DNA from: a virus
Length of the DNA stretch: 64,000 nt
IMG/VR virus record: IMGVR_UViG_3300025083_000017
Coordinates: 1 to 64,000 of that record
Reading direction: 5' to 3' (one strand)
How positions within the stretch are numbered: the first letter of the stretch is position 1; each line of letters opens with the position of its first letter. A program made the position numbers and the translations under genes. This document shows, one piece after another, positions 1 to 64,000 of the stretch. The notes under the pieces were generated by a model, which saw nothing but the letters and a program-made list of their open reading frames with translations, did no database searches and had not been told where the DNA came from.

Positions 1-94
1 TGGTAATGAGATAAACAAAGCCAAAGTTATCCCCAATAAGATCGCCGGTAAAGGGTTCACCTTTAAACAACCAGGGGTTCTCGTAGTCACACAC
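1..94 (-). CDS. GIY-YIG-type homing endonuclease, N-terminal fragment cut by the window edge
   Basis: Only about 31 codons are inside the window; the rest lies beyond position 1. The reading frame begins after an in-frame TGA at 95-97, so the start must be GTG at 94 or later. The peptide contains ENPWLFKGEPF followed by NFGFVYLIT. This is the usual opening of free-standing phage GIY-YIG endonucleases, where the Y-L-I strand belongs to the nuclease fold. It follows another endonuclease-like gene and a tiny overlapping ORF, forming a small mobile-type module downstream of nrdB. The family call rests on a short stretch, so it is moderately sure; the exact start is uncertain. Confidence 0.6.
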   Translation of the reverse strand, partial: MCDYENPWLFKGEPFTGDLIGDNFGFVYLIT

Positions 95-223
95 TCACTT
101 TTCTTCATAGTCCTGAAATATGTAGTCGTCTAACTTTTTGGCTTTTATTTTCTTGTAGTATTTGATTAGGTTATTGATGGCGTCTGATAGACCACCCGTT
201 CCTTCTCGGTCCTTGTCGTCCAT
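95..223 (-). CDS. Possible 42-aa basic peptide overlapping the endonuclease-like gene
   Basis: An ATG at 223 opens a 42-codon frame ending in TGA at 95-97, one base before the GTG of the next gene. Its first 53 bases overlap the 3' end of the preceding gene in another frame. The middle is a plausible amphipathic helix (INNLIKYYKKIKAKK) and the end is acidic. There is no clear ribosome binding site. It could be a real bridging peptide, or the remains of a once longer endonuclease gene. No function is recognised. Confidence 0.35.
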   Translation of the reverse strand: MDDKDREGTGGLSDAINNLIKYYKKIKAKKLDDYIFQDYEEK

Positions 224-575
224 ACTCTAATGCCGCCTTCATAGTGTGTCTCGATATACTATTCTCTTGACAAAAAGCGTGTAACCTACCGACTACAATA
301 TGGTCTAGACCCTCGGGGTCGGTAAAAATATAAGTTTGTGCATTAGGGTTATTCTCACCAACAAAATGTTGTTTCCCCCTCCCACACTTCTTCTTCGCCT
401 CTTCAGTATGTCTAAAACCAGTATGGCCCCCAATAGATATTCTAACGGGTCTAATCGGTTCATCTTCTACTTCTAAAAGATATGGTCCGTCTATATCAAA
501 GACGGCATTCAACTTACTATAATCTACGAGCATATCAAGTTGTGCAGGGGTAAGTATATTTATTATAACATACAC
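171..575 (-). CDS. Homing-endonuclease-like protein with NUMOD-type DNA-binding tail, nuclease core not seen
   Basis: This 134-residue protein has GRGKQHFVGENNPNAQ at about residues 66-81. A module follows with YIFTDPEGLDHIVVGRL, then FCQENSISRHTMKAAL and RRNGWSIRR. That order (TDP..G, FC.E...S..TM, NGWS) is the NUMOD-like DNA-binding segment found at the C-terminus of phage HNH and GIY-YIG homing enzymes. The N-terminal 65 residues show no H-N-H or GIY-YIG core, so this may be a truncated or solo DNA-binding remnant. It is preceded by a perfect-consensus promoter and lies directly after nrdB, a common target of homing genes. Confidence 0.6.
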   Translation of the reverse strand: MYVIINILTPAQLDMLVDYSKLNAVFDIDGPYLLEVEDEPIRPVRISIGGHTGFRHTEEAKKKCGRGKQHFVGENNPNAQTYIFTDPEGLDHIVVGRLHAFCQENSISRHTMKAALEYGRQGPRRNGWSIRRHQ

Positions 576-628
576 CTACAAAAAAATCAATGGGTCTTAC
601 ACCAAATACACCCCTGCACTGGCCGCCC

Positions 629-657
629 ATTATACCATACTTATCCTATTTTGTCAA
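629..657 (-). promoter_or_regulatory. Sigma-70 consensus early promoter after nrdB
   Basis: On the minus strand, TTGACA (652-657) and TATAAT (629-634) are separated by exactly 17 bases, a perfect consensus. The predicted transcript begins about 620 and runs into the endonuclease-like gene at 575. The -35 box sits only 5 bases beyond the nrdB stop. A host-polymerase early promoter here means the homing module is probably expressed independently of the nrd operon. Confidence 0.85.
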
Positions 658-662
658 GTGCC

Positions 663-1859
663 CTAGAGTTTGAATCCTGAGAAGGTATCTTTTTTGACAT
701 CTTGTTTGATACCTCCAACTACGTAACTCTCAACTTCTGTTTCTTGTGGAGCAACTTGGAGACCTTTAGAAGAAATCCAATGTTGTGTCCAAGGAAGAGG
801 ATTGTTCTTAGCAGCAACATCATAAACAGGTTTGAGACCAATGGCCTTCATCCTACGATTGGCAACCCACTCAACATACTTCTTGAGTAGAGCATCATTC
901 AGACCAATCATACTACCATCTTTGAACAAATGGTCTGCCCATCTCTTCTCTTCGTTGACAGCCTTATCAAACATAGCGTACAACCACTCTTCTTCTTCCT
1001 TCATGATTTGCTTCATTTCAGGATCATCACCTGCAGCCCACTTGTTCAGAATGTTCTGGGTGATTGCAAGGTGTTGGTTCTCATCTCTGGCAATGAGGGA
1101 AATAATTTTTGCACTTCCCTCCATAAGTTTGAGTTCTCCAAATGCAAAACTGCAAGCAAAAGAAACATAAAAGCGGATACCCTCAAGAATGTTAACATTC
1201 GCAACTGCTCTATAGAGTTTACGTTTTACATTTTTGATACTATCTTGAGAGACATGTGTGTCCCTAAAATCATTTGACCACAGTTCACCATTGCCCCATG
1301 TTTGTGCACTGTTAATAAAATCATCATAAGATTCAGTTACACTCTTTGCTCTCTCCAAAATTCTAGGATCTGTAATAATATGATCAAAGATATCACTAGG
1401 ATCTGGATAGATATTTTTGATGATATATGTGTAAGAACGACTATGGATCATCTCCATAAATCCCCAGACTTCCATACATGCCTCTAGTTCAGGTAGAGAA
1501 CAGTAAGGAATGAATGCCATACCAGGACCACGACCCTGAATAGAATCCAACATGATCTGGTACTTCAAGTTAGAAGTATAGATATGCTTCTGTTCTGGTC
1601 TCAATGTATGATAGTCTGCCCTATCCTTCTGTAGAGATACTTCTTCAGGTCTCCAGAAGTAACCCAACTGCTGTGTTGTAAGTTTATCAAAGACCGGATA
1701 CTTATATGAATCATATCTTTGAACCCCTAAGGGTTTACCAAAAAACATTGGCTGTTTCTTGGCATCATGAACTTCAGTATTAAATACTGTCATTCCCTTC
1801 ACTGCACTCATACTATTATTAGTACCCACTGGTGAAACTTTAAACTGCGCAGGATTCAC
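663..1859 (-). CDS. nrdB: Class I ribonucleotide reductase, beta (radical) subunit
   Basis: NrdB houses the di-iron/tyrosyl-radical cofactor that activates NrdA and lets the phage make deoxynucleotides from host ribonucleotides. The cofactor motifs are visible: MEMIHSRSYT (E, H and the radical Tyr, as in E. coli E115/H118/Y122), FAFGELKLMEG, and ARDENQHLAI (second E..H pair). The 398-residue length is normal. I chose the GTG at 1859 because AGGAGG lies 6 bases upstream inside the nrdA 3' end. The internal ATGs at 1811 and 1793 lack usable binding sites. The gene overlaps nrdA by 20 bases, so translation is probably coupled. Confidence 0.95.
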   Translation of the reverse strand: MNPAQFKVSPVGTNNSMSAVKGMTVFNTEVHDAKKQPMFFGKPLGVQRYDSYKYPVFDKLTTQQLGYFWRPEEVSLQKDRADYHTLRPEQKHIYTSNLKYQIMLDSIQGRGPGMAFIPYCSLPELEACMEVWGFMEMIHSRSYTYIIKNIYPDPSDIFDHIITDPRILERAKSVTESYDDFINSAQTWGNGELWSNDFRDTHVSQDSIKNVKRKLYRAVANVNILEGIRFYVSFACSFAFGELKLMEGSAKIISLIARDENQHLAITQNILNKWAAGDDPEMKQIMKEEEEWLYAMFDKAVNEEKRWADHLFKDGSMIGLNDALLKKYVEWVANRRMKAIGLKPVYDVAAKNNPLPWTQHWISSKGLQVAPQETEVESYVVGGIKQDVKKDTFSGFKL

Positions 1860-4140
1860 ACTCTCCCTCCTCTACTGATTCTAGTTCGGTTAATAGATTA
1901 TTAAGTTCAGACTTCTCTTCAACCACCTCATCAGTTTTAATGTCGTAGGTGTTTTGATAGTAAGAAGTCTTCCATCCATACTTATATGTAGTCAGAAGGT
2001 CATTTGCCATCTGAGAAACAGGGACTTCATTATCAGGATAGTTCTCTGGATTGTAACTCCAGTTACCAGAAATTGCTTGGTCAAAGAATTTCTGCATCAC
2101 AGAGACAACATTAATATATCCCGTATTATCTTTCATTTCCCACAGAAGTGTATAGTTATTTTTCAGTGTCTGATATGAGGGAACAATTTGCTTAAGAGGT
2201 CCTTTCTTTGATTTTTTAATGGACAAGTAGTCTCTAGGTGGTTCAATTCCATTGGTTGCATTTGACACAACGGAACTGCTCTCTGAAGGCATTTGTGCGG
2301 ACAGTGTTGAGTGCCTAAGACCAAAGGCCTTGATAGATGCCCTAAGACCTTCCCAATCATGATCTAACTCCTGAGATGAAATCTCATCAACTTCTTTTTT
2401 ATATGTATCAATTGGAAGAATGCCATCGGCATACTTGGTTCTACCAAAGTATTCGCAGTGTCCTTTTTCTTGAGCAATCCGATTAGAAGATTTCAGTAGG
2501 TAATACTGGAAAGATTCTGACAAACCATGGACTGCGTCCCATGCCTCCTGAGAGTTGTAATCATACCCCAGTTTAGCCAGGTAATGAGCCAGACCAATAA
2601 ATCCTACCCCAAGTGACCTACGGGCCTTTGTGGTTACTTCTGCGGCCCTTACAGGATAGTCCTGATAGTCGATCAGTTCCTCTAGACCACGGACAGAAAG
2701 ATCACAAAGATCTTCCAGTTCCTCATCAGATTTAATCTTACCTACATTGATTGCAGAAAGAATACACAATGCAATCTCACCAGGCATACTCTCATCAATA
2801 TGATTGATTGGATCTGTTGGAAGAGTGATCTCCTGACACAAGTTACTCATATTCACCTTGTCTTTGAAGGAAGAGTGACTATTGCAGTGATCAATATTCA
2901 TGATGTAAATACGACCTGTCTCTGCCCTCTCTTTCAAAAGATCTAGAAAGAGTTCTTGTGCTCCGATAGTCTTTCTTGGAATAGACTGATCTCGTTCAAA
3001 CCCCACATATAAATCATCGAACCTGTCAGTACCAAAGGAATCATACAAGCCCGGTACGTCATGCGGTGAGAACAAGCTAATTTCTGCATCCGTAATGAAA
3101 CGTTCGTAGAAAAGTTTTGATAGTTGGATGGAGTAGTCAAGTTTCCTCACTCGGTTGTCTTCTGTACCCTTATTGTTCTTAAGAACTAGGATGTCTTCGA
3201 TTTCGATGTGCCAGATAGGAAAGTGAACTGTAGCAGAACCACCTCGGATACCGTTTTGTGTGCAACATCTGACAGTGCTTTCAAACTTTTTAAGGAAGGG
3301 GACAACGCCTGTGTGTTGTACCTCGCCGCCTCTAATTTTAGAATTGATGCCACGAATTCGGCCTGCGTTAATACCGATACCAGCCCTTTGTGCGACGTAT
3401 TTACCAATAGCCATATCACTGCTAAAGATACTATCGAGGGTGTCATCAACATCAACGAGAACACAAGATGCAAATTGACGGAGTGGTGTCCGAACTCCCG
3501 CCATGATTGGCGTTGGGATGTTGATTTTGTGTTTGGAGATTGCGTCGTAGTATCGTTTGACATATGATAGTCTAATTTCCTTAGGATAATCACGGAAGAT
3601 TGTCAAAGCAATCATAATATACATGAACTGAGGGGTCTCATAGACCTCACCCGTGCTCCTATCTTGTACTAGGTATTTATCTACAACCTGTCGTAATCCG
3701 GCATAGGTAAACATGAAATCGCGTTCATGATCAATAAAAGATTCTACCTTGAGAATCTCTTCCAGAGAATACTTAACGAAAATATCCTTATCATAAACGT
3801 TATCATATGCAAGTTTGGTGATATGATCTGTCAGATTTGGTAGCTCATGCATCTTACCAAACAATCTTTTCCTCAAAGAAAACAAAAGAAGTCTGGCAGC
3901 AACAAACTGATAGTTGGGGTGGTCTAGATCAATGAGATCAGAAGCACTCCTAATAAGAATTTCCTGAATTTCCTCAGTCGTAATACCATCATAGAACTGA
4001 ATACCGGAAGTCATCTCAACCTGACTTGCAGATACACCAGCAAGACCTGCGGTGGCAACTTCCACCATCTTATGCATCTTATCGAGATCTAATTTTTCAA
4101 TGTTACCGTCTCTTTTAGTAACCTTTAATCCATTACTCAT
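1840..4140 (-). CDS. nrdA: Class I ribonucleotide reductase, alpha (catalytic) subunit
   Basis: This is the large subunit that reduces ribonucleoside diphosphates; it works with NrdB in the host cytoplasm. Residues 5-92 look like an ATP-cone, the allosteric overall-activity site. Cysteine in FASCVLVDVDD and the NLCQEITLPTDP loop match the active-site Cys, Asn and Glu. Later YNPENYP and the C-terminal CESC pair (C761, C764), which relays electrons from thioredoxin or glutaredoxin, are intact. Length (766) is normal. It overlaps gp61 upstream by 4 bases (ATGA) and nrdB downstream by 20, so primase and both reductase subunits appear to form one operon. Cyanophages commonly carry this pair. Confidence 0.96.
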   Translation of the reverse strand: MSNGLKVTKRDGNIEKLDLDKMHKMVEVATAGLAGVSASQVEMTSGIQFYDGITTEEIQEILIRSASDLIDLDHPNYQFVAARLLLFSLRKRLFGKMHELPNLTDHITKLAYDNVYDKDIFVKYSLEEILKVESFIDHERDFMFTYAGLRQVVDKYLVQDRSTGEVYETPQFMYIMIALTIFRDYPKEIRLSYVKRYYDAISKHKINIPTPIMAGVRTPLRQFASCVLVDVDDTLDSIFSSDMAIGKYVAQRAGIGINAGRIRGINSKIRGGEVQHTGVVPFLKKFESTVRCCTQNGIRGGSATVHFPIWHIEIEDILVLKNNKGTEDNRVRKLDYSIQLSKLFYERFITDAEISLFSPHDVPGLYDSFGTDRFDDLYVGFERDQSIPRKTIGAQELFLDLLKERAETGRIYIMNIDHCNSHSSFKDKVNMSNLCQEITLPTDPINHIDESMPGEIALCILSAINVGKIKSDEELEDLCDLSVRGLEELIDYQDYPVRAAEVTTKARRSLGVGFIGLAHYLAKLGYDYNSQEAWDAVHGLSESFQYYLLKSSNRIAQEKGHCEYFGRTKYADGILPIDTYKKEVDEISSQELDHDWEGLRASIKAFGLRHSTLSAQMPSESSSVVSNATNGIEPPRDYLSIKKSKKGPLKQIVPSYQTLKNNYTLLWEMKDNTGYINVVSVMQKFFDQAISGNWSYNPENYPDNEVPVSQMANDLLTTYKYGWKTSYYQNTYDIKTDEVVEEKSELNNLLTELESVEEGECESCAV

Positions 4141-5129
4141 ACTTTTTTCCAGGTTGTGAATTTTAGTTTTGCTTGTAATCCAGTATATACATTTGATTCT
4201 ACTATGTCTTGCACATTATGTCCAGATAGAACCATATCGTTTATGTCTTTTTCTCTGATAGTGGTGGGCCAGATGACGACTCTTTCACCTCGTTCAATAC
4301 ATCGTTCAATTCGATTAACAATCTCTTTATTGCGGGGCTCGTTATCGTATACAAAAACTTTATCGCTTCTCTCAAGATCACGAATTTCACCGTCACTACC
4401 ACACAGAGCCACACTATTGTTGATGAAAGTGCTGTCAAAGGGTCCTTCGACCACATAGACTGGTAATCTTTTATCAATTGTGTCAAGTCCATAAACTTTA
4501 GGGGCATCATCATCCAACATAATGGTTAAGTATTTAATAGGGTTTGTAGAGAGTGCTCTCCCTTGAACTCCTATAAGTGTGTTATTCCTGATAAGAGGAA
4601 TAACGATTCGTTCTTCGCCGTAATGAATAGACTTAAACGTATCTGGTTTAATTGTATTCACAAACTCCATGAAGTTTTTAGCATAATAAAACTCACCACG
4701 GAGTATTGCTCTACTCTCTAGATATTCTTTAGACCTACTTACAAGAAATGCACTTGGTAAATCAATCACGATTTTCTCCTTGAAAGTTGGTTTGGATGTC
4801 TCAACTTTTTTGAAGATATCTTCCGGGGTTTGTGCAGCAAAGTTCTTACCGGTCTTCCCATCCTTGAACTTCTCAAAGATATATTCTTTGTGTGTCTCTG
4901 GATCTAAGTCCTTTAAGAAACTATTAAATGACACACTAATTCCACAGTTGTGACACTTGTAGTTAGTATTATTTTTAACCCGGTAGAGATAACCTCTAGC
5001 TTTGTTTTTTTGTTTCTGACTGTCACCACAAATTGGACACCGAAAGTTGTAAAGGTTTGCCTTCACCTTTTTGAACTTTGGAAGTCTGGAGGATATCAGA
5101 TTGATGTATTTTACATCAATAAAATCCAT
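4137..5129 (-). CDS. 61: DNA primase, T4 gp61-like
   Basis: Gp61 makes RNA primers for lagging-strand synthesis together with the gp41 helicase. The N-terminus carries a zinc ribbon (FRCPICGDS at about 29-37 and YKCHNCGIS at about 57-65). A TOPRIM-like acidic motif follows (VYVVEGPFDST near residue 225, with GSDGE after it). The 330-residue length fits the family. The stop overlaps the nrdA start by 4 bases. It lies about 12 kb downstream of gp41 rather than beside it. Confidence 0.88.
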   Translation of the reverse strand: MDFIDVKYINLISSRLPKFKKVKANLYNFRCPICGDSQKQKNKARGYLYRVKNNTNYKCHNCGISVSFNSFLKDLDPETHKEYIFEKFKDGKTGKNFAAQTPEDIFKKVETSKPTFKEKIVIDLPSAFLVSRSKEYLESRAILRGEFYYAKNFMEFVNTIKPDTFKSIHYGEERIVIPLIRNNTLIGVQGRALSTNPIKYLTIMLDDDAPKVYGLDTIDKRLPVYVVEGPFDSTFINNSVALCGSDGEIRDLERSDKVFVYDNEPRNKEIVNRIERCIERGERVVIWPTTIREKDINDMVLSGHNVQDIVESNVYTGLQAKLKFTTWKKV

Positions 5130-5130
5130 G

Positions 5131-5517
5131 TTACCTACTAACAGTTCTTACCATTGTAGAGACAACCGGAGAGGTTGTCAAGGTATTGGGAAATGCTGTT
5201 ATGACCTTCAACCCAATGGTCAATACAGCGAGACCACCCACTGCCATCCATACACGTTTTTCTAATTCACGTATTCTTTGCAATACCATGTCATGATCCC
5301 CGTCCATTTTATCACGGAGTTGGTCAATTTTTGTAAAGAGTACAACGTCAACTTGTTCTTGTTTTGATATGCGTTCTTCATGTACTGCAAGCATCCGACT
5401 CACAGTAGTATTTACTTCACTTAATTTTTCTATTGCTTTATCGATTCGAAGAACTATTGGCTTCAAATCTTCAATTTTTTGTTCTAATACGGCAACCTTA
5501 ATTTGATGACTTTCCAT
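5131..5517 (-). CDS. Coiled-coil protein with one C-terminal membrane helix
   Basis: Residues 1-88 (of 128) are heptad-rich and charged, as in a coiled coil. They are followed by one hydrophobic segment (VWMAVGGLAVLTIGLKVITAF) and a short tail. This topology resembles XhlA-type phage membrane proteins and some spanin-like components, so a role at the host membrane is possible. That is an inference from shape only; no catalytic motif is present. It begins inside the upstream gene (20-base overlap) and ends 1 base before the primase gene. Confidence 0.7.
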   Translation of the reverse strand: MESHQIKVAVLEQKIEDLKPIVLRIDKAIEKLSEVNTTVSRMLAVHEERISKQEQVDVVLFTKIDQLRDKMDGDHDMVLQRIRELEKRVWMAVGGLAVLTIGLKVITAFPNTLTTSPVVSTMVRTVSR

Positions 5518-5830
5518 GAGGTTTGAAGTATGGATTGAACTCTAATGCTTTTTTCCTGGCCTTTTTGTCTTTTCTCTTTTGACCTCTATCCATCAAGTCT
5601 TTAATAGCTTTCTTCACGTACTTGTTACGACCATCCAATTTCATAGTGGAGTCGAAACCAGCAGTAGGACCAGCAGCAGGGGAGGAGCCACTAAATCCAC
5701 CAGATCCCCCAGGAGGATTTGCCACCATGCCTTCCTCATTGACACTGAACTCACTATACATTGCCGAACGAAACGCATCTACAAACCTATCAATTTTGTC
5801 TTTATCCATTGGTGATTCCATTAAGTGCAT
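5498..5830 (-). CDS. Hypothetical protein with a gp23-like Gly/Ala linker and basic tail
   Basis: The 110-residue protein has three parts: an N-terminal helical stretch, a low-complexity linker GFSGSSPAAGPTAGFD (residues 45-60), and a very basic C-terminal half ending in NPYFKP. The linker nearly matches GFSGSAPASGPVAGFD near the N-terminus of the capsid protein gp23 in this genome. This suggests a virion or head-assembly connection, though function is unknown. The start is unclear: ATG at 5830, 5821 or 5809 are all possible, and the last one has the best binding site (GGA) and overlaps the preceding stop by 8 bases. Confidence 0.7.
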   Translation of the reverse strand: MHLMESPMDKDKIDRFVDAFRSAMYSEFSVNEEGMVANPPGGSGGFSGSSPAAGPTAGFDSTMKLDGRNKYVKKAIKDLMDRGQKRKDKKARKKALEFNPYFKPHGKSSN

Positions 5831-6182
5831 CTAAACAATTCTGATCTAATTCGATCTCATGTATATAAGATCTAGGATAATCTGGAAGTTTATCTAGAAA
5901 TATTACAAAGGTTTTAATGCACTCCCACAAGTTTTTATCGATCTTATAGAACAACATTGGGGTTGTTGCGTCTCCAAAGATATTATAAAGAATAATAAAG
6001 TGGTTAATAAGAAGGTGAACCTTAAGTTCACCCGTGCCCTTATAACGTTTAAGTAACCTTTTAATGTATCTAAAACGACTTAGATCTTTATCAAAGTCTT
6101 CTCTAGTAACAGCTTGTGGGTTCTCATAATGTTTAATAGCGAAGAGGAGAAAGTTCTCCTCGTTCAATTCAGTAAATAACAT
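5802..6182 (-). CDS. Conserved T4-like phage hypothetical protein
   Basis: This is a compact 126-residue helical protein. It has a basic segment (RFRYIKRLLKRY) followed by hydrophobic helices (LLINHFIILYNIFGD) and a C-terminal half rich in aromatic residues. The same layout is familiar from a small conserved T4-like phage protein of unknown role (DUF7207-like from memory). There is no catalytic motif or clear membrane segment. It begins 4 bases after the upstream structural gene and probably shares its late transcript. Confidence 0.75.
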   Translation of the reverse strand: MLFTELNEENFLLFAIKHYENPQAVTREDFDKDLSRFRYIKRLLKRYKGTGELKVHLLINHFIILYNIFGDATTPMLFYKIDKNLWECIKTFVIFLDKLPDYPRSYIHEIELDQNCLDALNGITNG

Positions 6183-6186
6183 CTAA

Positions 6187-6720
6187 TTATGCTTCAGCAG
6201 TAGGATATGCGAAATCAACAGGTGCAGTGGAGATACCTGACATAGCAACCAGAGTTTCTTTCTTAACTCTTGCAACACCTTCACAATCGGTATAGGTTGT
6301 AACACCAACCCAACCTTCTGACATGCCATAGTAAGAAGGGTTAGAACCCAACAAACCATCTTCCTGATTTACACCATAAACCAATGAATCAGCTGTTCCA
6401 TATGCTGCCTCACTGAACTTAGAATCAAGTACAGAAGACTTAGGAAGTTGTGATGCTGAGAAAGAAGTGGAAGCAATAGCTGCACCACTCAAACCCATAG
6501 TAGAACCAATAGTTACAGAAATAGTACTAGCAACAGATACGATTACTGCATCACCAAAGTATACACCACCCTGTCCTCTAATTCCAAATCTAATAACATC
6601 ACCCTCAACAGCACCAGTAGTGCCAAAGGAAGTTCCAGCACCAGTCACCACTCCAGTAGCATAATTAAGAGATACTGTTCCTACCGAACTAATGTTGTCG
6701 TTATTACCCCAAAGTGTCAT
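6187..6720 (-). CDS. Probable virion structural protein
   Basis: The 177-residue sequence is rich in Gly, Ser, Thr, Val and Ala with short alternating beta-type stretches, as in fibre or head-decoration proteins. Its end carries a distinct patch (EGWVGVTTYTDCEGVARVKK). It has its own late promoter (TATAAATA at 6755-6762) and a good binding site (AGGAAA 7 bases before ATG), both consistent with a structural role. Similar proteins are found in cyanophage virions, but I cannot name a position in the particle. Confidence 0.75.
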   Translation of the reverse strand: MTLWGNNDNISSVGTVSLNYATGVVTGAGTSFGTTGAVEGDVIRFGIRGQGGVYFGDAVIVSVASTISVTIGSTMGLSGAAIASTSFSASQLPKSSVLDSKFSEAAYGTADSLVYGVNQEDGLLGSNPSYYGMSEGWVGVTTYTDCEGVARVKKETLVAMSGISTAPVDFAYPTAEA

Positions 6721-6754
6721 GTCTTTTTCCTGTAAAGGTTACGTTCTTTCAAAT

Positions 6755-6762
6755 TATTTATA
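6755..6762 (-). promoter_or_regulatory. T4-type late promoter
   Basis: A perfect TATAAATA box on the minus strand lies about 35 bases upstream of the ATG at 6720. Such boxes are recognised by gp55, which is encoded in this window. Confidence 0.8.
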
Positions 6763-6784
6763 AAAACCTAGGAGAGAGTTTTAA

Positions 6785-6985
6785 TCACTCTTCCCTATTC
6801 TTGATTGCTTTTGTTACTACTTCAAGTAGTTGATCATCCATATCAGTCTTGGTCAGCTTAACCGCCTTAGCAAGAATAACAAGACAGATCTCAACCATTT
6901 TCTCACCGAGTTCTTCATTCTCAGGAATTTTTGAAATAGCATCAGTAATAATTTTAGATGCAAGTGGAAGTAGGAATGCAAGCAT
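6785..6985 (-). CDS. Small hypothetical protein with hydrophobic N-terminus
   Basis: This 66-residue protein starts with a hydrophobic helix (MLAFLLPLASKIITDAI), has an acidic middle, then a second mildly hydrophobic helix and a charged tail. Its size and shape would allow membrane association, but no family is recognised. The upstream 31 bases contain AT-rich hexamers (TATACT, TATAGT) that might act as a weak promoter. The binding site is poor. It stands between two late structural genes. Confidence 0.6.
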   Translation of the reverse strand: MLAFLLPLASKIITDAISKIPENEELGEKMVEICLVILAKAVKLTKTDMDDQLLEVVTKAIKNREE

Positions 6986-7016
6986 GATGATTCTCTATAC
7001 TATAGTATATATCGGA

Positions 7017-7697
7017 TCAGTTACTTTTCTTAGTATCTATGATAGCACCTTTACCATGCTTGGCACGGATTTGTGCTTTTACAATATCCAATGCAGAGGG
7101 ACCACCAACAGGTTTCTTCTTACCAAATGTATTTGGTGTGTTACTAACTGGTTTGTTGTAACGATTGTTGCCATCAACACCACCCCTCTCCATTCTTCTA
7201 TCTCTTAGACCATCTTCAGTTTCTTCCTTTGCAAGTTTGGTTGCAGTGGCGTACATTACAGACTTGGCATCTTTACCATATCTTTCTTCAAATCCACTCT
7301 TATTCTTTTTCATGCCCTTGACGATATCTTCCTTTTCTTCCTCCTCACCAGGAGTCAAAGTTCTTTCTTTCAACTTACCAGGTTTTCTACCTTCCTTGGT
7401 ATCTTTATCATTCTGAAGATTCTCAATATCTCTTTTCTTTTTTTCTTTATCATTATCATCACATTCACAGTCACTTCCTTCATCAATTTCAGTCACTTCA
7501 ATTACAAGTGCACCAATCTGTCCGAAGGCTTCTTTCATCACGGGATTGATTGTGATCTTATTATCTACTTTCTTATCACCAATTCTTACTTCAGACTTAC
7601 CTTCAGTCTCTGGTTCAGAAGATTCAATATCAACTACTTCACGTAGATCTTCTCTCCAATTTGAATGATTTTTTCTCATGGATTTCAAACTAGACAC
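7017..7697 (-). CDS. Lys/Glu-rich hypothetical protein, likely virion- or assembly-associated
   Basis: About 226 residues, very rich in Lys, Glu and Asp, with few hydrophobic stretches. Recognisable segments are NHSNWREDLREVV near the start, a Cys pair in an acidic run (DCECDD), and RYGKDAKSVMYATATKLA at about residues 138-155, which recurs in cyanophage structural genes. Start: GTG at 7697, with AAGAGAA upstream, is preferred over the ATG at 7679, which has no binding site. A CATAAATA late box lies just upstream within the preceding gene. Function is unknown. Confidence 0.72.
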   Translation of the reverse strand: MSSLKSMRKNHSNWREDLREVVDIESSEPETEGKSEVRIGDKKVDNKITINPVMKEAFGQIGALVIEVTEIDEGSDCECDDNDKEKKKRDIENLQNDKDTKEGRKPGKLKERTLTPGEEEEKEDIVKGMKKNKSGFEERYGKDAKSVMYATATKLAKEETEDGLRDRRMERGGVDGNNRYNKPVSNTPNTFGKKKPVGGPSALDIVKAQIRAKHGKGAIIDTKKSN

Positions 7698-8979
7698 GTT
7701 TTCTCTTGTAGGTATTTATGAATTCCCTAATATTTGTCTTAGGACCTTTATATGGTTTGCCACCAGGTTGAAGATTAGTTTTATCACCCTTATCAAAACC
7801 AGGAGTCATGTCAACGGCATTCTTAAAGTAACCAGTAGTTCCTGTAAGAGTGTTTGGTTTCTTAGGTGTCCTCATCTTACGGTCCATTTTGACCTCAGTA
7901 TACTCAGTCAGGTCTCTAATCCAAGACTTGAACATAATATTATTCTCTGTTACACAGATGAGATAGTTAGTTCCTCTACGAATAACCTTACCAACCAATC
8001 CAGTGTTAAGGTTTTCTACCAATTGATTAATCTTAAAGATATTGCCAGTGACATAATTTTCTCGTAGGTTCTTCCAATCAAATCTAGGTGCAATCTCCCA
8101 GAGAGACCAACCTTCTTCAACTTTCATTGCCTTACGAACAGTATTCATAATCTGTTTTGCAGCCCTATCATCTACAACATCAGGAACACCAGTCCTAAAC
8201 AGTTCAAAATCATTCTCGGCTGCAGCCTTTCTCATCTTCGATGCAGACATTCCAGATACACCTTCTGCATCTTCGTCTCTTTCACCAGCAGAAATAGTTT
8301 CAATATTCTCAAAATCGTAGAGTTCGCCATTATATTTCTGTGCTAGGTTGTCAAACTCCCCAACTCTATCAGAACCAACAACAATCTTTACATCAGAGAA
8401 CCCTTCATTATTAGCCAACTTAAGTGCGTCAAAGATAGTCTTTACACTCTCATCATTGACAATATTGTCTGCATGATCTGGGAAGACCGTCTTCATCATG
8501 TCAGTCTTTTGATTTGGATCAAGTGGATTCTTCTTTGCGTCAAATGATCTGGATGGATAGATTCTCAATTCTCCATCACCTGCAACTTGTTCTGCAGCAT
8601 CGAGAAGTTTTAAATGACCAACTGTAGGTGGATTAAATCTACCAAACACTAAGGTAACACTCTCTCCTTCACGTTCTTTACTACCACCTTCTTCATCTTC
8701 ACTACCAGATTTCTCACTCGGTTCTTCCTCTGGTGCCTGAGTCTTTTTACCTACCTGTTGTTCAGGTGCTTTATATTGTGCAGTCTTTGTATCTTCTCTT
8801 TCATTACCACCAGTTTTCTTATCAGTAAATCTAAGTTCACCACCCTCAGTTCTAGCAACAATATTACCAGCTTTATCTACCCAGTTTCCCTGTCCATCAC
8901 CAGTTAGACCAAGTTGCTTTGCCCGTGTGGAAGCCTTAGTCTGTCTTGCCTCGGAAAAAAAGTTTAGGAAGCTTTTCAT
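7690..8979 (-). CDS. NMNAT-like HIGH-motif nucleotidyltransferase fused to phage structural-type modules
   Basis: The centre of this 429-residue protein is a nucleotidyltransferase of the NMN/pantetheine type. It has GRFNPPTVGH at 113-122 (the GxFxPxxxGH ATP-binding motif), VVGSDRVGEF near 200, and VSGMSASKMRK at 241-251, matching the second ATP-binding motif. The likely reaction is NMN plus ATP giving NAD, but substrate is inferred. Around it are an N-terminal module (residues 12-52) shared with the next protein, an acidic linker, and a C-terminal module with a KOW-like turn (GLVGKVIRRGTNYLICV). The ATG at 8979 is preferred over the upstream TTG. Confidence 0.82.
   Translation of the reverse strand: MKSFLNFFSEARQTKASTRAKQLGLTGDGQGNWVDKAGNIVARTEGGELRFTDKKTGGNEREDTKTAQYKAPEQQVGKKTQAPEEEPSEKSGSEDEEGGSKEREGESVTLVFGRFNPPTVGHLKLLDAAEQVAGDGELRIYPSRSFDAKKNPLDPNQKTDMMKTVFPDHADNIVNDESVKTIFDALKLANNEGFSDVKIVVGSDRVGEFDNLAQKYNGELYDFENIETISAGERDEDAEGVSGMSASKMRKAAAENDFELFRTGVPDVVDDRAAKQIMNTVRKAMKVEEGWSLWEIAPRFDWKNLRENYVTGNIFKINQLVENLNTGLVGKVIRRGTNYLICVTENNIMFKSWIRDLTEYTEVKMDRKMRTPKKPNTLTGTTGYFKNAVDMTPGFDKGDKTNLQPGGKPYKGPKTNIREFINTYKRKRV
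7713..7720 (-). promoter_or_regulatory. Late promoter variant CATAAATA
   Basis: CATAAATA lies on the minus strand within the last codons of the NMNAT-like gene, about 16 bases before the GTG at 7697. It differs from the late consensus at the first base only. Confidence 0.55.
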
Positions 8980-9000
8980 TTCTATCAATATCCTATGTTT

Positions 9001-9008
9001 TATTTATT
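9001..9008 (-). promoter_or_regulatory. Possible late promoter variant AATAAATA
   Basis: AATAAATA on the minus strand straddles the stop of the HNH-domain gene, about 22 bases before the ATG at 8979. It differs from the consensus at the first position, and chance occurrence is possible in AT-rich DNA. Confidence 0.35.
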
Positions 9009-11142
9009 AGAAAAACCTGTTGTTCTTATTATACTTGGCGAGGAAGGATTTTCCCCACACAGTGGCCTCTTCTTGAAGTGTCTTAAACATTTTACCGAGA
9101 GACTTATATTTCCCAATCCTTTCCATATCGACACCACCGTTCTCAACCATATATGAAGCAAAGGCTGCATCACCACCACCACTATCTTCTGCGTGTCTGA
9201 TAGCATCACGATATGTACTCTTGATATTCTCCTGTTCTTCTGGCGATTTACCTACCATAGAAAGGAATACTCCACGATAGTAATTGTCAGAACCCATGGA
9301 ATTAGATCTTGGTTTAGATCCCTCAACATTCTTTTGTTTATTGTATCCTCTTGGGAGACCTAGCGCAGTAATGACTTCTTTTGCAATCTTAGATTGTGTC
9401 TCAATAGAGTTCCAAGCACTTTTAATTTCTTTGTCTCCGCTCTCGTTTGCAACTACACCCAATTCTTTTTTAGCCTTCTTTAGTCCCGCCTCATGATTAT
9501 CCATCATATCCATAAACACTTCAGGTGACATACCCTCAGCAATTTTTCCATCTTCAGTAACAAATGCTCCCATGAGTTCAGATTCTTTTGTTGGAATAGA
9601 ATTTCTATAATCAAAAATGTCTGACCGAGTTTCCCAGTAACCGTCATCCTTTTCAGATAGAGGATCGACTTGCTTCTCAAAGAACTCCTCCATAGAAAGA
9701 TCACTCTTTGCTTGGTTCACATTAGCATTCACAAGTACCCAGTTTTTTTCATGTTCTCTTGTTTTAAATTCTTCTAGATCACCTTCTGCCTTGGATGCTG
9801 GACGGATATGTTCAAGATCAATGTTATCAATATTTAAAGGTAGACCAGTGTATGCATCTACTCCGCCCTGTTCAAGATACATTTTCCACACATACTTGGC
9901 TCTATCAACACCACCATTACCTCGCAGTTCATTTCCATCTTCATCGTAACCTAAGAAATGATTTTTTCCAAGTTCTCCCTTACCTGCCATACCCTTTTTA
10001 CCCCAGGTCTGTTTTAATTTCTTAGGTAAAATGTCAAACGTTGCATTTACTAATTCATCATCTACTTCATTGTCCCTAACACTTCTTACAAACTTCTCAA
10101 CACTCGTCTTATCATCAAAGTCATAGGTATCAAACATTCTATCCTTTGACAATGCGAGTTGTTCTACATCAAACTTACCTAGAGAATTAAGACCAGCACC
10201 ATTGTTTGCCCTACCAGTAAACTTATGTGCATTGGCTACTAGTGCAACAAAAGAGTTTTGCTTCTTTGCATCCATATTTGAGATGAGATCTTCAAATGGT
10301 TTGAATACCTTATCCATATATTTTGCATATTTTGCTTCACTCTTCTTCACTGCATCAGTTGCCTGTTCCCCGGCAAGTCTTCTAAGTTCCAACATTGTGT
10401 CCTGAAGATCAGCAATGTTGTCTGCATCAGGTTCGTCCTTAAGAAGAGCCTCAACCTCTCCAGTTTTTTCTTTAACTTTATCTTCTTTCGCTCTATTAAG
10501 AGCAGTCTTCATAGTGATTGGTTTAGGAGCACTATCTATCCTCTCCTGCTTTTTATCAGCCTCTTCCTGTTCCTTTCTTGCTGCATCAATCAACTTTGAC
10601 TGTGCATCTATTTCAGCTTGTTCTTCAGCTTCTGCTTCTGCCGCAGCCTGTGCCGCGATAGCCTCTGTCTCTGCATCAGCCTGAGCAATCATGTCATCAG
10701 CTTGTTGATCAATCTGTGCCTTTCTCTTAGCACTCATTGCAGACTCTCGTCCACGAGCCAACATCTTTTTGACAGTCTGTTTATCACCAGATTCTAATGC
10801 CTCAGCATCTGGTCCACCAGGAACATTCTTGGCTTGTTGGTCAGTTACTGATGGTATTTCTTCTGGTTTAGGTGCGTCTTTTCTGAAGTCAGATAGAGTC
10901 TTTTCTTTTTCAGTCTCTGCCTGACCTACAGGAGAGTTTGCCATCCTACTAGTCAAGGGTTCTTGAGATGCAGGGACAAACTTATCACCCTTTACCTGAC
11001 CAACATATTGACCTTTGTTATCATAGTATCTACCGAACTTAGATGTTACACCACCAGCACGTTCAGCATCCTTCCTTGCCTGAGACTCATCGTTCTCGGC
11101 AAGGTAGGCATCGGCCTTTCTTAGATATTTAAATACATCCAT
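9007..11142 (-). CDS. Large HNH-nuclease-domain protein, possibly packaged in the virion
   Basis: A 711-residue protein. The N-terminal module (about 20-57; ARKDAERAGG, then GRYYDNKGQYVGQVKGDKF) resembles the N-terminus of the NMNAT-like neighbour. Residues 120-260 are a long Ala/Glu/Gln-rich coiled coil. Residues 428-484 form an HNH-type nuclease: DAYTGLPLNIDNIDLEHI, then NWVLVNANVNQAKSD, giving His445 with Asn467 and Asn476 as likely metal or catalytic residues. The rest is helical and charged. Its setting among late structural-type genes suggests the nuclease acts in assembly or is injected, rather than being a homing enzyme; that is inference. Confidence 0.75.
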   Translation of the reverse strand: MDVFKYLRKADAYLAENDESQARKDAERAGGVTSKFGRYYDNKGQYVGQVKGDKFVPASQEPLTSRMANSPVGQAETEKEKTLSDFRKDAPKPEEIPSVTDQQAKNVPGGPDAEALESGDKQTVKKMLARGRESAMSAKRKAQIDQQADDMIAQADAETEAIAAQAAAEAEAEEQAEIDAQSKLIDAARKEQEEADKKQERIDSAPKPITMKTALNRAKEDKVKEKTGEVEALLKDEPDADNIADLQDTMLELRRLAGEQATDAVKKSEAKYAKYMDKVFKPFEDLISNMDAKKQNSFVALVANAHKFTGRANNGAGLNSLGKFDVEQLALSKDRMFDTYDFDDKTSVEKFVRSVRDNEVDDELVNATFDILPKKLKQTWGKKGMAGKGELGKNHFLGYDEDGNELRGNGGVDRAKYVWKMYLEQGGVDAYTGLPLNIDNIDLEHIRPASKAEGDLEEFKTREHEKNWVLVNANVNQAKSDLSMEEFFEKQVDPLSEKDDGYWETRSDIFDYRNSIPTKESELMGAFVTEDGKIAEGMSPEVFMDMMDNHEAGLKKAKKELGVVANESGDKEIKSAWNSIETQSKIAKEVITALGLPRGYNKQKNVEGSKPRSNSMGSDNYYRGVFLSMVGKSPEEQENIKSTYRDAIRHAEDSGGGDAAFASYMVENGGVDMERIGKYKSLGKMFKTLQEEATVWGKSFLAKYNKNNRFF

Positions 11143-11145
11143 CTA

Positions 11146-12438
11146 TCAGACATTCAATCCAACAGCTCTCATCTGTTTCTTCATTGCCTCGGCCTTCTCG
11201 GGATTACGTTGATAACCCTCTTCAACATCCCATGCGTCAACCTTTGCCTGAATGGCTTCCAGTTCAGCTTCAGAGAACTCAACACCTTCCTTCCTGGTCA
11301 TTTTATCAACAGCGCGACCAATACCTTTCTGCCTCTTATCAATCTTCTTATCTTTAGGTGTTTGACCTGGATAACCGATTTCGGCATCCCCGGCATCATC
11401 TTCACCTTGAGAATAAGACCTTTTCTCAACATCCTTAGATGCTTTCTTTACATAAGAACCCATAGTTCCTTTGGAAAGTTCGTCAAGATGTTCAAGTTCT
11501 TCTTTCTTCATCTTAGTTCTGGAGTCCATTGCCATACGACGCTTGAACTGTTTGTCCGCCCCTTTGGCATCACCTTTTGATTGAGATCTCATATCCATGT
11601 CATAGGCTTTTTTCTTTGCCTTGTCTACGCGAGCAGTTCTCTCAGGAGTCATGGGCATGTAACCCTCCTTCTTTGTATCACACTCACAGGGTTCTTTACC
11701 ACACTTCTCACACTCACCTTTCTTACCCATGGCTTTTTTGATAGCCTTGTCCTTGGATCCAAAGTATTCGTCCTTACCGGATTCTACTTTACCATCACCA
11801 TCATAATCTTTATCAGCCTTCTTCTCATAGATGGCCTGATAGATGTCACCAACATCCTTTCTAACAGTACCTTCACTCATTCTACTGGAGACTTTATTGG
11901 CAGCATCACCAACTTTCTTCGCTGCTTTACCAATCATCCCTTTGATACCAGACTTGATACCAGCCTTAGCATCTTTGGCCTTACGCATAGTCTGTGCAGA
12001 TGCATTACTTGCACCTTGCTTCAATCTGTTTGCTTTATCCGTTGCAGACTGCTTTGCATCTCTGTATGCACCGTAAGATTTAACTGCACCCTTTGCAGCC
12101 TTCTCCTTTACCTTACCCATGGCACCTTTCAGTGAAGACTTCACTGCGGACATTTTCTTTGCCCTTGGGGACTCAGTATCACTACCGTAAGTTACTCTTG
12201 CTTCTGTAAGTACTTCTTCAAATATTGCTTCGCACTGTTCGACACTATAACCTTCTTCGAAAAGTTCTTCAAGAACTTCTTCAGCAATATCATTCAACTC
12301 AGTTTGATTGATCAAGGAGAAGTCCATCTCACTGATTTCATCCTTATGAGAGTAAAACTCTTCTTTAGCTTCTTTGTTATGAACAGCGGAATACGCTTCC
12401 ATAAAGTTACGCATTGATGAAGACATCTGATTAATCAT
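11146..12438 (-). CDS. Lys/Ala-rich virion-type protein with EF-hand-like loop and Cys motif
   Basis: The 430-residue protein starts with an acidic helical region. A long Lys/Ala-rich segment follows (about 95-190, many KA repeats), then a calcium-loop-like motif (DYDGDGKVESGKDE near 215) and a metal-type cysteine cluster (CEKCGKEPCEC near 245). The C-terminal half is charged. This build is common in large cyanophage virion-associated proteins of unknown role. It has a perfect late box immediately upstream. A similar Cys motif recurs in the 463-residue protein at 54123-55514. Confidence 0.72.
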   Translation of the reverse strand: MINQMSSSMRNFMEAYSAVHNKEAKEEFYSHKDEISEMDFSLINQTELNDIAEEVLEELFEEGYSVEQCEAIFEEVLTEARVTYGSDTESPRAKKMSAVKSSLKGAMGKVKEKAAKGAVKSYGAYRDAKQSATDKANRLKQGASNASAQTMRKAKDAKAGIKSGIKGMIGKAAKKVGDAANKVSSRMSEGTVRKDVGDIYQAIYEKKADKDYDGDGKVESGKDEYFGSKDKAIKKAMGKKGECEKCGKEPCECDTKKEGYMPMTPERTARVDKAKKKAYDMDMRSQSKGDAKGADKQFKRRMAMDSRTKMKKEELEHLDELSKGTMGSYVKKASKDVEKRSYSQGEDDAGDAEIGYPGQTPKDKKIDKRQKGIGRAVDKMTRKEGVEFSEAELEAIQAKVDAWDVEEGYQRNPEKAEAMKKQMRAVGLNV

Positions 12439-12646
12439 TACTTTCTATATCTTTATTTATATTCTCTAGATATTCTCGTTCGGATGAATACACAGAAGAG
12501 GGGTCGAGATAAATCTCAACACCCTCTTGAATACTTGGTATCAACCATTCATGTACTGGTAGGCATGCTTCCCAGTTGACAGGTTGAATACAGTTCATAA
12601 TAATTACAGACCAGAATGCTGCTGTGTAATTTAAAAGTGTGGTCAC
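12431..12646 (-). CDS. Small hypothetical protein, possibly exported or membrane-linked
   Basis: Starting at a GTG that overlaps the preceding TGA (12643-12645), the frame gives 71 residues. The first 20 are mostly uncharged and hydrophobic (TLLNYTAAFWSVIIMNC), with Cys and Trp residues after them, then an acidic tail. This could be a weak signal or anchor segment. It overlaps the next gene by 8 bases. No family is recognised, and an earlier GTG at 12655 is also possible. Confidence 0.5.
   Translation of the reverse strand: MTTLLNYTAAFWSVIIMNCIQPVNWEACLPVHEWLIPSIQEGVEIYLDPSSVYSSEREYLENINKDIESND
12454..12461 (-). promoter_or_regulatory. T4-type late promoter
   Basis: A perfect TATAAATA on the minus strand, 16 bases before the ATG at 12438 and inside the 3' end of the preceding small gene. 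It likely starts the late transcript for the structural-type cluster downstream. Confidence 0.75.
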
Positions 12647-12801
12647 TGGTCCCACACCAATTGTTTAGCCAGGGTATCTCTCAACTTATTAATACGCTTC
12701 TCATCAAAGTGTGCGAAGTTAGGATACTTCTCAACCTTCTTATAATAATGAAGTGCATTGAGGATGATAGTATAATCCTCCATTGAGAGTTCAAACTTCA
12801 C
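12643..12801 (-). CDS. Small helical protein of 52 residues
   Basis: A GTG at 12801 overlaps the stop of the upstream gene (TTGTGA), with TAGGAG 8 bases before it. The product is helical and charged, with EDYTIILNALHYYKKVEKY and FDEKRINKLRDTLAKQL. The length and tight coupling argue for a real gene. Function is unknown; it could be a small regulator or a co-factor of transcription, but nothing in the sequence decides that. Confidence 0.65.
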   Translation of the reverse strand: MKFELSMEDYTIILNALHYYKKVEKYPNFAHFDEKRINKLRDTLAKQLVWDQ

Positions 12802-13064
12802 AAATCAACTCCTACAGAAGAACTACCGACAACTCTAGTGTATAGATGTAGTGTACCTTCCTGTTCACACTTCAAATGCCAACGTGTCATAGTAATTACA
12901 TTGTCTCTAATTGCTCCAGTAAGCATTCCACGTCCACCTTTAGTCATACTAGAAAACATACCATAACGTGTTGACCAGACATAGAATACATCGTCAATTA
13001 ATTCTGCACCCTCAGGTACAACAACAGTGTTTTCAGCTTTAGTGATTGTGTTCATTTGATTCAT
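12798..13064 (-). CDS. Hypothetical protein
   Basis: This 88-residue protein appears mixed alpha/beta, with segments VVVPEGAELIDDVFYVW and TRWHLKCEQEGTLHLYTRVV. No motif or membrane segment was found. It starts inside the upstream gene (26-base overlap); the internal ATG at 13055 is a possible alternative start. It belongs to a run of very small genes likely expressed from one early or middle transcript. Confidence 0.6.
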   Translation of the reverse strand: MNQMNTITKAENTVVVPEGAELIDDVFYVWSTRYGMFSSMTKGGRGMLTGAIRDNVITMTRWHLKCEQEGTLHLYTRVVGSSSVGVDL

Positions 13065-13242
13065 ACTCTCGCTTTGTCTTGAAGTAAAGTTTATAGTAAG
13101 GTTTTTTCATTTCATTCAAAGTATTCATATCATCTTCAAATCCCAGGTATTTGCAAAGTTGATAAGAACCTTCCAACTCACTAATCAATCTTAGTATGTT
13201 AGCAGGGTGTCTCTCAAGTCCACCAAAATCATACTTACTCAT
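13039..13242 (-). CDS. Small hypothetical protein
   Basis: Sixty-seven residues, helical and basic toward the C-terminus (MKKPYYKLYFKTKREYESN). No known domain was recognised. Its ATG overlaps the upstream stop by 4 bases and its end overlaps the next gene by 26, in keeping with coupled translation in this small-gene run. Confidence 0.6.
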   Translation of the reverse strand: MSKYDFGGLERHPANILRLISELEGSYQLCKYLGFEDDMNTLNEMKKPYYKLYFKTKREYESNEHNH

Positions 13243-13370
13243 AATACAATCTCAAAAGGATATAAGTTTTTTACAACTGTATTGGGATCTAATTCAGATT
13301 TATGTACCCAACGATATCGTATACACTCAAATTCAGGATCCCAAGTCATAACGCAAGTATAATCAGTCAC
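13239..13370 (-). CDS. Small hypothetical protein, GTG start
   Basis: A 43-residue product. A GTG at 13370 follows GGAGG by 4 bases and overlaps the preceding gene's last 8 bases, so I prefer it over farther upstream starts. The peptide has several aromatic residues and a Cys near each end of its first half (TDYTCVMTWDPEFECIRYRW). Its function is unknown. Confidence 0.6.
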   Translation of the reverse strand: MTDYTCVMTWDPEFECIRYRWVHKSELDPNTVVKNLYPFEIVL

Positions 13371-13677
13371 GTTGCCTCCAATCATCAGGTTTGTCTTGCT
13401 GAAACCAACTCTTAATGTCGTCAGCATCAGTGAATCCCTTTTTGTGATTGGATGGATCGGGATCTCCTAAACCCATCCTATTCAGAAAATCGTCTGTACT
13501 GCCCTCTTCAATCTGTTGAGAAGATTGTCGTCGTGCTTTTTGTAACCAATCACGAGCAGTAGTATGACTCTTTGCCAACTTCTCGGCCCAGATCATATCA
13601 TCTAGTTTAACTTCTTCACCATTGGCAATACATTTACAGATGAATTCTAATTTGAGTCTGTACTGAGTAGAAAGCAT
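13363..13677 (-). CDS. Conserved cyanophage hypothetical protein
   Basis: The 104-residue sequence begins with a helical domain (QYRLKLEFICKCIANGEEV, then DMIWAEKLAKSH) and continues into a basic helix (ARDWLQKARRQ). It ends with an acidic, Asp/Pro-rich tail (LGDPDPSNHKKGF). The pattern of a small helical domain plus a GDPDPSNH-type tail is recurrent in T4-like cyanophages, without a known role. It could bind nucleic acid or a protein partner. Confidence 0.7.
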   Translation of the reverse strand: MLSTQYRLKLEFICKCIANGEEVKLDDMIWAEKLAKSHTTARDWLQKARRQSSQQIEEGSTDDFLNRMGLGDPDPSNHKKGFTDADDIKSWFQQDKPDDWRQRD

Positions 13678-13699
13678 ATGAGTTCACTCTTTGTAATAT

Positions 13700-13918
13700 T
13701 TATTCTGTATCTGGTGTGTTATTCTTTTTGTTAAACCCAAATGGACCGGCAGATTCTTCTTCTAGTGCTACCTTTAGTGCAACACCACCGATTGCTTCCA
13801 TACATTTAAGAACGTCTTCTGTCTTAGCACCTTCACCAAGTTCTTTGGCAACGTACCAGTATTTTGGCCAGAATGTTTCTCCTGCCCTTTGATAATCATC
13901 AAGTGTTAGTAGTTTCAT
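13700..13918 (-). CDS. Conserved small hypothetical protein
   Basis: Seventy-two residues with Trp/Tyr-rich N-terminus (YQRAGETFWPKYWYVAKEL), a helical middle and a short polar tail. It is translationally coupled to the Dcm gene (ATGA overlap), so it may be expressed with the methyltransferase operon. I recall similar proteins in cyanophages but know no function. Confidence 0.68.
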   Translation of the reverse strand: MKLLTLDDYQRAGETFWPKYWYVAKELGEGAKTEDVLKCMEAIGGVALKVALEEESAGPFGFNKKNNTPDTE

Positions 13919-15033
13919 AGTTTTGATAATACTTCTTTGTAAATGTTTTCTGCGATGGCTTTCATCATTAGAGGTGGTACCATTCTACCAACCCTCTCAG
14001 ATTGTTGTGAATGAGAACCAGTCAAAATAAAATCATCAGGGAGTGATTGAAGTCTTTTGAGTTCTTGGATTGTGAAACTTCTATCCTCATTCCAATGAAT
14101 CAATCCACCACTCGCAGTAAGTGTTGGTGCTGCTTTGAAAAATGATGCTCTCTTGGTATTGAAACAATGACCCTTCTCATGATAATCCATACCAGATAGA
14201 ATCTTTTTAGGATTCTTTGGCATCTTTTTGACTACACTTTGATAGACACTACTGTTCAACATGTGGTCAGTTAGTCTATTTACATCCTCTGGATCATTCT
14301 CTACACCATCAATAATGTCAGATATGACAGTTTCTTTGGGTGAAGTGGGAGGGAACAATGTAGATACAGTAAGAACATTTAGACCAATCTTATCCGCAAT
14401 ATCATTACGAACTGCAATAAAGATTAGTCGTTCTCTACCTTGACCAACACCATGAAAAGATGCTCTCATTACTTTTGATGTAACAAGATAACCAATCTCC
14501 TCAAATGCATTAGTAATCTTAGCATAATAAGTCTTTGCCTCACCGATTGTCAACCCCTTAACATTCTCAGCAACAATAACCTTGGGTTGAATTGATTTGG
14601 CAACACGAATATACTCAAAGAACAAGTCTTCAATGTTCTCTACCTTCTTACCATCAGAGTAGTTCTTGGTCTTACCCCAACCATCAGAGTGTTTAGCACC
14701 CTCACCACGACACATAGACCCTGCTACAGAGAATGCTGAACAGGGTGGTGACCCATCAAGAATGTCTAGTTCCCCAGGTTTCAGACCAGTGATCTTGAGG
14801 AAGTCACCGCCTACCAACTGTTTGATGTCATCAGGAACAATATGAGTTGAGGGATAGTTTGCAGCATAAGTCTTTCGTGCTTCCTCTACAAACTCATTAA
14901 TACACAGAATCTTACCACCAGCAAGACGATAACCAGTAGAGGATCCTCCACCGCCAGCGAATGTAGATATGACAGTGAACTTGGCTTGTGCCTCACCGTC
15001 ATAAACATCTTGTAACTTATATGGTAATTTCAT
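13915..15033 (-). CDS. DNA (cytosine-5) methyltransferase
   Basis: This 372-residue enzyme carries the C5-methyltransferase motifs in order: I (FAGGGGSSTG, residues 25-34), IV with the catalytic Cys98 (GSPPCSAFS), VI (AENVKGL), VIII (QGRERLIF), and a late LQSLPDDF-type motif. Methylating phage DNA could protect against host restriction, but no cognate nuclease is nearby. It overlaps the PP-loop gene upstream by 4 bases and the small gene downstream by 4, making a coupled run. The short target-recognition region (about 220-290) is the least conserved part. Confidence 0.92.
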   Translation of the reverse strand: MKLPYKLQDVYDGEAQAKFTVISTFAGGGGSSTGYRLAGGKILCINEFVEEARKTYAANYPSTHIVPDDIKQLVGGDFLKITGLKPGELDILDGSPPCSAFSVAGSMCRGEGAKHSDGWGKTKNYSDGKKVENIEDLFFEYIRVAKSIQPKVIVAENVKGLTIGEAKTYYAKITNAFEEIGYLVTSKVMRASFHGVGQGRERLIFIAVRNDIADKIGLNVLTVSTLFPPTSPKETVISDIIDGVENDPEDVNRLTDHMLNSSVYQSVVKKMPKNPKKILSGMDYHEKGHCFNTKRASFFKAAPTLTASGGLIHWNEDRSFTIQELKRLQSLPDDFILTGSHSQQSERVGRMVPPLMMKAIAENIYKEVLSKL

Positions 15034-15845
15034 ATTGGTAGAACTCCTTCACCAGTAGATGCATAGTCGGAAGCCAAGTCCATAACTCTCTTCCTCTTAC
15101 GATTATTTAGCATTTTATCATCTAATAAAGTTTCAAACAAGTGGTCAATATTAGAACCAAGTTGAAGATTGATATGATCCTTTACATTAGTGACTCTATC
15201 AAATTCTTTTTTGAATGCATCTCGTACAACTTGTTTCTGTTTGGGTTGATTCAATTCAAACCAATCATACTTGAAGAAGTAATCTCTTACTTCATCATGG
15301 TAAATGTAAGGATGTACTAGTTTTATATCTCTCTCATTTGACAACTGTTCGATCTGACGAAACCCTGTCACATTATGTGGCATAAAATAATTACGTCTGA
15401 ACTGATCAAACTTTTCTTTCGGTTCTTTGAAATGAAGGATAGCTTTCTTACTCACACCATAGTAACCATCAGCACCAATACCAGTTAAAAGATATGACTC
15501 TTTGATGTGAGGGAAGACATATAAGAAGGGGAAAGTACATTCAAAGTGTGTTTTCTTCCTACAGTCATAGTCTTTGACCAGACGTTTAAAGTCATCTACA
15601 AGATTATCCGTAGGAACAACAATAGTCTCACAGTCCCAACCAAACTCCTTGCTGACTTCTTCAGCTTTGTTTGCATCATAAGACTTATCACCTTCAAGGT
15701 GAAAGGTATATGCAGTAATTTTTTTACCAAGACGATGGGCAGCAAAACCCAAACTCAGACTGTCTACACCTCCAGACAACAAAATCCCCACAGTATTTGT
15801 GGGGACTTTATGAATAATGATATCCTTAAGGATGGTATCAATCAT
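15030..15845 (-). CDS. AsnB-like PP-loop ATP pyrophosphatase
   Basis: The 271-residue protein has the PP-loop SGGVDS (24-29) followed by AYTFHLEGD and TGIGADGYYG, as in asparagine synthetase C-terminal domains. It lacks the glutamine amidotransferase half, so it would need another nitrogen source or does another adenylation chemistry. PP-loop enzymes adenylate a carbonyl or carboxyl so that an amine or sulfur can attack. Coupled with a CmoA-like methyltransferase upstream and Dcm downstream (4-base overlaps), it may act in nucleic-acid modification; that is inference. Confidence 0.8.
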   Translation of the reverse strand: MIDTILKDIIIHKVPTNTVGILLSGGVDSLSLGFAAHRLGKKITAYTFHLEGDKSYDANKAEEVSKEFGWDCETIVVPTDNLVDDFKRLVKDYDCRKKTHFECTFPFLYVFPHIKESYLLTGIGADGYYGVSKKAILHFKEPKEKFDQFRRNYFMPHNVTGFRQIEQLSNERDIKLVHPYIYHDEVRDYFFKYDWFELNQPKQKQVVRDAFKKEFDRVTNVKDHINLQLGSNIDHLFETLLDDKMLNNRKRKRVMDLASDYASTGEGVLPI

Positions 15846-16537
15846 TTAATTGCAATAACTCCAACGAACTGATGATTTCTCCAGAAGATCTGACAGTCTT
15901 TGAACCCTGCAGTCATCACCATATCTCTCAACTCAGACCATGTATTAGGTTTCAACATATCACGAAGTTGTTTCTCCTTATCCATGATTTGTTCAGCAGA
16001 GAAGGTCTTTCTCTTGTAATCATAATGATTAAAGGTAAGAAGTTCTTGAAAGAATGCATTCTCACACATCAACTTCTCGGCAAAGATGAATGCACCACCC
16101 TCATTGAGACCATTATATATCTTATTGATAGTCTCCTGTCTGGTAGTCTTGGGCATGAACTGTAGGGTGAATAGTGATGTTACCAGAGAACAGTTCTTGA
16201 ACTCATAGTTAATAACATTACCACGGACCCATTCTAATATTGCACCAGGGTATTCTTTACGAACCTCGATATGACGTTCTTCAAGATCATCATAGAAACT
16301 ACCAGCAAGTTCTACACCCACATAATGTGCATACTGACGATTAGGGTTGTTACCAATAATCATCTTGGTAAGTTTACCTGTGGAACACCCAACATCAACG
16401 ACTTTAGTATGGTCTTCTACAAAGTATCGTGAGAATGATACAGTGTCCTCTAGAAGGTTTGAGTAACCTCTGATACTATCGTTGATATGATTATCAAATC
16501 CTTCAGGAGAATGTGCAAAAGAAAAGTCGTATGTCAT
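15842..16537 (-). CDS. CmoA-like SAM-dependent methyltransferase
   Basis: The 231-residue Rossmann methyltransferase has motif I VVDVGCSTGK (46-55), an acidic strand end (VGVELAGSF), and FTLQFMPKTTRQ. Its arrangement resembles CmoA, which makes carboxy-SAM for tRNA wobble-uridine modification. The true substrate is unknown, and other small-molecule methyltransferases share this fold. It begins the coupled run CmoA-like, PP-loop, Dcm. No CmoB homologue was seen in the window, so a CmoA role would depend on a host partner. Confidence 0.78.
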   Translation of the reverse strand: MTYDFSFAHSPEGFDNHINDSIRGYSNLLEDTVSFSRYFVEDHTKVVDVGCSTGKLTKMIIGNNPNRQYAHYVGVELAGSFYDDLEERHIEVRKEYPGAILEWVRGNVINYEFKNCSLVTSLFTLQFMPKTTRQETINKIYNGLNEGGAFIFAEKLMCENAFFQELLTFNHYDYKRKTFSAEQIMDKEKQLRDMLKPNTWSELRDMVMTAGFKDCQIFWRNHQFVGVIAIK

Positions 16538-16538
16538 A

Positions 16539-16724
16539 TTACTTACCGTGTGTTTCGTATTCTAGTGCGTCGTCAATTTTTTTGTCAAGTGTTGCAATAA
16601 CATTACGAACATCTACAATTCGTGGTGGAATACATGTGGGGTCAAGAGTATAACCCTTTTGTTCTACAAACAGAGCCTGACGAACTACTGCTGCTTGTTG
16701 TAAATTTAGTTCAAGATTAATCAT
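16539..16724 (-). CDS. Small hypothetical protein
   Basis: Sixty-one residues, mostly helical, with NLQQAAVVRQALFVEQKGY then VRNVIATLDKKIDDAL. The ribosome binding site GGAGGAGA just upstream of ATG is strong, supporting a real gene. It ends 1 base before the methyltransferase start. No function can be assigned. Confidence 0.7.
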   Translation of the reverse strand: MINLELNLQQAAVVRQALFVEQKGYTLDPTCIPPRIVDVRNVIATLDKKIDDALEYETHGK

Positions 16725-16735
16725 AGATCTCCTCC

Positions 16736-17254
16736 TTATGATAGTGCTTTAGAAAGTTCTGCGTTGATAGTCAATGCCACATCTGAGGGAACATTGGCAT
16801 ATTCTGCTTTAAAATTACTGTCTTGAATAATAATTATGGCACATCCCTCGTCAATTTTAGTTTTGCTTTCTTCAATCATAGACACACTTTCTGGAACTCC
16901 ATTACCATCTTCAAACCAAGCAAATTTTCCAATAGACCTTTCCTTAAAAATATTAGGAAGATCATCTCTCCAATCATTCCATTCAGGAGAAAGTTTACGA
17001 CTGACAAATCTTGTTGAAATCATATCAACAATCTTATTTAACTCATCATCATCAAAGAGAAAAGAAAAGTGATTTCTCACAATATCTTTAATTCCTCTCA
17101 AACAACTGCTATTTGGATTCCTAATAACTTGGTCAGCAAGCGCTCTACGAACGATTCTTCTCCAACTCTTACTAAACTCCTCATCAAAAGATGGAAACTT
17201 TTCTTTAAGTTGATCTACTGTTATTTTTACTTTTTTCTTATTTCTTGTAGTCAT
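16736..17254 (-). CDS. Hypothetical protein
   Basis: A 172-residue protein with a basic N-terminus (TTRNKKKVKI), a helical middle with many Arg, Asp and Trp residues, and a C-terminal beta-type stretch (GCAIIIIQDS). AAGGAG precedes its ATG, and it overlaps the mazG stop by 4 bases. No domain was recognised. It lies between MazG and the methyltransferase run. Confidence 0.7.
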   Translation of the reverse strand: MTTRNKKKVKITVDQLKEKFPSFDEEFSKSWRRIVRRALADQVIRNPNSSCLRGIKDIVRNHFSFLFDDDELNKIVDMISTRFVSRKLSPEWNDWRDDLPNIFKERSIGKFAWFEDGNGVPESVSMIEESKTKIDEGCAIIIIQDSNFKAEYANVPSDVALTINAELSKALS

Positions 17255-17697
17255 ACATCTCCTTCTTGACGGTTTTCGGAATACTGAACATCAAATGTTC
17301 CTTCTGGATAACGAGCAGAGAGTTTCTCTACATTCATTGAAAGAATTTCATCGAAGTCAGTGTCAAGTGCCATACATGCTTGTGCCATGTACCACATAAT
17401 GTCACCCATCTCACGTTTCATATGAAAGACATTCTCTTCGGTATATGGCTTACCTTGAAGAAACATTTTCTTTACAACTTCAGCAAACTCACCAGCCTCA
17501 GCAGTCAAACCAAATGCAGCAGTCATCAATTGAGTGACATTACAATCATCTTTGACTTCAAGTTCAGTGAGTCTTTTTGAAAGAGTGGGCCAATCAAGAC
17601 TTGGTTGACTTGTTGTTTGACGAACGAAATCAACATATTTGGTAGGGTCGATGGTCATAGTTTTAGTTGTAATAGTTTCTTGTTGTCGTAGTTTCAT
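17251..17697 (-). CDS. mazG: MazG-type nucleotide pyrophosphohydrolase
   Basis: MazG enzymes hydrolyse nucleoside triphosphates to monophosphates; in cyanophages they are thought to shape host nucleotide or ppGpp pools. The metal site is visible: E67xxE70 and E73 in GLTAEAGEFAEVVKK, and E96xxD99 in KREMGDIMWY. The 148-residue length fits a single-domain MazG. The ATG overlaps the gp41 stop (TAATG), which I take as the coupled start; another ATG at 17658 lacks a binding site. Confidence 0.88.
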   Translation of the reverse strand: MKLRQQETITTKTMTIDPTKYVDFVRQTTSQPSLDWPTLSKRLTELEVKDDCNVTQLMTAAFGLTAEAGEFAEVVKKMFLQGKPYTEENVFHMKREMGDIMWYMAQACMALDTDFDEILSMNVEKLSARYPEGTFDVQYSENRQEGDV

Positions 17698-19070
17698 TAG
17701 AACTTGAACCCTTCAAATGTCTTTTTGGGTTTGTCATCATAAGTATACTCCTCATCCTTCTTATTGTCAAGAAGGTCATCCTGTGCTGTTTGCTCACAAT
17801 CGTATAGTCTCATCTTGGCACGATCAATACCAATCACAAATCTCTTGTAGACGTTACCATCATTGTATCTGTTCTTCAATTGTTTTACAAGTATCTGTCC
17901 CAAGGATTCGAGCTCTTCAGTACTAATAAGGGCAAACATAAGATCAGCAGTAGCAGGGAGACCAAAGGACTCAGAAGTATCAGTAAGCTCGACATCAGAG
18001 CTACCATAACCAGAACGAGTGGTCTGCGTGGCAGATACGATAGGGACGTTTGCTTCGCAAGCCAATCCTCTAAGTTCTTCAGCAATGCTTTTAATAACTG
18101 TATATGAATTAACATTACTACCTCCCCTATACCTAGAGGAAGCACAAATATTGAGGTAATCAATAAAAATAATGTCAGGTCTAAATGATTTCTTAAGAGC
18201 AAGCTCATTGAGAAGTGCGGTAAAGTGTCCACTATGTGCACTCGCGGTTGGGTATTCTTTGATGATAAGTGTTCCTTGAGTCTTTTGTGCGAGGTTTGTT
18301 ACCTTCTTCTCAAAAGTCTGTTTAGGAAGTTCACCTATGTCTTGAATATTTACATTCAAAAGATTGGCATCAATCCTTTCCGCAATCTTCTCTTCAGCCA
18401 TCTCCATAGTAATATACAATACGTTCTTACCAGTAAGAAGAACAGAAGAAGCCATATGACACATAAACAAAGACTTGCCGACACCAGTCCCAGCAAGGGC
18501 GATGTTGAGTGTCTTATTAGGAAGACCACCTTTTGTAATCTTGTTAAAGAAGTCCAGGTCGAATGGAATCCGATTCTCTTTTCTGTGGTAAGACTCATAC
18601 CGCTCTTCGTAGTCTAGAAGATAATCATGACCAACATGATTATCAAAACTTACAGCAAGTGCATCAGAAAGAATAGAAGGGATTGCATCAGGAGCTTTAT
18701 TGTTATCCTGACCGTCTGCAATCTGAATCGATTCCATCAAAGCCAAATAGATGGCTCTTTCTCTACACCACTTTTCAGTGGTATTTAATAACCAATCGTG
18801 GTCTGTTGGTTCGTTTTCTAGACAACTAATGAGTTGAGTAACTTCCTTGAAGTTAGACTCATTGATGTCACTTCTCTTCTCAATCTCAATAGAAAGAATC
18901 TCTTGAGTTGGAACATCATTATACTGATTTACAAAGTCGGTTATCTCCTCAAATACAATCTTTTGATTAGCATCTTGGAAATAATCTGGTTTGATGAAGG
19001 GAATACATTTTCTTAAGAAGTCTTCATTATGCAATAGATTCTTGAGTACAAGAAATTCAACCTTCTCCAT
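17697..19070 (-). CDS. 41: Replicative DNA helicase, T4 gp41-like (DnaB family)
   Basis: Gp41 unwinds DNA ahead of the polymerase and recruits primase. The RecA-like core has Walker A GTGVGKS (194-200) and Walker B FIDYLNICAS, with a helical N-terminal domain before it. A short charged tail (PKKTFEGFKF) follows. The 457-residue length is normal. It overlaps uvsX by 14 bases and mazG by 1. Confidence 0.93.
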   Translation of the reverse strand: MEKVEFLVLKNLLHNEDFLRKCIPFIKPDYFQDANQKIVFEEITDFVNQYNDVPTQEILSIEIEKRSDINESNFKEVTQLISCLENEPTDHDWLLNTTEKWCRERAIYLALMESIQIADGQDNNKAPDAIPSILSDALAVSFDNHVGHDYLLDYEERYESYHRKENRIPFDLDFFNKITKGGLPNKTLNIALAGTGVGKSLFMCHMASSVLLTGKNVLYITMEMAEEKIAERIDANLLNVNIQDIGELPKQTFEKKVTNLAQKTQGTLIIKEYPTASAHSGHFTALLNELALKKSFRPDIIFIDYLNICASSRYRGGSNVNSYTVIKSIAEELRGLACEANVPIVSATQTTRSGYGSSDVELTDTSESFGLPATADLMFALISTEELESLGQILVKQLKNRYNDGNVYKRFVIGIDRAKMRLYDCEQTAQDDLLDNKKDEEYTYDDKPKKTFEGFKF

Positions 19071-20064
19071 AACTAAACTCTTTCCGTGCGATTTGATCTA
19101 ATTGTTCCATCACCTCTGGGGTGAAGTATGTCTCTGGGTCTTTCAGGATTGCCTTGGCATAGACTTTCTTACCGTCCATCTCATACCGTCCAGCAACATT
19201 CTTCCACAGTCCACCAAGTTCTCCTAGCTCAAGTAGACCATAATAACGATCAAGACCACGATGATCGTAATAGAGACGAATAGTAACATCCTTATTCTCC
19301 TTGCTTAAACGCGACTTAGCAGTCTTTGCCTTGATAAGGTTTCCAACGACTTCCGTTCCATCCTTTTCTTTCTTCTTACTGAGATAGATGATAGTACTAG
19401 CAGCGTACTTAAGACCACTACCACCCCCCATTTCTTTAGTAGGAACGTAAGAGCCAATAACATCGTAGGTATGATTGGTAACAATCATTGGAATATTTGC
19501 TTGACCAAGTTTCAATGTTAACATCCTAAATGCACCTTTAACAAGTTGAGATTTAGTCATGTCTCGAACCTGTTTATCGTTCAATGCATCAGTTATCTCC
19601 TTCTCAGTCGATAACATACCCAAAGAGTCTAACACGAACATACAAGGTTTACGTTCGTCTTCTGGTGTCTTCAAATATATATCAACAGCCTGTAGTGCCT
19701 TCTGTCTAAACTGTTCAATTGTTACGACATTCACAACAACCAGTCGTGTTAAGTCAATCCCACGACTTGAAAGAAGAGATTTGTTAACTGCTGCCTCAGT
19801 ATCAAAGTACAGACAGTAACCGTCAGGATTACTGTCCATAAAATTCTTAACCACAGCGAGACTAAAGAAAGTCTTCCCAGTAGAAGACTCACCAGCAATG
19901 GCAGTAATCTTATTCCCAGAAACACCACCAAATATACTACCTGAGACCAGTGAATTAAGAACGTAAGAACCCGTGTCCACATAGGTTTCCGTGTCGTCGA
20001 TGTTTGAGGCAAGTTGGGTATACTCATCACCAATCTCTTTTACAATATCTTTTAAGAAGTCCAT
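19057..20064 (-). CDS. uvsX: RecA-like recombinase UvsX
   Basis: UvsX forms filaments on single-stranded DNA and drives strand exchange for recombination-dependent replication. Walker A is GESSTGKT (58-65), and Walker B falls in CMFVLDSLGML. MGGGSGLKYAAST is the DNA-binding loop region. The 335-residue length is slightly shorter than T4 UvsX. It partners with UvsY, found at 38897-39331. Its ATG touches the gp43 stop. Confidence 0.94.
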   Translation of the reverse strand: MDFLKDIVKEIGDEYTQLASNIDDTETYVDTGSYVLNSLVSGSIFGGVSGNKITAIAGESSTGKTFFSLAVVKNFMDSNPDGYCLYFDTEAAVNKSLLSSRGIDLTRLVVVNVVTIEQFRQKALQAVDIYLKTPEDERKPCMFVLDSLGMLSTEKEITDALNDKQVRDMTKSQLVKGAFRMLTLKLGQANIPMIVTNHTYDVIGSYVPTKEMGGGSGLKYAASTIIYLSKKKEKDGTEVVGNLIKAKTAKSRLSKENKDVTIRLYYDHRGLDRYYGLLELGELGGLWKNVAGRYEMDGKKVYAKAILKDPETYFTPEVMEQLDQIARKEFSYGEG

Positions 20065-22559
20065 CAGGCAAAAAACGAATCAAGGTTTACAGTTTTCTCA
20101 ACATGCCATCCAATAGCATCAAGAATGGTCTTGAGTGGTTCAAGGAAAGCTTTGTTGAATTGTAGGTCATAATCAACGTACTTGTCAAGACCAATCTCAC
20201 TAGGGAAATCTGAAATAAACGAGATTACATTTTCCCTAATAATGTTTGGTTTCTTGAGGTAGATAAACTTAATCTTCTCACCATTGTTGATATAAGAATA
20301 CTTATTTGTCAGACCATACTCTTTAATATAATGATTATATAGAAGTGCCCCACGAACATGAATAGGAGAACCCTTACCGTAGATAGTTGAGTAACTCTTA
20401 TGTTTCTTTACATCAGAAACTGAACGAGGGAATGCAATCTCTTCTGGTCGCATATTATTAAACTTCTTCCGAGAGTCTTCGATGAAATCAATTACCTCAT
20501 CCTCAGTACCGTTCATCATCAACTTAAGAGCATCCTTAATCATCTTTCTACAGGGTGCAGGTGTAGATGATTTGACTGCCTCGATACCCATAATCTTCAG
20601 TTTAGGTTCTGAATATCTAACCCCTTCACTGTCCCACACATTGAGAATGTATCTCTTTTTTGCTGTCCAGATTCCACGGTCTGCAATATTCTCCCGTTTC
20701 ATCTGCATCTTCTGATCGTATGCATTTACATACGTCGCAAGTTCCTGGTAAGACTCCTCAATAAAAGGTTCCAACTTCTCTTCGCAGATCTTGTTAAGTA
20801 TGGACACAACCTCAACCTTATTATCAGACTTACTAGAAAGAAATTTATCAACAATAGGTCCAAAGTTAATATAGATTGAGTCAGTGTCAGATGCAATGAC
20901 ATAATCCGTATCTTGAGTTTGTAATAGGTTATTTAGATACCCGTTTACCTTGTTCTCAATCCATCGAATAGAAGTTTGTCCTGAAAGAGTGATGGCTTCT
21001 GCATTAGCAAGTTTAAAGAAACGAAAGTATTGATTACCAATTGCACCATAACAAGAGTTCAATGCAATCTTACGAGCCATCTGGAAGTTATTGTATTTTG
21101 CGATATCTTTCTCTAGTTGTTTAGTGGGTTTCTTCTCATACTCTTGTTGTGCTTGGAGCATTTTCTTCTTATAAATCTTACGCTCTGCATACATCTTCTC
21201 CATGAGTTCAGGCATAAACCCTCTAATGTCCTTACGAAACATTGCACCATTAGCACAGACTGCATAGTCCTTATACATCTCAAAGGTGATCTCCTTGTTT
21301 AAGATCCTATCAATAGTTGCGGAAGGATGTTTCTCTTCAATCAGAGTCTCTGGAGAAATATTGTATTGCATCATCAGGTGAGGGTACAAGGAGTTAAGGT
21401 CAAACGATACCACCCAGTCATAGACACCAGGAATAGGTTGTTTTACATATGCACCTTCATATCTCTTCTCCTTATCACTTCTATCTCTAGGAGGTACAAC
21501 AATGTCTCTCTTCTTGAGATAATTATAGATGATGGTGTCCCACATACGAACTTGAAACATAACATCGACATAGTTTACCTTAGCATCATATGCCATGGTT
21601 AATGCCAACTCAATCAGTTTCATCTTGTCTTCCATACGGTCAACAAGTTCTACGTCAACAATGTTATAGTCTACAAATTTTTTCCAGTTACCATCATAGA
21701 ACTCTTTGAACGTATTGAACTCTGAGTGGTCCAACTTCTTCTGACCAAGTTCTACTTCTGCGATATAATCTAATCGATACGACTCCTGTGCTTTATAAGT
21801 AAACTTCTTATAAAGTTCAAGATAATCTAGAGTAGTGACCCCAGCAATATCAAAAGTATTGAACTCTCTACCTTTAATAAAGACAGCTTCTTGACTTACA
21901 ATGCCCCAAGGAGAAAGAAGTTTCAACTTCTTGAGTCCCATTATGCGATCGATTCTTCCACATAAGTATGGAATATCATACAGTTTTACGTTCCAACCAG
22001 TTACAATTTCTGGTGGGTTCCGATTCCACCAGGCAATGAATGAGTTGAGCATGTCAATCTCATTTTCATAATGGTAATAAGTTACGTTACTCTGGGATGG
22101 CGTATATCTATGTCTACCCCAGGTTGTAATCTTTTTAGTTGTGTAATCCTGAACAGAGATAGTTAACATCTCTTCAGAGCAAGAATCTGGATCAGGAAAT
22201 CCCTCTTCAGACTTAACCTCAATATCAATCGTTATGAGATTGATCTTTGTAATGTCAAACTTAATCTCATCTTCAGGATAGTTTTCAGAGATGTATTGAA
22301 ATGCATATCGGTCATTACCATAAATCTTGAAATTATCTACGCCATCATACTTCTTGTAGAACTCTCTACAGTCACGAATAGAACCCGGAATAATAGGTTC
22401 TAGATTATCTCCCTCTAATGTTTTATACTTTGACTCTCGGTTAGAGTTAACAAAGAGAGTTGGTTGGAACTCATCTTTGAACATGACACTCTTACCATTT
22501 TCATAACCACGGACGAGAACATTGTTTCCAACCAATTGAATGTTCGTATAAAACTTCAT
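20064..22559 (-). CDS. 43: DNA polymerase, T4 gp43-like (family B)
   Basis: A complete 831-residue replicative polymerase in one piece. The exonuclease domain has Exo I at 112-114 (DIE). The polymerase motifs A (DLNSLYP, 387-393) and C (DTDS, 558-561) are present, with KIALNSCYGAIG before motif C. The RegA repressor, clamp and clamp loader are upstream on the same strand. It begins inside the end of the small Sm-like gene (4-base ATGA overlap), so translation is probably coupled. Confidence 0.97.
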   Translation of the reverse strand: MKFYTNIQLVGNNVLVRGYENGKSVMFKDEFQPTLFVNSNRESKYKTLEGDNLEPIIPGSIRDCREFYKKYDGVDNFKIYGNDRYAFQYISENYPEDEIKFDITKINLITIDIEVKSEEGFPDPDSCSEEMLTISVQDYTTKKITTWGRHRYTPSQSNVTYYHYENEIDMLNSFIAWWNRNPPEIVTGWNVKLYDIPYLCGRIDRIMGLKKLKLLSPWGIVSQEAVFIKGREFNTFDIAGVTTLDYLELYKKFTYKAQESYRLDYIAEVELGQKKLDHSEFNTFKEFYDGNWKKFVDYNIVDVELVDRMEDKMKLIELALTMAYDAKVNYVDVMFQVRMWDTIIYNYLKKRDIVVPPRDRSDKEKRYEGAYVKQPIPGVYDWVVSFDLNSLYPHLMMQYNISPETLIEEKHPSATIDRILNKEITFEMYKDYAVCANGAMFRKDIRGFMPELMEKMYAERKIYKKKMLQAQQEYEKKPTKQLEKDIAKYNNFQMARKIALNSCYGAIGNQYFRFFKLANAEAITLSGQTSIRWIENKVNGYLNNLLQTQDTDYVIASDTDSIYINFGPIVDKFLSSKSDNKVEVVSILNKICEEKLEPFIEESYQELATYVNAYDQKMQMKRENIADRGIWTAKKRYILNVWDSEGVRYSEPKLKIMGIEAVKSSTPAPCRKMIKDALKLMMNGTEDEVIDFIEDSRKKFNNMRPEEIAFPRSVSDVKKHKSYSTIYGKGSPIHVRGALLYNHYIKEYGLTNKYSYINNGEKIKFIYLKKPNIIRENVISFISDFPSEIGLDKYVDYDLQFNKAFLEPLKTILDAIGWHVEKTVNLDSFFA

Positions 22560-22825
22560 TCCTTCACCAGGCTCTCGTATTTGTCTCTCAGTTTACTATT
22601 GGGTTCCGTAATCGTCAAGATTTTGTCCGAGTGAATCATGAATGTGTTTTGATTCGTGATATTGATCAACCAAGGTTGTAATGTCATATTCAAGTCATCA
22701 CTCAAAATAAATGGTTCCGTCATTTTGCAATCAGGATCTCCAATTTCACATGTTATTTCTTCAATCTGTGCTAACAGAATCTGTTGATTCATCAGAACTA
22801 GCACTTTCAGATTCTCTAGCTTCAT
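22556..22825 (-). CDS. Sm/Hfq-like small protein, second of a tandem pair
   Basis: This 89-residue protein follows the layout of the Sm-like family first seen in cyanophage-type sequences: a first strand (LKVLVLMNQQILLAQI), TLQPW in the middle, and LTITEPNSKLRDKY at the end. The invariant GEDVVA of its paralogs is changed to NQQILLAQ. The ATG at 22825 gives GGAG about 9 bases upstream and keeps strand 1, so I prefer it over 22792. It overlaps its tandem paralog by 65 bases out of frame and overlaps gp43 by 4. RNA binding is suggested by the fold only. Confidence 0.75.
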   Translation of the reverse strand: MKLENLKVLVLMNQQILLAQIEEITCEIGDPDCKMTEPFILSDDLNMTLQPWLINITNQNTFMIHSDKILTITEPNSKLRDKYESLVKE

Positions 22826-23120
22826 ACTGGTCTACTCCGTCTTGGTACATTGTTTTTAATTGATTCACTGGTTCAGTAATTGTAACTACCCAGTCAGAAA
22901 CCACAGGAATCACTTTGTCAGAACTTAGTGGCATCCACGGTTGAAGTTGAATTTTAGATGGAACTTTAGCACTACCTTCTACCTGACTCATGTCAGCAAC
23001 AAGTTTTACTCTACAAGGATACTTAAGATAGTAACCAACTACCTTTTCCTCAACAACCATTTCCTGAATATCTGCGACTACATCTTCCCCAGATTTCAGA
23101 AGTAAAAGTTTTACAGTCAT
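22761..23120 (-). CDS. Sm/Hfq-like small protein, first of a tandem pair
   Basis: The 119 residues have the family pattern: KLLLLKSGEDVVADI at the start, IQLQPWMPLSSDKV in the middle, and VVTITEPVNQLKTMY after. A Ser/Glu-rich acidic tail (SESASSDESTDSVSTD) follows. This is the first gene after the perfect-consensus promoter at 23144-23172, so it is probably among the earliest replication-operon products. A crystal structure of a related cyanophage-type protein showed an Sm fold, from memory. The acidic tail is encoded by DNA that also encodes the start of the next paralog. Confidence 0.78.
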   Translation of the reverse strand: MTVKLLLLKSGEDVVADIQEMVVEEKVVGYYLKYPCRVKLVADMSQVEGSAKVPSKIQLQPWMPLSSDKVIPVVSDWVVTITEPVNQLKTMYQDGVDQYEARESESASSDESTDSVSTD

Positions 23121-23143
23121 TTTTTTTATAATTTCCTAGTTTA

Positions 23144-23172
23144 ATTATACCAATAAAAAAGCGGGGTGTCAA
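23144..23172 (-). promoter_or_regulatory. Sigma-70 consensus early promoter overlapping a terminator hairpin
   Basis: TTGACA (23167-23172) and TATAAT (23144-23149) on the minus strand are exactly 17 bases apart. The -35 box lies in the right arm of the hsp20 terminator hairpin, and the spacer includes that terminator's T run. It should drive the two Sm-like genes, gp43, uvsX, gp41 and mazG. Confidence 0.88.
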
Positions 23173-23196
23173 CTGGCAATTGCCAGTTACCCCGCT
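23155..23196 (-). terminator. Rho-independent terminator after hsp20 with an embedded -35 box
   Basis: On the minus strand an outer stem (AGCGGGGT with ACCCCGCT) encloses a perfect inner 9-bp palindrome (AACTGGCAATTGCCAGTT), then TTTTTT. A 3-base bulge (GAC on the minus strand) in the right arm completes the TTGACA of the next promoter. Stable stem plus T run make termination likely. Confidence 0.85.
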
Positions 23197-23220
23197 GTCT
23201 ATGCGACGACGATACTCTAT

Positions 23221-23649
23221 TTAGAGATACTCTTTGCGCTGATGATGTTCTGGAACAACCTTTGTAAGGGTCACTGACAAAAGTCCGTCTTCAAATACGA
23301 CGTTGGAGACTTCTGTATCTTCAGCAAGGGTCCAGGATCGCTCAAAGTTTCTTCTAGCCAGACCCTTGTGGATAAACGTCCCTGTCTCGTCAGATGCCTC
23401 TTTTTCCCCCCTGATAAAAAGTTTTCCATACTCGGTGTAAGCATTTACTTCTTCCTTTTTGAATCCTGCTAGTGCGATTTCTAAACGCGTTTCTGTACTA
23501 TTTACCTGAACTACGTTGTATGGAGGGTAGTTCTGTGTAGATGCGTTGAAAATTCTGGTAAAGTAATCATCCATACCAATAGAATTTCTAGTAATCTGAT
23601 GCATTAGCTGATCCAAATCTGCAGCATTATACTTCGTTAGATTAGTCAT
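23221..23649 (-). CDS. Small heat-shock protein, Hsp20 / alpha-crystallin family
   Basis: The 142-residue protein is an Hsp20-type chaperone. It has an alpha-crystallin domain with LEIALAGFKKEEVNAYTEYG, the conserved GLARRNFERSWTLAED, and EDGLLSVTLTKVVPE near the end. A perfect AAGGAG lies just before ATG at 23649, which sets the start; the longer upstream frame includes the late promoter and is not used. Hsp20 proteins in cyanophages are thought to aid capsid or host-protein folding. The gene has its own late promoter and terminator although its neighbours are early replication genes. Confidence 0.93.
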   Translation of the reverse strand: MTNLTKYNAADLDQLMHQITRNSIGMDDYFTRIFNASTQNYPPYNVVQVNSTETRLEIALAGFKKEEVNAYTEYGKLFIRGEKEASDETGTFIHKGLARRNFERSWTLAEDTEVSNVVFEDGLLSVTLTKVVPEHHQRKEYL

Positions 23650-23705
23650 TTTAAGCTCCTTATTAAAGCGAGTTTGTGTTGTGTGGACCCTTACGGCATC
23701 CGATG

Positions 23706-23713
23706 TATTTATA
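23706..23713 (-). promoter_or_regulatory. T4-type late promoter of hsp20
   Basis: A perfect TATAAATA lies 56 bases before the hsp20 ATG, directly downstream of a terminator. This makes hsp20 a separate late transcription unit inside the replication region. Confidence 0.85.
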
Positions 23714-23720
23714 GCGCAAC

Positions 23721-23753
23721 AAAAAAAGTAGATACAGTATAAACCGTATCTAC
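23721..23753 (-). terminator. Rho-independent terminator upstream of hsp20
   Basis: On the minus strand GTAGATAC and GTATCTAC form an 8-bp stem with a 10-base loop, followed by TTTTTTT. It ends transcripts that pass the first terminator at 23821-23845. Confidence 0.8.
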
Positions 23754-23811
23754 CTATAAGGGTTTCCGACTTTTGTAGAGACCGCACGAAAGGAGTCTCA
23801 CACTTATTTAT
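23754..23811 (-). other. Segment between two terminators with a small hairpin, candidate ncRNA or leader
   Basis: This 58-base stretch has no ORF. A 5-bp stem (GAGAC with GTCTC at 23778-23782 and 23795-23799) lies inside it, and a terminator follows. Read-through of the first terminator would make a short structured RNA. No promoter is evident. Confidence 0.3.
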
Positions 23812-23976
23812 TCAAGACATAAAAAAAGAGGGTGTGGAAACCCTCCTGTCGTTATTTGGATTTTTGGGGTCAAAGTCAGGATCATAGTCATCTTCTCTCG
23901 GATCTATATGGGAATCCCACCAAAAGTATTGGCATTGATCTAATCGTAAATGACGTAGTGGTTTACTGAGTTTCAT
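23812..23976 (-). CDS. Small acidic protein coupled to regA
   Basis: An ATG at 23976 overlaps the regA stop (TAATG), with GAGGAGGG just upstream. The 54-residue product has a basic start (KLSKPLRHLRL), a Trp pair, and an acidic Asp/Pro-rich run (DPREDDYDPDFDPKNP). The last codons pass through the terminator hairpin, so the tail may be a by-product of the terminator sequence. The coupling and binding site support a real gene. Function is unknown. Confidence 0.55.
   Translation of the reverse strand: MKLSKPLRHLRLDQCQYFWWDSHIDPREDDYDPDFDPKNPNNDRRVSTPSFFMS
23821..23845 (-). terminator. Rho-independent terminator after regA
   Basis: On the minus strand GAGGGT and ACCCTC form a 6-bp stem with a 6-base loop, followed by seven T. 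It lies within the 3' end of the small acidic ORF and closes the gp45-gp44-gp62-regA transcript. Confidence 0.78.
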
Positions 23977-24413
23977 TAACCCTCCTCTTCGGTTTTACCT
24001 CTCTTACCAATATTATATTTTTGCTCCAGAATCCATTCTTGTTTGTCCTTATAAGACAGAACTTTAATTTGATTCAGTGGTGCAATATCAAGAATTGAAT
24101 CTTCATTGACTATCGTAATGAGTCCCCAATCAGCAAGAAGCTTAGTAATACGATTCCTACGCTGAACATCGTTAATAGTAAGATTAGCGTATTTACCATC
24201 TAGAGCAAACAACTCTTTGAAGTGAACGATAAAGTACTTACCCTGTTTATGAAGGATATGACATGATTGATACAACTTCTTTTCTTTTCTAGAAGCAACA
24301 CCAATGCGAGTCAGGGTTTCTCTGACTTTAAGAAAGTCATCAGGTTCATTTAATCGGATCTCAACCATTTGGTCTTGAGACCAATCTACCTGAGGTTCAG
24401 CAGTCTGATTCAT
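23976..24413 (-). CDS. regA: Translational repressor RegA
   Basis: The 145-residue RegA binds early mRNAs near their start codons and represses their translation. The match is by size, position right after gp62, and the residue pattern around EIRLNEPDDFLKVRETLTRI, with CHILHKQGKYFIVHFKELF in the centre. In T4 the order gp44-62-regA-43 is the same; here hsp20 and two Sm-like genes are inserted before gp43. Its ATG overlaps the gp62 stop by 4 bases. Confidence 0.9.
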   Translation of the reverse strand: MNQTAEPQVDWSQDQMVEIRLNEPDDFLKVRETLTRIGVASRKEKKLYQSCHILHKQGKYFIVHFKELFALDGKYANLTINDVQRRNRITKLLADWGLITIVNEDSILDIAPLNQIKVLSYKDKQEWILEQKYNIGKRGKTEEEG

Positions 24414-24796
24414 TTTTTTCCACCAGTGTCAAGTCGTTGTTTGATAAAATCAATTTGTTCATTAGATAGTATTTTCAGTACCTGAGATGCTTTCTCATTA
24501 CTATAACCATAGTATTGTTTGACAAACTCTAAATCTGATACCTTTTCCTTTCTAAGCCAAGGAGAGAATCTCTTCCTCTTTCTCAATATATTTAGATAAA
24601 AATTATATTGCATATCTTTATCTAGGAAATGATACTTATTCATTTCATTAGCAAACAAGACACAATCCAAGTGACCTGACAAACATTTATTAATAATAAA
24701 GGGGGGATATTCTTTAACAAGAGTTGAATCTTCTTCGATAAGATTCTCTTTGGTAAAGTTGATTGAATTCAACCAATCCTTCAATTCAGTAGTCAT
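24410..24796 (-). CDS. 62: Clamp-loader small subunit, T4 gp62-like
   Basis: A 128-residue protein located between the clamp-loader ATPase gp44 and regA, the place of gp62. It is shorter than T4 gp62 (187 residues) but typical of cyanophages. Helical content and the stretch LKDWLNSINFTKENL fit the family. With gp44 it loads the gp45 clamp. The call rests mainly on position and size. Confidence 0.78.
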   Translation of the reverse strand: MTTELKDWLNSINFTKENLIEEDSTLVKEYPPFIINKCLSGHLDCVLFANEMNKYHFLDKDMQYNFYLNILRKRKRFSPWLRKEKVSDLEFVKQYYGYSNEKASQVLKILSNEQIDFIKQRLDTGGKK

Positions 24797-24799
24797 ATA

Positions 24800-25087
24800 T
24801 CAGAGAATCAATTTTGAACTTGGGGTTTTGATGGGAGAGAACATCTCTTCATATTTTTCAACTAGTTCGTCATTTACATTGGCAATGTAGACAATCCACT
24901 TCTTACTAATTTCCAGTTCCTTCTCGGTTCGTTTTAGAAGAGGAGCATAAGGAGCGAAACCAAGTTGTCCATCACCTTGATTAAATGCAACGATTGCATT
25001 CATGACAATAAGACTTTCATCTTTATCTTCAAGGACTTCTGCCACTACATCTTCACCAGAAGACATACGAAATACTTTAACGTTCAT
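24800..25087 (-). CDS. Sm/Hfq-like small protein in the clamp-loader cluster
   Basis: The 95-residue protein has the family opening (NVKVFRMSSGEDVVAEVLE), a central LGFAPYAPL that replaces the usual QPW, and a last strand and helix (IVYIANVNDELVEKYEEM). The ATG at 25087 starts strand 1 exactly as in its paralogs, so the longer upstream frame was rejected. It overlaps the tiny membrane-protein gene by 11 bases. The role in replication or RNA control is unknown. Confidence 0.78.
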   Translation of the reverse strand: MNVKVFRMSSGEDVVAEVLEDKDESLIVMNAIVAFNQGDGQLGFAPYAPLLKRTEKELEISKKWIVYIANVNDELVEKYEEMFSPIKTPSSKLIL

Positions 25088-25199
25088 AATTTTGTTCAAT
25101 ATTAATGTTTTGATAATACAAATTGATGGCCATACCACCCATAACCATCCAGTAGATTACAAGCATAGTCATGCCAACTTTGGTTGGAATACTTGTCAT
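25077..25199 (-). CDS. Small single-span membrane protein
   Basis: An ATG at 25199 overlaps the gp44 stop (ATGA). The 40-residue product has a Lys before a Met-rich hydrophobic helix (VGMTMLVIYWMVMGGMAINL) and a polar tail. This is a convincing single transmembrane segment. The gene is too short for usual cut-offs, but the coupled start and clean topology support it. Its role is unknown. Confidence 0.6.
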   Translation of the reverse strand: MTSIPTKVGMTMLVIYWMVMGGMAINLYYQNINIEQNYER

Positions 25200-26143
25200 T
25201 TGAACTCACACTCAACCATGATCTCGGTGAGACAAGCCAACATATTTATCTCTTGGTCCGCAACGAATCCACTTTGAAACTGATACTTAGCAATAATGAG
25301 GACAGCAGCAGCAATCCCAGAACCTTCCAAGTGTGTGTATATAGCATCGTAAATACTACGAATAAGTACACTAGGATCATTGTCCAGATTATCAACGACC
25401 CACTTTCTGACTTTAGAGAAGTCTTTAGCTTTGAGACTCTGGAATAAATTGTCTGTTTTGACATTACTAAATGCTGCAAGAATACCGGTATCAATCTTTC
25501 CACTGACAGAGTATCGTTGTAGTTCATTAAGAACTCGCCTCCAATCAGGAAAGTGTTTCTGAATTAGTTCGACAAGTACTTTCGGATCATATTCCACACT
25601 CTCCTTCTCAAGTATAGTCCTGAGACGGTTGAAAAACTTGGCTGCAAGTTCCTGTCGTTCCTTTCCCTTAATGGCAAAGTCGATGACTGCACATCGGGAG
25701 TGGAGGGGGGCAATGATCTTATTTTTGTAGTTGCAGGTGAAGATGAATCTACAATTGCCAATGAACTCCTCAGTAAACGCCCGTAGGCAGAGTTGTACAT
25801 CTGGGGTTGTGTTGTCAGCTTCGTCAATGATAATGATTTTGTGTTTAGCACTTGACGAAAGCGATACGGTCGAAGCAAAATTCTTCGCATTGTTTCTGAC
25901 AGTATCAAGGAATCGTCCCTCATCGGATCCATTGATGACATAATAATCTACTCCTAATTCATGACAAAGGGCTTTGGCCACTGTGGTTTTACCACATCCA
26001 GGTGGACCAGACAAAAGTAGATTAGGGACTTCACCTTTCTCTACAAATTGTTTAAATGTATTCTTAATCCCATCAGGAAGAATACAATCTTCAATAGTTT
26101 GTGGTCGATATGACTCAACCCAAACAAATTCATTACGACTCAT
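25196..26143 (-). CDS. 44: Clamp-loader ATPase, T4 gp44-like
   Basis: Gp44 is the AAA+ subunit that opens and loads the sliding clamp. Walker A is GPPGCGKT (46-53), Walker B is IIIIDEADN (about 107-115), and FIFTCNYKNKI with LHSRCAVIDF carries sensor 1 and the arginine-finger (SRC) motif. The length of 315 residues is usual. I set the start at ATG 26143 (AGGAA 6 bases before it) rather than the TTG one codon upstream. It overlaps the AbrB-like gene by 11 bases. Confidence 0.94.
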   Translation of the reverse strand: MSRNEFVWVESYRPQTIEDCILPDGIKNTFKQFVEKGEVPNLLLSGPPGCGKTTVAKALCHELGVDYYVINGSDEGRFLDTVRNNAKNFASTVSLSSSAKHKIIIIDEADNTTPDVQLCLRAFTEEFIGNCRFIFTCNYKNKIIAPLHSRCAVIDFAIKGKERQELAAKFFNRLRTILEKESVEYDPKVLVELIQKHFPDWRRVLNELQRYSVSGKIDTGILAAFSNVKTDNLFQSLKAKDFSKVRKWVVDNLDNDPSVLIRSIYDAIYTHLEGSGIAAAVLIIAKYQFQSGFVADQEINMLACLTEIMVECEFK

Positions 26144-26279
26144 CAACTTTCCTCATAATAAAAGAATCACCATTATCAATAAATTCTAACATATCTCCTT
26201 CTTTCCATCCAGTTTCCTGGAGTATTTCTTCTGTGAAGGTTAAAATTCCATCGTCACTAACTTTCAAAGTAGTTTTCAT
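26133..26279 (-). CDS. SpoVT/AbrB-like small DNA-binding protein
   Basis: The 48-residue product (MKTTLKVSDDGILTFTEEIL, then GWKEGDMLEFIDNGDSF) matches the swapped-hairpin AbrB/MazE layout: strand, GILT, helix with ..EEIL..GW..GD.LEF. Such proteins bind DNA as dimers and often act as antitoxins or transition regulators. No toxin gene is adjacent. The ATG overlaps the upstream TGA (ATGA), and it overlaps gp44 by 11 bases. Confidence 0.68.
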   Translation of the reverse strand: MKTTLKVSDDGILTFTEEILQETGWKEGDMLEFIDNGDSFIMRKVDES

Positions 26280-26431
26280 CCAGAGTAATCAATAATAAAT
26301 TTATCTTTCAAGTGCCAGTGAATGTCATCATGCACTTGTTGCATTGCATTGTGTTTGATTGCCCAGTGATCATCATCATCGTTGATGAGGACAGTGACTT
26401 GGGTTTTCACATCAACTCTAATTACTTTCAT
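26276..26431 (-). CDS. Small His/Asp-rich hypothetical protein
   Basis: A 51-residue protein starting at ATG 26431, which overlaps the upstream TGA. It has a beta-type start (MKVIRVDVKTQVTVLI), an Asp run (NDDDDHW) and several His residues (WAIKHN, VHDDIHWHL). The His/Asp content could bind metal, but no motif is fixed. It is coupled at both ends (TGATG and ATGA), which supports translation. Confidence 0.6.
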   Translation of the reverse strand: MKVIRVDVKTQVTVLINDDDDHWAIKHNAMQQVHDDIHWHLKDKFIIDYSG

Positions 26432-26958
26432 CACACCCACTCAGGTTTACGATCGGGAATACGGAGATAGTTATTTTTTACCCATGGTTTAGATGCAACA
26501 TACATTTTATACTTGGTATAAATGTCAACTGTTGTATCATACTTGAACTCATCAGGTCCAGCAAATATAAAAGGAGTTGTTTCTTTACCAGATCTACCAG
26601 TAGGATCTCCAGTTGGTAAGATTTCCTTTGCAGCATGTAAGGTATTGAGACATGTGTGTACTTTACCATACCTTTGTGTGTACTCATCACAAAGGGCAAG
26701 ACCATGATGTAAAAGCCACTGCCAGTTCATCACAAACTCATTTGCCCAGATGGTGCAAGGGTGGTTACGGAAGGCACCTTTCTCTGTGCTGTATGGGGTT
26801 CCATCGGCCTTGGGTAAAGTACCGAACCCATGACCCCACTTATCTGAACAGACGATAGCAAGCATCTGACAGGTCTCTAGAGGCATCTTGACAATGTGCT
26901 TGTCAGGTAGAACCTTGGCGCTCTGCCATGGATTCGAAGAAGTCACGAAGATATTCAT
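26431..26958 (-). CDS. Conserved phage protein with DKH-VKM motif, possibly DNA-repair related
   Basis: A 175-residue protein starting MNIFVTSSNPWQSAKVL. The motif DKHIVKMPLETCQML and later HPCTIWANEF, WLLHHGLALCDEYTQRYGK define a family common in marine phages. Some members are annotated as pyrimidine-dimer DNA glycosylases, but I see no clear T4 DenV-type catalytic Thr or Glu, so the function is unsettled. It starts 56 bases inside the upstream gene; its conserved N-terminus makes that start likely. It lies in the gp45-gp44 cluster. Confidence 0.65.
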   Translation of the reverse strand: MNIFVTSSNPWQSAKVLPDKHIVKMPLETCQMLAIVCSDKWGHGFGTLPKADGTPYSTEKGAFRNHPCTIWANEFVMNWQWLLHHGLALCDEYTQRYGKVHTCLNTLHAAKEILPTGDPTGRSGKETTPFIFAGPDEFKYDTTVDIYTKYKMYVASKPWVKNNYLRIPDRKPEWV

Positions 26959-27412
26959 TACTAAAAAATTGCATCAGGTATTGCACACCCCAGTTTAGTG
27001 TGCCTTCAGGAAAAACGTCAACCTCTCGTTCCAAGAGTTTCAATGCTGTTACAATTCTTTCCATTCCACACACTTGTGCAGTGGCTTCAGAAATTTTCAT
27101 AAACTCAGCATAGTCTTTATCACTACCTTTCTTCACACCATTGACATAAAACTCTCTTGCTTGACGCATGAGTTCTTCAGTTTCTGGCAAAAAAGTAATA
27201 GTCTCTTCTCTAAGAGGTATTGCCATGTTCTTAATACATGACATACTAAATTTCATTACCTCTCGGGTTTGTTCAATTGGTAATGCGTGTTCTAGGCCAT
27301 CACGGAATGCATATTGAATTACTCCATTAGAACATTCCATGACACGAAGAACAGCAATCTTGTCTAACTCGGAGTCAGGAAGATTACCGTATTGTTCTTT
27401 CCAGTCAGTCAT
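26903..27412 (-). CDS. Hypothetical protein in the sliding-clamp cluster
   Basis: A 169-residue, mostly helical and acidic protein. Segments include ELDKIAVLRVMECSNGVIQY and TFLPETEELMRQAREFYVNG. I chose the ATG at 27412, which follows the gp45 stop by 2 bases; an upstream TTG would overlap it. No domain is recognised. The C-terminal 18 codons overlap the next gene. Confidence 0.68.
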   Translation of the reverse strand: MTDWKEQYGNLPDSELDKIAVLRVMECSNGVIQYAFRDGLEHALPIEQTREVMKFSMSCIKNMAIPLREETITFLPETEELMRQAREFYVNGVKKGSDKDYAEFMKISEATAQVCGMERIVTALKLLEREVDVFPEGTLNWGVQYLMQFFSNEYLRDFFESMAERQGST

Positions 27413-27414
27413 AA

Positions 27415-28080
27415 TCAACCAAAGGTAGAGTCGGGTTCAAGTGCGATGTAGTATTGAACATCGTAGTTCTGATTACTAAAACGAGACAACAACTTAGAAG
27501 ATACAACTACATTATAGTTACCAGGAATAATCTTCAGGTTCTCTTCTTTGAAGTTGAATACAAAGTCAGTATCAGTCTCACCGACAATGATAGAGAAGTC
27601 ATTAGAAGTGTCATTCTTCTTGTCACGAGAAACAAGTTTGATAACACCATTCTCACCAATAGCAGATACATCAGGGAGTTGATAAACCGATGCAGCCTTC
27701 TTGAGTTTCTCAAGTTGTTGACTGGTCAGTTCAAAACATACATCCTCAGAAGGAAGTGTAATCTCTTTCTCAGGTGGAGCAACAATTACAGAAGGGTCAG
27801 CAAAGAAATACTTCGAACGTGACTTACCTTCTTTGATGACAACATACTGGTCCCGTTCAAAATCAAGGTCAGGAGAAGAGTGAAGAGACAAACCATTCAA
27901 GAATTGGTTCAGGTCATAGATACCAAAATCTTTAGGAAATTCTTCAGCAACATTAGCTTCAACCAGGATGTTCTTCATCACTGAGATTGAACGCAACTTA
28001 CTACCTTGCTTGAACAAGATAGATTGATTGATAGAAGAGAAGTTCTTAAGAAGACCAACAGTGGATTCAGACAGTTTCAT
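27415..28080 (-). CDS. 45: Sliding clamp, T4 gp45-like
   Basis: Gp45 forms the trimeric ring that tethers polymerase and also activates late transcription with gp55. The 221 residues match the family in length. Typical segments are MKLSESTVGLLKNFSSINQS at the start and FELTSQQLEKLKKAASVYQL at the domain junction. VFNFKEENLKIIPGNYNV comes in the second domain. It begins 2 bases after the DUF3310 gene. Confidence 0.93.
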   Translation of the reverse strand: MKLSESTVGLLKNFSSINQSILFKQGSKLRSISVMKNILVEANVAEEFPKDFGIYDLNQFLNGLSLHSSPDLDFERDQYVVIKEGKSRSKYFFADPSVIVAPPEKEITLPSEDVCFELTSQQLEKLKKAASVYQLPDVSAIGENGVIKLVSRDKKNDTSNDFSIIVGETDTDFVFNFKEENLKIIPGNYNVVVSSKLLSRFSNQNYDVQYYIALEPDSTFG

Positions 28081-28082
28081 AA

Positions 28083-28517
28083 TTAAAATGTTTCGTAGTT
28101 ACCTTTAGGTTGCTTGTTAATACCAGAAAAATGGTAGAGAAGAATACAATAGTGTATTGCCTTCAGAATGTCCATCTTTGACTTTCCACCCTTCTTACCG
28201 AAGCGGGAAAGATACTTAATAGCATTAGATCTACAGAAAGCTTCTGCGTCACCAATACTATCAATCAGATCGAGTGTTTGAGTCTTAGACTCTTTAGAAG
28301 TATAGTGAGATTGATAAGTCCCTGACAAGTAATCACGAACTTCTTTTAATGCAATGTCTTCGTTGTACTTCCAAAAATGTACTGGTTCAAGATTTAATTT
28401 AATCTCATTAGATTCGGTCAATTCAATTTTGTCCTCATTAGAAACAAGAGGGGTCCATTCGTACCCCTCCTCTGGTAAAGAATTCATGTGATCATATAAT
28501 AAACTCCATGCGTTCAT
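28083..28517 (-). CDS. DUF3310-type protein
   Basis: The C-terminal half of this 144-residue protein has SHYTSKESKTQTLDLIDSIG, then CRSNAIKYLSRFGKKGG and DILKAIHYCILLYHF. The Y-I-D-L..., NAIKYL.R.GKK, D..KA.HY pattern is that of DUF3310, sometimes called a phage nucleotide-kinase family and related to T7 gp1.7. The ATG at 28517 is preferred, with GAGGAGG 12 bases upstream in the cobS 3' end. A role in nucleotide metabolism is possible but not shown here. Confidence 0.75.
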   Translation of the reverse strand: MNAWSLLYDHMNSLPEEGYEWTPLVSNEDKIELTESNEIKLNLEPVHFWKYNEDIALKEVRDYLSGTYQSHYTSKESKTQTLDLIDSIGDAEAFCRSNAIKYLSRFGKKGGKSKMDILKAIHYCILLYHFSGINKQPKGNYETF

Positions 28518-28521
28518 TCTA

Positions 28522-29601
28522 TCAAGTATCCTCCTCAGTGTCAACTTTCATCTCAAAATCAGCGTCTACTTTATCATAAAGTTCCAAGAAGGAGGACTTA
28601 GTTTCATCATCAAAACGATTGATACAAACTTGAATTGCTTTACTCTTGTCACCAAAGATACTGTAAGCACGAACGATGTGAATCAAACGACGGGTTGAGA
28701 TAACATCTTCAATACCACCATCGTAGAATGTCTTACGAATGATATCAGCCCAGTCACAGAGATGCTTACAGAACTGTCGGTCTTCAATACTAAGGTCTAG
28801 AGCAATTCCTTCTAGAATTCTCTGTTCAGTCTTGACCGTTGGATACTCTTGTTCGAGAGTAATACAGAAACGTTCTAAGAATGCCTCATTAAGAACATTG
28901 GTTCCAATAAAACGACCGTCATCGCTGCCTTTACCTTTAGTATTTGCAGTTGCAACAACATTGAATCCCTCCTTGGGTTGTACAAACTTACCGGTCTTCT
29001 TCAAGAAAACACCTTTACCTTCAAGAATAGATTGAAGACATAGGATTTTATTAGATGCCAGGTCAACTTCATCTAGAAGCAACACTGCTCCACGTTCCAG
29101 AGCCTCGATGACTGGACCGTTATGCCAAACAGTTTCGCCATTAACAAGACGAAAGCCACCAATAAGATCGTCTTCGTCAGTCTCGATAGTAATATTGACA
29201 CGGATTAGTTCTCTCTTGAGTTGGGCACAAGCCTGTTCAACCAAGAAAGTTTTACCATTACCAGAAAGACCCGTGATAAACGATGGATAGAATAGACGAG
29301 ACTGAATAATCTTTTTGATGTCTGTAAAATTACCAAACTTGACGAAGGTATCGTCTTTTGCTGGAACTAGATCTTGTTCTCCTACAGGAGTTGCAGGAGT
29401 TGCGTGATAGGTTTGTTCTAGTTGTTCTTGAACGGTAAGATTCCACTTGCCGCGACCAGTCTTATATTCGTCTAGTTTTTTAGTCACAGTCTGATAGTTG
29501 CAGTCATTCATTGAACACCAGGCACGAAGGTCACCAGAAGTAACATTTTCGCCATACAGTGATTGAAGAGAAGTGACTACGTATTCTTTTGATAGTGCCA
29601 T
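28522..29601 (-). CDS. cobS: CobS-type AAA+ ATPase
   Basis: Residues 1-60 of 359 are a helical DNA-binding-like domain typical of the cyanophage CobS version (SLYGENVTSGDLRAWC). The MoxR-type AAA+ core has Walker A GLSGNGKT, Walker B AVLLLDEVDLAS, and FNVVATANTKG as sensor region. In bacteria CobS works with CobT and CobN to insert cobalt in B12; phage copies lack CobN. The neighbouring zincin/VWA protein would serve as the CobT-like partner. I set the start at ATG 29601; the upstream TTG-ATG region lacks family similarity. Confidence 0.9.
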   Translation of the reverse strand: MALSKEYVVTSLQSLYGENVTSGDLRAWCSMNDCNYQTVTKKLDEYKTGRGKWNLTVQEQLEQTYHATPATPVGEQDLVPAKDDTFVKFGNFTDIKKIIQSRLFYPSFITGLSGNGKTFLVEQACAQLKRELIRVNITIETDEDDLIGGFRLVNGETVWHNGPVIEALERGAVLLLDEVDLASNKILCLQSILEGKGVFLKKTGKFVQPKEGFNVVATANTKGKGSDDGRFIGTNVLNEAFLERFCITLEQEYPTVKTEQRILEGIALDLSIEDRQFCKHLCDWADIIRKTFYDGGIEDVISTRRLIHIVRAYSIFGDKSKAIQVCINRFDDETKSSFLELYDKVDADFEMKVDTEEDT

Positions 29602-29640
29602 GATGTATGTGGTGTGGTCAACAAAGCTAATATAGTCCAA

Positions 29641-29664
29641 AACCACTCGTAACGGTGAGTGGTT
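29641..29664 (-). other. Hairpin between VWA gene and cobS
   Basis: On the minus strand AACCACTC and GAGTGGTT form an 8-bp stem with an 8-base loop. It is followed by TTGGAC rather than a T run, so it may be a weak terminator, attenuator or mRNA-stability element. Confidence 0.45.
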
Positions 29665-29683
29665 GGGACAGTTGTCAATCTGG

Positions 29684-31834
29684 TCAGGAGATCAGGTTGA
29701 CGAATTGACTAAGTACTTTTCTATTTAGAGACTTAGCCTTGAGATTTTTGGCAAATGCTGATTTGATTTTTGATTTAGATGCTCCATCATCAACTTCAAA
29801 CTCGGTATCATTATTCAAACCGGTATCTAACATACCAAAGTAGGAAGTATAACCAGAATTTTTAATCTCATAGAACTTTTCTTTACGAACAACTTTCATA
29901 AGTTCATCACTAACTTCCATGTACCGACGTAGGAAAGGTTTGAATTCATAATTAGAAGCAATACGGATGCCGATAAGATTTACATCAGGAAAACTTTCTT
30001 TCAAGTCTTTCAATAGAAGTTCTGTGAATTCATAGTATTGACCAGGAACTTTATAAGTGTGTCCAGTCTTACGATTACGAATATAATCACTAGGACTCAT
30101 TCGAGCAATAGACATCTTACCACCCATGTAATCACATGTTCTGAACACAGGTAAGTGATTGGCTTCACCATCAGTCAGAATAATAGTATTAACTTTTTGA
30201 ACTCTATTCTTCATTTTAAACTGAGGAATAATCTGATGAAGACAAACAATCGCTTCATTCAAGGGAGTACCAGAAAGAGAAAAGTTCAGTGGAGGTTCAT
30301 AGTTTGCATTGAATGAACAAGAATATGCAATTCGATACAAAGACAACATCTGCTTATCAAGTTCTGCCTTTCGTGTATCACTAGTAAAGAAGTGAAGGAG
30401 ATTGAAGTCGGGAGAGACTACTAACATATTATCTCTTACATCTTGATATTCAATATCTTCAAATTTAACCCTTGGCATATACCGTTGTTCTGTATGTCGG
30501 TTCTCGATGTAGTTGTTACTGAATGCATATACATCGAATGGAATATTTACTTTCTTACAGAACCAAATCAAATTGAAGAGTTGCTTTATGGTAGAAAGAA
30601 GAGTAGTACCCATAGAACCTGACCAATCAAGAATAAAAATAAGACCATGATTCTTACCATCAGGTAGTACATTTACCTTCTTAAACAAATCCTCATTGTA
30701 TTTGTAGGTATGAAGTTTAGTACAATCCAGTACACCAGTCTTTGCAGTCAAAGACCGTGTATATGCATCTGCTGACTTCTTACATTCAAACTCTTTTACA
30801 AGATAGTTGACTTCTTTTTGAGTAGATGATTTAAACTTATTATACTCACTGTCAACATAAGTAAAATCTACTGCCCGTATTTTACGGTATGTTCGTGAAT
30901 ACTCGTCCCAGTAAGTTTCTTCAGTAGAAAGTTTTGTCCAGTGGTCATCTATCTCTTTATGACATTTTGCATTAGAGATAATAATTTGCTCTACATCAAC
31001 CTCAGGGACCTCATGATATTCAGGATTTCTACCTTGTTCAGTTATACCATTCAGTTCTTGAGTACCTTCATTGAATGTTTGGTCTGTCTGAACTTGTGGT
31101 TCCTCCTTAACAGTATCCTCACTAGAACCTTCCGTAGAACCTTCTGTAGAACCTTCAACCTCTGGAGTTTCTGTACCGGATGTTTCTTCTTTCTCTGGTT
31201 CACTATCAATAGAACCTTCTTTGTTTTGACTGGTAGGAACATTTTTAACAGTTTCTTGTTCTTCTACCTCACCAATACAATACTTGTAAAGAACTTCTGC
31301 CGCAAGAACTGCTTCATCGAAAGTTTCTGTTTTACCTACGATGTCTAGAATATCTTTCTCTTCACCATCACCTATAGGCACATTAATGAAGTTACCGATC
31401 TTATAGTAAAGATTGATACGATCAGCAAGATTCATATCTCCAAGGTCTTTATCTCCAAGTTCAAAAAAATCTTGATCTGATAATTCTTTATAACCTTTAT
31501 AGAAACTCTTTGCCAGACCAGGATACCGACGTTTCATCAGTTTCTCAATACGAGCATCTTCAGTGACGTTCACAAACTGTTGAGGAACTCGATCTTCCCA
31601 ATCCCATTCATTAGGTGTATAAAGGGCATGACCCACTTCATGACCTACCAACATATCATATACACTCTCACTGGCCCGTTTCCACATAGGAAGAGTTAAG
31701 ACTCTATTCTCAACATCAAATTGTGCGGTTTCAATATTACGATTCTCAACTAAAATATCTTCAGTGGCTAGAAGTTTTGCTAGTTGTGATTTGATTTCGT
31801 AGTTGACCATAGTCATTTCGTTTCCGATAGACAT
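29684..31834 (-). CDS. CobT-like protein: zincin-type HExxH motif plus VWA domain
   Basis: Near residue 60 is HEVGHALYTP, followed by NVTEDARIE about 25 residues later. This is an HExxH with a downstream E-D helix, as in zinc peptidase-like proteins. An acidic linker with EGSTEGSTEGSSED repeats follows (about 200-260). The C-terminal half holds a VWA domain with a full MIDAS: DWSGSMG, Thr in SLSGTPLNEA, and Asp in ILTDGEAN. VWA plus the MoxR-type CobS next door is the usual AAA/VWA pairing for remodelling or metal insertion. The ATG at 31834 is chosen over TTG 31846. Confidence 0.85.
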   Translation of the reverse strand: MSIGNEMTMVNYEIKSQLAKLLATEDILVENRNIETAQFDVENRVLTLPMWKRASESVYDMLVGHEVGHALYTPNEWDWEDRVPQQFVNVTEDARIEKLMKRRYPGLAKSFYKGYKELSDQDFFELGDKDLGDMNLADRINLYYKIGNFINVPIGDGEEKDILDIVGKTETFDEAVLAAEVLYKYCIGEVEEQETVKNVPTSQNKEGSIDSEPEKEETSGTETPEVEGSTEGSTEGSSEDTVKEEPQVQTDQTFNEGTQELNGITEQGRNPEYHEVPEVDVEQIIISNAKCHKEIDDHWTKLSTEETYWDEYSRTYRKIRAVDFTYVDSEYNKFKSSTQKEVNYLVKEFECKKSADAYTRSLTAKTGVLDCTKLHTYKYNEDLFKKVNVLPDGKNHGLIFILDWSGSMGTTLLSTIKQLFNLIWFCKKVNIPFDVYAFSNNYIENRHTEQRYMPRVKFEDIEYQDVRDNMLVVSPDFNLLHFFTSDTRKAELDKQMLSLYRIAYSCSFNANYEPPLNFSLSGTPLNEAIVCLHQIIPQFKMKNRVQKVNTIILTDGEANHLPVFRTCDYMGGKMSIARMSPSDYIRNRKTGHTYKVPGQYYEFTELLLKDLKESFPDVNLIGIRIASNYEFKPFLRRYMEVSDELMKVVRKEKFYEIKNSGYTSYFGMLDTGLNNDTEFEVDDGASKSKIKSAFAKNLKAKSLNRKVLSQFVNLIS
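31123..31157 (-). repeat. 12-bp tandem repeat in the VWA-protein linker
   Basis: About three copies of a 12-base unit (TAGAACCTTCYG on the plus strand) encode the EGSTEGSTEGS stretch. Slippage at such repeats could change linker length. Confidence 0.7.
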
Positions 31835-31899
31835 AGTATATAACAAAACCCAACCAAAAAATGGATGGGTCGTACAGTTCTATTATTGGCATATAGACC

Positions 31900-31930
31900 A
31901 ATCCCCTTCACTTATTAGGTGAAGGGGATT
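31900..31930. other. Strong inverted repeat, 12-bp stem
   Basis: AATCCCCTTCAC and GTGAAGGGGATT pair around a 7-base loop. The T-rich tail (TTTTGGTTTT) follows on the plus strand only; on the minus strand, where all genes are read, no T run follows. It may end antisense transcripts or stabilise the 3' end of the small upstream gene's mRNA. Confidence 0.6.
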
Positions 31931-31955
31931 TTGGTTTTAAACTCCTTGATCGTTT

Positions 31956-32123
31956 TTATTCGGTAAGAATGTGACGGCAGAACCTCCTTGCGGTGCTATC
32001 GATAATTTCGCAATCGGAAATACATTGAAAGTAATCTGTGACTTGATCTCGTGTCTCCTCATTAGTTGACTTGTCATCCCATTGCCATGACGCCAGTTCA
32101 TTCCGTGATAAAAGGTCTTTCAT
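31956..32123 (-). CDS. Small hypothetical protein of 55 residues
   Basis: ATG at 32123 has GGAG 7 bases upstream and TATAAT farther up, giving a good start signal. The product (MKDLLSRNELASWQWDDK at the start, then CISDCEIIDSTARRFC) contains three Cys and is charged. It resembles the small, usually unannotated early proteins of T4-like phages; no family is recognised. The 31931-31955 gap after it holds an AAGGAG with no start codon. Confidence 0.55.
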   Translation of the reverse strand: MKDLLSRNELASWQWDDKSTNEETRDQVTDYFQCISDCEIIDSTARRFCRHILTE

Positions 32124-32204
32124 AGTATTCTCCATATCACTGTATTATATAGTCTACTTTGTGTTAGTTTACTAACATTTGTATATTTGTAAAATAACTA
32201 AACA

Positions 32205-32828
32205 TTATTTTTTTGAACAGTTTATATTGAATACTATTGATCTTCTGTATCCTTCATCGTCAAATGGTTTTACGTAGTGGTACAAATTTCCAGGGATAAC
32301 ATACAATCTTCCAACGATGGCGTCTACCGTAAATTCAGAATCAAATTCCCTAGAACCATTTGAGGAACATAGAGCGGTATGAGTAAATGCATCGGTTCTA
32401 ACCAATGTCAATCCTTCAGATTTTTTTGGGACCTCAACATAATATACACCGATAAGATCTAGTTTTCCGTGATTATGAATTACATTGTAAGCACCGGGTC
32501 CATTCTCCAATAACCAGGAAAATATTTTATCGGCAAACAAGTTAGTATGATTTGATTCTAAGAAGTAATTAACAAACTCCTCAGTAAGATCAAATATTTT
32601 TTTTATATGTTGGAACTCAGTTCCAAGAGTAAACTGTCCATCATCATAACTACATGGTTTTGAATGCCAACCATGAACATTGGTTTTTTTTATACCAGAA
32701 TCTATATTCCTAAGATTAATAAAGTCGGATCTGACATCATCAGTATTGATAAGAGAAGTCAAATCAGTAGACACGATAAAACTAGGAAATATATTCGTAT
32801 CAAGAAGGCAATCTGAAAATTTACTCAT
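32205..32828 (-). CDS. Putative 2-oxoglutarate/Fe(II) dioxygenase-like protein
   Basis: This 207-residue protein has GAYNVIHNHGKLDLIGVYYV with YVEVP after it, and near the end GNLYHYVKPFDDEGYRRSIV. The HxH/D-type strand followed by a distal H and R..S..FN is the layout of 2OG oxygenases of the TIGR02466 kind found in marine phages. Substrate is unknown. It overlaps gp46 by 4 bases and is followed by about 80 bases of AT-rich sequence with TATAAT. Confidence 0.7.
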   Translation of the reverse strand: MSKFSDCLLDTNIFPSFIVSTDLTSLINTDDVRSDFINLRNIDSGIKKTNVHGWHSKPCSYDDGQFTLGTEFQHIKKIFDLTEEFVNYFLESNHTNLFADKIFSWLLENGPGAYNVIHNHGKLDLIGVYYVEVPKKSEGLTLVRTDAFTHTALCSSNGSREFDSEFTVDAIVGRLYVIPGNLYHYVKPFDDEGYRRSIVFNINCSKK

Positions 32829-34534
32829 ACCTTTCTAGAGAATCCTTTAAACTTTTCAAATCGAATGACTTGATTGAATTTATCTTCAATACCATCCTTA
32901 TGAGAAATGACGAACACATTTGTATTTGGTTGTCTATACCGAATAATTTTCATGAAGTCATCTGACCCACTCCCATCTAGACTACTATCACAAACTTCGT
33001 CTAGGATCATCAGGTTAGTGTTGACAGAATTTTTAACTCTAGATATTTCTCTCCAAGTAAAAAGTAGAGACAAGTCTATTCTCATCTTCTCACCTTCACT
33101 GAAAGATGCGTAAGAGAAATCCTCATGAATCGGAGATTCAATCGTCTCGTTAAACTCTTCATCAAGTTTAAAGTTGATATAGAAGTCCATCATCTGGAGG
33201 TAGTTATTTACCTGTTGGTTGATGAGAGGAAGATACTTCTTAATAATCTTCGCCTTGACTCCACCGTCTTTAAGAAGACTGTATACGAAATCATGGTAGG
33301 AAATATTCTCTTTCCGTTTAGTAAGTTCATCATATGTTTGGTCAAGTGTACTTCTTAAGGTTTCTAACTTTTCATGTTCAGTATTTCTGTTCTGGATCTG
33401 ACTGGCAACAGTTTGAATTTCTGATTCCAGTCCCCTAACCTGTTTCTGTAAGCTAGAGATCTGTACATTGAAAGAAGAAATTTCATTAAGTACTTTTGTA
33501 GTGTCCTTGGTGAGTTGATTAAATTGTGATTCTCTCAACTCTTCGTCTTTAATTGCACCTTGGAGTTGTTCATACCCCTCACGCAACTCTTCTGCTTTAT
33601 TTTGAGAATCACTAATTCTATTTACACGGAATGATTCTTCAATGTCCTGGTCACAGGTGGGACAAACCGTATTTTCACTGAAGAATTTATGTTCCTTTAC
33701 AATAGTCTGTATTCGTTGTGACAATTTACCTTTGACATTACCAAACTCACGAAGTCTTTGTTGAACTCCTTCAAATTTTTCTAATGATTTATTGAGTTCG
33801 GTCAATCTATCTTCTTCAGTTAAACTTTTCTGAAACAAGGTTTCGATTTCGGTATTGATAGATTCAATACTATTAGTCTTTGTGGTAATGTCGTCTTTAC
33901 TTTGACTCTCAAGTTTATCGATAAAGTCTTTTTGCATATCGACTTTATCTTGAATTGATTCTTTCTTCAACTGTAGAGTCTTTGTCTCTTCACGAATGAT
34001 ACGAATCTTGGATTTGATTAGATCATTCATCGATGAGAAGATTTTAATATCAAGAAGATCTTCTACAACTTCTCTACGACTAGATGCGGGTAGTTGCATG
34101 AAAGGAACAAAGGTAGAAGAACCTAATATCACAATCTGAGTGAAACTCTTATAGTTCATCTTTAGAACATTCTGTTCCAACCACTTCTGTTGGTCTATCG
34201 CAGAGTGTGATTGATCTAACTCCTCACCATTACGAGTAATCTTAAAGATATTTGGTTTGATACCACGCTGAATTTTCCACTCTACACTGTTGACATCAAA
34301 CTCAATCTCAACCAAACAACTCTTCTCATTTGTAGAGTTGATAAGTTGTGCCTTATTAATCTTACGAAATGACTTTCCGTACAAGACGAATGTCAATGCA
34401 TCAAGAATAGTTGACTTACCTGCACCATTGGCACCGATGATAAGAGTGGTTGCAGTTCCATCAAGAATAACTTCTGTTGGTTGATTACCAGTGCTCAAAA
34501 AATTGGCCCAGGAGATTTTCTTAAAGGTTATCAT
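32825..34534 (-). CDS. 46: Recombination nuclease ATPase subunit, T4 gp46-like (Rad50/SbcC)
   Basis: Gp46 with gp47 resects DNA ends for recombination-dependent replication. The SMC-type ATPase has Walker A GANGAGKS (34-41), a long coiled-coil middle with the zinc-hook CPTCDQD, the signature FSEGEKMRIDL, and Walker B NLMILDEVCDSS. The length of 569 residues is typical. It overlaps the DUF3110-like gene by 14 bases and the oxygenase gene by 4. Confidence 0.94.
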   Translation of the reverse strand: MITFKKISWANFLSTGNQPTEVILDGTATTLIIGANGAGKSTILDALTFVLYGKSFRKINKAQLINSTNEKSCLVEIEFDVNSVEWKIQRGIKPNIFKITRNGEELDQSHSAIDQQKWLEQNVLKMNYKSFTQIVILGSSTFVPFMQLPASSRREVVEDLLDIKIFSSMNDLIKSKIRIIREETKTLQLKKESIQDKVDMQKDFIDKLESQSKDDITTKTNSIESINTEIETLFQKSLTEEDRLTELNKSLEKFEGVQQRLREFGNVKGKLSQRIQTIVKEHKFFSENTVCPTCDQDIEESFRVNRISDSQNKAEELREGYEQLQGAIKDEELRESQFNQLTKDTTKVLNEISSFNVQISSLQKQVRGLESEIQTVASQIQNRNTEHEKLETLRSTLDQTYDELTKRKENISYHDFVYSLLKDGGVKAKIIKKYLPLINQQVNNYLQMMDFYINFKLDEEFNETIESPIHEDFSYASFSEGEKMRIDLSLLFTWREISRVKNSVNTNLMILDEVCDSSLDGSGSDDFMKIIRYRQPNTNVFVISHKDGIEDKFNQVIRFEKFKGFSRKV

Positions 34535-34793
34535 ATTCTTCGTCAGGTGGGATTACAATGTCATTGGGGGTGATCACAGTATAACGGTGATCGTGCATTT
34601 CACAAGTTTTTATCATCACTTCATCATCTACTTCCAACACAGTCATTTCAGGATAACCAAGTTCTTCTAATTGCATAGAATATCTTGTTGCATCATCTTC
34701 TTCCATAAAGATATAAAGAACCTGTTCTCCATCATCATCAATAACAGAATATGCTCCTTCTTTTTCTTTACCTACGACTGTGATAATATGCAT
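34521..34793 (-). CDS. DUF3110-like protein between gp47 and gp46
   Basis: A 90-residue protein with YIFMEEDDATRYSMQLEELG and DDEVMIKTCEMHDHRY, a pattern resembling DUF3110, a small domain known mainly from cyanobacteria. Its start (ATG 34793) overlaps the gp47 stop (TGATG), so it is co-expressed with the nuclease. An interaction with gp46 or gp47 or a host-derived regulatory role is possible. The match is from memory of the motif and not certain. Confidence 0.62.
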   Translation of the reverse strand: MHIITVVGKEKEGAYSVIDDDGEQVLYIFMEEDDATRYSMQLEELGYPEMTVLEVDDEVMIKTCEMHDHRYTVITPNDIVIPPDEEYDNL

Positions 34794-35833
34794 CAAATAA
34801 CCTCACATGCTTCCTGATATATTTCTTTAATCAGGGATTGAATTAATGGTTTATTTAACTCGGTTTCAGACTCATCAATATATCTACTTAAGATAGACAT
34901 AGTGTCTTCTGATTCTTCTGCTTCAAACTCTTCACTCTCAATGAGTTGAAAGTTCTCTACAATCTTAAGGTCTGCAACACCAGTTGAATACAGTTTGTCA
35001 ATGAATTTTTCAAACTTCTTGATGTCACTTTTCTTTCTTACGATGACCTTGACGATCTTATTCTCATACTCTGTAGTATTGAATGTTTGATGGTCGGTAT
35101 CTTCGTAGTAGATGTTATAGAAGAGTCTGTGAGGATTATTTACCGGAGTGTGTTCTAGAGATTCTGTATCAAAAAGAGTGAAACCTCTGGCATCTTTGAC
35201 ATCACTCCAGAACATTTCATAGGGATTACCGAGATAATAAACGGTCCCATTGTCGGATCGAGTGTGATAATGTCCCGAGAATACTTTTTTGAACTTATCA
35301 AAGGATCTACTGTCGTGACCATGGTCCATGACGATTTGACTGTTGACTTTGAATCCATTGAGTTCAAGATGTCCCATTGCGACTGAACACTTGGTCTTAC
35401 TGATAATCTTATTGGTTTCTTTTTGGTTCTCTTCATTGATCCAAGGAATAAAGAGAGTTTTAAGACCGCCCAGTGACACCTCTGTAGGAGAAGAATAAAC
35501 CTCAACATTATCATATTCTTTCAGTAGAAGGTCTACTGCATTAACTTCGTTCGTGTTCTTGTAATATGCGTCATGGTTACCAACCATAAGATGCATTTTG
35601 ATACCTCTTTCTTTAAGAGGGTCGAACACAACTCTCTTGGACCACTTTAGTGCTTTGAATTCAATACCCTTACGACTATCAAATGCATCACCCATATGTA
35701 CTACAGTATCGATACCTTCCTTTTCTAATGTAGGAAAGAAGATATCATTATAGAACTTTTCAAAGTAGTCGTGAAAGAGTTTCGAGTTTTTACGAGCACC
35801 ATAATGTGTGTCGGTTATGATACCAATCTTCAT
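34793..35833 (-). CDS. 47: Recombination nuclease subunit, T4 gp47-like (Mre11/SbcD)
   Basis: The calcineurin-like phosphoesterase motifs are present in order: TDTHYG, HMGDAFDSR, VGNHDAYY, MGHLEL and FSGHYHTR. Gp47 is the nuclease partner of gp46. Length 346 residues is normal. It starts 2 bases after the upstream small gene and ends overlapping the DUF3110-like start. Confidence 0.94.
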   Translation of the reverse strand: MKIGIITDTHYGARKNSKLFHDYFEKFYNDIFFPTLEKEGIDTVVHMGDAFDSRKGIEFKALKWSKRVVFDPLKERGIKMHLMVGNHDAYYKNTNEVNAVDLLLKEYDNVEVYSSPTEVSLGGLKTLFIPWINEENQKETNKIISKTKCSVAMGHLELNGFKVNSQIVMDHGHDSRSFDKFKKVFSGHYHTRSDNGTVYYLGNPYEMFWSDVKDARGFTLFDTESLEHTPVNNPHRLFYNIYYEDTDHQTFNTTEYENKIVKVIVRKKSDIKKFEKFIDKLYSTGVADLKIVENFQLIESEEFEAEESEDTMSILSRYIDESETELNKPLIQSLIKEIYQEACEVI

Positions 35834-35835
35834 TA

Positions 35836-36207
35836 CTATTCCTTAACTTCCCAAGACCCACCAACACCACCTTCTAGATTGACCACAATATCTTGTGGTT
35901 CAACAGGAGTATATGGGTGTTGGGGTTTGTGTTCTCTATCCATAGGTAAAGATCCAGTCAAATCTCTACGAGATTGGTTTTTGATAACAATGAAACAATC
36001 TTTATTATACTTACGAGTACCGATAGGTGACTGCCACTTTCTATTGTACTCTTCACCAACATCAATACCTGAAACTTGAGTACCACCAAGTTCTACAGTA
36101 ATCTCGTCATCTACAGACCAACCAAGTTTTTCTACATAACTAGCAACTAGTTCATTGATAGTTGGTTCTTCTAAGATACGTTCTTCTGGGTCAAGACTTC
36201 CATTCAT
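35836..36207 (-). CDS. Hypothetical protein between gp55 and gp47
   Basis: A 123-residue protein with ELVASYVEKLGWSVDDEITV, GGTQVSGIDVGEEYNRKW, and a Pro-rich end (HKPQHPYTPVEPQDI). The ATG at 36207 has GAGGTGG upstream and follows the gp55 stop by 2 bases. No domain is recognised. Its setting suggests middle-time expression with gp55 and gp47. Confidence 0.68.
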   Translation of the reverse strand: MNGSLDPEERILEEPTINELVASYVEKLGWSVDDEITVELGGTQVSGIDVGEEYNRKWQSPIGTRKYNKDCFIVIKNQSRRDLTGSLPMDREHKPQHPYTPVEPQDIVVNLEGGVGGSWEVKE

Positions 36208-36209
36208 AA

Positions 36210-36689
36210 TCAACCACCTCTTAGTTTTTGATGTACTGCATCTTTGATGCTATTATAGTCAGAGTAATTGCCACTGTCAAGTTCATTAGAGTCGAATACT
36301 TCATCGAAGTCACTCTTCTCAAGAATTTTATTTTTAATTTCTAGTTGCTTCTTCTCTTGAGAAATCCTTCTCAGGAAGGCATAGTAGATAATCTGAGTGA
36401 AGTATGCAAAGGGATTCTTTGACTTCTCTGGATTAAAGTTATGAATATATCTTACACAGTTTTCAATACCATCACAGATCATATCATCCTTGAACATGTA
36501 GTTCACGAAGTTAGGTTTGTATGATAGATGGTTTGCAATCTTCAGGAAACATTCACCAATATACCTAGGAATAACTGGTTTGGGTTGGTCATTGAGTTTT
36601 GCTGTTGCAACCTGTGCAAAGTAATTCTCAAGAGCATTCAGAAATTCCTTATTGTTTACATAGTGTTCTGTACTTCTTGGTTTTGGCAT
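36210..36689 (-). CDS. 55: Late-transcription sigma factor, T4 gp55-like
   Basis: Gp55 directs host RNA polymerase to TATAAATA late promoters with help from gp45. The 159-residue length and the helical pattern FVNYMFKDDMICDGIENCVR plus NPEKSKNPFAYFTQIIYYAF correspond to sigma region 2. The many TATAAATA boxes here are its targets. A sigma-70-like promoter lies directly upstream. Confidence 0.92.
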   Translation of the reverse strand: MPKPRSTEHYVNNKEFLNALENYFAQVATAKLNDQPKPVIPRYIGECFLKIANHLSYKPNFVNYMFKDDMICDGIENCVRYIHNFNPEKSKNPFAYFTQIIYYAFLRRISQEKKQLEIKNKILEKSDFDEVFDSNELDSGNYSDYNSIKDAVHQKLRGG

Positions 36690-36729
36690 AATAGCTTCAA
36701 GTCTTTAACCCGAATAATGTGTTGTACTT

Positions 36730-36758
36730 ATTATAACATGACCTTATCAGTTCGACAA
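36730..36758 (-). promoter_or_regulatory. Sigma-70-like early promoter of gp55
   Basis: TTGTCG (36753-36758) and TATAAT (36730-36735) are 17 bases apart on the minus strand, about 40 bases before the gp55 ATG. The intergenic stretch 36690-36825 has no gene; another TTGTCA lies farther upstream without a matching -10. Confidence 0.78.
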
Positions 36759-36825
36759 GTGTTGACAAGAATACAAATGCCACATAGACTAGGCTTGTCC
36801 CGGTTGATAGATAAGTTATAGGTTC

Positions 36826-37209
36826 TTAGAGATTATAAAGTTTCTCTAAAACTTCTTTTGCATCATGAACATTAGAGATGTAACCCATCTTTCTATCTAA
36901 CTTCTGAAAGTTACCTTTAGTAGACTTTCTTATGTACTCTTGATAGTTCATAATCATTTCTAGATTTTCAGATTCAGACATTGTAAGAACATCATCTAGA
37001 TTAATTACAAACAGATCTTCATGAGAAGTCTTTAACCATGGTTCAAATTTATACCCAGTAACAGAACCTCTGCTCTTTACAGGTTCTATCATAATGGGAT
37101 TTGATACCAGTAACATAGTTCTATCATCCTCATCAGATGCTGCTACCTTAGCAAATATTTCGTCACCACATTTAAGTTTTATGGTGGCGAAAAAGTCATC
37201 TTCTATCAT
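36826..37209 (-). CDS. Sm/Hfq-like protein next to UvsW
   Basis: The 127-residue protein carries the family pattern: ATIKLKCGDEIFAKV, then GYKFEPWLKTSHEDLFV and DDVLTMSESENLEMIMNYQE. A C-terminal extension of about 30 residues is basic (GNFQKLDRKMGY). GGAGAGC precedes the ATG. It is the fourth member of this family in the window and the only one outside the replication operon. Confidence 0.72.
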   Translation of the reverse strand: MIEDDFFATIKLKCGDEIFAKVAASDEDDRTMLLVSNPIMIEPVKSRGSVTGYKFEPWLKTSHEDLFVINLDDVLTMSESENLEMIMNYQEYIRKSTKGNFQKLDRKMGYISNVHDAKEVLEKLYNL

Positions 37210-37222
37210 ATGCTCTCCTTGT

Positions 37223-38686
37223 TTAGTCTTTTATGTCAATAGTTAAAATATCGTAGTTGAACTGTTCAGAAACATAAATTTTGATACGTTCAATAAAATG
37301 ATTCAGTGTATAGTTTTTTCTTGAATTAATTGTAAAGTCATCTGCAATATCATAAAGTTTGGCACTCACTTTATCTTTGCCTTTACGTAGGACTCTACCA
37401 ATACTCTGCAAGTTCCGAATACGAGATTTTGATGGAGAGGCAAATATTACATTGTGTAGATTTTTAATATTAATACCGGTACTGAATGTTCCGTATGATG
37501 CAACAATGATAGCGTCTTTTTGTGATTCAGTAATGAGTCTGACTTGTTCCCTATCTTCTGCACCAACACCACCGTGAATAAAGAATACTCTTCTTCCTTC
37601 ACTTACCTTATTATTTATCATCTCATATAAAATTGCACCATGAGACTCAACACGACTGAATAATACGAGAGTATTACCTTTCATATCACAAGAAAGATTT
37701 GTAATAAATTTATTTCTCATCTCGTGAGAGATGAGATGCTGAATCTCATCCTCATAGGTATCAAACTTTTTGGGTCTATACTTTAATACGAGACATTGAA
37801 TATCAAGTGTCGCAAGATGACCTTCATCAATCAGTTTTTTTGTTCCAGTAACTTTATATGACGGTCCAAACAGTCCCTCTAACACCCACTTATGGGTCTG
37901 TGTCCCGTCTAATGTTCCTGTGAATCCATATCTATACTTTGCATGATGTAACTTATCCATAATCCCTACAAGAGACTTAGACTTAAACAAGTGTGCTTCA
38001 TCACCAATGATGACATCATAGTCCTCAAAGAACTTTCTATCCAATTGATAAACAGACTGCCAGGTGGTAATAGTTACTTCATTTGTATTGACCCTCTCAC
38101 GCCCTGCGTAGATACGGTGACAGTGGTTCTCTGGATCCCAACCATAGTCCTTGAAATCTTTATACATCTGCTCTACAAGAGATGTAGTGGGAACAACCAA
38201 TAGAATTTTATTACCTTTTGCTACATGGTACCTGACAATAGTGTAAATCATAAATGACTTACCAGATGCTGTAGGTGATATTAGCAACTTACGATTATAT
38301 CTTAACGCATCATAAACTGCTTCTATCTGATAGTCTCTCGGTTCAAAATGAGTAATGGACTTCATATAGTCCTTGACACCACCTAACGACACAAAGTCAT
38401 TAACTTCGAATGGTGGTCCGTAAAATTTATTATTCTCAAACTTATATGTGTAACCTGAAGTCTCACAAAATGCAATAATTTTATCTAGAAGACCTACATA
38501 GATCCTCTTCGTCTTCATATTATAAAGATGTATCTCACCGTTCCAATGCCTACTCCTATACTGTGGCATGAACTTTTTTGATTCCACTTCAAAGGTAAAG
38601 CGGTCTCTGAGTTCATACTCTACATGTGGTTCGGTTGTTATTTTTAGATATACTTCGTTTACCTTCTCAATTGTCAAATGAGACAT
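37223..38686 (-). CDS. uvsW: DNA/RNA helicase UvsW
   Basis: UvsW is an SF2 helicase that processes branched DNA and R-loops, switching replication to the recombination mode. Walker A is SPTASGKS (137-144), the DEAH box is at 229-232, TGTLDGTQ is motif III, and SIGRVLRKGK is motif VI. An N-terminal UvsW-type domain (about 1-90) precedes the core. Length 487 is normal. Confidence 0.94.
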   Translation of the reverse strand: MSHLTIEKVNEVYLKITTEPHVEYELRDRFTFEVESKKFMPQYRSRHWNGEIHLYNMKTKRIYVGLLDKIIAFCETSGYTYKFENNKFYGPPFEVNDFVSLGGVKDYMKSITHFEPRDYQIEAVYDALRYNRKLLISPTASGKSFMIYTIVRYHVAKGNKILLVVPTTSLVEQMYKDFKDYGWDPENHCHRIYAGRERVNTNEVTITTWQSVYQLDRKFFEDYDVIIGDEAHLFKSKSLVGIMDKLHHAKYRYGFTGTLDGTQTHKWVLEGLFGPSYKVTGTKKLIDEGHLATLDIQCLVLKYRPKKFDTYEDEIQHLISHEMRNKFITNLSCDMKGNTLVLFSRVESHGAILYEMINNKVSEGRRVFFIHGGVGAEDREQVRLITESQKDAIIVASYGTFSTGINIKNLHNVIFASPSKSRIRNLQSIGRVLRKGKDKVSAKLYDIADDFTINSRKNYTLNHFIERIKIYVSEQFNYDILTIDIKD

Positions 38687-38714
38687 GATGTAACTTTTCA
38701 GTTACTATTATTTA

Positions 38715-38897
38715 TTACATATTGTCAAATCTATGTTCTAATATAATTCTATAAAAATTATCTCTCATCATGATAAGGTCTTCTTGTTCTTGAGCATCAC
38801 CACCAGGCCATCTCTGAACTGCCTGAGATAAACCTGTGTGAATGAGACGAATACCTTCTATAGGTAATTCTATATGATAATAACCTTCCTCATCCAT
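38715..38897 (-). CDS. Small conserved hypothetical protein
   Basis: Sixty residues (DEEGYYHIELPIEGIRLIHT, RWPGGDAQEQEDLIMMRD). Helical, acidic, with a Trp-Pro-Gly turn. Its ATG overlaps the uvsY stop by 1 base. Function unknown, but the small size and position next to uvsY are typical of cyanophages. Confidence 0.68.
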   Translation of the reverse strand: MDEEGYYHIELPIEGIRLIHTGLSQAVQRWPGGDAQEQEDLIMMRDNFYRIILEHRFDNM

Positions 38898-39331
38898 TAA
38901 CCTGCCCCAGATGTGAACCTCATATAGTCAATTGAGTTTTTAATTTGATATGTTCTATTAGTTATCTGTTTTAAAATCTCTTCAATATACTTCAACATGA
39001 CATCGTAATATTCTATCTTCAACGAAACTCCTGAGAGTTTCTCATCTGCGTCAAGATACTTTGACATAGTGTCTTTATCTCGGATCTTTTTGGGAAACGG
39101 ATTTTCGATATAAACATCTGGATCTGCCTTACCTGCGTAGAATTCATATCTCTCATGACGAATGTTTTTCTTTTGTTGTTCTGCTTTCTTCCTCAACAAC
39201 ATGAGGTTATTATAAATGTCATAATATTTTGCATGCAAAACAGGAATGTTTATGGATTCTGTATGTAAGTTATCAATATCAATTTTAGAATCCTTTTCCC
39301 ACATCTCTTGGATTCCGGTCAAGTCAATCAT
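38897..39331 (-). CDS. uvsY: Recombination mediator UvsY
   Basis: UvsY loads UvsX onto gp32-coated single-stranded DNA. The 144-residue helical protein has the same length and layout as T4 UvsY: basic RHERYEFYAGKADPD in the first half, and a last helix region (YYDVMLKYIEEILKQI with IKNSIDYMRFTSGAG) that matches the T4 end (YW..LL... then IK.I.DMRAFEAG). Its position beside UvsW agrees with T4. Confidence 0.8.
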   Translation of the reverse strand: MIDLTGIQEMWEKDSKIDIDNLHTESINIPVLHAKYYDIYNNLMLLRKKAEQQKKNIRHERYEFYAGKADPDVYIENPFPKKIRDKDTMSKYLDADEKLSGVSLKIEYYDVMLKYIEEILKQITNRTYQIKNSIDYMRFTSGAG

Positions 39332-39880
39332 TTAACAACAATCAAATGGTTCTATCGTATAGTTAAGATACTTGAAAGTAACGTCAGCTGTCAAGTATTC
39401 CACATCAGTCAATGTTGAGTCAAAGTTAATGTCAGACAGACTAGTCGGAAACATGTCTAAGAATTTGACTACAAACAACGGTGTATTTATTGCACTGAGT
39501 ATCGTTAGAGTCCCATCAGAAGTTAAGTTAATCTCACTTCGTTCTTCTTTAGGTACATCCCAAGAGTTTTGAAATTTATAAATCTCGTCTAGACTATCTG
39601 GAAACCCAAGACCCCTCATCCAGTTTTGGATTTGCATATAGTTCTCAAGATTTTGATCGATCAAAAATCTGATTCTTAAATCATTAAAATCTAAGATATC
39701 ACCAACTCTAGGTATCATCTTTAGATAACTGGGTTGATTTGGAGAACCGAGTGTAAATCCAGGAACATTAATTGCGTTACCAAAAAACCCAACTTTATCA
39801 GCTTTTGCTACTGAGAATCTAAATCCAGTGGCTTGTAAGAAGTTTCTATCGGTAACTTGTCCTGCGAATGAGTTTGTCAT
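39332..39880 (-). CDS. gp19-like tail tube/baseplate protein
   Basis: A 182-residue protein with FLQATGFRFSVAKADKV, the core motif IRFLIDQNLENYMQIQNWMR, and FPTSLSDINF near the end. These also occur in the gp19/gp54 tail-tube family. It is shorter than gp19 (210 aa at 47763) and may be a tube-initiator or baseplate component. A second tube-type protein in one genome is normal for T4-like phages. Confidence 0.75.
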   Translation of the reverse strand: MTNSFAGQVTDRNFLQATGFRFSVAKADKVGFFGNAINVPGFTLGSPNQPSYLKMIPRVGDILDFNDLRIRFLIDQNLENYMQIQNWMRGLGFPDSLDEIYKFQNSWDVPKEERSEINLTSDGTLTILSAINTPLFVVKFLDMFPTSLSDINFDSTLTDVEYLTADVTFKYLNYTIEPFDCC

Positions 39881-40038
39881 TATTCGTTAATTACGACTCC
39901 AGAATATCTGTGATGTTCTTCATTAGCATCTCCTTCATTATTAAATTGCTTCCTTTCAGTGAACATTTCTGTCCACTGATCATTCCCTTTATAATAAACT
40001 TCTTTGTTACAAACGAGTTTCTTAATATGAGATGCCAT
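39880..40038 (-). CDS. Small hypothetical protein of 52 residues
   Basis: ATG at 40038 opens a 52-residue frame whose stop overlaps the next ATG (TAATG). It has MASHIKKLVCNKEVYYKGN, a charged middle and HHRYSGVVINE at the end. The coupled junction and position upstream of a tail gene support a real gene; function unknown. Confidence 0.65.
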   Translation of the reverse strand: MASHIKKLVCNKEVYYKGNDQWTEMFTERKQFNNEGDANEEHHRYSGVVINE

Positions 40039-40059
40039 GGGTTTAAGGCAGTGATGTAT

Positions 40060-40067
40060 TATTTATC
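40060..40067 (-). promoter_or_regulatory. Possible late promoter variant GATAAATA
   Basis: GATAAATA on the minus strand overlaps the tail-fibre stop and lies 22 bases before the small gene at 40038. It differs from the consensus at the first base. Confidence 0.4.
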
Positions 40068-41385
40068 AGAGACCCGCATCGGTTAATCGTTGCTCAAGGG
40101 TTTCGATCTTTGCCATTGCTTCTTGCAATGCCTTAATTGCCATCCACATCATTTTTTGCTCTTTAACACCCTTCCTTGTAGTCGTCGAATTTGTGTCAAA
40201 AGTTGATAGGACTTGGGGGCTAACTGTTTCAATTTGCTGAGCAATGACGCCATAACACTTATCTTCAGAATTGTCTTGGTCATTAAAATGGAATTGCCTC
40301 AATGTCCACTGCTTAAGTTCGCTCCAAGTGCTATCCATGTCAACAATGTTTTTCTTCTCGCGTTCGTCAGAAAGATTAACATTACTGCCAGAGAAATTAC
40401 GAATACCTCCGTCTAGTGAAACATAGTATCTGTAACCATTTCTCGTTGCATTTGTGTTATAAATATGATTAACATTGAGATTATCTGATCTGTTAGTAAC
40501 TACATCTACAGTTGCTGCAGAGCCTCCTATTATTTTTACGCCAGGAACACTGGAATTGGATGCACTTGTGGTGCCAATTAATACCCTGCCCGAGCTGTCG
40601 ATACGCATCCGCTCAGTGTCACTTGTCCCGGTATGAAACTGAAGTGCATCACTAGAAGTTGAACATGTAATAGAGGCACGTTTGCTATTACCAGCGTCTT
40701 CCCAACCAATTTTTCCAATATCACCTGCGTCTTGACCAAGCGTAATTCCAAACTGTGGAGTAGAATGATTTATACCAAGATTGCCACCAGATGTAATCCT
40801 CATCCGCTCGGCGTCATTCGTGAAAAATGACATTGAATCGTCATTATGGTCATACATCAATCGACCTACGTTAAAGTCTGAGTCTCCAAAAAATAGTTGT
40901 GATGTACCTGTATCACTTGGTGCTTCTATTGTTAAAAATGTACCGTTACCTGTGGGTGATTTGATTACTAAACGTTCACGGTCGTCACTAAATCCTGCAA
41001 CTCCAATTACAACTCTACCCGAGCTGTCGATTTGCATGCGCTCGGCAGATGCCGTATAGTCGAAAACCTTAAGCGCGCTTGCTCCGTTTTGGATACCGTA
41101 AATCTTAGAAGTATTAGTATCATTAAGAACTACACCAATGTTGCTAGTTGCACTAGTTCCTTGGATATTTAATAAGTTTGAATCCGTGACAGTAGTTCCA
41201 CCAACTGTCATATTACCACCAGTTACCTGGAGACCACTCTGTGCAGTAATAATACCAACGGAATCAATATTACTTACATCTTCATAAGTGAGTGTACCTG
41301 CAATGGACACCTTGTCATTAGACCCACCAATAGTAATCAGATTACCACTACGGGGATTGATATTATTAGTGAGAATATTTGACAT
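40066..41385 (-). CDS. Tail-fibre or spike protein with S74 self-cleaving chaperone
   Basis: The 439-residue protein has repeats of the type (A/T)ERMRIDSSGR(V)LIG (about 110-130, 180-200 and 240-260), a beta-fibre layout. Residues 323-439 are an S74 intramolecular chaperone, with catalytic Ser339 and Lys344 in LSDEREKKNI and YGVIAQQIETVSP later. This domain helps fibres trimerise and then cuts itself off. It likely contributes to host binding. The gene stands after the inserted GIY-YIG gene and gp23. Confidence 0.85.
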   Translation of the reverse strand: MSNILTNNINPRSGNLITIGGSNDKVSIAGTLTYEDVSNIDSVGIITAQSGLQVTGGNMTVGGTTVTDSNLLNIQGTSATSNIGVVLNDTNTSKIYGIQNGASALKVFDYTASAERMQIDSSGRVVIGVAGFSDDRERLVIKSPTGNGTFLTIEAPSDTGTSQLFFGDSDFNVGRLMYDHNDDSMSFFTNDAERMRITSGGNLGINHSTPQFGITLGQDAGDIGKIGWEDAGNSKRASITCSTSSDALQFHTGTSDTERMRIDSSGRVLIGTTSASNSSVPGVKIIGGSAATVDVVTNRSDNLNVNHIYNTNATRNGYRYYVSLDGGIRNFSGSNVNLSDEREKKNIVDMDSTWSELKQWTLRQFHFNDQDNSEDKCYGVIAQQIETVSPQVLSTFDTNSTTTRKGVKEQKMMWMAIKALQEAMAKIETLEQRLTDAGL

Positions 41386-41404
41386 CGATCAAATTACTTT
41401 TTTA

Positions 41405-41896
41405 CTATTTATCAATCAGTTTCCATCTATAACTACCAGCTGTCTTCCTTTTACCACTACATGCCATACTTATCATACTGACAGACACACCCGCAAAATT
41501 TGCAGCATCCTGCAAACTATCAAATACTTCTTCGGTATCAAGGTTTATTACTGATTTGGCCACAGCTTTTGATAGGATTTTTTTCTTCTCTTCCGAACAG
41601 GGGATACCATAACTACCACCGTCTCCACCAAGGGTTGCGTTATACTCTGGTTTAATTTTATCAATCCAATATACCTCCCTAGTACCCTGGTCTTCTTTAC
41701 TACACTCCTCTAATATACTCCACTCAAACATATCTCTACCATACTTGATAAGTGCATTAGGGAAAGGGTGGTTATATCCTTTATTATTTGCATACCACCA
41801 GTGTGTGCTTTCTCTCTGTCTCAAACGTTTATAAGTGGTGCGACCAATATAGGATTTACCATTCTTTTTATTAACGGCCTGGTAAATATATGCCAT
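41405..41896 (-). CDS. GIY-YIG homing endonuclease, free-standing
   Basis: The 163-residue enzyme begins with YIYQAVNKKNGKSYIGRTTY, the GIY-YIG motif (YIY...YIG, Arg18). It continues with WSILEECSKED and NATLGGDGGSYG, a NUMOD3-like turn. The C-terminal region VAKSVINLDTEEVFDSLQDA with AGVSVSMISMAC is a NUMOD1-type DNA-binding helix. It sits between gp23 and the tail-fibre gene with its own late promoter, as expected for a mobile gene. A homing site probably lies in a conserved structural gene of related phages. Confidence 0.85.
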   Translation of the reverse strand: MAYIYQAVNKKNGKSYIGRTTYKRLRQRESTHWWYANNKGYNHPFPNALIKYGRDMFEWSILEECSKEDQGTREVYWIDKIKPEYNATLGGDGGSYGIPCSEEKKKILSKAVAKSVINLDTEEVFDSLQDAANFAGVSVSMISMACSGKRKTAGSYRWKLIDK

Positions 41897-41918
41897 GATT
41901 ATTTTTAGCTTCTTAACT

Positions 41919-41926
41919 TATTTATA
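41919..41926 (-). promoter_or_regulatory. T4-type late promoter of the GIY-YIG gene
   Basis: A perfect TATAAATA lies 23 bases before the ATG at 41896 and directly after the gp23 terminator. Confidence 0.82.
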
Positions 41927-41937
41927 AGAGTATGCAT

Positions 41938-41965
41938 AAAAAAAAGACCCCCCGAAGGAGGTCTT
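41938..41965 (-). terminator. Rho-independent terminator after gp23
   Basis: On the minus strand AAGACCTCC and GGGGGGTCTT pair around a TTC-type loop with one mismatch, followed by eight T. It ends the gp20-gp23 late transcript. Confidence 0.88.
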
Positions 41966-41986
41966 GATAATCAATGAGGCTAGAGC

Positions 41987-43411
41987 CTACATCAAATTTT
42001 TGACAGCAACTCTTCTGTAGTAACGGTTGGAGTTGATGCGGAGTCTGCCAAGACCCTGAGTTGTACCTTCGGCAAAGGGGTTCGCTACGAGTCCGTAACG
42101 AGTCTTGAAGCCGATTTTGGGTTGGAAGGTGTTCTCTCCAACTGCACGAACCATCTGAAGAGGAACGTATGGGCAGTAGAACAAGCCAGCGTCATAAGGT
42201 GAAGAACCCTTATAACCAACGACGTAGTACTGATTACCACCAGCCGCGTTAGCAGAGGTCAGGTTAGCAGAATATGGGTCGATGTATACACGGAACTTAC
42301 CGTTGATCGTACCAGCGAATGTGTTACCCGTGTCATCGACATTCAGGTTTGCATTCAGTGCTGGGGTGTAATCAAGGATACCAGCCATGGTCAGTGCGGA
42401 AGCAACGTCTGCGGAACACAGAACCATGTTGCCCTTTCCTCTACGAGTTCTTTGAGCAATCGCGTTAGCGTCTCTCTCGATTTGGAACAGAAGTCCTTTG
42501 AACTTCTCAACGGACCAACGACCATTGGAGTCAACGTCCAGGTCGAAGATACCAGCAGTTGCGGTGTTAGAAACAGCGCCTTGCTCAGCAACTTTGTAGA
42601 TGGTACGGATAACTTCTCTGTTGATTTCCGCAAGGATTTCAGTAGAGAGGATGTTAGCCAGTTCGGCTTCAGCGTTAAGACCGTGAATAGCCTTAAGGTC
42701 TTGTGCCAGTTCCAAGCTGTACTCTGCTTTCAGAGCTCTAGACTTGGCGGTTACGGTGACTTTCTCGATCGAGAAGGCCATCTGATTGAACTGATCGCCA
42801 GTACCTGCTCCCAGGTTCTCAGCGTCACCAGTCTGCATTCCTTCACCAACGTTATATGGTGAGGGGTTCGTGGTTGCGGTACCAACGGGGTTCAGAACTG
42901 AAGGGTTAGGACCATTCTGTGAGGTAGTACCAAGACCAACAGGGCCATCGGCGAAACCACCTTCAAGATTGAATCCATCATCCTGACCAGCGAATGCTGT
43001 ATTAGCTTCGTTGAACAGTGCTTCGTCGCCAGACTGATTCTCATAACGTGAACGCATCGCGAAGATGAGTCCAGTAGGTCCGTTCATTGGTTGAACGCCA
43101 GCCAGGTCATATGCGACCAGGTTAGGCATTGCACGTCTGATCAAGGAGATCAGTACGGGGTCGAAACCAGCAACAGGGCCGGATGCGGGGGCAGAACCAC
43201 TGAAACCAGCAGGGTTACTACCTGCAGAGTTAGTGGGGGATTCCATCAGGTTGATACCCTGACTGAATGCTGCTTCCTCACGGAGGAATTTTTCTTGGTT
43301 CTCGAGCAGGACTGCGGTTACGCTTCTACGGTGTGAATCCTTGATTGGATCAAGGCCTTCATAGTCGAGAAGTGGACTCCACTTTTCCTGCAGATGTTCA
43401 GATTGAAACAT
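41987..43411 (-). CDS. 23: Major capsid protein, T4 gp23-like
   Basis: The 474-residue precursor builds the head lattice. Residues 54-58 (NLMES) contain a site that fits the gp21 cleavage rule (L/I-x-E then A/G/S), giving a mature chain from about residue 58. A Gly/Ala linker GFSGSAPASGPVAGFD (69-84) follows, then LISLIRRAMPNLVAYDLAGV, a hallmark of cyanophage gp23. The C-terminal segment (FKTRYGLVANPFAEG) is also typical. AGGTAAA precedes the ATG. Confidence 0.95.
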   Translation of the reverse strand: MFQSEHLQEKWSPLLDYEGLDPIKDSHRRSVTAVLLENQEKFLREEAAFSQGINLMESPTNSAGSNPAGFSGSAPASGPVAGFDPVLISLIRRAMPNLVAYDLAGVQPMNGPTGLIFAMRSRYENQSGDEALFNEANTAFAGQDDGFNLEGGFADGPVGLGTTSQNGPNPSVLNPVGTATTNPSPYNVGEGMQTGDAENLGAGTGDQFNQMAFSIEKVTVTAKSRALKAEYSLELAQDLKAIHGLNAEAELANILSTEILAEINREVIRTIYKVAEQGAVSNTATAGIFDLDVDSNGRWSVEKFKGLLFQIERDANAIAQRTRRGKGNMVLCSADVASALTMAGILDYTPALNANLNVDDTGNTFAGTINGKFRVYIDPYSANLTSANAAGGNQYYVVGYKGSSPYDAGLFYCPYVPLQMVRAVGENTFQPKIGFKTRYGLVANPFAEGTTQGLGRLRINSNRYYRRVAVKNLM

Positions 43412-43454
43412 TTGCTTTACCTAATAGTTTGTTTTGTTTGAATGAATGTTAAAT

Positions 43455-44504
43455 TCAGCTTTTGAACGCACCCAGTGTTCTGAGATATGCATCCATGGAT
43501 CCTGCAACAGGAGCAGGGGTACTATCCACACCCTCGGAAAGGGTTTGGGGAGCGTCAGATTTTGTAGTTGGAGTTCTGGAGAAGTATGACTCCTTCAGGG
43601 TTTCCAGCTTTTCACGATATTCTTCTTCACTTTCAAACTCAATACTTTCAGCGAGTGAAGCGAGCTTCTCTTTCTGTGTAGCGGCAAGGCCTTCAGAAAC
43701 GTTATCAAGAATATTGTCAGAAACTGACTCGGCAAGACGCTTGTTCAAGCCGATATTCTTATCAATTTGCTCGTTGAGTTTTGTCTCCATATCATCAAGT
43801 TTGTCTACCATGCTCTCAAGAACATCATATTTTTCTTCAGGGATAGTTACATAATGCTCTTCAAATAGACCCTTCATTCCAGAGAGGAAGGATTCTGTCA
43901 TTTCGGTCTTGAGACCATGTTCGATTGCCAACTCATTCTCAGTCATCCACTCTTGGCAGATATACTCAAGATACGAGTCAACTCTTTCAGTAAGAGATTC
44001 CTTAAGGGTTTCTCTTTCTTCGTCCAGTCTGGCTTCAAACTGAACTTCCAGGGTTTCCTGGATTTCTTTGATTTTAGAGGTTAATGCGGCTTCAAAGATG
44101 ACCTTAGCCTTTTCTTTGAATTCTTCGGAGAGCTCTTCGCCACCGAGAAGTGCGTTTACATCTTCTTCAATGTCGATGCCTTCGTCTTCAGAAACAATCT
44201 CTTCTTCTTCAAGAACTTCTTCTTCTGCAGATTCGATTTCTTCTTTAGCCATTGATTTCATTGCATCAGCCTTAGCAGCTTTTGAATTTACTACATCGTT
44301 AACTGTTTTGATCTTAGGCTCATTGAGCTTTGCAGAATCATCGTCAGCTCTGTAGTTTTCTGGTGTTGGACCGCCAAGATCCTCGTAAGAAGGTGAAAGA
44401 CCTTCGCCGGGATTTGATAGCTTCTGCATTGGTTCAGCAGATTGAGCGTTGGCGTTCACAGCAGTTTTAGATTGCTCCATTTCTTGTAAATCTCCACGAG
44501 ACAT
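43455..44504 (-). CDS. 22: Prohead scaffold protein, T4 gp22-like
   Basis: The 349-residue acidic, coiled-coil protein has long Glu-rich stretches (EEEVLEEEEIVSEDEGIDIE) and helices with regular heptads. Such cores shape the head and are then cut by gp21 and lost. It lies directly upstream of gp23 and has a perfect late box before it. It ends with a small Gly-free tail (MDAYLRTLGAFKS). Confidence 0.9.
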   Translation of the reverse strand: MSRGDLQEMEQSKTAVNANAQSAEPMQKLSNPGEGLSPSYEDLGGPTPENYRADDDSAKLNEPKIKTVNDVVNSKAAKADAMKSMAKEEIESAEEEVLEEEEIVSEDEGIDIEEDVNALLGGEELSEEFKEKAKVIFEAALTSKIKEIQETLEVQFEARLDEERETLKESLTERVDSYLEYICQEWMTENELAIEHGLKTEMTESFLSGMKGLFEEHYVTIPEEKYDVLESMVDKLDDMETKLNEQIDKNIGLNKRLAESVSDNILDNVSEGLAATQKEKLASLAESIEFESEEEYREKLETLKESYFSRTPTTKSDAPQTLSEGVDSTPAPVAGSMDAYLRTLGAFKS

Positions 44505-44541
44505 TTGAGGGTACTCCGATTAACCTTTTTTAATCTATATT

Positions 44542-44549
44542 TATTTATA
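44542..44549 (-). promoter_or_regulatory. T4-type late promoter of gp22
   Basis: A perfect TATAAATA lies 38 bases before the gp22 ATG at 44504. Scaffold and capsid genes downstream should be expressed late from it. Confidence 0.85.
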
Positions 44550-44570
44550 ATTTGTTTATTTCAATACCTT

Positions 44571-45221
44571 TTAAAGATTATTCAAAAAGTTGTTGAAAAG
44601 GTCGAGCTTTTGCTCGTCAAGTTGCTTAGTAGTTACAAGTGTGTTAATATGCTTGTAAGTTTTGGCGGCTTGTTGTTCTCTAAGAATACCACCATCCCAG
44701 ATCCACTCTTTACCTTCCATGATACCTTCAACGAAAGCATCAGGTGCAGAAGGGTCTGCAACAATATCAGCAGCAGTGGCCAACATAAAGTCAGAACCAA
44801 CAACGTTGATACCATCTCTAGTTTTGGTCAGTGATCCAATGCCTCTAGAAGAAACTCCCAGTTTGACACCTTCACCAATAAGTGATTGTGCAATCTGACC
44901 CATTGGGGTTGAGAGGATTTTTGCCTTACCAATGAAGTTTGTTCCACTTTCTTTGAGTGAAACAATTTTGTGACTGACACGATCCAAGTTGACTGTTGGA
45001 CCATCAGGATGACCCAATTCACCAAGGGCCCTACCACACTCAATATGGTTTTCTGAGTATCGTTGGACTTCCTTTCTCAGGCCCTCCATTTGATACATTC
45101 TTCCATTACGATTGCAGATGTCTCCTTGAAGGAAGATACCTTCAATGAACATACTTTTTTTACCGTTCTTTTCTTCAACGATAAAATCAACTGTTTCGAT
45201 TTCTTCTCTAATAAGTTGCAT
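44571..45221 (-). CDS. 21: Prohead protease, T4 gp21-like
   Basis: Gp21 cuts gp23, scaffold and core proteins during head maturation. Catalytic elements seen are His in GELGHPDGP and Ser in KLGVSSRGIG, as in the T4 family. Length 216 residues is normal. It lies between the core proteins and gp22, as in T4, though a structural gene (45227-45775) is inserted next to it. Confidence 0.92.
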   Translation of the reverse strand: MQLIREEIETVDFIVEEKNGKKSMFIEGIFLQGDICNRNGRMYQMEGLRKEVQRYSENHIECGRALGELGHPDGPTVNLDRVSHKIVSLKESGTNFIGKAKILSTPMGQIAQSLIGEGVKLGVSSRGIGSLTKTRDGINVVGSDFMLATAADIVADPSAPDAFVEGIMEGKEWIWDGGILREQQAAKTYKHINTLVTTKQLDEQKLDLFNNFLNNL

Positions 45222-45226
45222 TGTTC

Positions 45227-45775
45227 TCAGGATCTTTGTACTTGTTGGATGTGAACGGTGCCAGTTCCAGATGCTGTAACTGCAGCAACCTTAATTGACC
45301 TTCTCAATGTTGCATAATTTGGATCAAATGTTCCTACAACGGAGGAAGAATTATAATCAATGACACATCTTGTACCAAAAAATCCACCAATATTAGCGGT
45401 ATTATTGACTGATAGAACGTTTTGATGTGCAAAATCAAATGCTGATTGACCATCAACAGTCAACGATACTGCCTCTCCTACTCCAAAAGGACATCCAGTT
45501 CCTTCTGGAAAATCTAGAGTTGTAGTAGTTCCTTTTGTGTATGCAACAACTCTTTGAGATGCTACAGGTCCAAGCGAAATCTCTGCAGTATCAGTTGTAG
45601 TTACAAAGAAGTCTGAAGAAGTTGCAGTTGGGTTATTGCCATATGCAATATGAACCCCTGCATTCAGTGCTACAATTCTAATAGTATCCGATTGTTGCGG
45701 AATTGCTGATGTTTGAGTAGAAGAAGTACTAGTTGCAAAAGTAGTATTGACTCCTACTGGTCGTGTCGCGCCCAT
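45227..45775 (-). CDS. Structural-type hypothetical protein inserted beside gp21
   Basis: The 182-residue protein is rich in Thr, Ser, Ala and Val with beta-type alternation (TIRIVALNAGVHIAYGNNP, RVVAYTKGTTTTLDF). Cys at about 95 and 137 might pair. It begins MGATRPVGVNTTF and has a CTAAATA-type box upstream. Virion location is inferred from the setting and composition; no family is recognised. Confidence 0.65.
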   Translation of the reverse strand: MGATRPVGVNTTFATSTSSTQTSAIPQQSDTIRIVALNAGVHIAYGNNPTATSSDFFVTTTDTAEISLGPVASQRVVAYTKGTTTTLDFPEGTGCPFGVGEAVSLTVDGQSAFDFAHQNVLSVNNTANIGGFFGTRCVIDYNSSSVVGTFDPNYATLRRSIKVAAVTASGTGTVHIQQVQRS

Positions 45776-45814
45776 TATTTTAATTACAATAGTTACTTAT
45801 AAAGGTATTTAGTA

Positions 45815-46018
45815 TTACTCTTCTTCTGAAGGTCCTGTTTCTACCTCAGATTCAATTTCTTCATCAGAAACTGGCTCATCAAAAATTGATGCGGCAACGT
45901 TTGGTCTGATAGTTTCAATCTGTTCTGCACTCTTTGCAAACAAAATGTCTTTGATTTTATCACTGATTTGTGATGCAGACTCGTCATCTTTGACGAGCAT
46001 GTCCATAAGGTCATCCAT
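45815..46018 (-). CDS. Prohead core protein, gp68-like
   Basis: A 67-residue acidic protein: MDDLMDMLVKDDESASQISD, then IKDILFAKSAEQIETIRPNV and an acidic tail. It occupies the place of the small gp67/gp68 prohead core proteins between gp20 and gp21. The family call is by position and pattern; a gp67 identity cannot be excluded. Confidence 0.65.
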   Translation of the reverse strand: MDDLMDMLVKDDESASQISDKIKDILFAKSAEQIETIRPNVAASIFDEPVSDEEIESEVETGPSEEE

Positions 46019-46046
46019 GTTGATTAATAATTACTTTAAAGTTTAT

Positions 46047-47723
46047 TTAGATTACACCACCGGCTGGATTTTTTGGAGCCGCTGGATCTTTGGGTATTTC
46101 TGGTGACTGAATTGCATCGCCACCACCAGTATCAGGTGGAAGTGCACCACCCATTTCTGGGCCCCCAGCCATTCCAGGATCCATTGCAATTGCATTAGGA
46201 TCGGGAATTACACCGTTTTCGATTTCTTTTTCGATCAATTCATCTTGCTCAATAATTTCATCATCAGTCTGACGGAAGATACTTCTTCTTATATAATCAG
46301 AAGAGTAATACTTACCAATATATGGTTCCATCAATGTTGCAAGATTAATTCTTTCTGTCAGCAACTCTGCATCTTTTAGTTCTGCAAAGTGATTGTCATA
46401 CATGAAGTCATATTGGATATGATCTGCCATGTACTCCCAATCTTCGGGAGTCACAATATTCTTAAGAAGAAGTTGAGTTCTCAACATGTCGTTAAACATA
46501 TCAGAGAATCTCTTTCTCATTCTTCCAACAAACTTGGAGAACTTAACCTCGTCTCTCAAGATTTCAGAAGAACGACCCAGTGACATACCAGAACCTTCAC
46601 CTTCAATTCTGGTTTCAGGAACATTCAATGCCCTATAAAGTTTTCTTTGGAAGTAATTGATATCAGTGATTTCGCCAAGGTTCTGACCACCAGGAAGTGT
46701 AGTAATTTCAGTACCACGACCACCTTCTCTTCTAGGTAACCAGAAGTCTTCCATCATAGACATGAACTTCTTATCATCACGAAGTTCGCCAGTGTTTGCA
46801 TCATAGACTAACTTGTTTCTATAACGCATCATGACATCACGCAGATACTGTTCTGCCTTCTGTTTGGGAAGATTACCAACATCAATATAGAAGATTCTTC
46901 TTTCTGGTGCTCTTGATAGTCTGTAGATAACCAAACTATCCTCAATCATCATCAACTGATTGAGTGGTTTGATTGCCTTATGCATCCAGGACAATGTAAG
47001 TCCTTTGTTTCTATCTACCAGACCAGATGTACAATAGGTAACAGAATCACGAGTCATCTTGACTCCTTTCTGTGGATTACCACCATACCCAGTACCAGTA
47101 CGAGCATCTGGAGTGTAGATGAAGAATTCTTCTATCTCTGGAAAATCGTATGAAGTTTCATTGGAATTTGTAAATGCTGTTTGTGATGTTTGAAGACTAT
47201 CAGGACCCTTCTTCTTTAACTTACGAACATACCGCATTTTTGCCGAGTCAATGTATCTCAGCTCTTGAATACCATCTTGTGGTTTCTTTTGGTCAATAAC
47301 TTTATTATAGTAAAGTCTTCCGTCAATATACCAATTCCTAAAGATTTCGTGTGCCTTCTTATCAAAGTCAAGAAGTTCAAGAATGTATCTAAACTCTTCT
47401 CTTACCTTTTTCTTGATATTATCACTTGCACTTAGATTGGACAGTTCGATTGATACTGGAGTATCATTTGTATCTGAAACAATTGCTTCGTTTACAATAT
47501 CTTCGATCGCACTATCACATTCTGGATAGAGTGCCATCTGACGATATCGTCTGATTAAATCAGTCTCGTTCTTATATACGCCTTCAATATCTACGTAGCT
47601 ACCAAAAAAACCGCTACTGACATAGTTCTCCGATCCATCCTGATTATTGGGTGGAATCGGAGATACTACACCAGGCGGTGTTTTTTCGCCATCTTCAATT
47701 GAGTAACCAAATAGTCTCGCCAT
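46047..47723 (-). CDS. 20: Portal protein, T4 gp20-like
   Basis: The 558-residue portal forms the dodecameric gate for DNA packaging. Typical cyanophage gp20 segments are DLIRRYRQMALYPECDSAIE, VIYRLSRAPERRIFYIDVGN, and LPRREGGRGTEITTLPGG. The end is Pro/Gly-rich (GGALPPDTGGGDA). GATAAATA and a TATATT region lie upstream, and it is followed by the small core gene. Confidence 0.95.
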   Translation of the reverse strand: MARLFGYSIEDGEKTPPGVVSPIPPNNQDGSENYVSSGFFGSYVDIEGVYKNETDLIRRYRQMALYPECDSAIEDIVNEAIVSDTNDTPVSIELSNLSASDNIKKKVREEFRYILELLDFDKKAHEIFRNWYIDGRLYYNKVIDQKKPQDGIQELRYIDSAKMRYVRKLKKKGPDSLQTSQTAFTNSNETSYDFPEIEEFFIYTPDARTGTGYGGNPQKGVKMTRDSVTYCTSGLVDRNKGLTLSWMHKAIKPLNQLMMIEDSLVIYRLSRAPERRIFYIDVGNLPKQKAEQYLRDVMMRYRNKLVYDANTGELRDDKKFMSMMEDFWLPRREGGRGTEITTLPGGQNLGEITDINYFQRKLYRALNVPETRIEGEGSGMSLGRSSEILRDEVKFSKFVGRMRKRFSDMFNDMLRTQLLLKNIVTPEDWEYMADHIQYDFMYDNHFAELKDAELLTERINLATLMEPYIGKYYSSDYIRRSIFRQTDDEIIEQDELIEKEIENGVIPDPNAIAMDPGMAGGPEMGGALPPDTGGGDAIQSPEIPKDPAAPKNPAGGVI

Positions 47724-47756
47724 TGCAATATATTTACTAGAAGTGTATCTCCTAGT

Positions 47757-47764
47757 TATTTATC
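47757..47764 (-). promoter_or_regulatory. Possible late promoter variant GATAAATA before gp20
   Basis: GATAAATA on the minus strand overlaps the gp19 stop and lies 34 bases before the gp20 ATG. First base differs from the consensus. Confidence 0.45.
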
Positions 47765-48395
47765 ACTCAATCAAAACTTCACCAGCACCACTACCAGAAG
47801 ACTCCAGTGAGTTGCCAATCGTATAGTATTGAACATCGAATGATACAGTAAATTCTTCTAGCGTATCCCCACTATCATATCCGAGTGCAATTTCACTGAT
47901 ATTCGTTGGGAAAATATCGAAGAACTTATACGTTCTCAGAACTGCGGACTGACCACCACTATTCGTGGTTGAAAATCTTTCAGCACCTCTACCGAGTTGC
48001 TGAACATATGCGTCAGTCATATACGATGATGGGTTGGTAACACCAGTTGCATCATCAAGTTTGCTGATAACGTTTGCCCATCTCTCGAACGATGTTCTGA
48101 GTTGAAAGTCTTCATCATTGATGATGGTGACTGTCCATGGGTCAAAGGTTCTGTCTCCAGCAACCTTTAATTGTCTACCTCTAAAAGGTACAGGAATTGA
48201 AGGTGTGTTTGAAGCGGGAAGGGCTGCAGCCTTACAAAGGAACTTAAATGTTCCATTCTCCGACTGGTCACCACTACCCCAGGCATCAGAAATTGCTGAT
48301 GGGAATGATGGAATTGAAACTTCAAATAGATTGGGGCGGGCGCCACCGCCCGCTAATCTAGATTTGAATTGTGATAATGATTTTGTGTCTGCCAT
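47763..48395 (-). CDS. 19: Tail tube protein, T4 gp19-like
   Basis: The 210-residue protein forms the inner tail tube. It has LPASNTPSIPVPFRGRQLKV, DFQLRTSFERWAN, and FFDIFPTNISEIALGY, the core of the gp19 family, and ends with a Gly/Ser tail. It follows gp18, the T4 order. AGGAGG precedes its ATG. Confidence 0.93.
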   Translation of the reverse strand: MADTKSLSQFKSRLAGGGARPNLFEVSIPSFPSAISDAWGSGDQSENGTFKFLCKAAALPASNTPSIPVPFRGRQLKVAGDRTFDPWTVTIINDEDFQLRTSFERWANVISKLDDATGVTNPSSYMTDAYVQQLGRGAERFSTTNSGGQSAVLRTYKFFDIFPTNISEIALGYDSGDTLEEFTVSFDVQYYTIGNSLESSGSGAGEVLIE

Positions 48396-48427
48396 TAGTT
48401 GATCCTCCTAGTAGTTATTTAATATAA

Positions 48428-50872
48428 TCAAACAGTACCAATTACTTCTTCGAAGTCAACACCCGTTCTAGTGGCAACGAACGTCAAGGTGACGAAGTTG
48501 ATAGACTTGGTTGGCTTCAGGAAGATATCAGCTCTAAACTCATTGTTGTCAATGACATCTGGAGTGTTGTTGGATTCGTCACAAATAACTCTGAAATCAT
48601 AAACACCTCTCTTGGCTTGAACATCTCTCAAATAGGGTTCGACAATGTTAACAAAGTTTGCTCTAGTGTTAGAGTCATTGAGTTCGAACAACTGGTCATT
48701 TGCAGCTCCCTCAAGAGCTTGTTCTACAGTCAAGAACAATCTTCTTACGTTAATTCTATCGAAGGCCGAAGAATATGCAAGAGCAGTCTTGTCACCGTAA
48801 AGTGCAATACCAGAACCTCTTTGGTTGATGATTGAGTTCACTCTAGCAGAGTAGAGTTCGTCTCTTTGATTCTTAGTTGGGTTGTATGCCATCTTAACAG
48901 CATTATTCAGAACACCTCTCTGGAGACCAGCAGGGGAGAACCAAGGATATGCATTAAGTGCAGTTCTTACCATCAGACCAGCAATATCACCATTGGTTGG
49001 GATATAACGGAATGCGTTATTGAATCTATCGAAGGTATACTTATAACCAGTATCAAACACCGCATAAGACGATGATTGTAAAGGTGAATAGAAACCTAAT
49101 ACGTTTGCGGTTTGTGTATTAGAATCAGTTACATTTACAACATTAGCTCTATGCGGAGAGATAGTCGCAACACAATCTTTCCTCTGTTCCGCAATAGAAA
49201 TTAGAAGATTGGCCTTCGCTTGTGATTCATTTTCTACCGCAAGTCCTGGACCCATGATTAGATAATCAACTGCAATCTCATCTTTATTAGAAAATAGATT
49301 GTAACCTTGCAACAGACCTGGGAGGTCAGCTGACATACCCTTATTTGCACTATAGTCAACACCACCAGTTAGTGTGTAACTTACATTTCCTAGTGATGAG
49401 AAATTAGTATTTTGTGCTTCTTGACCCCAAAGGCCTTCGGCAGTGGTATATGGTGTGGTCGCAGTTGAGAAACCAGATGCTGTTGGAATCGTATTCCAAT
49501 AAGTATCTTGTGCATTAGATGGATTAAATCCAGCAAAAGCAAACTTCGAGTTGTTTGCAATGAATTCCTTGTAGTAAGTCCTAGTAGGATTGTCTCCATC
49601 AGCAGTAGCATCAGAAGCCTTGGACAACGATACAAATCTCTCAACAATATTACCTTGAACGCCGGTAACATCTCCACTGTCGTCTACAACCACTACGTGG
49701 ATTGCGTCGTTTGCACCAGATCTTTCAGTTACAAATCTGTTAGATACTGGTCTTGGTGCAATGTTTCTCCAGTAAACTGTAGAGTTATTAAGACCAAGAG
49801 TTTGTTGATCGTACCAATCAGTGACTGTTGCACTGGTGAATGTCGTAGCCGCAATACCACTGGCTGGAGTAGTAATTAGTGTATCACCATCAGAGAATGA
49901 ATTTGCAGAATTGTAGTTCTGATAATCAACAGGAGTCTCAGATCCTGCAATTGATGTCAATGTTTGATATGTAACAGCTGTACCAACCAATGCAGATTGT
50001 GCAATACCTACAGCCAATGTGATTGTAGAAGAGCTAAAACTTACAATACGAACTCCACCTTCGGCACCATCAACTCCGGGATTATTTTGAATAACCGCGA
50101 GAGTTCCAGTAGTAATACCAGCGGTACTATTAACAGAAATTGTTTCTGTACTAGCAACTCCAATAGTTTTTACCGTAGTAAAACCAATGTTCTCAGTAGA
50201 TTGAGTAGTTGGGGTAACTCTTGAAAGTACCTTAACTTCAATCGAACTATTAGCAGCAGTTTGTGCGTCAGTATTAACTCCAGTAATGATACCTTTCAGA
50301 TTACCATTGAACTGAATTAGTGAACCATTGCCAGGGATCGTAGTTCCATCCTTTGCAGTGGATACGCCATAACCAACAACAAATCCTGATGCACCTGGAT
50401 TAGTGGTGGCAATACTGATAATCTGATCTGACAGGTTATCAATCGTACAAACCTTCAGACTATTCGACCATGTACCGGGGTTTCTTGCTGCCCAGTAGAA
50501 ACTGGAGTCTGTCTGATGATTCTGCTCATAATCATCCAGGTTGTCAATTCTAACAGTATCCGAAGCTTGTTGAGTTCCGGCATTACCATTATTCAGGGTG
50601 TCTCCACCGACTCTAACAACTTTTAGAATACCACCGTAGGAGAGGAATGAATTTCCAGACATCCAGTACTCGTACTGTCTATCAGTTCCAATTGGCTTAC
50701 CAAAAGTATCAAGGAATTGTTGCTGTGTCTCAATCGTAATTGGCTCATTTACCGGTCCCAGTGAAAAGGGTCCTGCAATTGCACCAATGTTGTCAAGAAC
50801 ATTCTCAGCTCTTCCAACAGTTAAGTCAACTTCCCTGACTAAAACTCCTGGAGATAGTTGAGGAGTAGCCAT
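48428..50872 (-). CDS. 18: Tail sheath protein, T4 gp18-like
   Basis: A complete 814-residue contractile sheath. The N-terminus (SPGVLVREVDLTVGRAENV) and C-terminal domain (INVRRLFLTVEQALEG, then VVEPYLRDVQAKRG-like sequence) are typical. The central region (about 190-330) is a Thr/Ser/Val-rich insertion domain. It is longer than T4 gp18 (659 residues), as is usual in cyanophages. A CATAAATA late box lies 37 bases upstream. Confidence 0.95.
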   Translation of the reverse strand: MATPQLSPGVLVREVDLTVGRAENVLDNIGAIAGPFSLGPVNEPITIETQQQFLDTFGKPIGTDRQYEYWMSGNSFLSYGGILKVVRVGGDTLNNGNAGTQQASDTVRIDNLDDYEQNHQTDSSFYWAARNPGTWSNSLKVCTIDNLSDQIISIATTNPGASGFVVGYGVSTAKDGTTIPGNGSLIQFNGNLKGIITGVNTDAQTAANSSIEVKVLSRVTPTTQSTENIGFTTVKTIGVASTETISVNSTAGITTGTLAVIQNNPGVDGAEGGVRIVSFSSSTITLAVGIAQSALVGTAVTYQTLTSIAGSETPVDYQNYNSANSFSDGDTLITTPASGIAATTFTSATVTDWYDQQTLGLNNSTVYWRNIAPRPVSNRFVTERSGANDAIHVVVVDDSGDVTGVQGNIVERFVSLSKASDATADGDNPTRTYYKEFIANNSKFAFAGFNPSNAQDTYWNTIPTASGFSTATTPYTTAEGLWGQEAQNTNFSSLGNVSYTLTGGVDYSANKGMSADLPGLLQGYNLFSNKDEIAVDYLIMGPGLAVENESQAKANLLISIAEQRKDCVATISPHRANVVNVTDSNTQTANVLGFYSPLQSSSYAVFDTGYKYTFDRFNNAFRYIPTNGDIAGLMVRTALNAYPWFSPAGLQRGVLNNAVKMAYNPTKNQRDELYSARVNSIINQRGSGIALYGDKTALAYSSAFDRINVRRLFLTVEQALEGAANDQLFELNDSNTRANFVNIVEPYLRDVQAKRGVYDFRVICDESNNTPDVIDNNEFRADIFLKPTKSINFVTLTFVATRTGVDFEEVIGTV

Positions 50873-50908
50873 GTTTTCTCTCTCCTTTGTTACTCATTTA
50901 ACTAAAAA

Positions 50909-50916
50909 TATTTATG
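50909..50916 (-). promoter_or_regulatory. Late promoter variant CATAAATA of gp18
   Basis: CATAAATA on the minus strand lies 37 bases before the gp18 ATG, after a hairpin at 50930-50960. The sheath gene is expected to be late. Confidence 0.6.
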
Positions 50917-50929
50917 AATATCCCGGTTT

Positions 50930-50960
50930 TGATAGGGTAAACAAGAAGTAAACCCTACCA
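50930..50960 (-). other. Hairpin between the gp17 cluster and gp18
   Basis: TGGTAGGGT and ACCCTATCA form a 9-bp stem (one G-T pair) around a 13-base loop on the minus strand. No T run follows, so it is not a classical terminator; it may act with RNA factors or stabilise the upstream mRNA end. Confidence 0.45.
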
Positions 50961-51185
50961 ATCAGGATATTCCCATCTTGATTTCGGAGTTCGGTCTTTC
51001 TTTCTCTCTTTTACATACTCAATGAAACACTCCTTACAGACATATGAATATGAAGAAGGAACCGCTCCTCTATCTTTTCTTGTCCTGTAAAAATCGTCCA
51101 CAAGATTTTTGACTTCACCACAACTTTTACATCTTCTATCATTTAACAGTAAATGACCTAGTTCTAGTTGCTCATCAAAGTCCAT
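50955..51185 (-). CDS. Small zinc-ribbon protein downstream of gp17
   Basis: The 76-residue protein has CKSCGEVKN and, 28 residues later, YVCKECF, forming a C-x2-C...C-x2-C zinc site. The end is basic (EYVKERKKDRTPKSRW). ATG at 51185 overlaps the gp17 stop (TAATG). It could bind DNA or assist packaging; similar zinc ribbons precede endonuclease VII in other phages, but no nuclease motif is here. Confidence 0.75.
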   Translation of the reverse strand: MDFDEQLELGHLLLNDRRCKSCGEVKNLVDDFYRTRKDRGAVPSSYSYVCKECFIEYVKERKKDRTPKSRWEYPDW

Positions 51186-52852
51186 TAGTAGTTCCAGAGT
51201 TCCCAACCACCGGCTGCCGAACCATACTCATCATATTCATTACTCTTGGTATACCACCTGTCTCCCTCGTTATCTACAAAGGTTCCTTCATCTAAACCAT
51301 CATTCATAAAACCAAATGGTGCCATGTCTTGTTCTATTTGATTCTTCTGTTCCTCATATAATCTCTTACGAACATCTTGGTCGGTCAGTTCTTTAAAGTA
51401 ATCTTGAGCAACCAACCATGCATAGATGACTAGACACATTGCAAGGTCATCATTACAACCTTCTTCTGCTTCGAATGAATTACTCTTTGAAATGAATGTA
51501 GTCAGTTCTGAGATAATCTCATAATCATTAAAAATGAGTTTATCTTCTTCAATCATTGTCTTGAGATTAAGTGACCCAATCTTCTTGACAGTCTTGGACA
51601 TCTTAACTCCAAGTTGTGTTTTAGTTCCAGAGAAACCCTGTCCTACAACCTGTCCTGCTCTACCACGCATTGCACACATCAGAACATTCTGATACTCTAA
51701 ATCATATTGAAGAATACTTGCAACCTGGTCTCCAATATCATTGACCTCACAAAGAACAAATGCATTGTTGTATTTCTTTGCTAACTGAAAAATAATGTTA
51801 GGGAACAACATTGGTTTGATTTCATTGTTCCTATACTTCGCCACAACTCTATGTGGGAATGTAGTAATATCAGTAATAATAAATGCAGAGTAGTCATTAC
51901 CTACTCCTCGTGCAACGTCAACAGTTGCAATATAATCGTGGTCAGGAATTGGTGCAACATGAACATCCAGTCCTGCACTCGTTTGAATTGGATTATCATA
52001 CACCATAGTTTTGAGTTTACTTGGTGCAATTAATGTATCAACAGACCCAAGAAATTCACACTCAAACTCAATCTTGAACTGTTGTTCAGAAGTGTTCTTG
52101 ATTGTTTGCTCTTTCCAGACTTCATCCCTACCAGGAACTTCTGACCAATGAACGTCAGTTGGAATATATTCATTCTTTGCCTTCTCTGCATCATGCCACA
52201 TTCTATAAAAGTGGTTCATGCCGTGAGGCGTAGAAACAATAATTACCTTCGTTGATTTACCTGAAGTGATAGTAGGATAAACAGAGGCAAAGAATGCGTC
52301 AGCAACATGATTGGGAACAAACGCAAATTCGTCCAAGAAGAGGATATTGAAAGACATACCTCGAACAGCTGACGCTGAGGTAGAAGCTGCAAGTATCTTA
52401 CTACCGTTCTCTAACTCAATGTTGCCTTTGTTCCATACAAGAATACCCTGTTGCATCCACTTTGGTAAGTTCTCATATGCAGTAGCCAGTCTTGCGAGCA
52501 GTTCTCTAGCCGTTGTAGCCTTGTTAGCCAGAATACCAATATTGACACTATCATTGAAGATTGCATAATGAAGTAGATACGATACACAGGTGGTTGACTT
52601 ACCAGTCTGTCTAGGCATCTTACAGATATTAAATCTATTCTCGTGGAAATTATTGATTAACTTATCTTGGAAATCGTAAGTCTTGAATGGTTGAAGTCCA
52701 TGGTCCAAGGTTACGATCTTTACATAATTATTTGCAAAGTATACTGGGTCCTGTTTACACTTAATATATTCTTCAATATTCTCTTGCGTAAACTCAATAG
52801 GGGTATTCGCCTTCTTGAGAAGGGGATTACCCAAATAAACATCATTACTCAT
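51185..52852 (-). CDS. 17: Large terminase subunit, T4 gp17-like
   Basis: Gp17 is the DNA packaging motor and nuclease. The ATPase has Walker A MPRQTGKST (79-87) and Walker B LFLDEF (171-176). The nuclease begins DVARGVGND (312-320) and includes LCEVNDIGDQ. 555 residues is normal for cyanophages. It lies 2 bases before the small structural gene upstream and is coupled to the zinc-ribbon gene after it. Confidence 0.96.
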   Translation of the reverse strand: MSNDVYLGNPLLKKANTPIEFTQENIEEYIKCKQDPVYFANNYVKIVTLDHGLQPFKTYDFQDKLINNFHENRFNICKMPRQTGKSTTCVSYLLHYAIFNDSVNIGILANKATTARELLARLATAYENLPKWMQQGILVWNKGNIELENGSKILAASTSASAVRGMSFNILFLDEFAFVPNHVADAFFASVYPTITSGKSTKVIIVSTPHGMNHFYRMWHDAEKAKNEYIPTDVHWSEVPGRDEVWKEQTIKNTSEQQFKIEFECEFLGSVDTLIAPSKLKTMVYDNPIQTSAGLDVHVAPIPDHDYIATVDVARGVGNDYSAFIITDITTFPHRVVAKYRNNEIKPMLFPNIIFQLAKKYNNAFVLCEVNDIGDQVASILQYDLEYQNVLMCAMRGRAGQVVGQGFSGTKTQLGVKMSKTVKKIGSLNLKTMIEEDKLIFNDYEIISELTTFISKSNSFEAEEGCNDDLAMCLVIYAWLVAQDYFKELTDQDVRKRLYEEQKNQIEQDMAPFGFMNDGLDEGTFVDNEGDRWYTKSNEYDEYGSAAGGWELWNY

Positions 52853-52854
52853 AA

Positions 52855-53781
52855 TTAATTATCCGTAAGCAAAATATCAAATGTACAAGTATATCTACCA
52901 TTATTTGATAATGTATGCATTCTTGCATCAATATCTGTTTTTTCTGGGAATGACTGAGGAATCGGATAAGTGAGTTGATATGGACCACCAACACCATTTA
53001 CTTCTGCAATGTGCCTTACTCCAAAATTCCCTGTACCACCTTCACGAACAAAAAGTTTAAAACTACCTGTTGATGTTCCCTGTGCAGTTACATCTAATCT
53101 CATTATAGAGCCAGTTTTACCTGCAGGAACAGTATATACTGACATCAGTGTCTGTCCTATATTTTCTAATATTTTTGCAACAGTGGTTGTAGATACTCTT
53201 ATTAGAATACGTTTACTGTTTGCAATATCGGCGGTGTTTGCATAGATCGCTCTATACACCCTATAAAACGTATTTGTGGTAGTTGCCGAGAAACCAGATA
53301 TAGTTACTGTCTCTGTAATGACATTGTAATTGACATCAAGTCCTTGTATTTCTACAGTGTCTCCATCAAGGTCAGTACTAGTATTGTTTTCATTATTTGG
53401 ATTTACAACTCGAACTTCAAGTTGACTGCCTGCAGAAATTGTATCCCAAGGATAAATTGTATCATTTTCATCCCAAATCGTTCCGTTAGTATCCTGACTC
53501 ATTTCAGGAACAGCACCAAACTTATGAATTTGTCCGTATCCTGGAGGTAAAGAGATTTGGGGTATGGGTGTTACAACCCATGGTGAAGTTCCTTGATTTA
53601 CCGTAATACTATTACCAATAGATACAACTGTATCCGAAGAGATACCCGATATATTAGCATCTACAGGAAATCTATTATCAGTAGAAATATATTGACCATC
53701 ACTTGATGCTATACCCATCACTTCAAACAAGGTAGTTTCTTGTTTAAGAAATGTACCTATTCCAGAATTCCAAATAGCCAT
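52855..53781 (-). CDS. Structural protein, likely tail or neck associated
   Basis: The 308-residue protein is Thr/Val/Ile-rich with repeated beta stretches (TVEIQGLDVNYNVITETVTI, ILIRVSTTTVAKILE). Its C-terminal part (GSIMRLDVTAQGTSTGSF, then FVREGG) resembles fibre or decoration proteins of marine phages. Its place between gp17 and the gp16 region suggests a virion role, but I cannot name it. Confidence 0.68.
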   Translation of the reverse strand: MAIWNSGIGTFLKQETTLFEVMGIASSDGQYISTDNRFPVDANISGISSDTVVSIGNSITVNQGTSPWVVTPIPQISLPPGYGQIHKFGAVPEMSQDTNGTIWDENDTIYPWDTISAGSQLEVRVVNPNNENNTSTDLDGDTVEIQGLDVNYNVITETVTISGFSATTTNTFYRVYRAIYANTADIANSKRILIRVSTTTVAKILENIGQTLMSVYTVPAGKTGSIMRLDVTAQGTSTGSFKLFVREGGTGNFGVRHIAEVNGVGGPYQLTYPIPQSFPEKTDIDARMHTLSNNGRYTCTFDILLTDN

Positions 53782-53784
53782 ATA

Positions 53785-54123
53785 CTAAACCCAATCTAAT
53801 TTACCAGGATGATATCTTTTGATATCACCAAACCTAACTGATGATTTTTGTTCTACTGGATATACTCGTTGAACAATTGCACCAGGATATTCACTTTGTA
53901 GTTGTTCTGCTAACTCCTGATTAGTTGGTAGTCTTACTGAGTCAGCCTGTTCTAACTGTACCCTATAAATACTACCCATCCAAACAAAGTCTGCAAGATA
54001 CTTATAGTTTTCTTCCACCTGTTGTTCTGGAGAAGCAGAATTATCACCACCTACATTGAGTGTTCCATTGAAGTCACCATTAATAGTGACTGATTCCTGT
54101 ATAAAATCTTTAAAATTTTTCAT
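53785..54123 (-). CDS. Small protein sharing a YPG-QR domain with its neighbour
   Basis: The 112-residue protein has VTINGDFNGTLNVGGDN near the start (beta-type), then FVWMGSIYRVQLEQ, LPTNQELAEQLQSEYPGAIV with QRVYPV after it, and a basic end (IKRYHPGKLDWV). The central part resembles the middle of the 463-residue protein just upstream. ATG at 54123 overlaps the upstream TGA. Function unknown; a virion accessory role is possible. Confidence 0.66.
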   Translation of the reverse strand: MKNFKDFIQESVTINGDFNGTLNVGGDNSASPEQQVEENYKYLADFVWMGSIYRVQLEQADSVRLPTNQELAEQLQSEYPGAIVQRVYPVEQKSSVRFGDIKRYHPGKLDWV

Positions 54124-55514
54124 CAGCACTTCCACTTTCTAAGGGCAAGAGCCTTACGAGTAGGTTCCCCATTAGGTTTTTTCATTGGTCCTTTAACTCC
54201 ACCCATACGAGCACAGAAAGATCTCTTTCTAGGACCACCTTCTGGTTGAGGAGCCTTAAGATCAGAACCAGGATTTTCACGTTCGTAAGACTTACGTCCC
54301 TTCTCGTTCAAACCACCTTTCTTATTCTTACCTTCTTTCCTCTGCCATGCAGCAGACTTCTCTTCAAGTTCTTCTACTTCCTCATTTACACCTACATTAA
54401 TCATAGGCTCACTTGGATTGTATGGTGCAATATCAAACCTTTGAAGATGACAACCAGGATAAATCTTCTCAAGAGCATCTTTGACTTCATTTCTCGAAGG
54501 TCTCTTAACTTCTGGGAAGAAGAGTTTCATCATCATATACTTACCTCTCCAGGTAAATCCTACCAGATAGACATTACCATTTTGTGCGGGAACTCTGGTT
54601 GCTTCTTCAATAGTATTTTCTTCCTTCATCTTTTCACGTTTTGCCTTTGTCTTAGCAAGGATACGTGCCTTGGCATCGTCCTGATCCTTTTTAGGGATAG
54701 GAGTTACAGCACCAACTTTTTGATCAACATCACCCGGAGCATATCCTTCAACCTTCACACAATTAGGAACTACTCTCTTACCCTTTTTCTTCATACCCTT
54801 CTGGGTATACCCAACCCAACACTTCTCATCAAGAACTTCTACTTCAATACCTGCGGCTTCCATACACCTGATTTGAAGGTCAGTAAATTCTGGAAGAGCC
54901 ATGAATTCTTCATTCTTCTTTGACTTACCGTAGTTGGCAGCACCTTTCTTACGACACTGAACCAAACGACCAGATGCATAAGCAGAAGGCCATACAGAAG
55001 CAGATGCCTTTACCTTATGATAACAAGCATCTTTCTTACCAGAACCTGAACCTTTCTTATCTGTTCCTTCAGTTACTTCTTCTTTCTTACCATATGTAAT
55101 ACAAGGATTCTTACCACACCCACAATTTTTTTCTTCTTTCATATCTTTAGAGTGTTTTCTAAGTCTCTTTGCCTGACTTGTATGCATTTCTACAGCCCCA
55201 TCAAGTTCCTTAGCAATCTTATCAATTTCTTTTGATTCCTTCATTTTCCTAGGACTATCGGTTTTGACATAAGTTGGCTTTGCAGCACCAGACTTTGATT
55301 GTTGGTTTGGGTCTGCTTTTTTCTTTCTACTTTGTGCCGACTTCCTTTCCGCAGGAGTCATACTAGCTCTCTTTGAAGAAGATACGCACTTAGGTGTTCC
55401 TTCGCCTGGTTTATCACTGGCACATGTACCACCAGTGACTACATTGACCCAACCAGACTTACCGTCTTTGGACTTGGATCCCTTAAACCACTTATGTAGA
55501 TTACCTTCCTGCAT
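54123..55514 (-). CDS. Multi-module Lys-rich virion-type protein with DUF5872- and DUF6321-like parts
   Basis: The 463-residue protein has a basic N-terminal region, a Cys motif (CGCGKNPC near 135), and KKDACYHKVKASASVWPSAY (about 155-175), a DUF5872-like pattern. Then come the YPG-QR domain (LEKIYPGCHLQRFDI) and a C-terminal DUF6321-like segment: SAAWQRKEGKNKKGGLNEKG, then KSFCARMGG-type and GPMKKPNGEPTRKALALRKW. These pieces recur in marine phage virion genes. Roles are unknown; a DNA-binding packaged protein is plausible from its charge. Confidence 0.72.
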   Translation of the reverse strand: MQEGNLHKWFKGSKSKDGKSGWVNVVTGGTCASDKPGEGTPKCVSSSKRASMTPAERKSAQSRKKKADPNQQSKSGAAKPTYVKTDSPRKMKESKEIDKIAKELDGAVEMHTSQAKRLRKHSKDMKEEKNCGCGKNPCITYGKKEEVTEGTDKKGSGSGKKDACYHKVKASASVWPSAYASGRLVQCRKKGAANYGKSKKNEEFMALPEFTDLQIRCMEAAGIEVEVLDEKCWVGYTQKGMKKKGKRVVPNCVKVEGYAPGDVDQKVGAVTPIPKKDQDDAKARILAKTKAKREKMKEENTIEEATRVPAQNGNVYLVGFTWRGKYMMMKLFFPEVKRPSRNEVKDALEKIYPGCHLQRFDIAPYNPSEPMINVGVNEEVEELEEKSAAWQRKEGKNKKGGLNEKGRKSYERENPGSDLKAPQPEGGPRKRSFCARMGGVKGPMKKPNGEPTRKALALRKWKC

Positions 55515-55539
55515 GTCAATAGAAAGAATTCTGTCCTAC

Positions 55540-55547
55540 TATTTATT
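55540..55547 (-). promoter_or_regulatory. Possible late promoter variant AATAAATA
   Basis: AATAAATA lies 26 bases before the ATG at 55514 and just after the stop of the coiled-coil structural gene upstream. First base differs from the consensus. Confidence 0.4.
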
Positions 55548-55548
55548 A

Positions 55549-56628
55549 CTATGTAATAGTGACAGAACCATCAATAATCGCATCTTCATCAGAAGCAACA
55601 CCTACCCAGGCAGTTCCAGTATAAACCTGAACAACATCAGTAGTAGAATTGTAAATCAACGCTCCTGCTGATGGCGTTAATGCATCTCTCTCTGTAGTAG
55701 TAAGAATTCTAATGCCATTTGCTACCCCACCAGTACTTTGGTTTTCAATTACATCCCACTTTTGAGTAGTAGAATTATATGACAGTATATAACCATTCTG
55801 AAGACCAGCAATATTGACATCATCAAGATCCTTGATGAATCCAGCACCACCACCTCCAATAGTAGAGGTGTGTCTGACACTTTCATAGACCATCTTACGC
55901 AGTTGATCTATTTCTCTTCTCAGTCTATTAACTTCACTATCCTTTCCATCAATGTCAATCTCTTCATCTGGAGTTAACTTATCCAGAATCTCAATACTCT
56001 TCATCATATTGGTAGAATTATCAACCTTCACATCAACATCATCTCTTATTTTTGCAAGAGTTTCCAATTCTTTTATACTCTCACCGAGTTCTTCAACATC
56101 TGCAACAGGTTCTGATGGTTTAAGAGGTTCTGGTTTAATTATATCTTCAGTTTCTATCTCAATAGGTTTATAATCATCTTTCCAATTACTAGTATCTACT
56201 TCTTCTTTCTGCTGTTTTACCCAATCATCAGGTATAAGATTATGTTTTTCTTTAAATTGATTATGTAATTTGGTTGGTGTAATATTATACTCTGCACTAA
56301 TCCCTCTCATAAGCCTATCAATTGACTTATAGGATGTACTTTTAAGATTTTTAAGTTCGGTCTCTAGAACATTTACTGCATTTATCGCACTTTGTTCTAC
56401 CTTAGGAGTTTCACTAAACAAAAACGCTTCAAAAATTTTTGCGTCTTTTTTAATTTTTTCTAATTCTTTTTCTTTTTTTAAACTTTTTTCTTTAACCTTC
56501 TTTTTTTCTTCACTCAAACTTGAGAAAAGGTCTCCTAAGGATACCTCTCCAAGTATTTCTTTAGTCTTTTCTTTGTCTTTTTTCTTTTCTTCGCCAATAA
56601 GAGAAAAGAAATCTCCTAAATTATCCAT
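55549..56628 (-). CDS. Coiled-coil structural protein
   Basis: The 359-residue protein begins with a repeated segment (LGDFFSLIGEEKKKDKEKTK, then LGDLFSSLSEEKKKVKEK) and continues in Lys/Glu-rich coiled coil. Its last 120 residues become Gly/Thr-rich (GGGGAGFIKDLDDVNI, then NSTTDVVQVYTGTAW), typical of fibre tips. A fibre or whisker-like role is inferred from the layout. It starts 2 bases after the upstream small structural gene. Confidence 0.72.
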   Translation of the reverse strand: MDNLGDFFSLIGEEKKKDKEKTKEILGEVSLGDLFSSLSEEKKKVKEKSLKKEKELEKIKKDAKIFEAFLFSETPKVEQSAINAVNVLETELKNLKSTSYKSIDRLMRGISAEYNITPTKLHNQFKEKHNLIPDDWVKQQKEEVDTSNWKDDYKPIEIETEDIIKPEPLKPSEPVADVEELGESIKELETLAKIRDDVDVKVDNSTNMMKSIEILDKLTPDEEIDIDGKDSEVNRLRREIDQLRKMVYESVRHTSTIGGGGAGFIKDLDDVNIAGLQNGYILSYNSTTQKWDVIENQSTGGVANGIRILTTTERDALTPSAGALIYNSTTDVVQVYTGTAWVGVASDEDAIIDGSVTIT

Positions 56629-56630
56629 TT

Positions 56631-56966
56631 TTATACAGATACAGTTGCATTTACAATAACTGAACCCTCAAAAGCCTTTGATACTACACTCGAACCAGAG
56701 GTTATAAGGATATCATAGTAGTTTCTACCTACTGTCAAATTTGATGTAATTGTTGCACCCATCGACAACGTAATTGTTCCAGTGGTTGATGCAATACCCA
56801 CAGTAAAACTACTTGAGCTACTCAAATCTTCTGGGTACTTCCTAATTTTAGAAACTCCAGTATACCCAGTCAAATCAATAATTGTTTGATCAGGATTCTT
56901 CATCACAAAATTCTGGGAAAAATCTGTTCCTTTATCAATTTGTATATTTACAGATTCGGCAGCCAT
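56631..56966 (-). CDS. Small beta-type structural protein
   Basis: 111 residues with NIQIDKGTDFSQNFVMKN at the start and TITLSMGATITSNLTVGR in the middle, ending in SVIVNATVSV. This is like small baseplate or decoration proteins with an immunoglobulin-type or BppU N-terminal fold. Identity within the virion is unknown. It begins 10 bases after gp16. Confidence 0.7.
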   Translation of the reverse strand: MAAESVNIQIDKGTDFSQNFVMKNPDQTIIDLTGYTGVSKIRKYPEDLSSSSSFTVGIASTTGTITLSMGATITSNLTVGRNYYDILITSGSSVVSKAFEGSVIVNATVSV

Positions 56967-56976
56967 TTCAGTCTTT

Positions 56977-57402
56977 TTAGGTATTTAGGTCCTTACCCGC
57001 ATTCTTTAACATTTTTTGAAGGTCTGCGGTAGAACCAACAAAAAGTGCATTATTGACGGTTGTTGGTCCTTTCGATTCTTCTTCTTTATTGACATCTTTA
57101 AGTTTTTTCTGAAGGTCCATCAACTTATCTGTAGCATCAGAGACACTCTTAATTAATTGACCAGCAACTTCATATGCTCTTGGCATCTCGCTTTCTTGAG
57201 CAAGTTCTAAGATTCCATTGATTGCTTCCTGACCCTTTTCAATGATTGAATATAAATTACCTCTCGTGTATTCATAGTCTTTACGAATATCTTCCTTAGA
57301 AGTTTCATATCTTTCAATTCTTTGTTCAATAACATTTTTTTCTGGTTTTACCTCTATTGGTTCAACATCAAAAGTTTCATTGAGCTTTTCATACTTATCC
57401 AT
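56977..57402 (-). CDS. 16: Small terminase subunit, T4 gp16-like
   Basis: The 141-residue protein is highly helical and charged. The block AYEVAGQLIKSVSDATDKLM with DLQKKLKD after it is characteristic of gp16 in T4-like phages, where it regulates gp17 and binds DNA ends. Its position between gp15 and gp17 also fits, although four structural genes separate it from gp17. Confidence 0.85.
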   Translation of the reverse strand: MDKYEKLNETFDVEPIEVKPEKNVIEQRIERYETSKEDIRKDYEYTRGNLYSIIEKGQEAINGILELAQESEMPRAYEVAGQLIKSVSDATDKLMDLQKKLKDVNKEEESKGPTTVNNALFVGSTADLQKMLKNAGKDLNT

Positions 57403-57410
57403 GATTTACC

Positions 57411-58412
57411 TCAGAAAAGATTTCCGTCAAAACCAAAATTGTCACCAACTTCAATTTGTTCATTATCTGCTTGAGTTATTGCATATACTTTTTCACCAAG
57501 TAAATGATTTTGTAATGGTGATTTATCTTGAGCTCTCTTGACCACCAACCTATTTCCGGTCACATTATCTACATACATTTCTTCTTGACCAATGTAGATA
57601 TATGATTTTTCTTGAATTTTAGTTCCGTCATCAACATCGATTATGGTCTCTACCATATCAACATTCTCTGAAAGTAGGGTTGCAACTACACCATCATAAT
57701 CTTTAACTGCTCTTGGTGTAACCTGATAAGTAACATCTCTCTGATAAGAATTTCCACTGGTTGACCCAGCAACATATCCAACAGTAACCTTCTTGATAAT
57801 ATCGGAAGAAACATCTTTGAGGGGACCAAAGACATAAGTCTTTGCAGTGAACGTTAGAGTATATACTAGTGCTCTTCTTGTGTCAAAATTACCTTCATAA
57901 TCATCACTCATATCAATATTATCCAGTTGAACCGGAACATTGATTACTTCATTCAGATTACCCAAGAACTTGATGGGGAGTGTATAACCCGGTTGAAAGT
58001 AAGGAACAACTTGTTCAATAATTTGAAGCATATCATCATTCAATTTGGTATAAATTGAAAGAGTGATTGTCATGTTATACGGAACAGGAAGATATCCTTT
58101 CTTCGTCTCTGTTCCATCGGAATTTGTATAAACTACCGTCTGGGTTTGAGTTGATTTCCTTGAGGAGTCATATGCCAAATTTGTAAATTCAAATGACATC
58201 CTTGGAAGTGTAATTTGAACTGGCGAGTTCAAATCTGGATTCTGTTTCAGTCTTGCAAGAAATTTTTGAGTAGGTCCGTAAGCAAGAGGAACTTTAATGA
58301 CACTGGATGTGGAGTCATTCTCATCTTTATGTTGAATTTGGATTCCATTAAACAAAGAACCAAATCCAATAATTACAGATCTAAAGATCTCATTGTAAAA
58401 ATATTCAAACAT
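57411..58412 (-). CDS. 15: Tail terminator/sheath stabiliser, T4 gp15-like
   Basis: Gp15 caps the tail and joins it to the neck. Typical segments are EIFRSVIIGFGSLFNGIQIQ at the start, MTITLSIYTKLNDDMLQIIE with VVPYFQPGY after it, and RALVYTLTFTAKTYVFGP. The 333 residues include a C-terminal extension relative to T4 (272). It starts 38 bases after gp14 and is followed by gp16, the T4 order. Confidence 0.9.
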   Translation of the reverse strand: MFEYFYNEIFRSVIIGFGSLFNGIQIQHKDENDSTSSVIKVPLAYGPTQKFLARLKQNPDLNSPVQITLPRMSFEFTNLAYDSSRKSTQTQTVVYTNSDGTETKKGYLPVPYNMTITLSIYTKLNDDMLQIIEQVVPYFQPGYTLPIKFLGNLNEVINVPVQLDNIDMSDDYEGNFDTRRALVYTLTFTAKTYVFGPLKDVSSDIIKKVTVGYVAGSTSGNSYQRDVTYQVTPRAVKDYDGVVATLLSENVDMVETIIDVDDGTKIQEKSYIYIGQEEMYVDNVTGNRLVVKRAQDKSPLQNHLLGEKVYAITQADNEQIEVGDNFGFDGNLF

Positions 58413-58450
58413 TACTTTGAAGACATATACTTCTATTTAACAACTTTTAA

Positions 58451-59920
58451 TTACGGCATACCAAATGGATTAGATGTTGAAAAATCTAAAATTGTTTTTG
58501 CTTCTGCCTCAATGTTATCATTATCAGCAAATGGTGTAACTAAATCATCCGTATTCACAGATCCAATTACATATTTTGCTCCAGATGTATTGCCGGTTAT
58601 ATATTCTTGCGGAACAAAACTACCACTTACAATACTAATCTCCATAATGTTTGTAACACCATTCCATTCTTTAACTCTTGCAGTTGTACCAGATATAGAA
58701 CCAGTTACAGTCTCATTAAATACGAACATTCCACCAACATTAATATCGGGATTATCGACAAATGGTGGATCAATAATTACGACTGGGTTGGTATCGTATC
58801 CAGAACCACCATCAATAACATAAATTGCAGTAACAATACCCGCACTAATTGTTGCAAGACCAACAGCATATCTAGATGGTGACGGATAGAATGAATCGAA
58901 CGTAGTAGTAGAAGAATCCAAATAATGATTAGTATCACTGAATAATGGATAAGTACCTGCGGTCAAACCAATGGAAACCTTAGGTGCCTTGATATATCCA
59001 GAACCACCATCTGTAACTGAAATTGTCCGAATAGAACCGTCTGTGGAAATACCAGTAGTGGCAGCTGCACCAACACCAGTATCACCAGTTATTGATATCC
59101 AAGGTGGGGTAATATATCCACAACCAGCATCTGTCATATGAATAGCTGAAATTCTACCACCTATACCATTACAATTTGGATAATTATATGATAGTGATGC
59201 AATACCTGTAGCAGTAATTCCTCCTGGAGGTGCGGAAGAGAATCCAACTTGAGGTTGTGTCACATAATCTTTACCCATATTAGTAATGGTTACGTGACTC
59301 ACTGCACCTGCGGGACATACCTGTGCGGTAGCTGTTGCAGATCTACCAGCACCAATTAGTGCCAGTGTCTGAATATAACCAATCTGTGCAATCTCATCAT
59401 CAATGTCTTCAATACCAGTATCGATAACCTCGTCTTCGTAACGGAAGAGTTCACACCTTAATTCATAGACATATGTCTTCTTAAGTTGGTAGAAAGGTTG
59501 TTCATGTTCTACAAACTTAATTTCAAATAACCTATCCCCAAGAGGGAAGTATATTAAATCTCCCTCTTTCGGTCGTGTCGAAAGTTCAATATCTGGAACA
59601 TCTTTAATCAGCGGTGTAATATAATTCTCATATCTTTCTTTTGAAATGACGAGTTGTAGGTCATCTCTATTTTCAATACCAAACTTTGATAGAATACTTC
59701 CCTGACCAGTATATCCCTCATAATTATCAACATATGCCTCAATAGGATATGCATTAGTGAAGTCCGATTGAATAACTTCTTTTATGATAGTATTAGTTTT
59801 AGCATACCTTCTGGGTAAGTAATAGACCTCTATTCCATACATCCTCAACTGCTCGTTGACAAGACTCTGGACTAGATTCTGCTCAGTTTTACTACCGTTC
59901 AGGAAAAATGGGTTGAGCAT
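58451..59920 (-). CDS. 14: Neck protein, T4 gp14-like
   Basis: The N-terminal 200 residues match gp14: LNPFFLNGSKTEQNLVQSLV with NEQLRMYGIEVYYLPRRY after it, and FEIKFVEHEQPFYQLKKTYV. A large Gly-rich repeat region follows (units such as ISVTDGGSGYIKAPKVSIG, repeated GSGY.T.P). This makes it longer (489) than T4 gp14 (256) and is common in cyanophages. It joins head and tail with gp13 and gp15. Confidence 0.9.
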   Translation of the reverse strand: MLNPFFLNGSKTEQNLVQSLVNEQLRMYGIEVYYLPRRYAKTNTIIKEVIQSDFTNAYPIEAYVDNYEGYTGQGSILSKFGIENRDDLQLVISKERYENYITPLIKDVPDIELSTRPKEGDLIYFPLGDRLFEIKFVEHEQPFYQLKKTYVYELRCELFRYEDEVIDTGIEDIDDEIAQIGYIQTLALIGAGRSATATAQVCPAGAVSHVTITNMGKDYVTQPQVGFSSAPPGGITATGIASLSYNYPNCNGIGGRISAIHMTDAGCGYITPPWISITGDTGVGAAATTGISTDGSIRTISVTDGGSGYIKAPKVSIGLTAGTYPLFSDTNHYLDSSTTTFDSFYPSPSRYAVGLATISAGIVTAIYVIDGGSGYDTNPVVIIDPPFVDNPDINVGGMFVFNETVTGSISGTTARVKEWNGVTNIMEISIVSGSFVPQEYITGNTSGAKYVIGSVNTDDLVTPFADNDNIEAEAKTILDFSTSNPFGMP

Positions 59921-59926
59921 AATGTA

Positions 59927-60799
59927 TTACCCAATAAGATCTAAAGGTGGAAGTTCATATGTACTCATCATCTTCTCTTGAATCCTATCAAGATCTGCTT
60001 GACCGTCTTCATATATCTGTCTTCCATTAAATTCAATACCACCTGGAAGCTTCACACCCTGAAATTTAATTAAATTTTGACCCCACTGTTTTTTGACAAG
60101 TGCGGTTACATAGGGTTTCAGGAACGAATCGTTCCAAATTCTTGAATACTCATTGGGGTCATTTGCCGCCCAACAATCAAGAACAATAAACTCACCAACC
60201 TGCAACTCGCTCCAATCAATGTCCAAATATAATTTATCGGTTCTTTGATTAAATCTAATCTGCTTATGTGTATTCAGGATAAAGTTAATTGTCTCCAAAT
60301 AACCCATTGTCATTGAATATGATGTCAAATCATAACCAGATGCACCAAATCCATTGAGACCAATAAAGTCATTCAACATCATTTGATATTTGACATTGAA
60401 CATTCCTTGTCCCATTCCACCACCAAACTGGAATGCTTTATTCACTCCAATAATTGAAGGTGGAATTTGTATATAATTGCTATTTTGATAGTATGTAAAT
60501 GTTGTCGCAGTTCCTACAATATTTGCGGTAGCTGATGTTGATGCAATACCTGTGGTTCCACTTTCATTTTGCGGTGCACCAGGTGGTCTTGCTCTTCCCC
60601 TATTAATATCGTCCTGTGTTATCTGATACTTCAAATATACCTGGGTAACACCATCAAAGTGTCTCTCATTGAAATATTGAATTGCATCATCAATAAGATC
60701 TTGGACCTGTTCGTCAGCAACATTGACCTCCAAAACAGGAGCACCAAGTTGTCTCAAAACATAATCGGTAAATTCTTGTCTGGTGGTAGGCTGAGCCAT
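59927..60799 (-). CDS. 13: Neck protein, T4 gp13-like
   Basis: The 290-residue protein starts TTRQEFTDYVLRQLGAPVLE with VNVADEQVQDLIDDAIQYF after it, a typical gp13 opening. FDGVTQVYLKYQIT and YLDIDWSELQVGEFIVLDCW are further family segments. It plugs the portal and starts the neck. A perfect TATAAATA precedes it. Confidence 0.92.
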   Translation of the reverse strand: MAQPTTRQEFTDYVLRQLGAPVLEVNVADEQVQDLIDDAIQYFNERHFDGVTQVYLKYQITQDDINRGRARPPGAPQNESGTTGIASTSATANIVGTATTFTYYQNSNYIQIPPSIIGVNKAFQFGGGMGQGMFNVKYQMMLNDFIGLNGFGASGYDLTSYSMTMGYLETINFILNTHKQIRFNQRTDKLYLDIDWSELQVGEFIVLDCWAANDPNEYSRIWNDSFLKPYVTALVKKQWGQNLIKFQGVKLPGGIEFNGRQIYEDGQADLDRIQEKMMSTYELPPLDLIG

Positions 60800-60822
60800 T
60801 TATATAAGAACTTCTATATTAA

Positions 60823-61065
60823 CTATTTATAGTCTGGTCTTAACATCGATGTAATATCCGAAAGTAGACTCTTAATGTCACTCATATCACCCTTTAGAGA
60901 TAGTACTTCAGTTTGAAGAGAATCAAGTCTTTGCCTCTCCTTAGTCATACTATCTCGGTTTTTCACATAAGCTTGGAACTGGGGGTTATTTTTATTAAGA
61001 ATGGCTCCGGTTGAGGAGTCTCTAAAATAACCTTCCATTCCTTCCACTGGTATTAACTGGTTCAT
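60823..61065 (-). CDS. Small coiled-coil structural protein
   Basis: Eighty residues: MNQLIPVEGMEGYFRDSSTG with AILNKNN after it, then a coiled coil (RQRLDSLQTEVLSLKGDMSD). The ATG at 61065 follows the upstream stop by 1 base and starts the conserved part, so it is preferred over 61086. The YFRD..TGAI.N and coiled-coil pattern is shared by small baseplate-related proteins of marine phages. Precise role unknown. Confidence 0.72.
   Translation of the reverse strand: MNQLIPVEGMEGYFRDSSTGAILNKNNPQFQAYVKNRDSMTKERQRLDSLQTEVLSLKGDMSDIKSLLSDITSMLRPDYK
60824..60831 (-). promoter_or_regulatory. T4-type late promoter of gp13
   Basis: A perfect TATAAATA lies 25 bases before the gp13 ATG and inside the last codons of the upstream small gene. 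It likely starts the gp13-gp14-gp15-gp16 late unit. Confidence 0.82.
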
Positions 61066-61066
61066 A

Positions 61067-64000
61067 TTAAGCGAATGCAATTGCACGAAGAGCTCTTATG
61101 AGTGGAGCATTGGACTGATCGATCGATGTACTCACTATCTTGACACGGAAAGATCCAAATGGTACCAAATCATCAATTGTAAATTTATACTCTTTGTAGA
61201 GGTTCACAGACGGCTCTGGTTGATAAGAATCAATCGTAGGCACTCTTACATCAGATGTACCATTATTGTTCGAGATATCAATGATAGAACCATTACTAGC
61301 AATATTCGAATATCCTGGGAATGGAATAAAGACTGTCTCTTCCGCCCTAGTATCCTGGTTCAATGCATAGAATAGTCTAATATCATTATTGTTAGAAATG
61401 TATGCGTCTAATATAACTTGGAGAGAAGTTGCAGGATTCTCAAGAACAATATTCTTAGAAACATATACAAACGCATTTGGATCATTTTCAGTACCATTGA
61501 CTCTAAAGTCAGATGCATAATTAGTAACCGGCCTATTTACTCGGTTTGATGTAAAGACTACAGAAGCATTATCCAAGTCAATTGCAGGACTCAATCTTTC
61601 GTCAGTAGTAAACATACTGAACAACATAGAGAATGATTTCTGGCCAGGATATACGTCACTATTCAAATATAGAGACTCATTCAGTGGCGATGCAATCATT
61701 CTCTGAGAGTTGAAGTAATTTTTAGTGAAGAGATTAACCTGTTCATACCCCTCATCGGCGTATGCCTGTTGATTTCCAGAAATACTTGATGCAGAGACTG
61801 TTCTTACTTGAGAGATTAAATTAGTACCAGTTGGCGTGATTGTAGTTACTTTTGGTGTAATTAACGAGTACGGTAAGTTATAAGAACCTGCAACATCTGG
61901 ACCACCACCAACAGTTCTTTCATTAAAGTACAATGGGGGAAATCCATCTGCATTACCGACTGCTCTATTAGTACCACCAATGTTCATCTGAACTTTGATA
62001 TAGTAGTAATCCAGACCAATAGGTGCCTCTACTAAATCACTTGCATTAACATTTGAAAGTAGATGTTGTCTATTAATTCTTCTCAATGAAACACCATTTA
62101 ATTCATACTTACTAACAAGTTCTCCCAGATCGTGAGTTGCAATTTGTGTATTATCAATTCCTCTTACAATACCAGTCAGTGTTCTACCATTCACACCATT
62201 GTAACTGATAATTTCGTCTCCGATCTTAACATAGCCAGGATTAGTGGCACCAACTCCAATATTTTCAAATCTATTGAATTCAGTTGCGACACCATCAAGA
62301 GTAATAAATGTAGTTGTATTAAATTGATATTCTTGGGCAAGACTGATTGGGGTAGAATTTGAAACTACATCAGTAATAGTAAGTCTATCTACATTCGAAT
62401 GTAAACCATGATTTCTTTGGAACACTCTAATATAATCACCATTTGTTACAACGTTTATTGGAGAAACAGGAATTACATCTCCACCAACACTAGAATTGAG
62501 TTCTGTCGTAATACCACTATTGTTATCATAATGTAATGGGTAACCTGAATTAGTTACAAAATTACCTTGAACATTATTCAATATCAGAGTGTTATTTCCG
62601 AGAATCGATTCCACAGAAAGTTGCATTCCAGAACCAAGATTAACACTACCCAAATTGACTGGAGTTAATACATCACCAACAACATAGCCAACACCCCCAT
62701 TGTTTATAGTTGCTGCTGTAGCAGAACCATTAGTAATAGTAATATTTGCAGTAGCATTTAATCCTGTACCAGTAATTGAAGTTAGCGCAACTCCAGTGTA
62801 TGATTGACTACCACTTGCAGGTACATACCCACTACCCACATTTGTAAGTGAAAGATTTGATGTAGCAGATCCTGCAAATGCAACCAATGTGCCAGTTGCA
62901 CCAATATTGAGTTGTTTGACGGTATTGCCTACAGTTAGATCAGCATCTTGAACCGTAGTTCCAAGACCAACTCTAATTTCTCTAGAATTCATAGAGAGAC
63001 CAGTTGGATCAATCTGCGAAAGTGATGTAGGTAGATTTGGGTTAAAGAATTGAACGTTACCAGAAGGGTTAAACGAAGATCTAAAAATCTCAAACTTAAG
63101 GTCTTCATACTGACTTGGAGTCCATACCGAAGCATTTTGAGATTTGAACAAAGAACCAAGAAGAGGTTGTTCTGTTACAAGAATCTGACCAGCCTCTTGG
63201 TCTATAGTTCTTACGTCAGCCTCACCCAATCTACTAATCCATACCTTCCACTCAACTGAGTGTGAGAGTAGAACCATAGCATATTCAGTTCCACCGGTTA
63301 GAAATACTGGAGATTCTAATGTAATGGTATATGGAATAGAACCATCTTCGCTGGTGGTCACGTTTGCAGGTTCAATGTCAACTTCAGAGAAAGCAAGAAC
63401 AGTCTCTGTTGGCGTTCCAAGTCTACATTCTCTCAACTGGAAAGTTGCTGGAAGGTTTGCATCTTTTGCTTGGAAGAATACATTGACTTTAGTAACAAAA
63501 ATTCCAGTCTCATCATCAACACGGAATGTTTGCGCAAGAGGGTCTCCTCCAAAAATGCGTCGGCGTGGTGGTCGAGTTGGTCTTCGTATAATATTATTTG
63601 TGATGTTGTTACGCGTTACATTAGTAACATTGGTTACATTAGTAATAAAATCTTGCTGGATATTTGTGATGTCTTGCTCGATTGTAGTTGTAACTTCAAA
63701 TCCACTTTCAACTGCAATAGTATTAGTTGTGAAATTATCACCAAGACTTCTTAATTGACTAAAGTCTTCAGTTTCAACTGAAGCATTTCTCAAAGAGAGT
63801 GTTGTTCCTTGAGTGACATCTACATCACCCTGTGAATAGAATGTCCCTTCTCCTGCAGTGGTTGTGGCTCCTTCAATCTGACTGTTAATTCTACTACTGG
63901 TAAGTCTAAATCTTGATCTGCCAGTTTCAAACGTTGGGTTAGCGTTGTTTGCACCATCAGGTACTCTGAATGAAGCCTGTACAGTACCAACACCATCACT
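61067..64000 (-). CDS. Large virion structural protein, 5' end beyond the window
   Basis: The frame stays open from the stop at 61067 to the window edge at 64000, so a start near 63793 would be an artefact; at least 977 codons are present. Upstream of that point the sequence reads VQASFRVPDGANNANPTF, RSRFRLTSSRINSQIEG and TTLSLRNASVETEDF, typical of the DUF4815-like structural proteins of cyanophages. An NVTNVTNVTRNNITNN repeat and an Arg/Pro patch follow, then GGDPLAQTFRVDDETG and a long Thr/Asn/Val-rich body. It is probably a baseplate or tail-fibre-related component. Confidence 0.78.
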   Translation of the reverse strand, partial: SDGVGTVQASFRVPDGANNANPTFETGRSRFRLTSSRINSQIEGATTTAGEGTFYSQGDVDVTQGTTLSLRNASVETEDFSQLRSLGDNFTTNTIAVESGFEVTTTIEQDITNIQQDFITNVTNVTNVTRNNITNNIIRRPTRPPRRRIFGGDPLAQTFRVDDETGIFVTKVNVFFQAKDANLPATFQLRECRLGTPTETVLAFSEVDIEPANVTTSEDGSIPYTITLESPVFLTGGTEYAMVLLSHSVEWKVWISRLGEADVRTIDQEAGQILVTEQPLLGSLFKSQNASVWTPSQYEDLKFEIFRSSFNPSGNVQFFNPNLPTSLSQIDPTGLSMNSREIRVGLGTTVQDADLTVGNTVKQLNIGATGTLVAFAGSATSNLSLTNVGSGYVPASGSQSYTGVALTSITGTGLNATANITITNGSATAATINNGGVGYVVGDVLTPVNLGSVNLGSGMQLSVESILGNNTLILNNVQGNFVTNSGYPLHYDNNSGITTELNSSVGGDVIPVSPINVVTNGDYIRVFQRNHGLHSNVDRLTITDVVSNSTPISLAQEYQFNTTTFITLDGVATEFNRFENIGVGATNPGYVKIGDEIISYNGVNGRTLTGIVRGIDNTQIATHDLGELVSKYELNGVSLRRINRQHLLSNVNASDLVEAPIGLDYYYIKVQMNIGGTNRAVGNADGFPPLYFNERTVGGGPDVAGSYNLPYSLITPKVTTITPTGTNLISQVRTVSASSISGNQQAYADEGYEQVNLFTKNYFNSQRMIASPLNESLYLNSDVYPGQKSFSMLFSMFTTDERLSPAIDLDNASVVFTSNRVNRPVTNYASDFRVNGTENDPNAFVYVSKNIVLENPATSLQVILDAYISNNNDIRLFYALNQDTRAEETVFIPFPGYSNIASNGSIIDISNNNGTSDVRVPTIDSYQPEPSVNLYKEYKFTIDDLVPFGSFRVKIVSTSIDQSNAPLIRALRAIAFA

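Follow-up and report, generated by a model that had tools for sequence, protein, structure and literature searches.

A conserved cyanophage cassette that resembles a late small-RNA gene and whose terminator hairpin often overlaps a predicted sigma70-type promoter

Genes and features of the locus

The window (the whole stretch of 64,000 nucleotides analysed, from IMG/VR virus record IMGVR_UViG_3300025083_000017) contained on its minus strand an hsp20 gene followed by an operon. The first operon gene encoded a DUF6561 protein (called "Sm-like" in the first-pass annotation), and was followed in order by genes for a second DUF6561 protein, gp43 and uvsX. The features of this junction were as follows.

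23706..23713, minus strand: TATAAATA, T4-type late-promoter-like box ahead of hsp20, 56 nt before its start codon
23221..23649, minus strand: hsp20, 142 aa (PF00011, phrog_432), the gene ended by the predicted terminator
23218..23224, minus strand: CTAAATA, a box resembling T4-type late promoters, which shares bases with the stop codon of hsp20 (23223-23221)
23203..23214, minus strand: TATCGTCGTCGC, the tag (family form TATCGTCGNCGC), where a short late RNA is predicted to begin
23160..23196, minus strand: terminator hairpin with an 8-bp lower stem, a 7-bp upper stem, an AATT loop and a 3-nt bulge in the right arm
23196-23189 with 23167-23160, minus strand: lower stem, AGCGGGGT paired with ACCCCGCT
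23188-23182 with 23177-23171, minus strand: upper stem, AACTGGC paired with GCCAGTT
23168..23170, minus strand: GAC bulge of the right arm, without a left-arm partner, completing TTGACA
23167..23172, minus strand: −35 hexamer TTGACA, inside the right arm of the stem
23155..23160, minus strand: T6 run, the U-tract of the terminator, within the promoter spacer
23144..23149, minus strand: −10 hexamer TATAAT, 17 nt from the −35 (12/12 promoter match)
22761..23120, minus strand: gene for a 119-aa DUF6561 protein (phrog_431; Pfam, PHROGs), the first in the downstream operon

Three small DUF6561 proteins (phrog_431, 483 and 527, at 22764-23120, 22556-22825 and 24800-25090) were encoded around hsp20 and gp43, and are probably a small paralogous family. 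Two more terminator-like hairpins (23755-23726 and 23847-23826, minus strand) were seen just upstream of hsp20 near TATAAATA, the second of which gave a weak match (23805-23870) to the covariance model described below.

Overlap of a terminator and a promoter

The minus-strand sequence from 23196 to 23144, AGCGGGGTAACTGGCAATTGCCAGTTGACACCCCGCTTTTTTATTGGTATAAT, reads as an intrinsic terminator that shares bases with a promoter. The hairpin region folded at −25.9 kcal/mol (z = −6.2), and no shuffled sequence folded equally well. As in intrinsic terminators, the hairpin was G+C-rich and a U-tract came directly after it; when the plus strand was also checked, a T run was present only on the minus-strand side, indicating an oriented terminator. 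The right arm was ordered GCCAGTT-GAC-ACCCCGCT. The TTGACA-17-TATAAT arrangement is that of a sigma70-type promoter, and TG at 23152-23151 (minus strand) made its −10 an extended one. The first-pass annotation had claimed that terminator and promoter share bases, that the bulge completes TTGACA and that the T run lies in the promoter spacer; all of this was borne out base for base, with GAC at 23170-23168 (minus strand) unpaired and part of the −35, and T6 at 23160-23155 within the 17-nt spacer. Judged from these signals, transcripts would start at the predicted promoter position and terminate at the hairpin. The annotation's further idea, that the hairpin stops late read-through from hsp20, fits the predicted layout because hsp20 has its own TATAAATA box. 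Polymerases on the two signals may, as the annotation also proposed, interfere with one another.

The site in the hairpin was the sole 12/12 promoter match within 15000-32000. Perfect TTGACA-(16-18)-TATAAT sites numbered three in the 64 kb, compared with 0.1 expected from Markov-1 sequences, and the other two lay outside terminator hairpins. One perfect TTGACA-TATAAT match, at 657 (minus strand) and outside any hairpin, also had TG ahead of its −10.

Conservation and covariation of the hairpin

Relatives were gathered by way of the hsp20 and DUF6561 proteins, by a hairpin-containing pattern, and by a pattern without hairpin or −35. A blastn search showed that no other part of the region was as widely conserved as the element itself (~290 cyanophage records). 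In an alignment of 79 cassettes, 91.1% of cells held standard pairs, and double changes were found at 11 of the 14 pairs; none of 500 shuffles reached the pairing score of the alignment, which dropped sharply when the pairing was slid. The bulge, whose conservation across related cyanophages had been proposed as a check, was kept (G in 76/79, A in 77/79 and C in 77/79), these figures being inflated because CCANTNGACA was part of the pattern by which the hairpin-pattern loci had been chosen.

Late-type box and near-invariant tag ahead of the hairpin

On sequence comparison, the conserved unit is a cassette of ~90 bp comprising NTAAATA, TATCGTCGNCGC, the terminator hairpin and an optional sigma70-type promoter. 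The combined terminator/promoter of the first-pass annotation was real as an overlap, but its frame was too small and missed the more conserved upstream half. TATCGTCGNCGC was near invariant and was the most invariant block in the alignment of 79 cassettes; it was better conserved than either promoter hexamer and persisted where the promoter was lost. Almost all cassettes had both box and tag ahead of the hairpin. The gap between the two was usually 3–9 nt in the family, with a mode of 8 (3 nt in the window), and that between tag and hairpin varied from 0 to 14 nt.

The 14-mer GAATATCGTCGNCGC occurred at 115 sites in viral contigs, 92 of them with TAAATA just upstream. A hairpin and T run lay downstream in all 92, although neither hairpin nor −35 had been a criterion of the scan; the other 23 sites were in unrelated sequence without this layout. 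Among 80 hsp20-anchored loci, a set picked without any motif, the tag was found downstream in 65 (the pattern count was 70, five of which, with TATCGTTGGTGG, look like chance).

The boxes of the family were ATAAATA or CTAAATA. The CTAAATA of the window differed from the exact published late consensus (NATAAATA/TATAAATA; PMC2984593), of which NATAAATA is the late promoter described for S-PM2 (PMC2984593). [AC]TAAATA was enriched ~5-fold between genes in four complete phages, an enrichment to which TAA stop codons may contribute partly. NTAAATA was not a by-product of the hsp20 stop codon, since the box persisted where the upstream gene was different.

The tag was mostly unpaired in the predicted RNA (mean unpaired probability 0.83). 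A coding function for it is unlikely, as the cassettes had no shared start codon and linkers of arbitrary length. Antisense targeting of phage genes by the tag found no support: the complementary 8-mer CGACGATA had no conserved site, and no shared target in start regions, in four complete phages. A sense match to the tag inside psbA (ATCGTCGCCGC, part of D1) was taken as coincidence because the N position of the tag varies.

Some variant cassettes were seen. Loci L029 and L030 had a small hairpin (e.g. TTTGGGTTATCCCAAA) inserted between the late box and the tag. In L357 and L393 the tag and a small hairpin were followed by TATAAT and then by a second, stronger terminator; this TATAAT is possibly the promoter for another very short RNA.

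Presence of the promoter and of the bulge

Under the script criteria used, hairpin and T run were present in all of 207 distinct cassettes. In 184 of them a sigma70-type promoter began within the right arm, with a spacer of 17 nt in 173; the other 23 had none. A right-arm excess of at least 2 nt accompanied 170/184 promoters, compared with 4/23 promoterless cassettes, in most of which the bulge was down to 0–1 nt (Fisher test, 1.5e-14 raw, 0.0025 over 29 sequence clusters and 0.023 over 23 clusters not chosen with the TTGACA pattern). The asymmetry of the stem thus tracked the promoter, as expected from the claim that the bulge belongs with TTGACA.

Homologues that keep the hairpin and lack TTGACA, which the first-pass annotation had named as evidence against its proposal, were found: Syn9 (GGGGACGACTGG...CCAGTCAGTCCCC), S-PM2, S-RSM4, S-CAM7 and others kept box, tag and hairpin, with TTGACA absent. 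Because such homologues exist, the promoter is not the reason for the conservation of the element. It would rather be an overlay on another function, most simply a late small RNA of ~50–60 nt. In seven of the 23 promoterless members another late-type box lay no more than 20 nt beyond the T run, so the first box appears unneeded for the downstream gene.

Copy number, occurrence and genomic positions

The box-tag pattern had exactly one match in 18 of 25 genomes (none for a reversed-pattern control), and a search with the consensus matched 295 places in as many records, all of them from cyanophages or marine viruses. With a covariance model, most of 18 phages showed a single strong match and T4 showed none. 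Since P-SSM2, P-SSM4, P-HM1 and S-SSM7 had no confident copy, the cassette is not universal; ACG-2014f had a diverged copy. A search for box plus tag in 84,980 genomes of bacteria and archaea gave no hit.

The cassette lay between hsp20 and the gp43 operon in the window, Bellamy (136401-136490) and RB11-B, upstream of psbA in Syn19 (166135-166225), WH25-B, S-RS29, Syn9 (164121-164202) and S-RSM4, and upstream of psbD in S-MbCM25; other copies adjoined hli genes. The element is not confined to the hsp20/gp43 junction considered in the first-pass annotation, being upstream of psbA in many phages. In S-PRM1 it came after psbA and ahead of a tail fibre gene. At this locus (L450, 1501-1560), as in L316, the cassette was at the psbA 3′ end and the following tail fibre gene had its own CTAAATA box. 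The S-PM2 cassette (124958-125037) came after hli03 and faced a convergent structural gene, with no co-directional gene next to it, which argues that the upstream box serves a short RNA and not a next gene.

Interpretation and alternatives

We favour, with moderate confidence, the reading that this single-copy cassette of Synechococcus T4-like phages is a late small-RNA gene whose terminator was co-opted for a sigma70-type promoter in most members. At the level of sequence it has what is expected of a small-RNA gene: a conserved intergenic unit, a promoter-like box, a terminator, covariation and no evident coding capacity. The hairpin and T run would end late transcripts arriving through hsp20. 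A second late transcript of ~50–60 nt would begin at the cassette's own NTAAATA box, with its start ~6 nt downstream of the box, carry the mostly unpaired tag and end at the hairpin, so that box, tag and hairpin together would form the small-RNA gene. In most members, including the window, a sigma70-type promoter would have recruited the right arm of the terminator as its −35, with GAC coming from the 3-nt bulge, the U-tract serving as spacer and an extended −10 coming after. Polymerase with the sigma factor of the host could then start the downstream operon (DUF6561-gp43-uvsX in the window) on its own. This promoter may be early, as the first-pass annotation had it, or middle in its timing; in a 2016 study of Syn9, Doron and colleagues reportedly found middle genes under host-like sigma70 promoters. 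Against the small-RNA reading weigh the 3-nt gap between box and tag in the window where 8 nt is usual, the possible share of TAA stop codons in the [AC]TAAATA enrichment, the lack of a conserved target site for the tag in the four phages scanned, the genomes with no confident copy and the absence of an Rfam match. More tentatively, and with rather less confidence, we suggest that marine Synechococcus T4-like phages share one conserved late small RNA of ~50–60 nt, with an unpaired block of invariant sequence, AUCGUCGNCGC, at its 5′ end and with a terminator on which a sigma70-type promoter was repeatedly overlaid, so that the 3′ end of the RNA and the start signal of the gp43 or psbA-proximal operon would occupy the same DNA.

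The same layout could also be pure punctuation of the PeSL kind (see below), a terminator for the upstream gene joined to a promoter for the next one, with NTAAATA and the tag incidental or serving recombination between phages. Terminators with a −35-like hexamer, a T-run spacer and a −10 do recur at unrelated junctions, TATAAT-like −10s cluster 0–19 nt after terminator stems (66 sense vs 15 antisense), and the cassette itself occupies several genomic positions. Such punctuation does not, however, account for a tag that is conserved better than the promoter hexamers and survives promoter loss, nor for one copy per genome in place of a repeated cassette, and we consider it unlikely, though with a real chance of being right. 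It is quite improbable that NTAAATA drives the downstream operon late, with tag and hairpin as a regulated 5′ leader choosing between termination and read-through, so that expression would be both middle and late. For S-PM2 and Syn9, middle-type genes have been proposed to have an early as well as a late promoter ahead of them (PMC2984593), and expression in both phases would benefit gp43 and the psbA region; yet S-PM2 lacks a co-directional downstream gene, in several members the T run is immediately followed by another late-type box, and a non-systematic look revealed no conserved antiterminator pairing.

If the tag were bound as DNA by a protein of phage or host and were not an RNA 5′ end, its fixed sequence and the box-tag spacing of mostly 8 nt would be explained. 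The small hairpin between late box and tag in L029 and L030, the tag-hairpin spacing of 0–14 nt and the lack of dyad symmetry speak against such a site, which we regard as very improbable. Lone promoters and terminators do exist elsewhere, so that the two might have coincided by chance in one genome; the probability of this is negligible, the overlap being conserved with constant geometry in 184 distinct cassettes.

Should the RNA be made as the late small-RNA reading predicts, ~300 sequenced cyanophages and many more contigs would share a late-expressed RNA gene overlooked by annotation, adjoining viral genes for DNA replication or photosynthesis. With or without an RNA, the cassettes are a clear comparative example of promoter evolution within a terminator, with a bulge that comes and goes with the promoter. 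The overlap would be a simple way to end one temporal class and begin the next with almost no intergenic DNA.

Comparison with known systems

In the literature searched, which covered PeSLs through PMC4503421, no description of the cassette was found, and a prior description may exist; what is present in ~300 sequenced cyanophages looks like an undescribed small-RNA gene. No Rfam family matched the cassette at its gathering score. The Rfam cyanophage RNAs wcaG, PhotoRC-II, manA and glnA are likewise conserved noncoding RNAs of cyanomyoviruses, but none of their models fits it. RNAs of the wcaG and PhotoRC-II families were present within ~1 kb of the cassette in the 3-kb loci of Syn9 and S-RSM4 (L292, 564-658; L294, 587-683). 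CfrI of S-PM2 is an antisense RNA of ~225 nt, antisense to psbA (PMC2984593), whereas the RNA of the cassette is predicted to be ~50–60 nt.

The dual early/late promoters of middle genes in S-PM2 and Syn9 (PMC2984593) likewise place a sigma70-type and a NATAAATA-type promoter ahead of one gene; in the cassette, the two are separated by a terminator, and the late box is kept even without a following gene. Puxty 2018 (PMC5931967) described −35, −10 and gp55-type boxes upstream of cyanomyoviral psbA and, within the psbA 5′ UTR of S-PM2, an inverted repeat of 36 bp. Those motifs are directly upstream of psbA, whereas the S-PM2 cassette is at 124958-125037, after hli03.

Overlap of a terminator and a promoter was also found, with other hairpins, at unrelated junctions, and so appears to be a habit of cyanophage genomes. 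Examples are Bellamy 184242, Bellamy 59980, Syn19 44078 and S-PM2 124323, where unrelated terminators had a TTGACA-like −35 in the loop or right arm, their T run as spacer and a −10 beyond it.

The closest known kind, to judge from the account in PMC4503421, is the PeSL (promoter early stem-loop), a composite promoter-terminator motif of T4-type phages (Arbiol 2010 and Comeau 2014, cited in PMC4503421). Like a PeSL as described there, the cassette is a gene-junction element in which a terminator stem-loop and a sigma70-type promoter are combined. PeSLs are regarded as mobile regulatory cassettes with many similar copies per genome that mediate gene shuffling by recombination; the present cassette had one copy per genome, at several positions in different phages: after hsp20, upstream of or after psbA, and after hli03. 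In the S-PM2 region studied by Puxty et al., candidate early promoters and stem-loops were few and PeSL-driven shuffling was judged unlikely (PMC4503421). Compared with PeSLs as known from that paper, the cassette is distinguished by what precedes its hairpin, namely a box of the late type and the invariant tag, and by a promoter that is dispensable.
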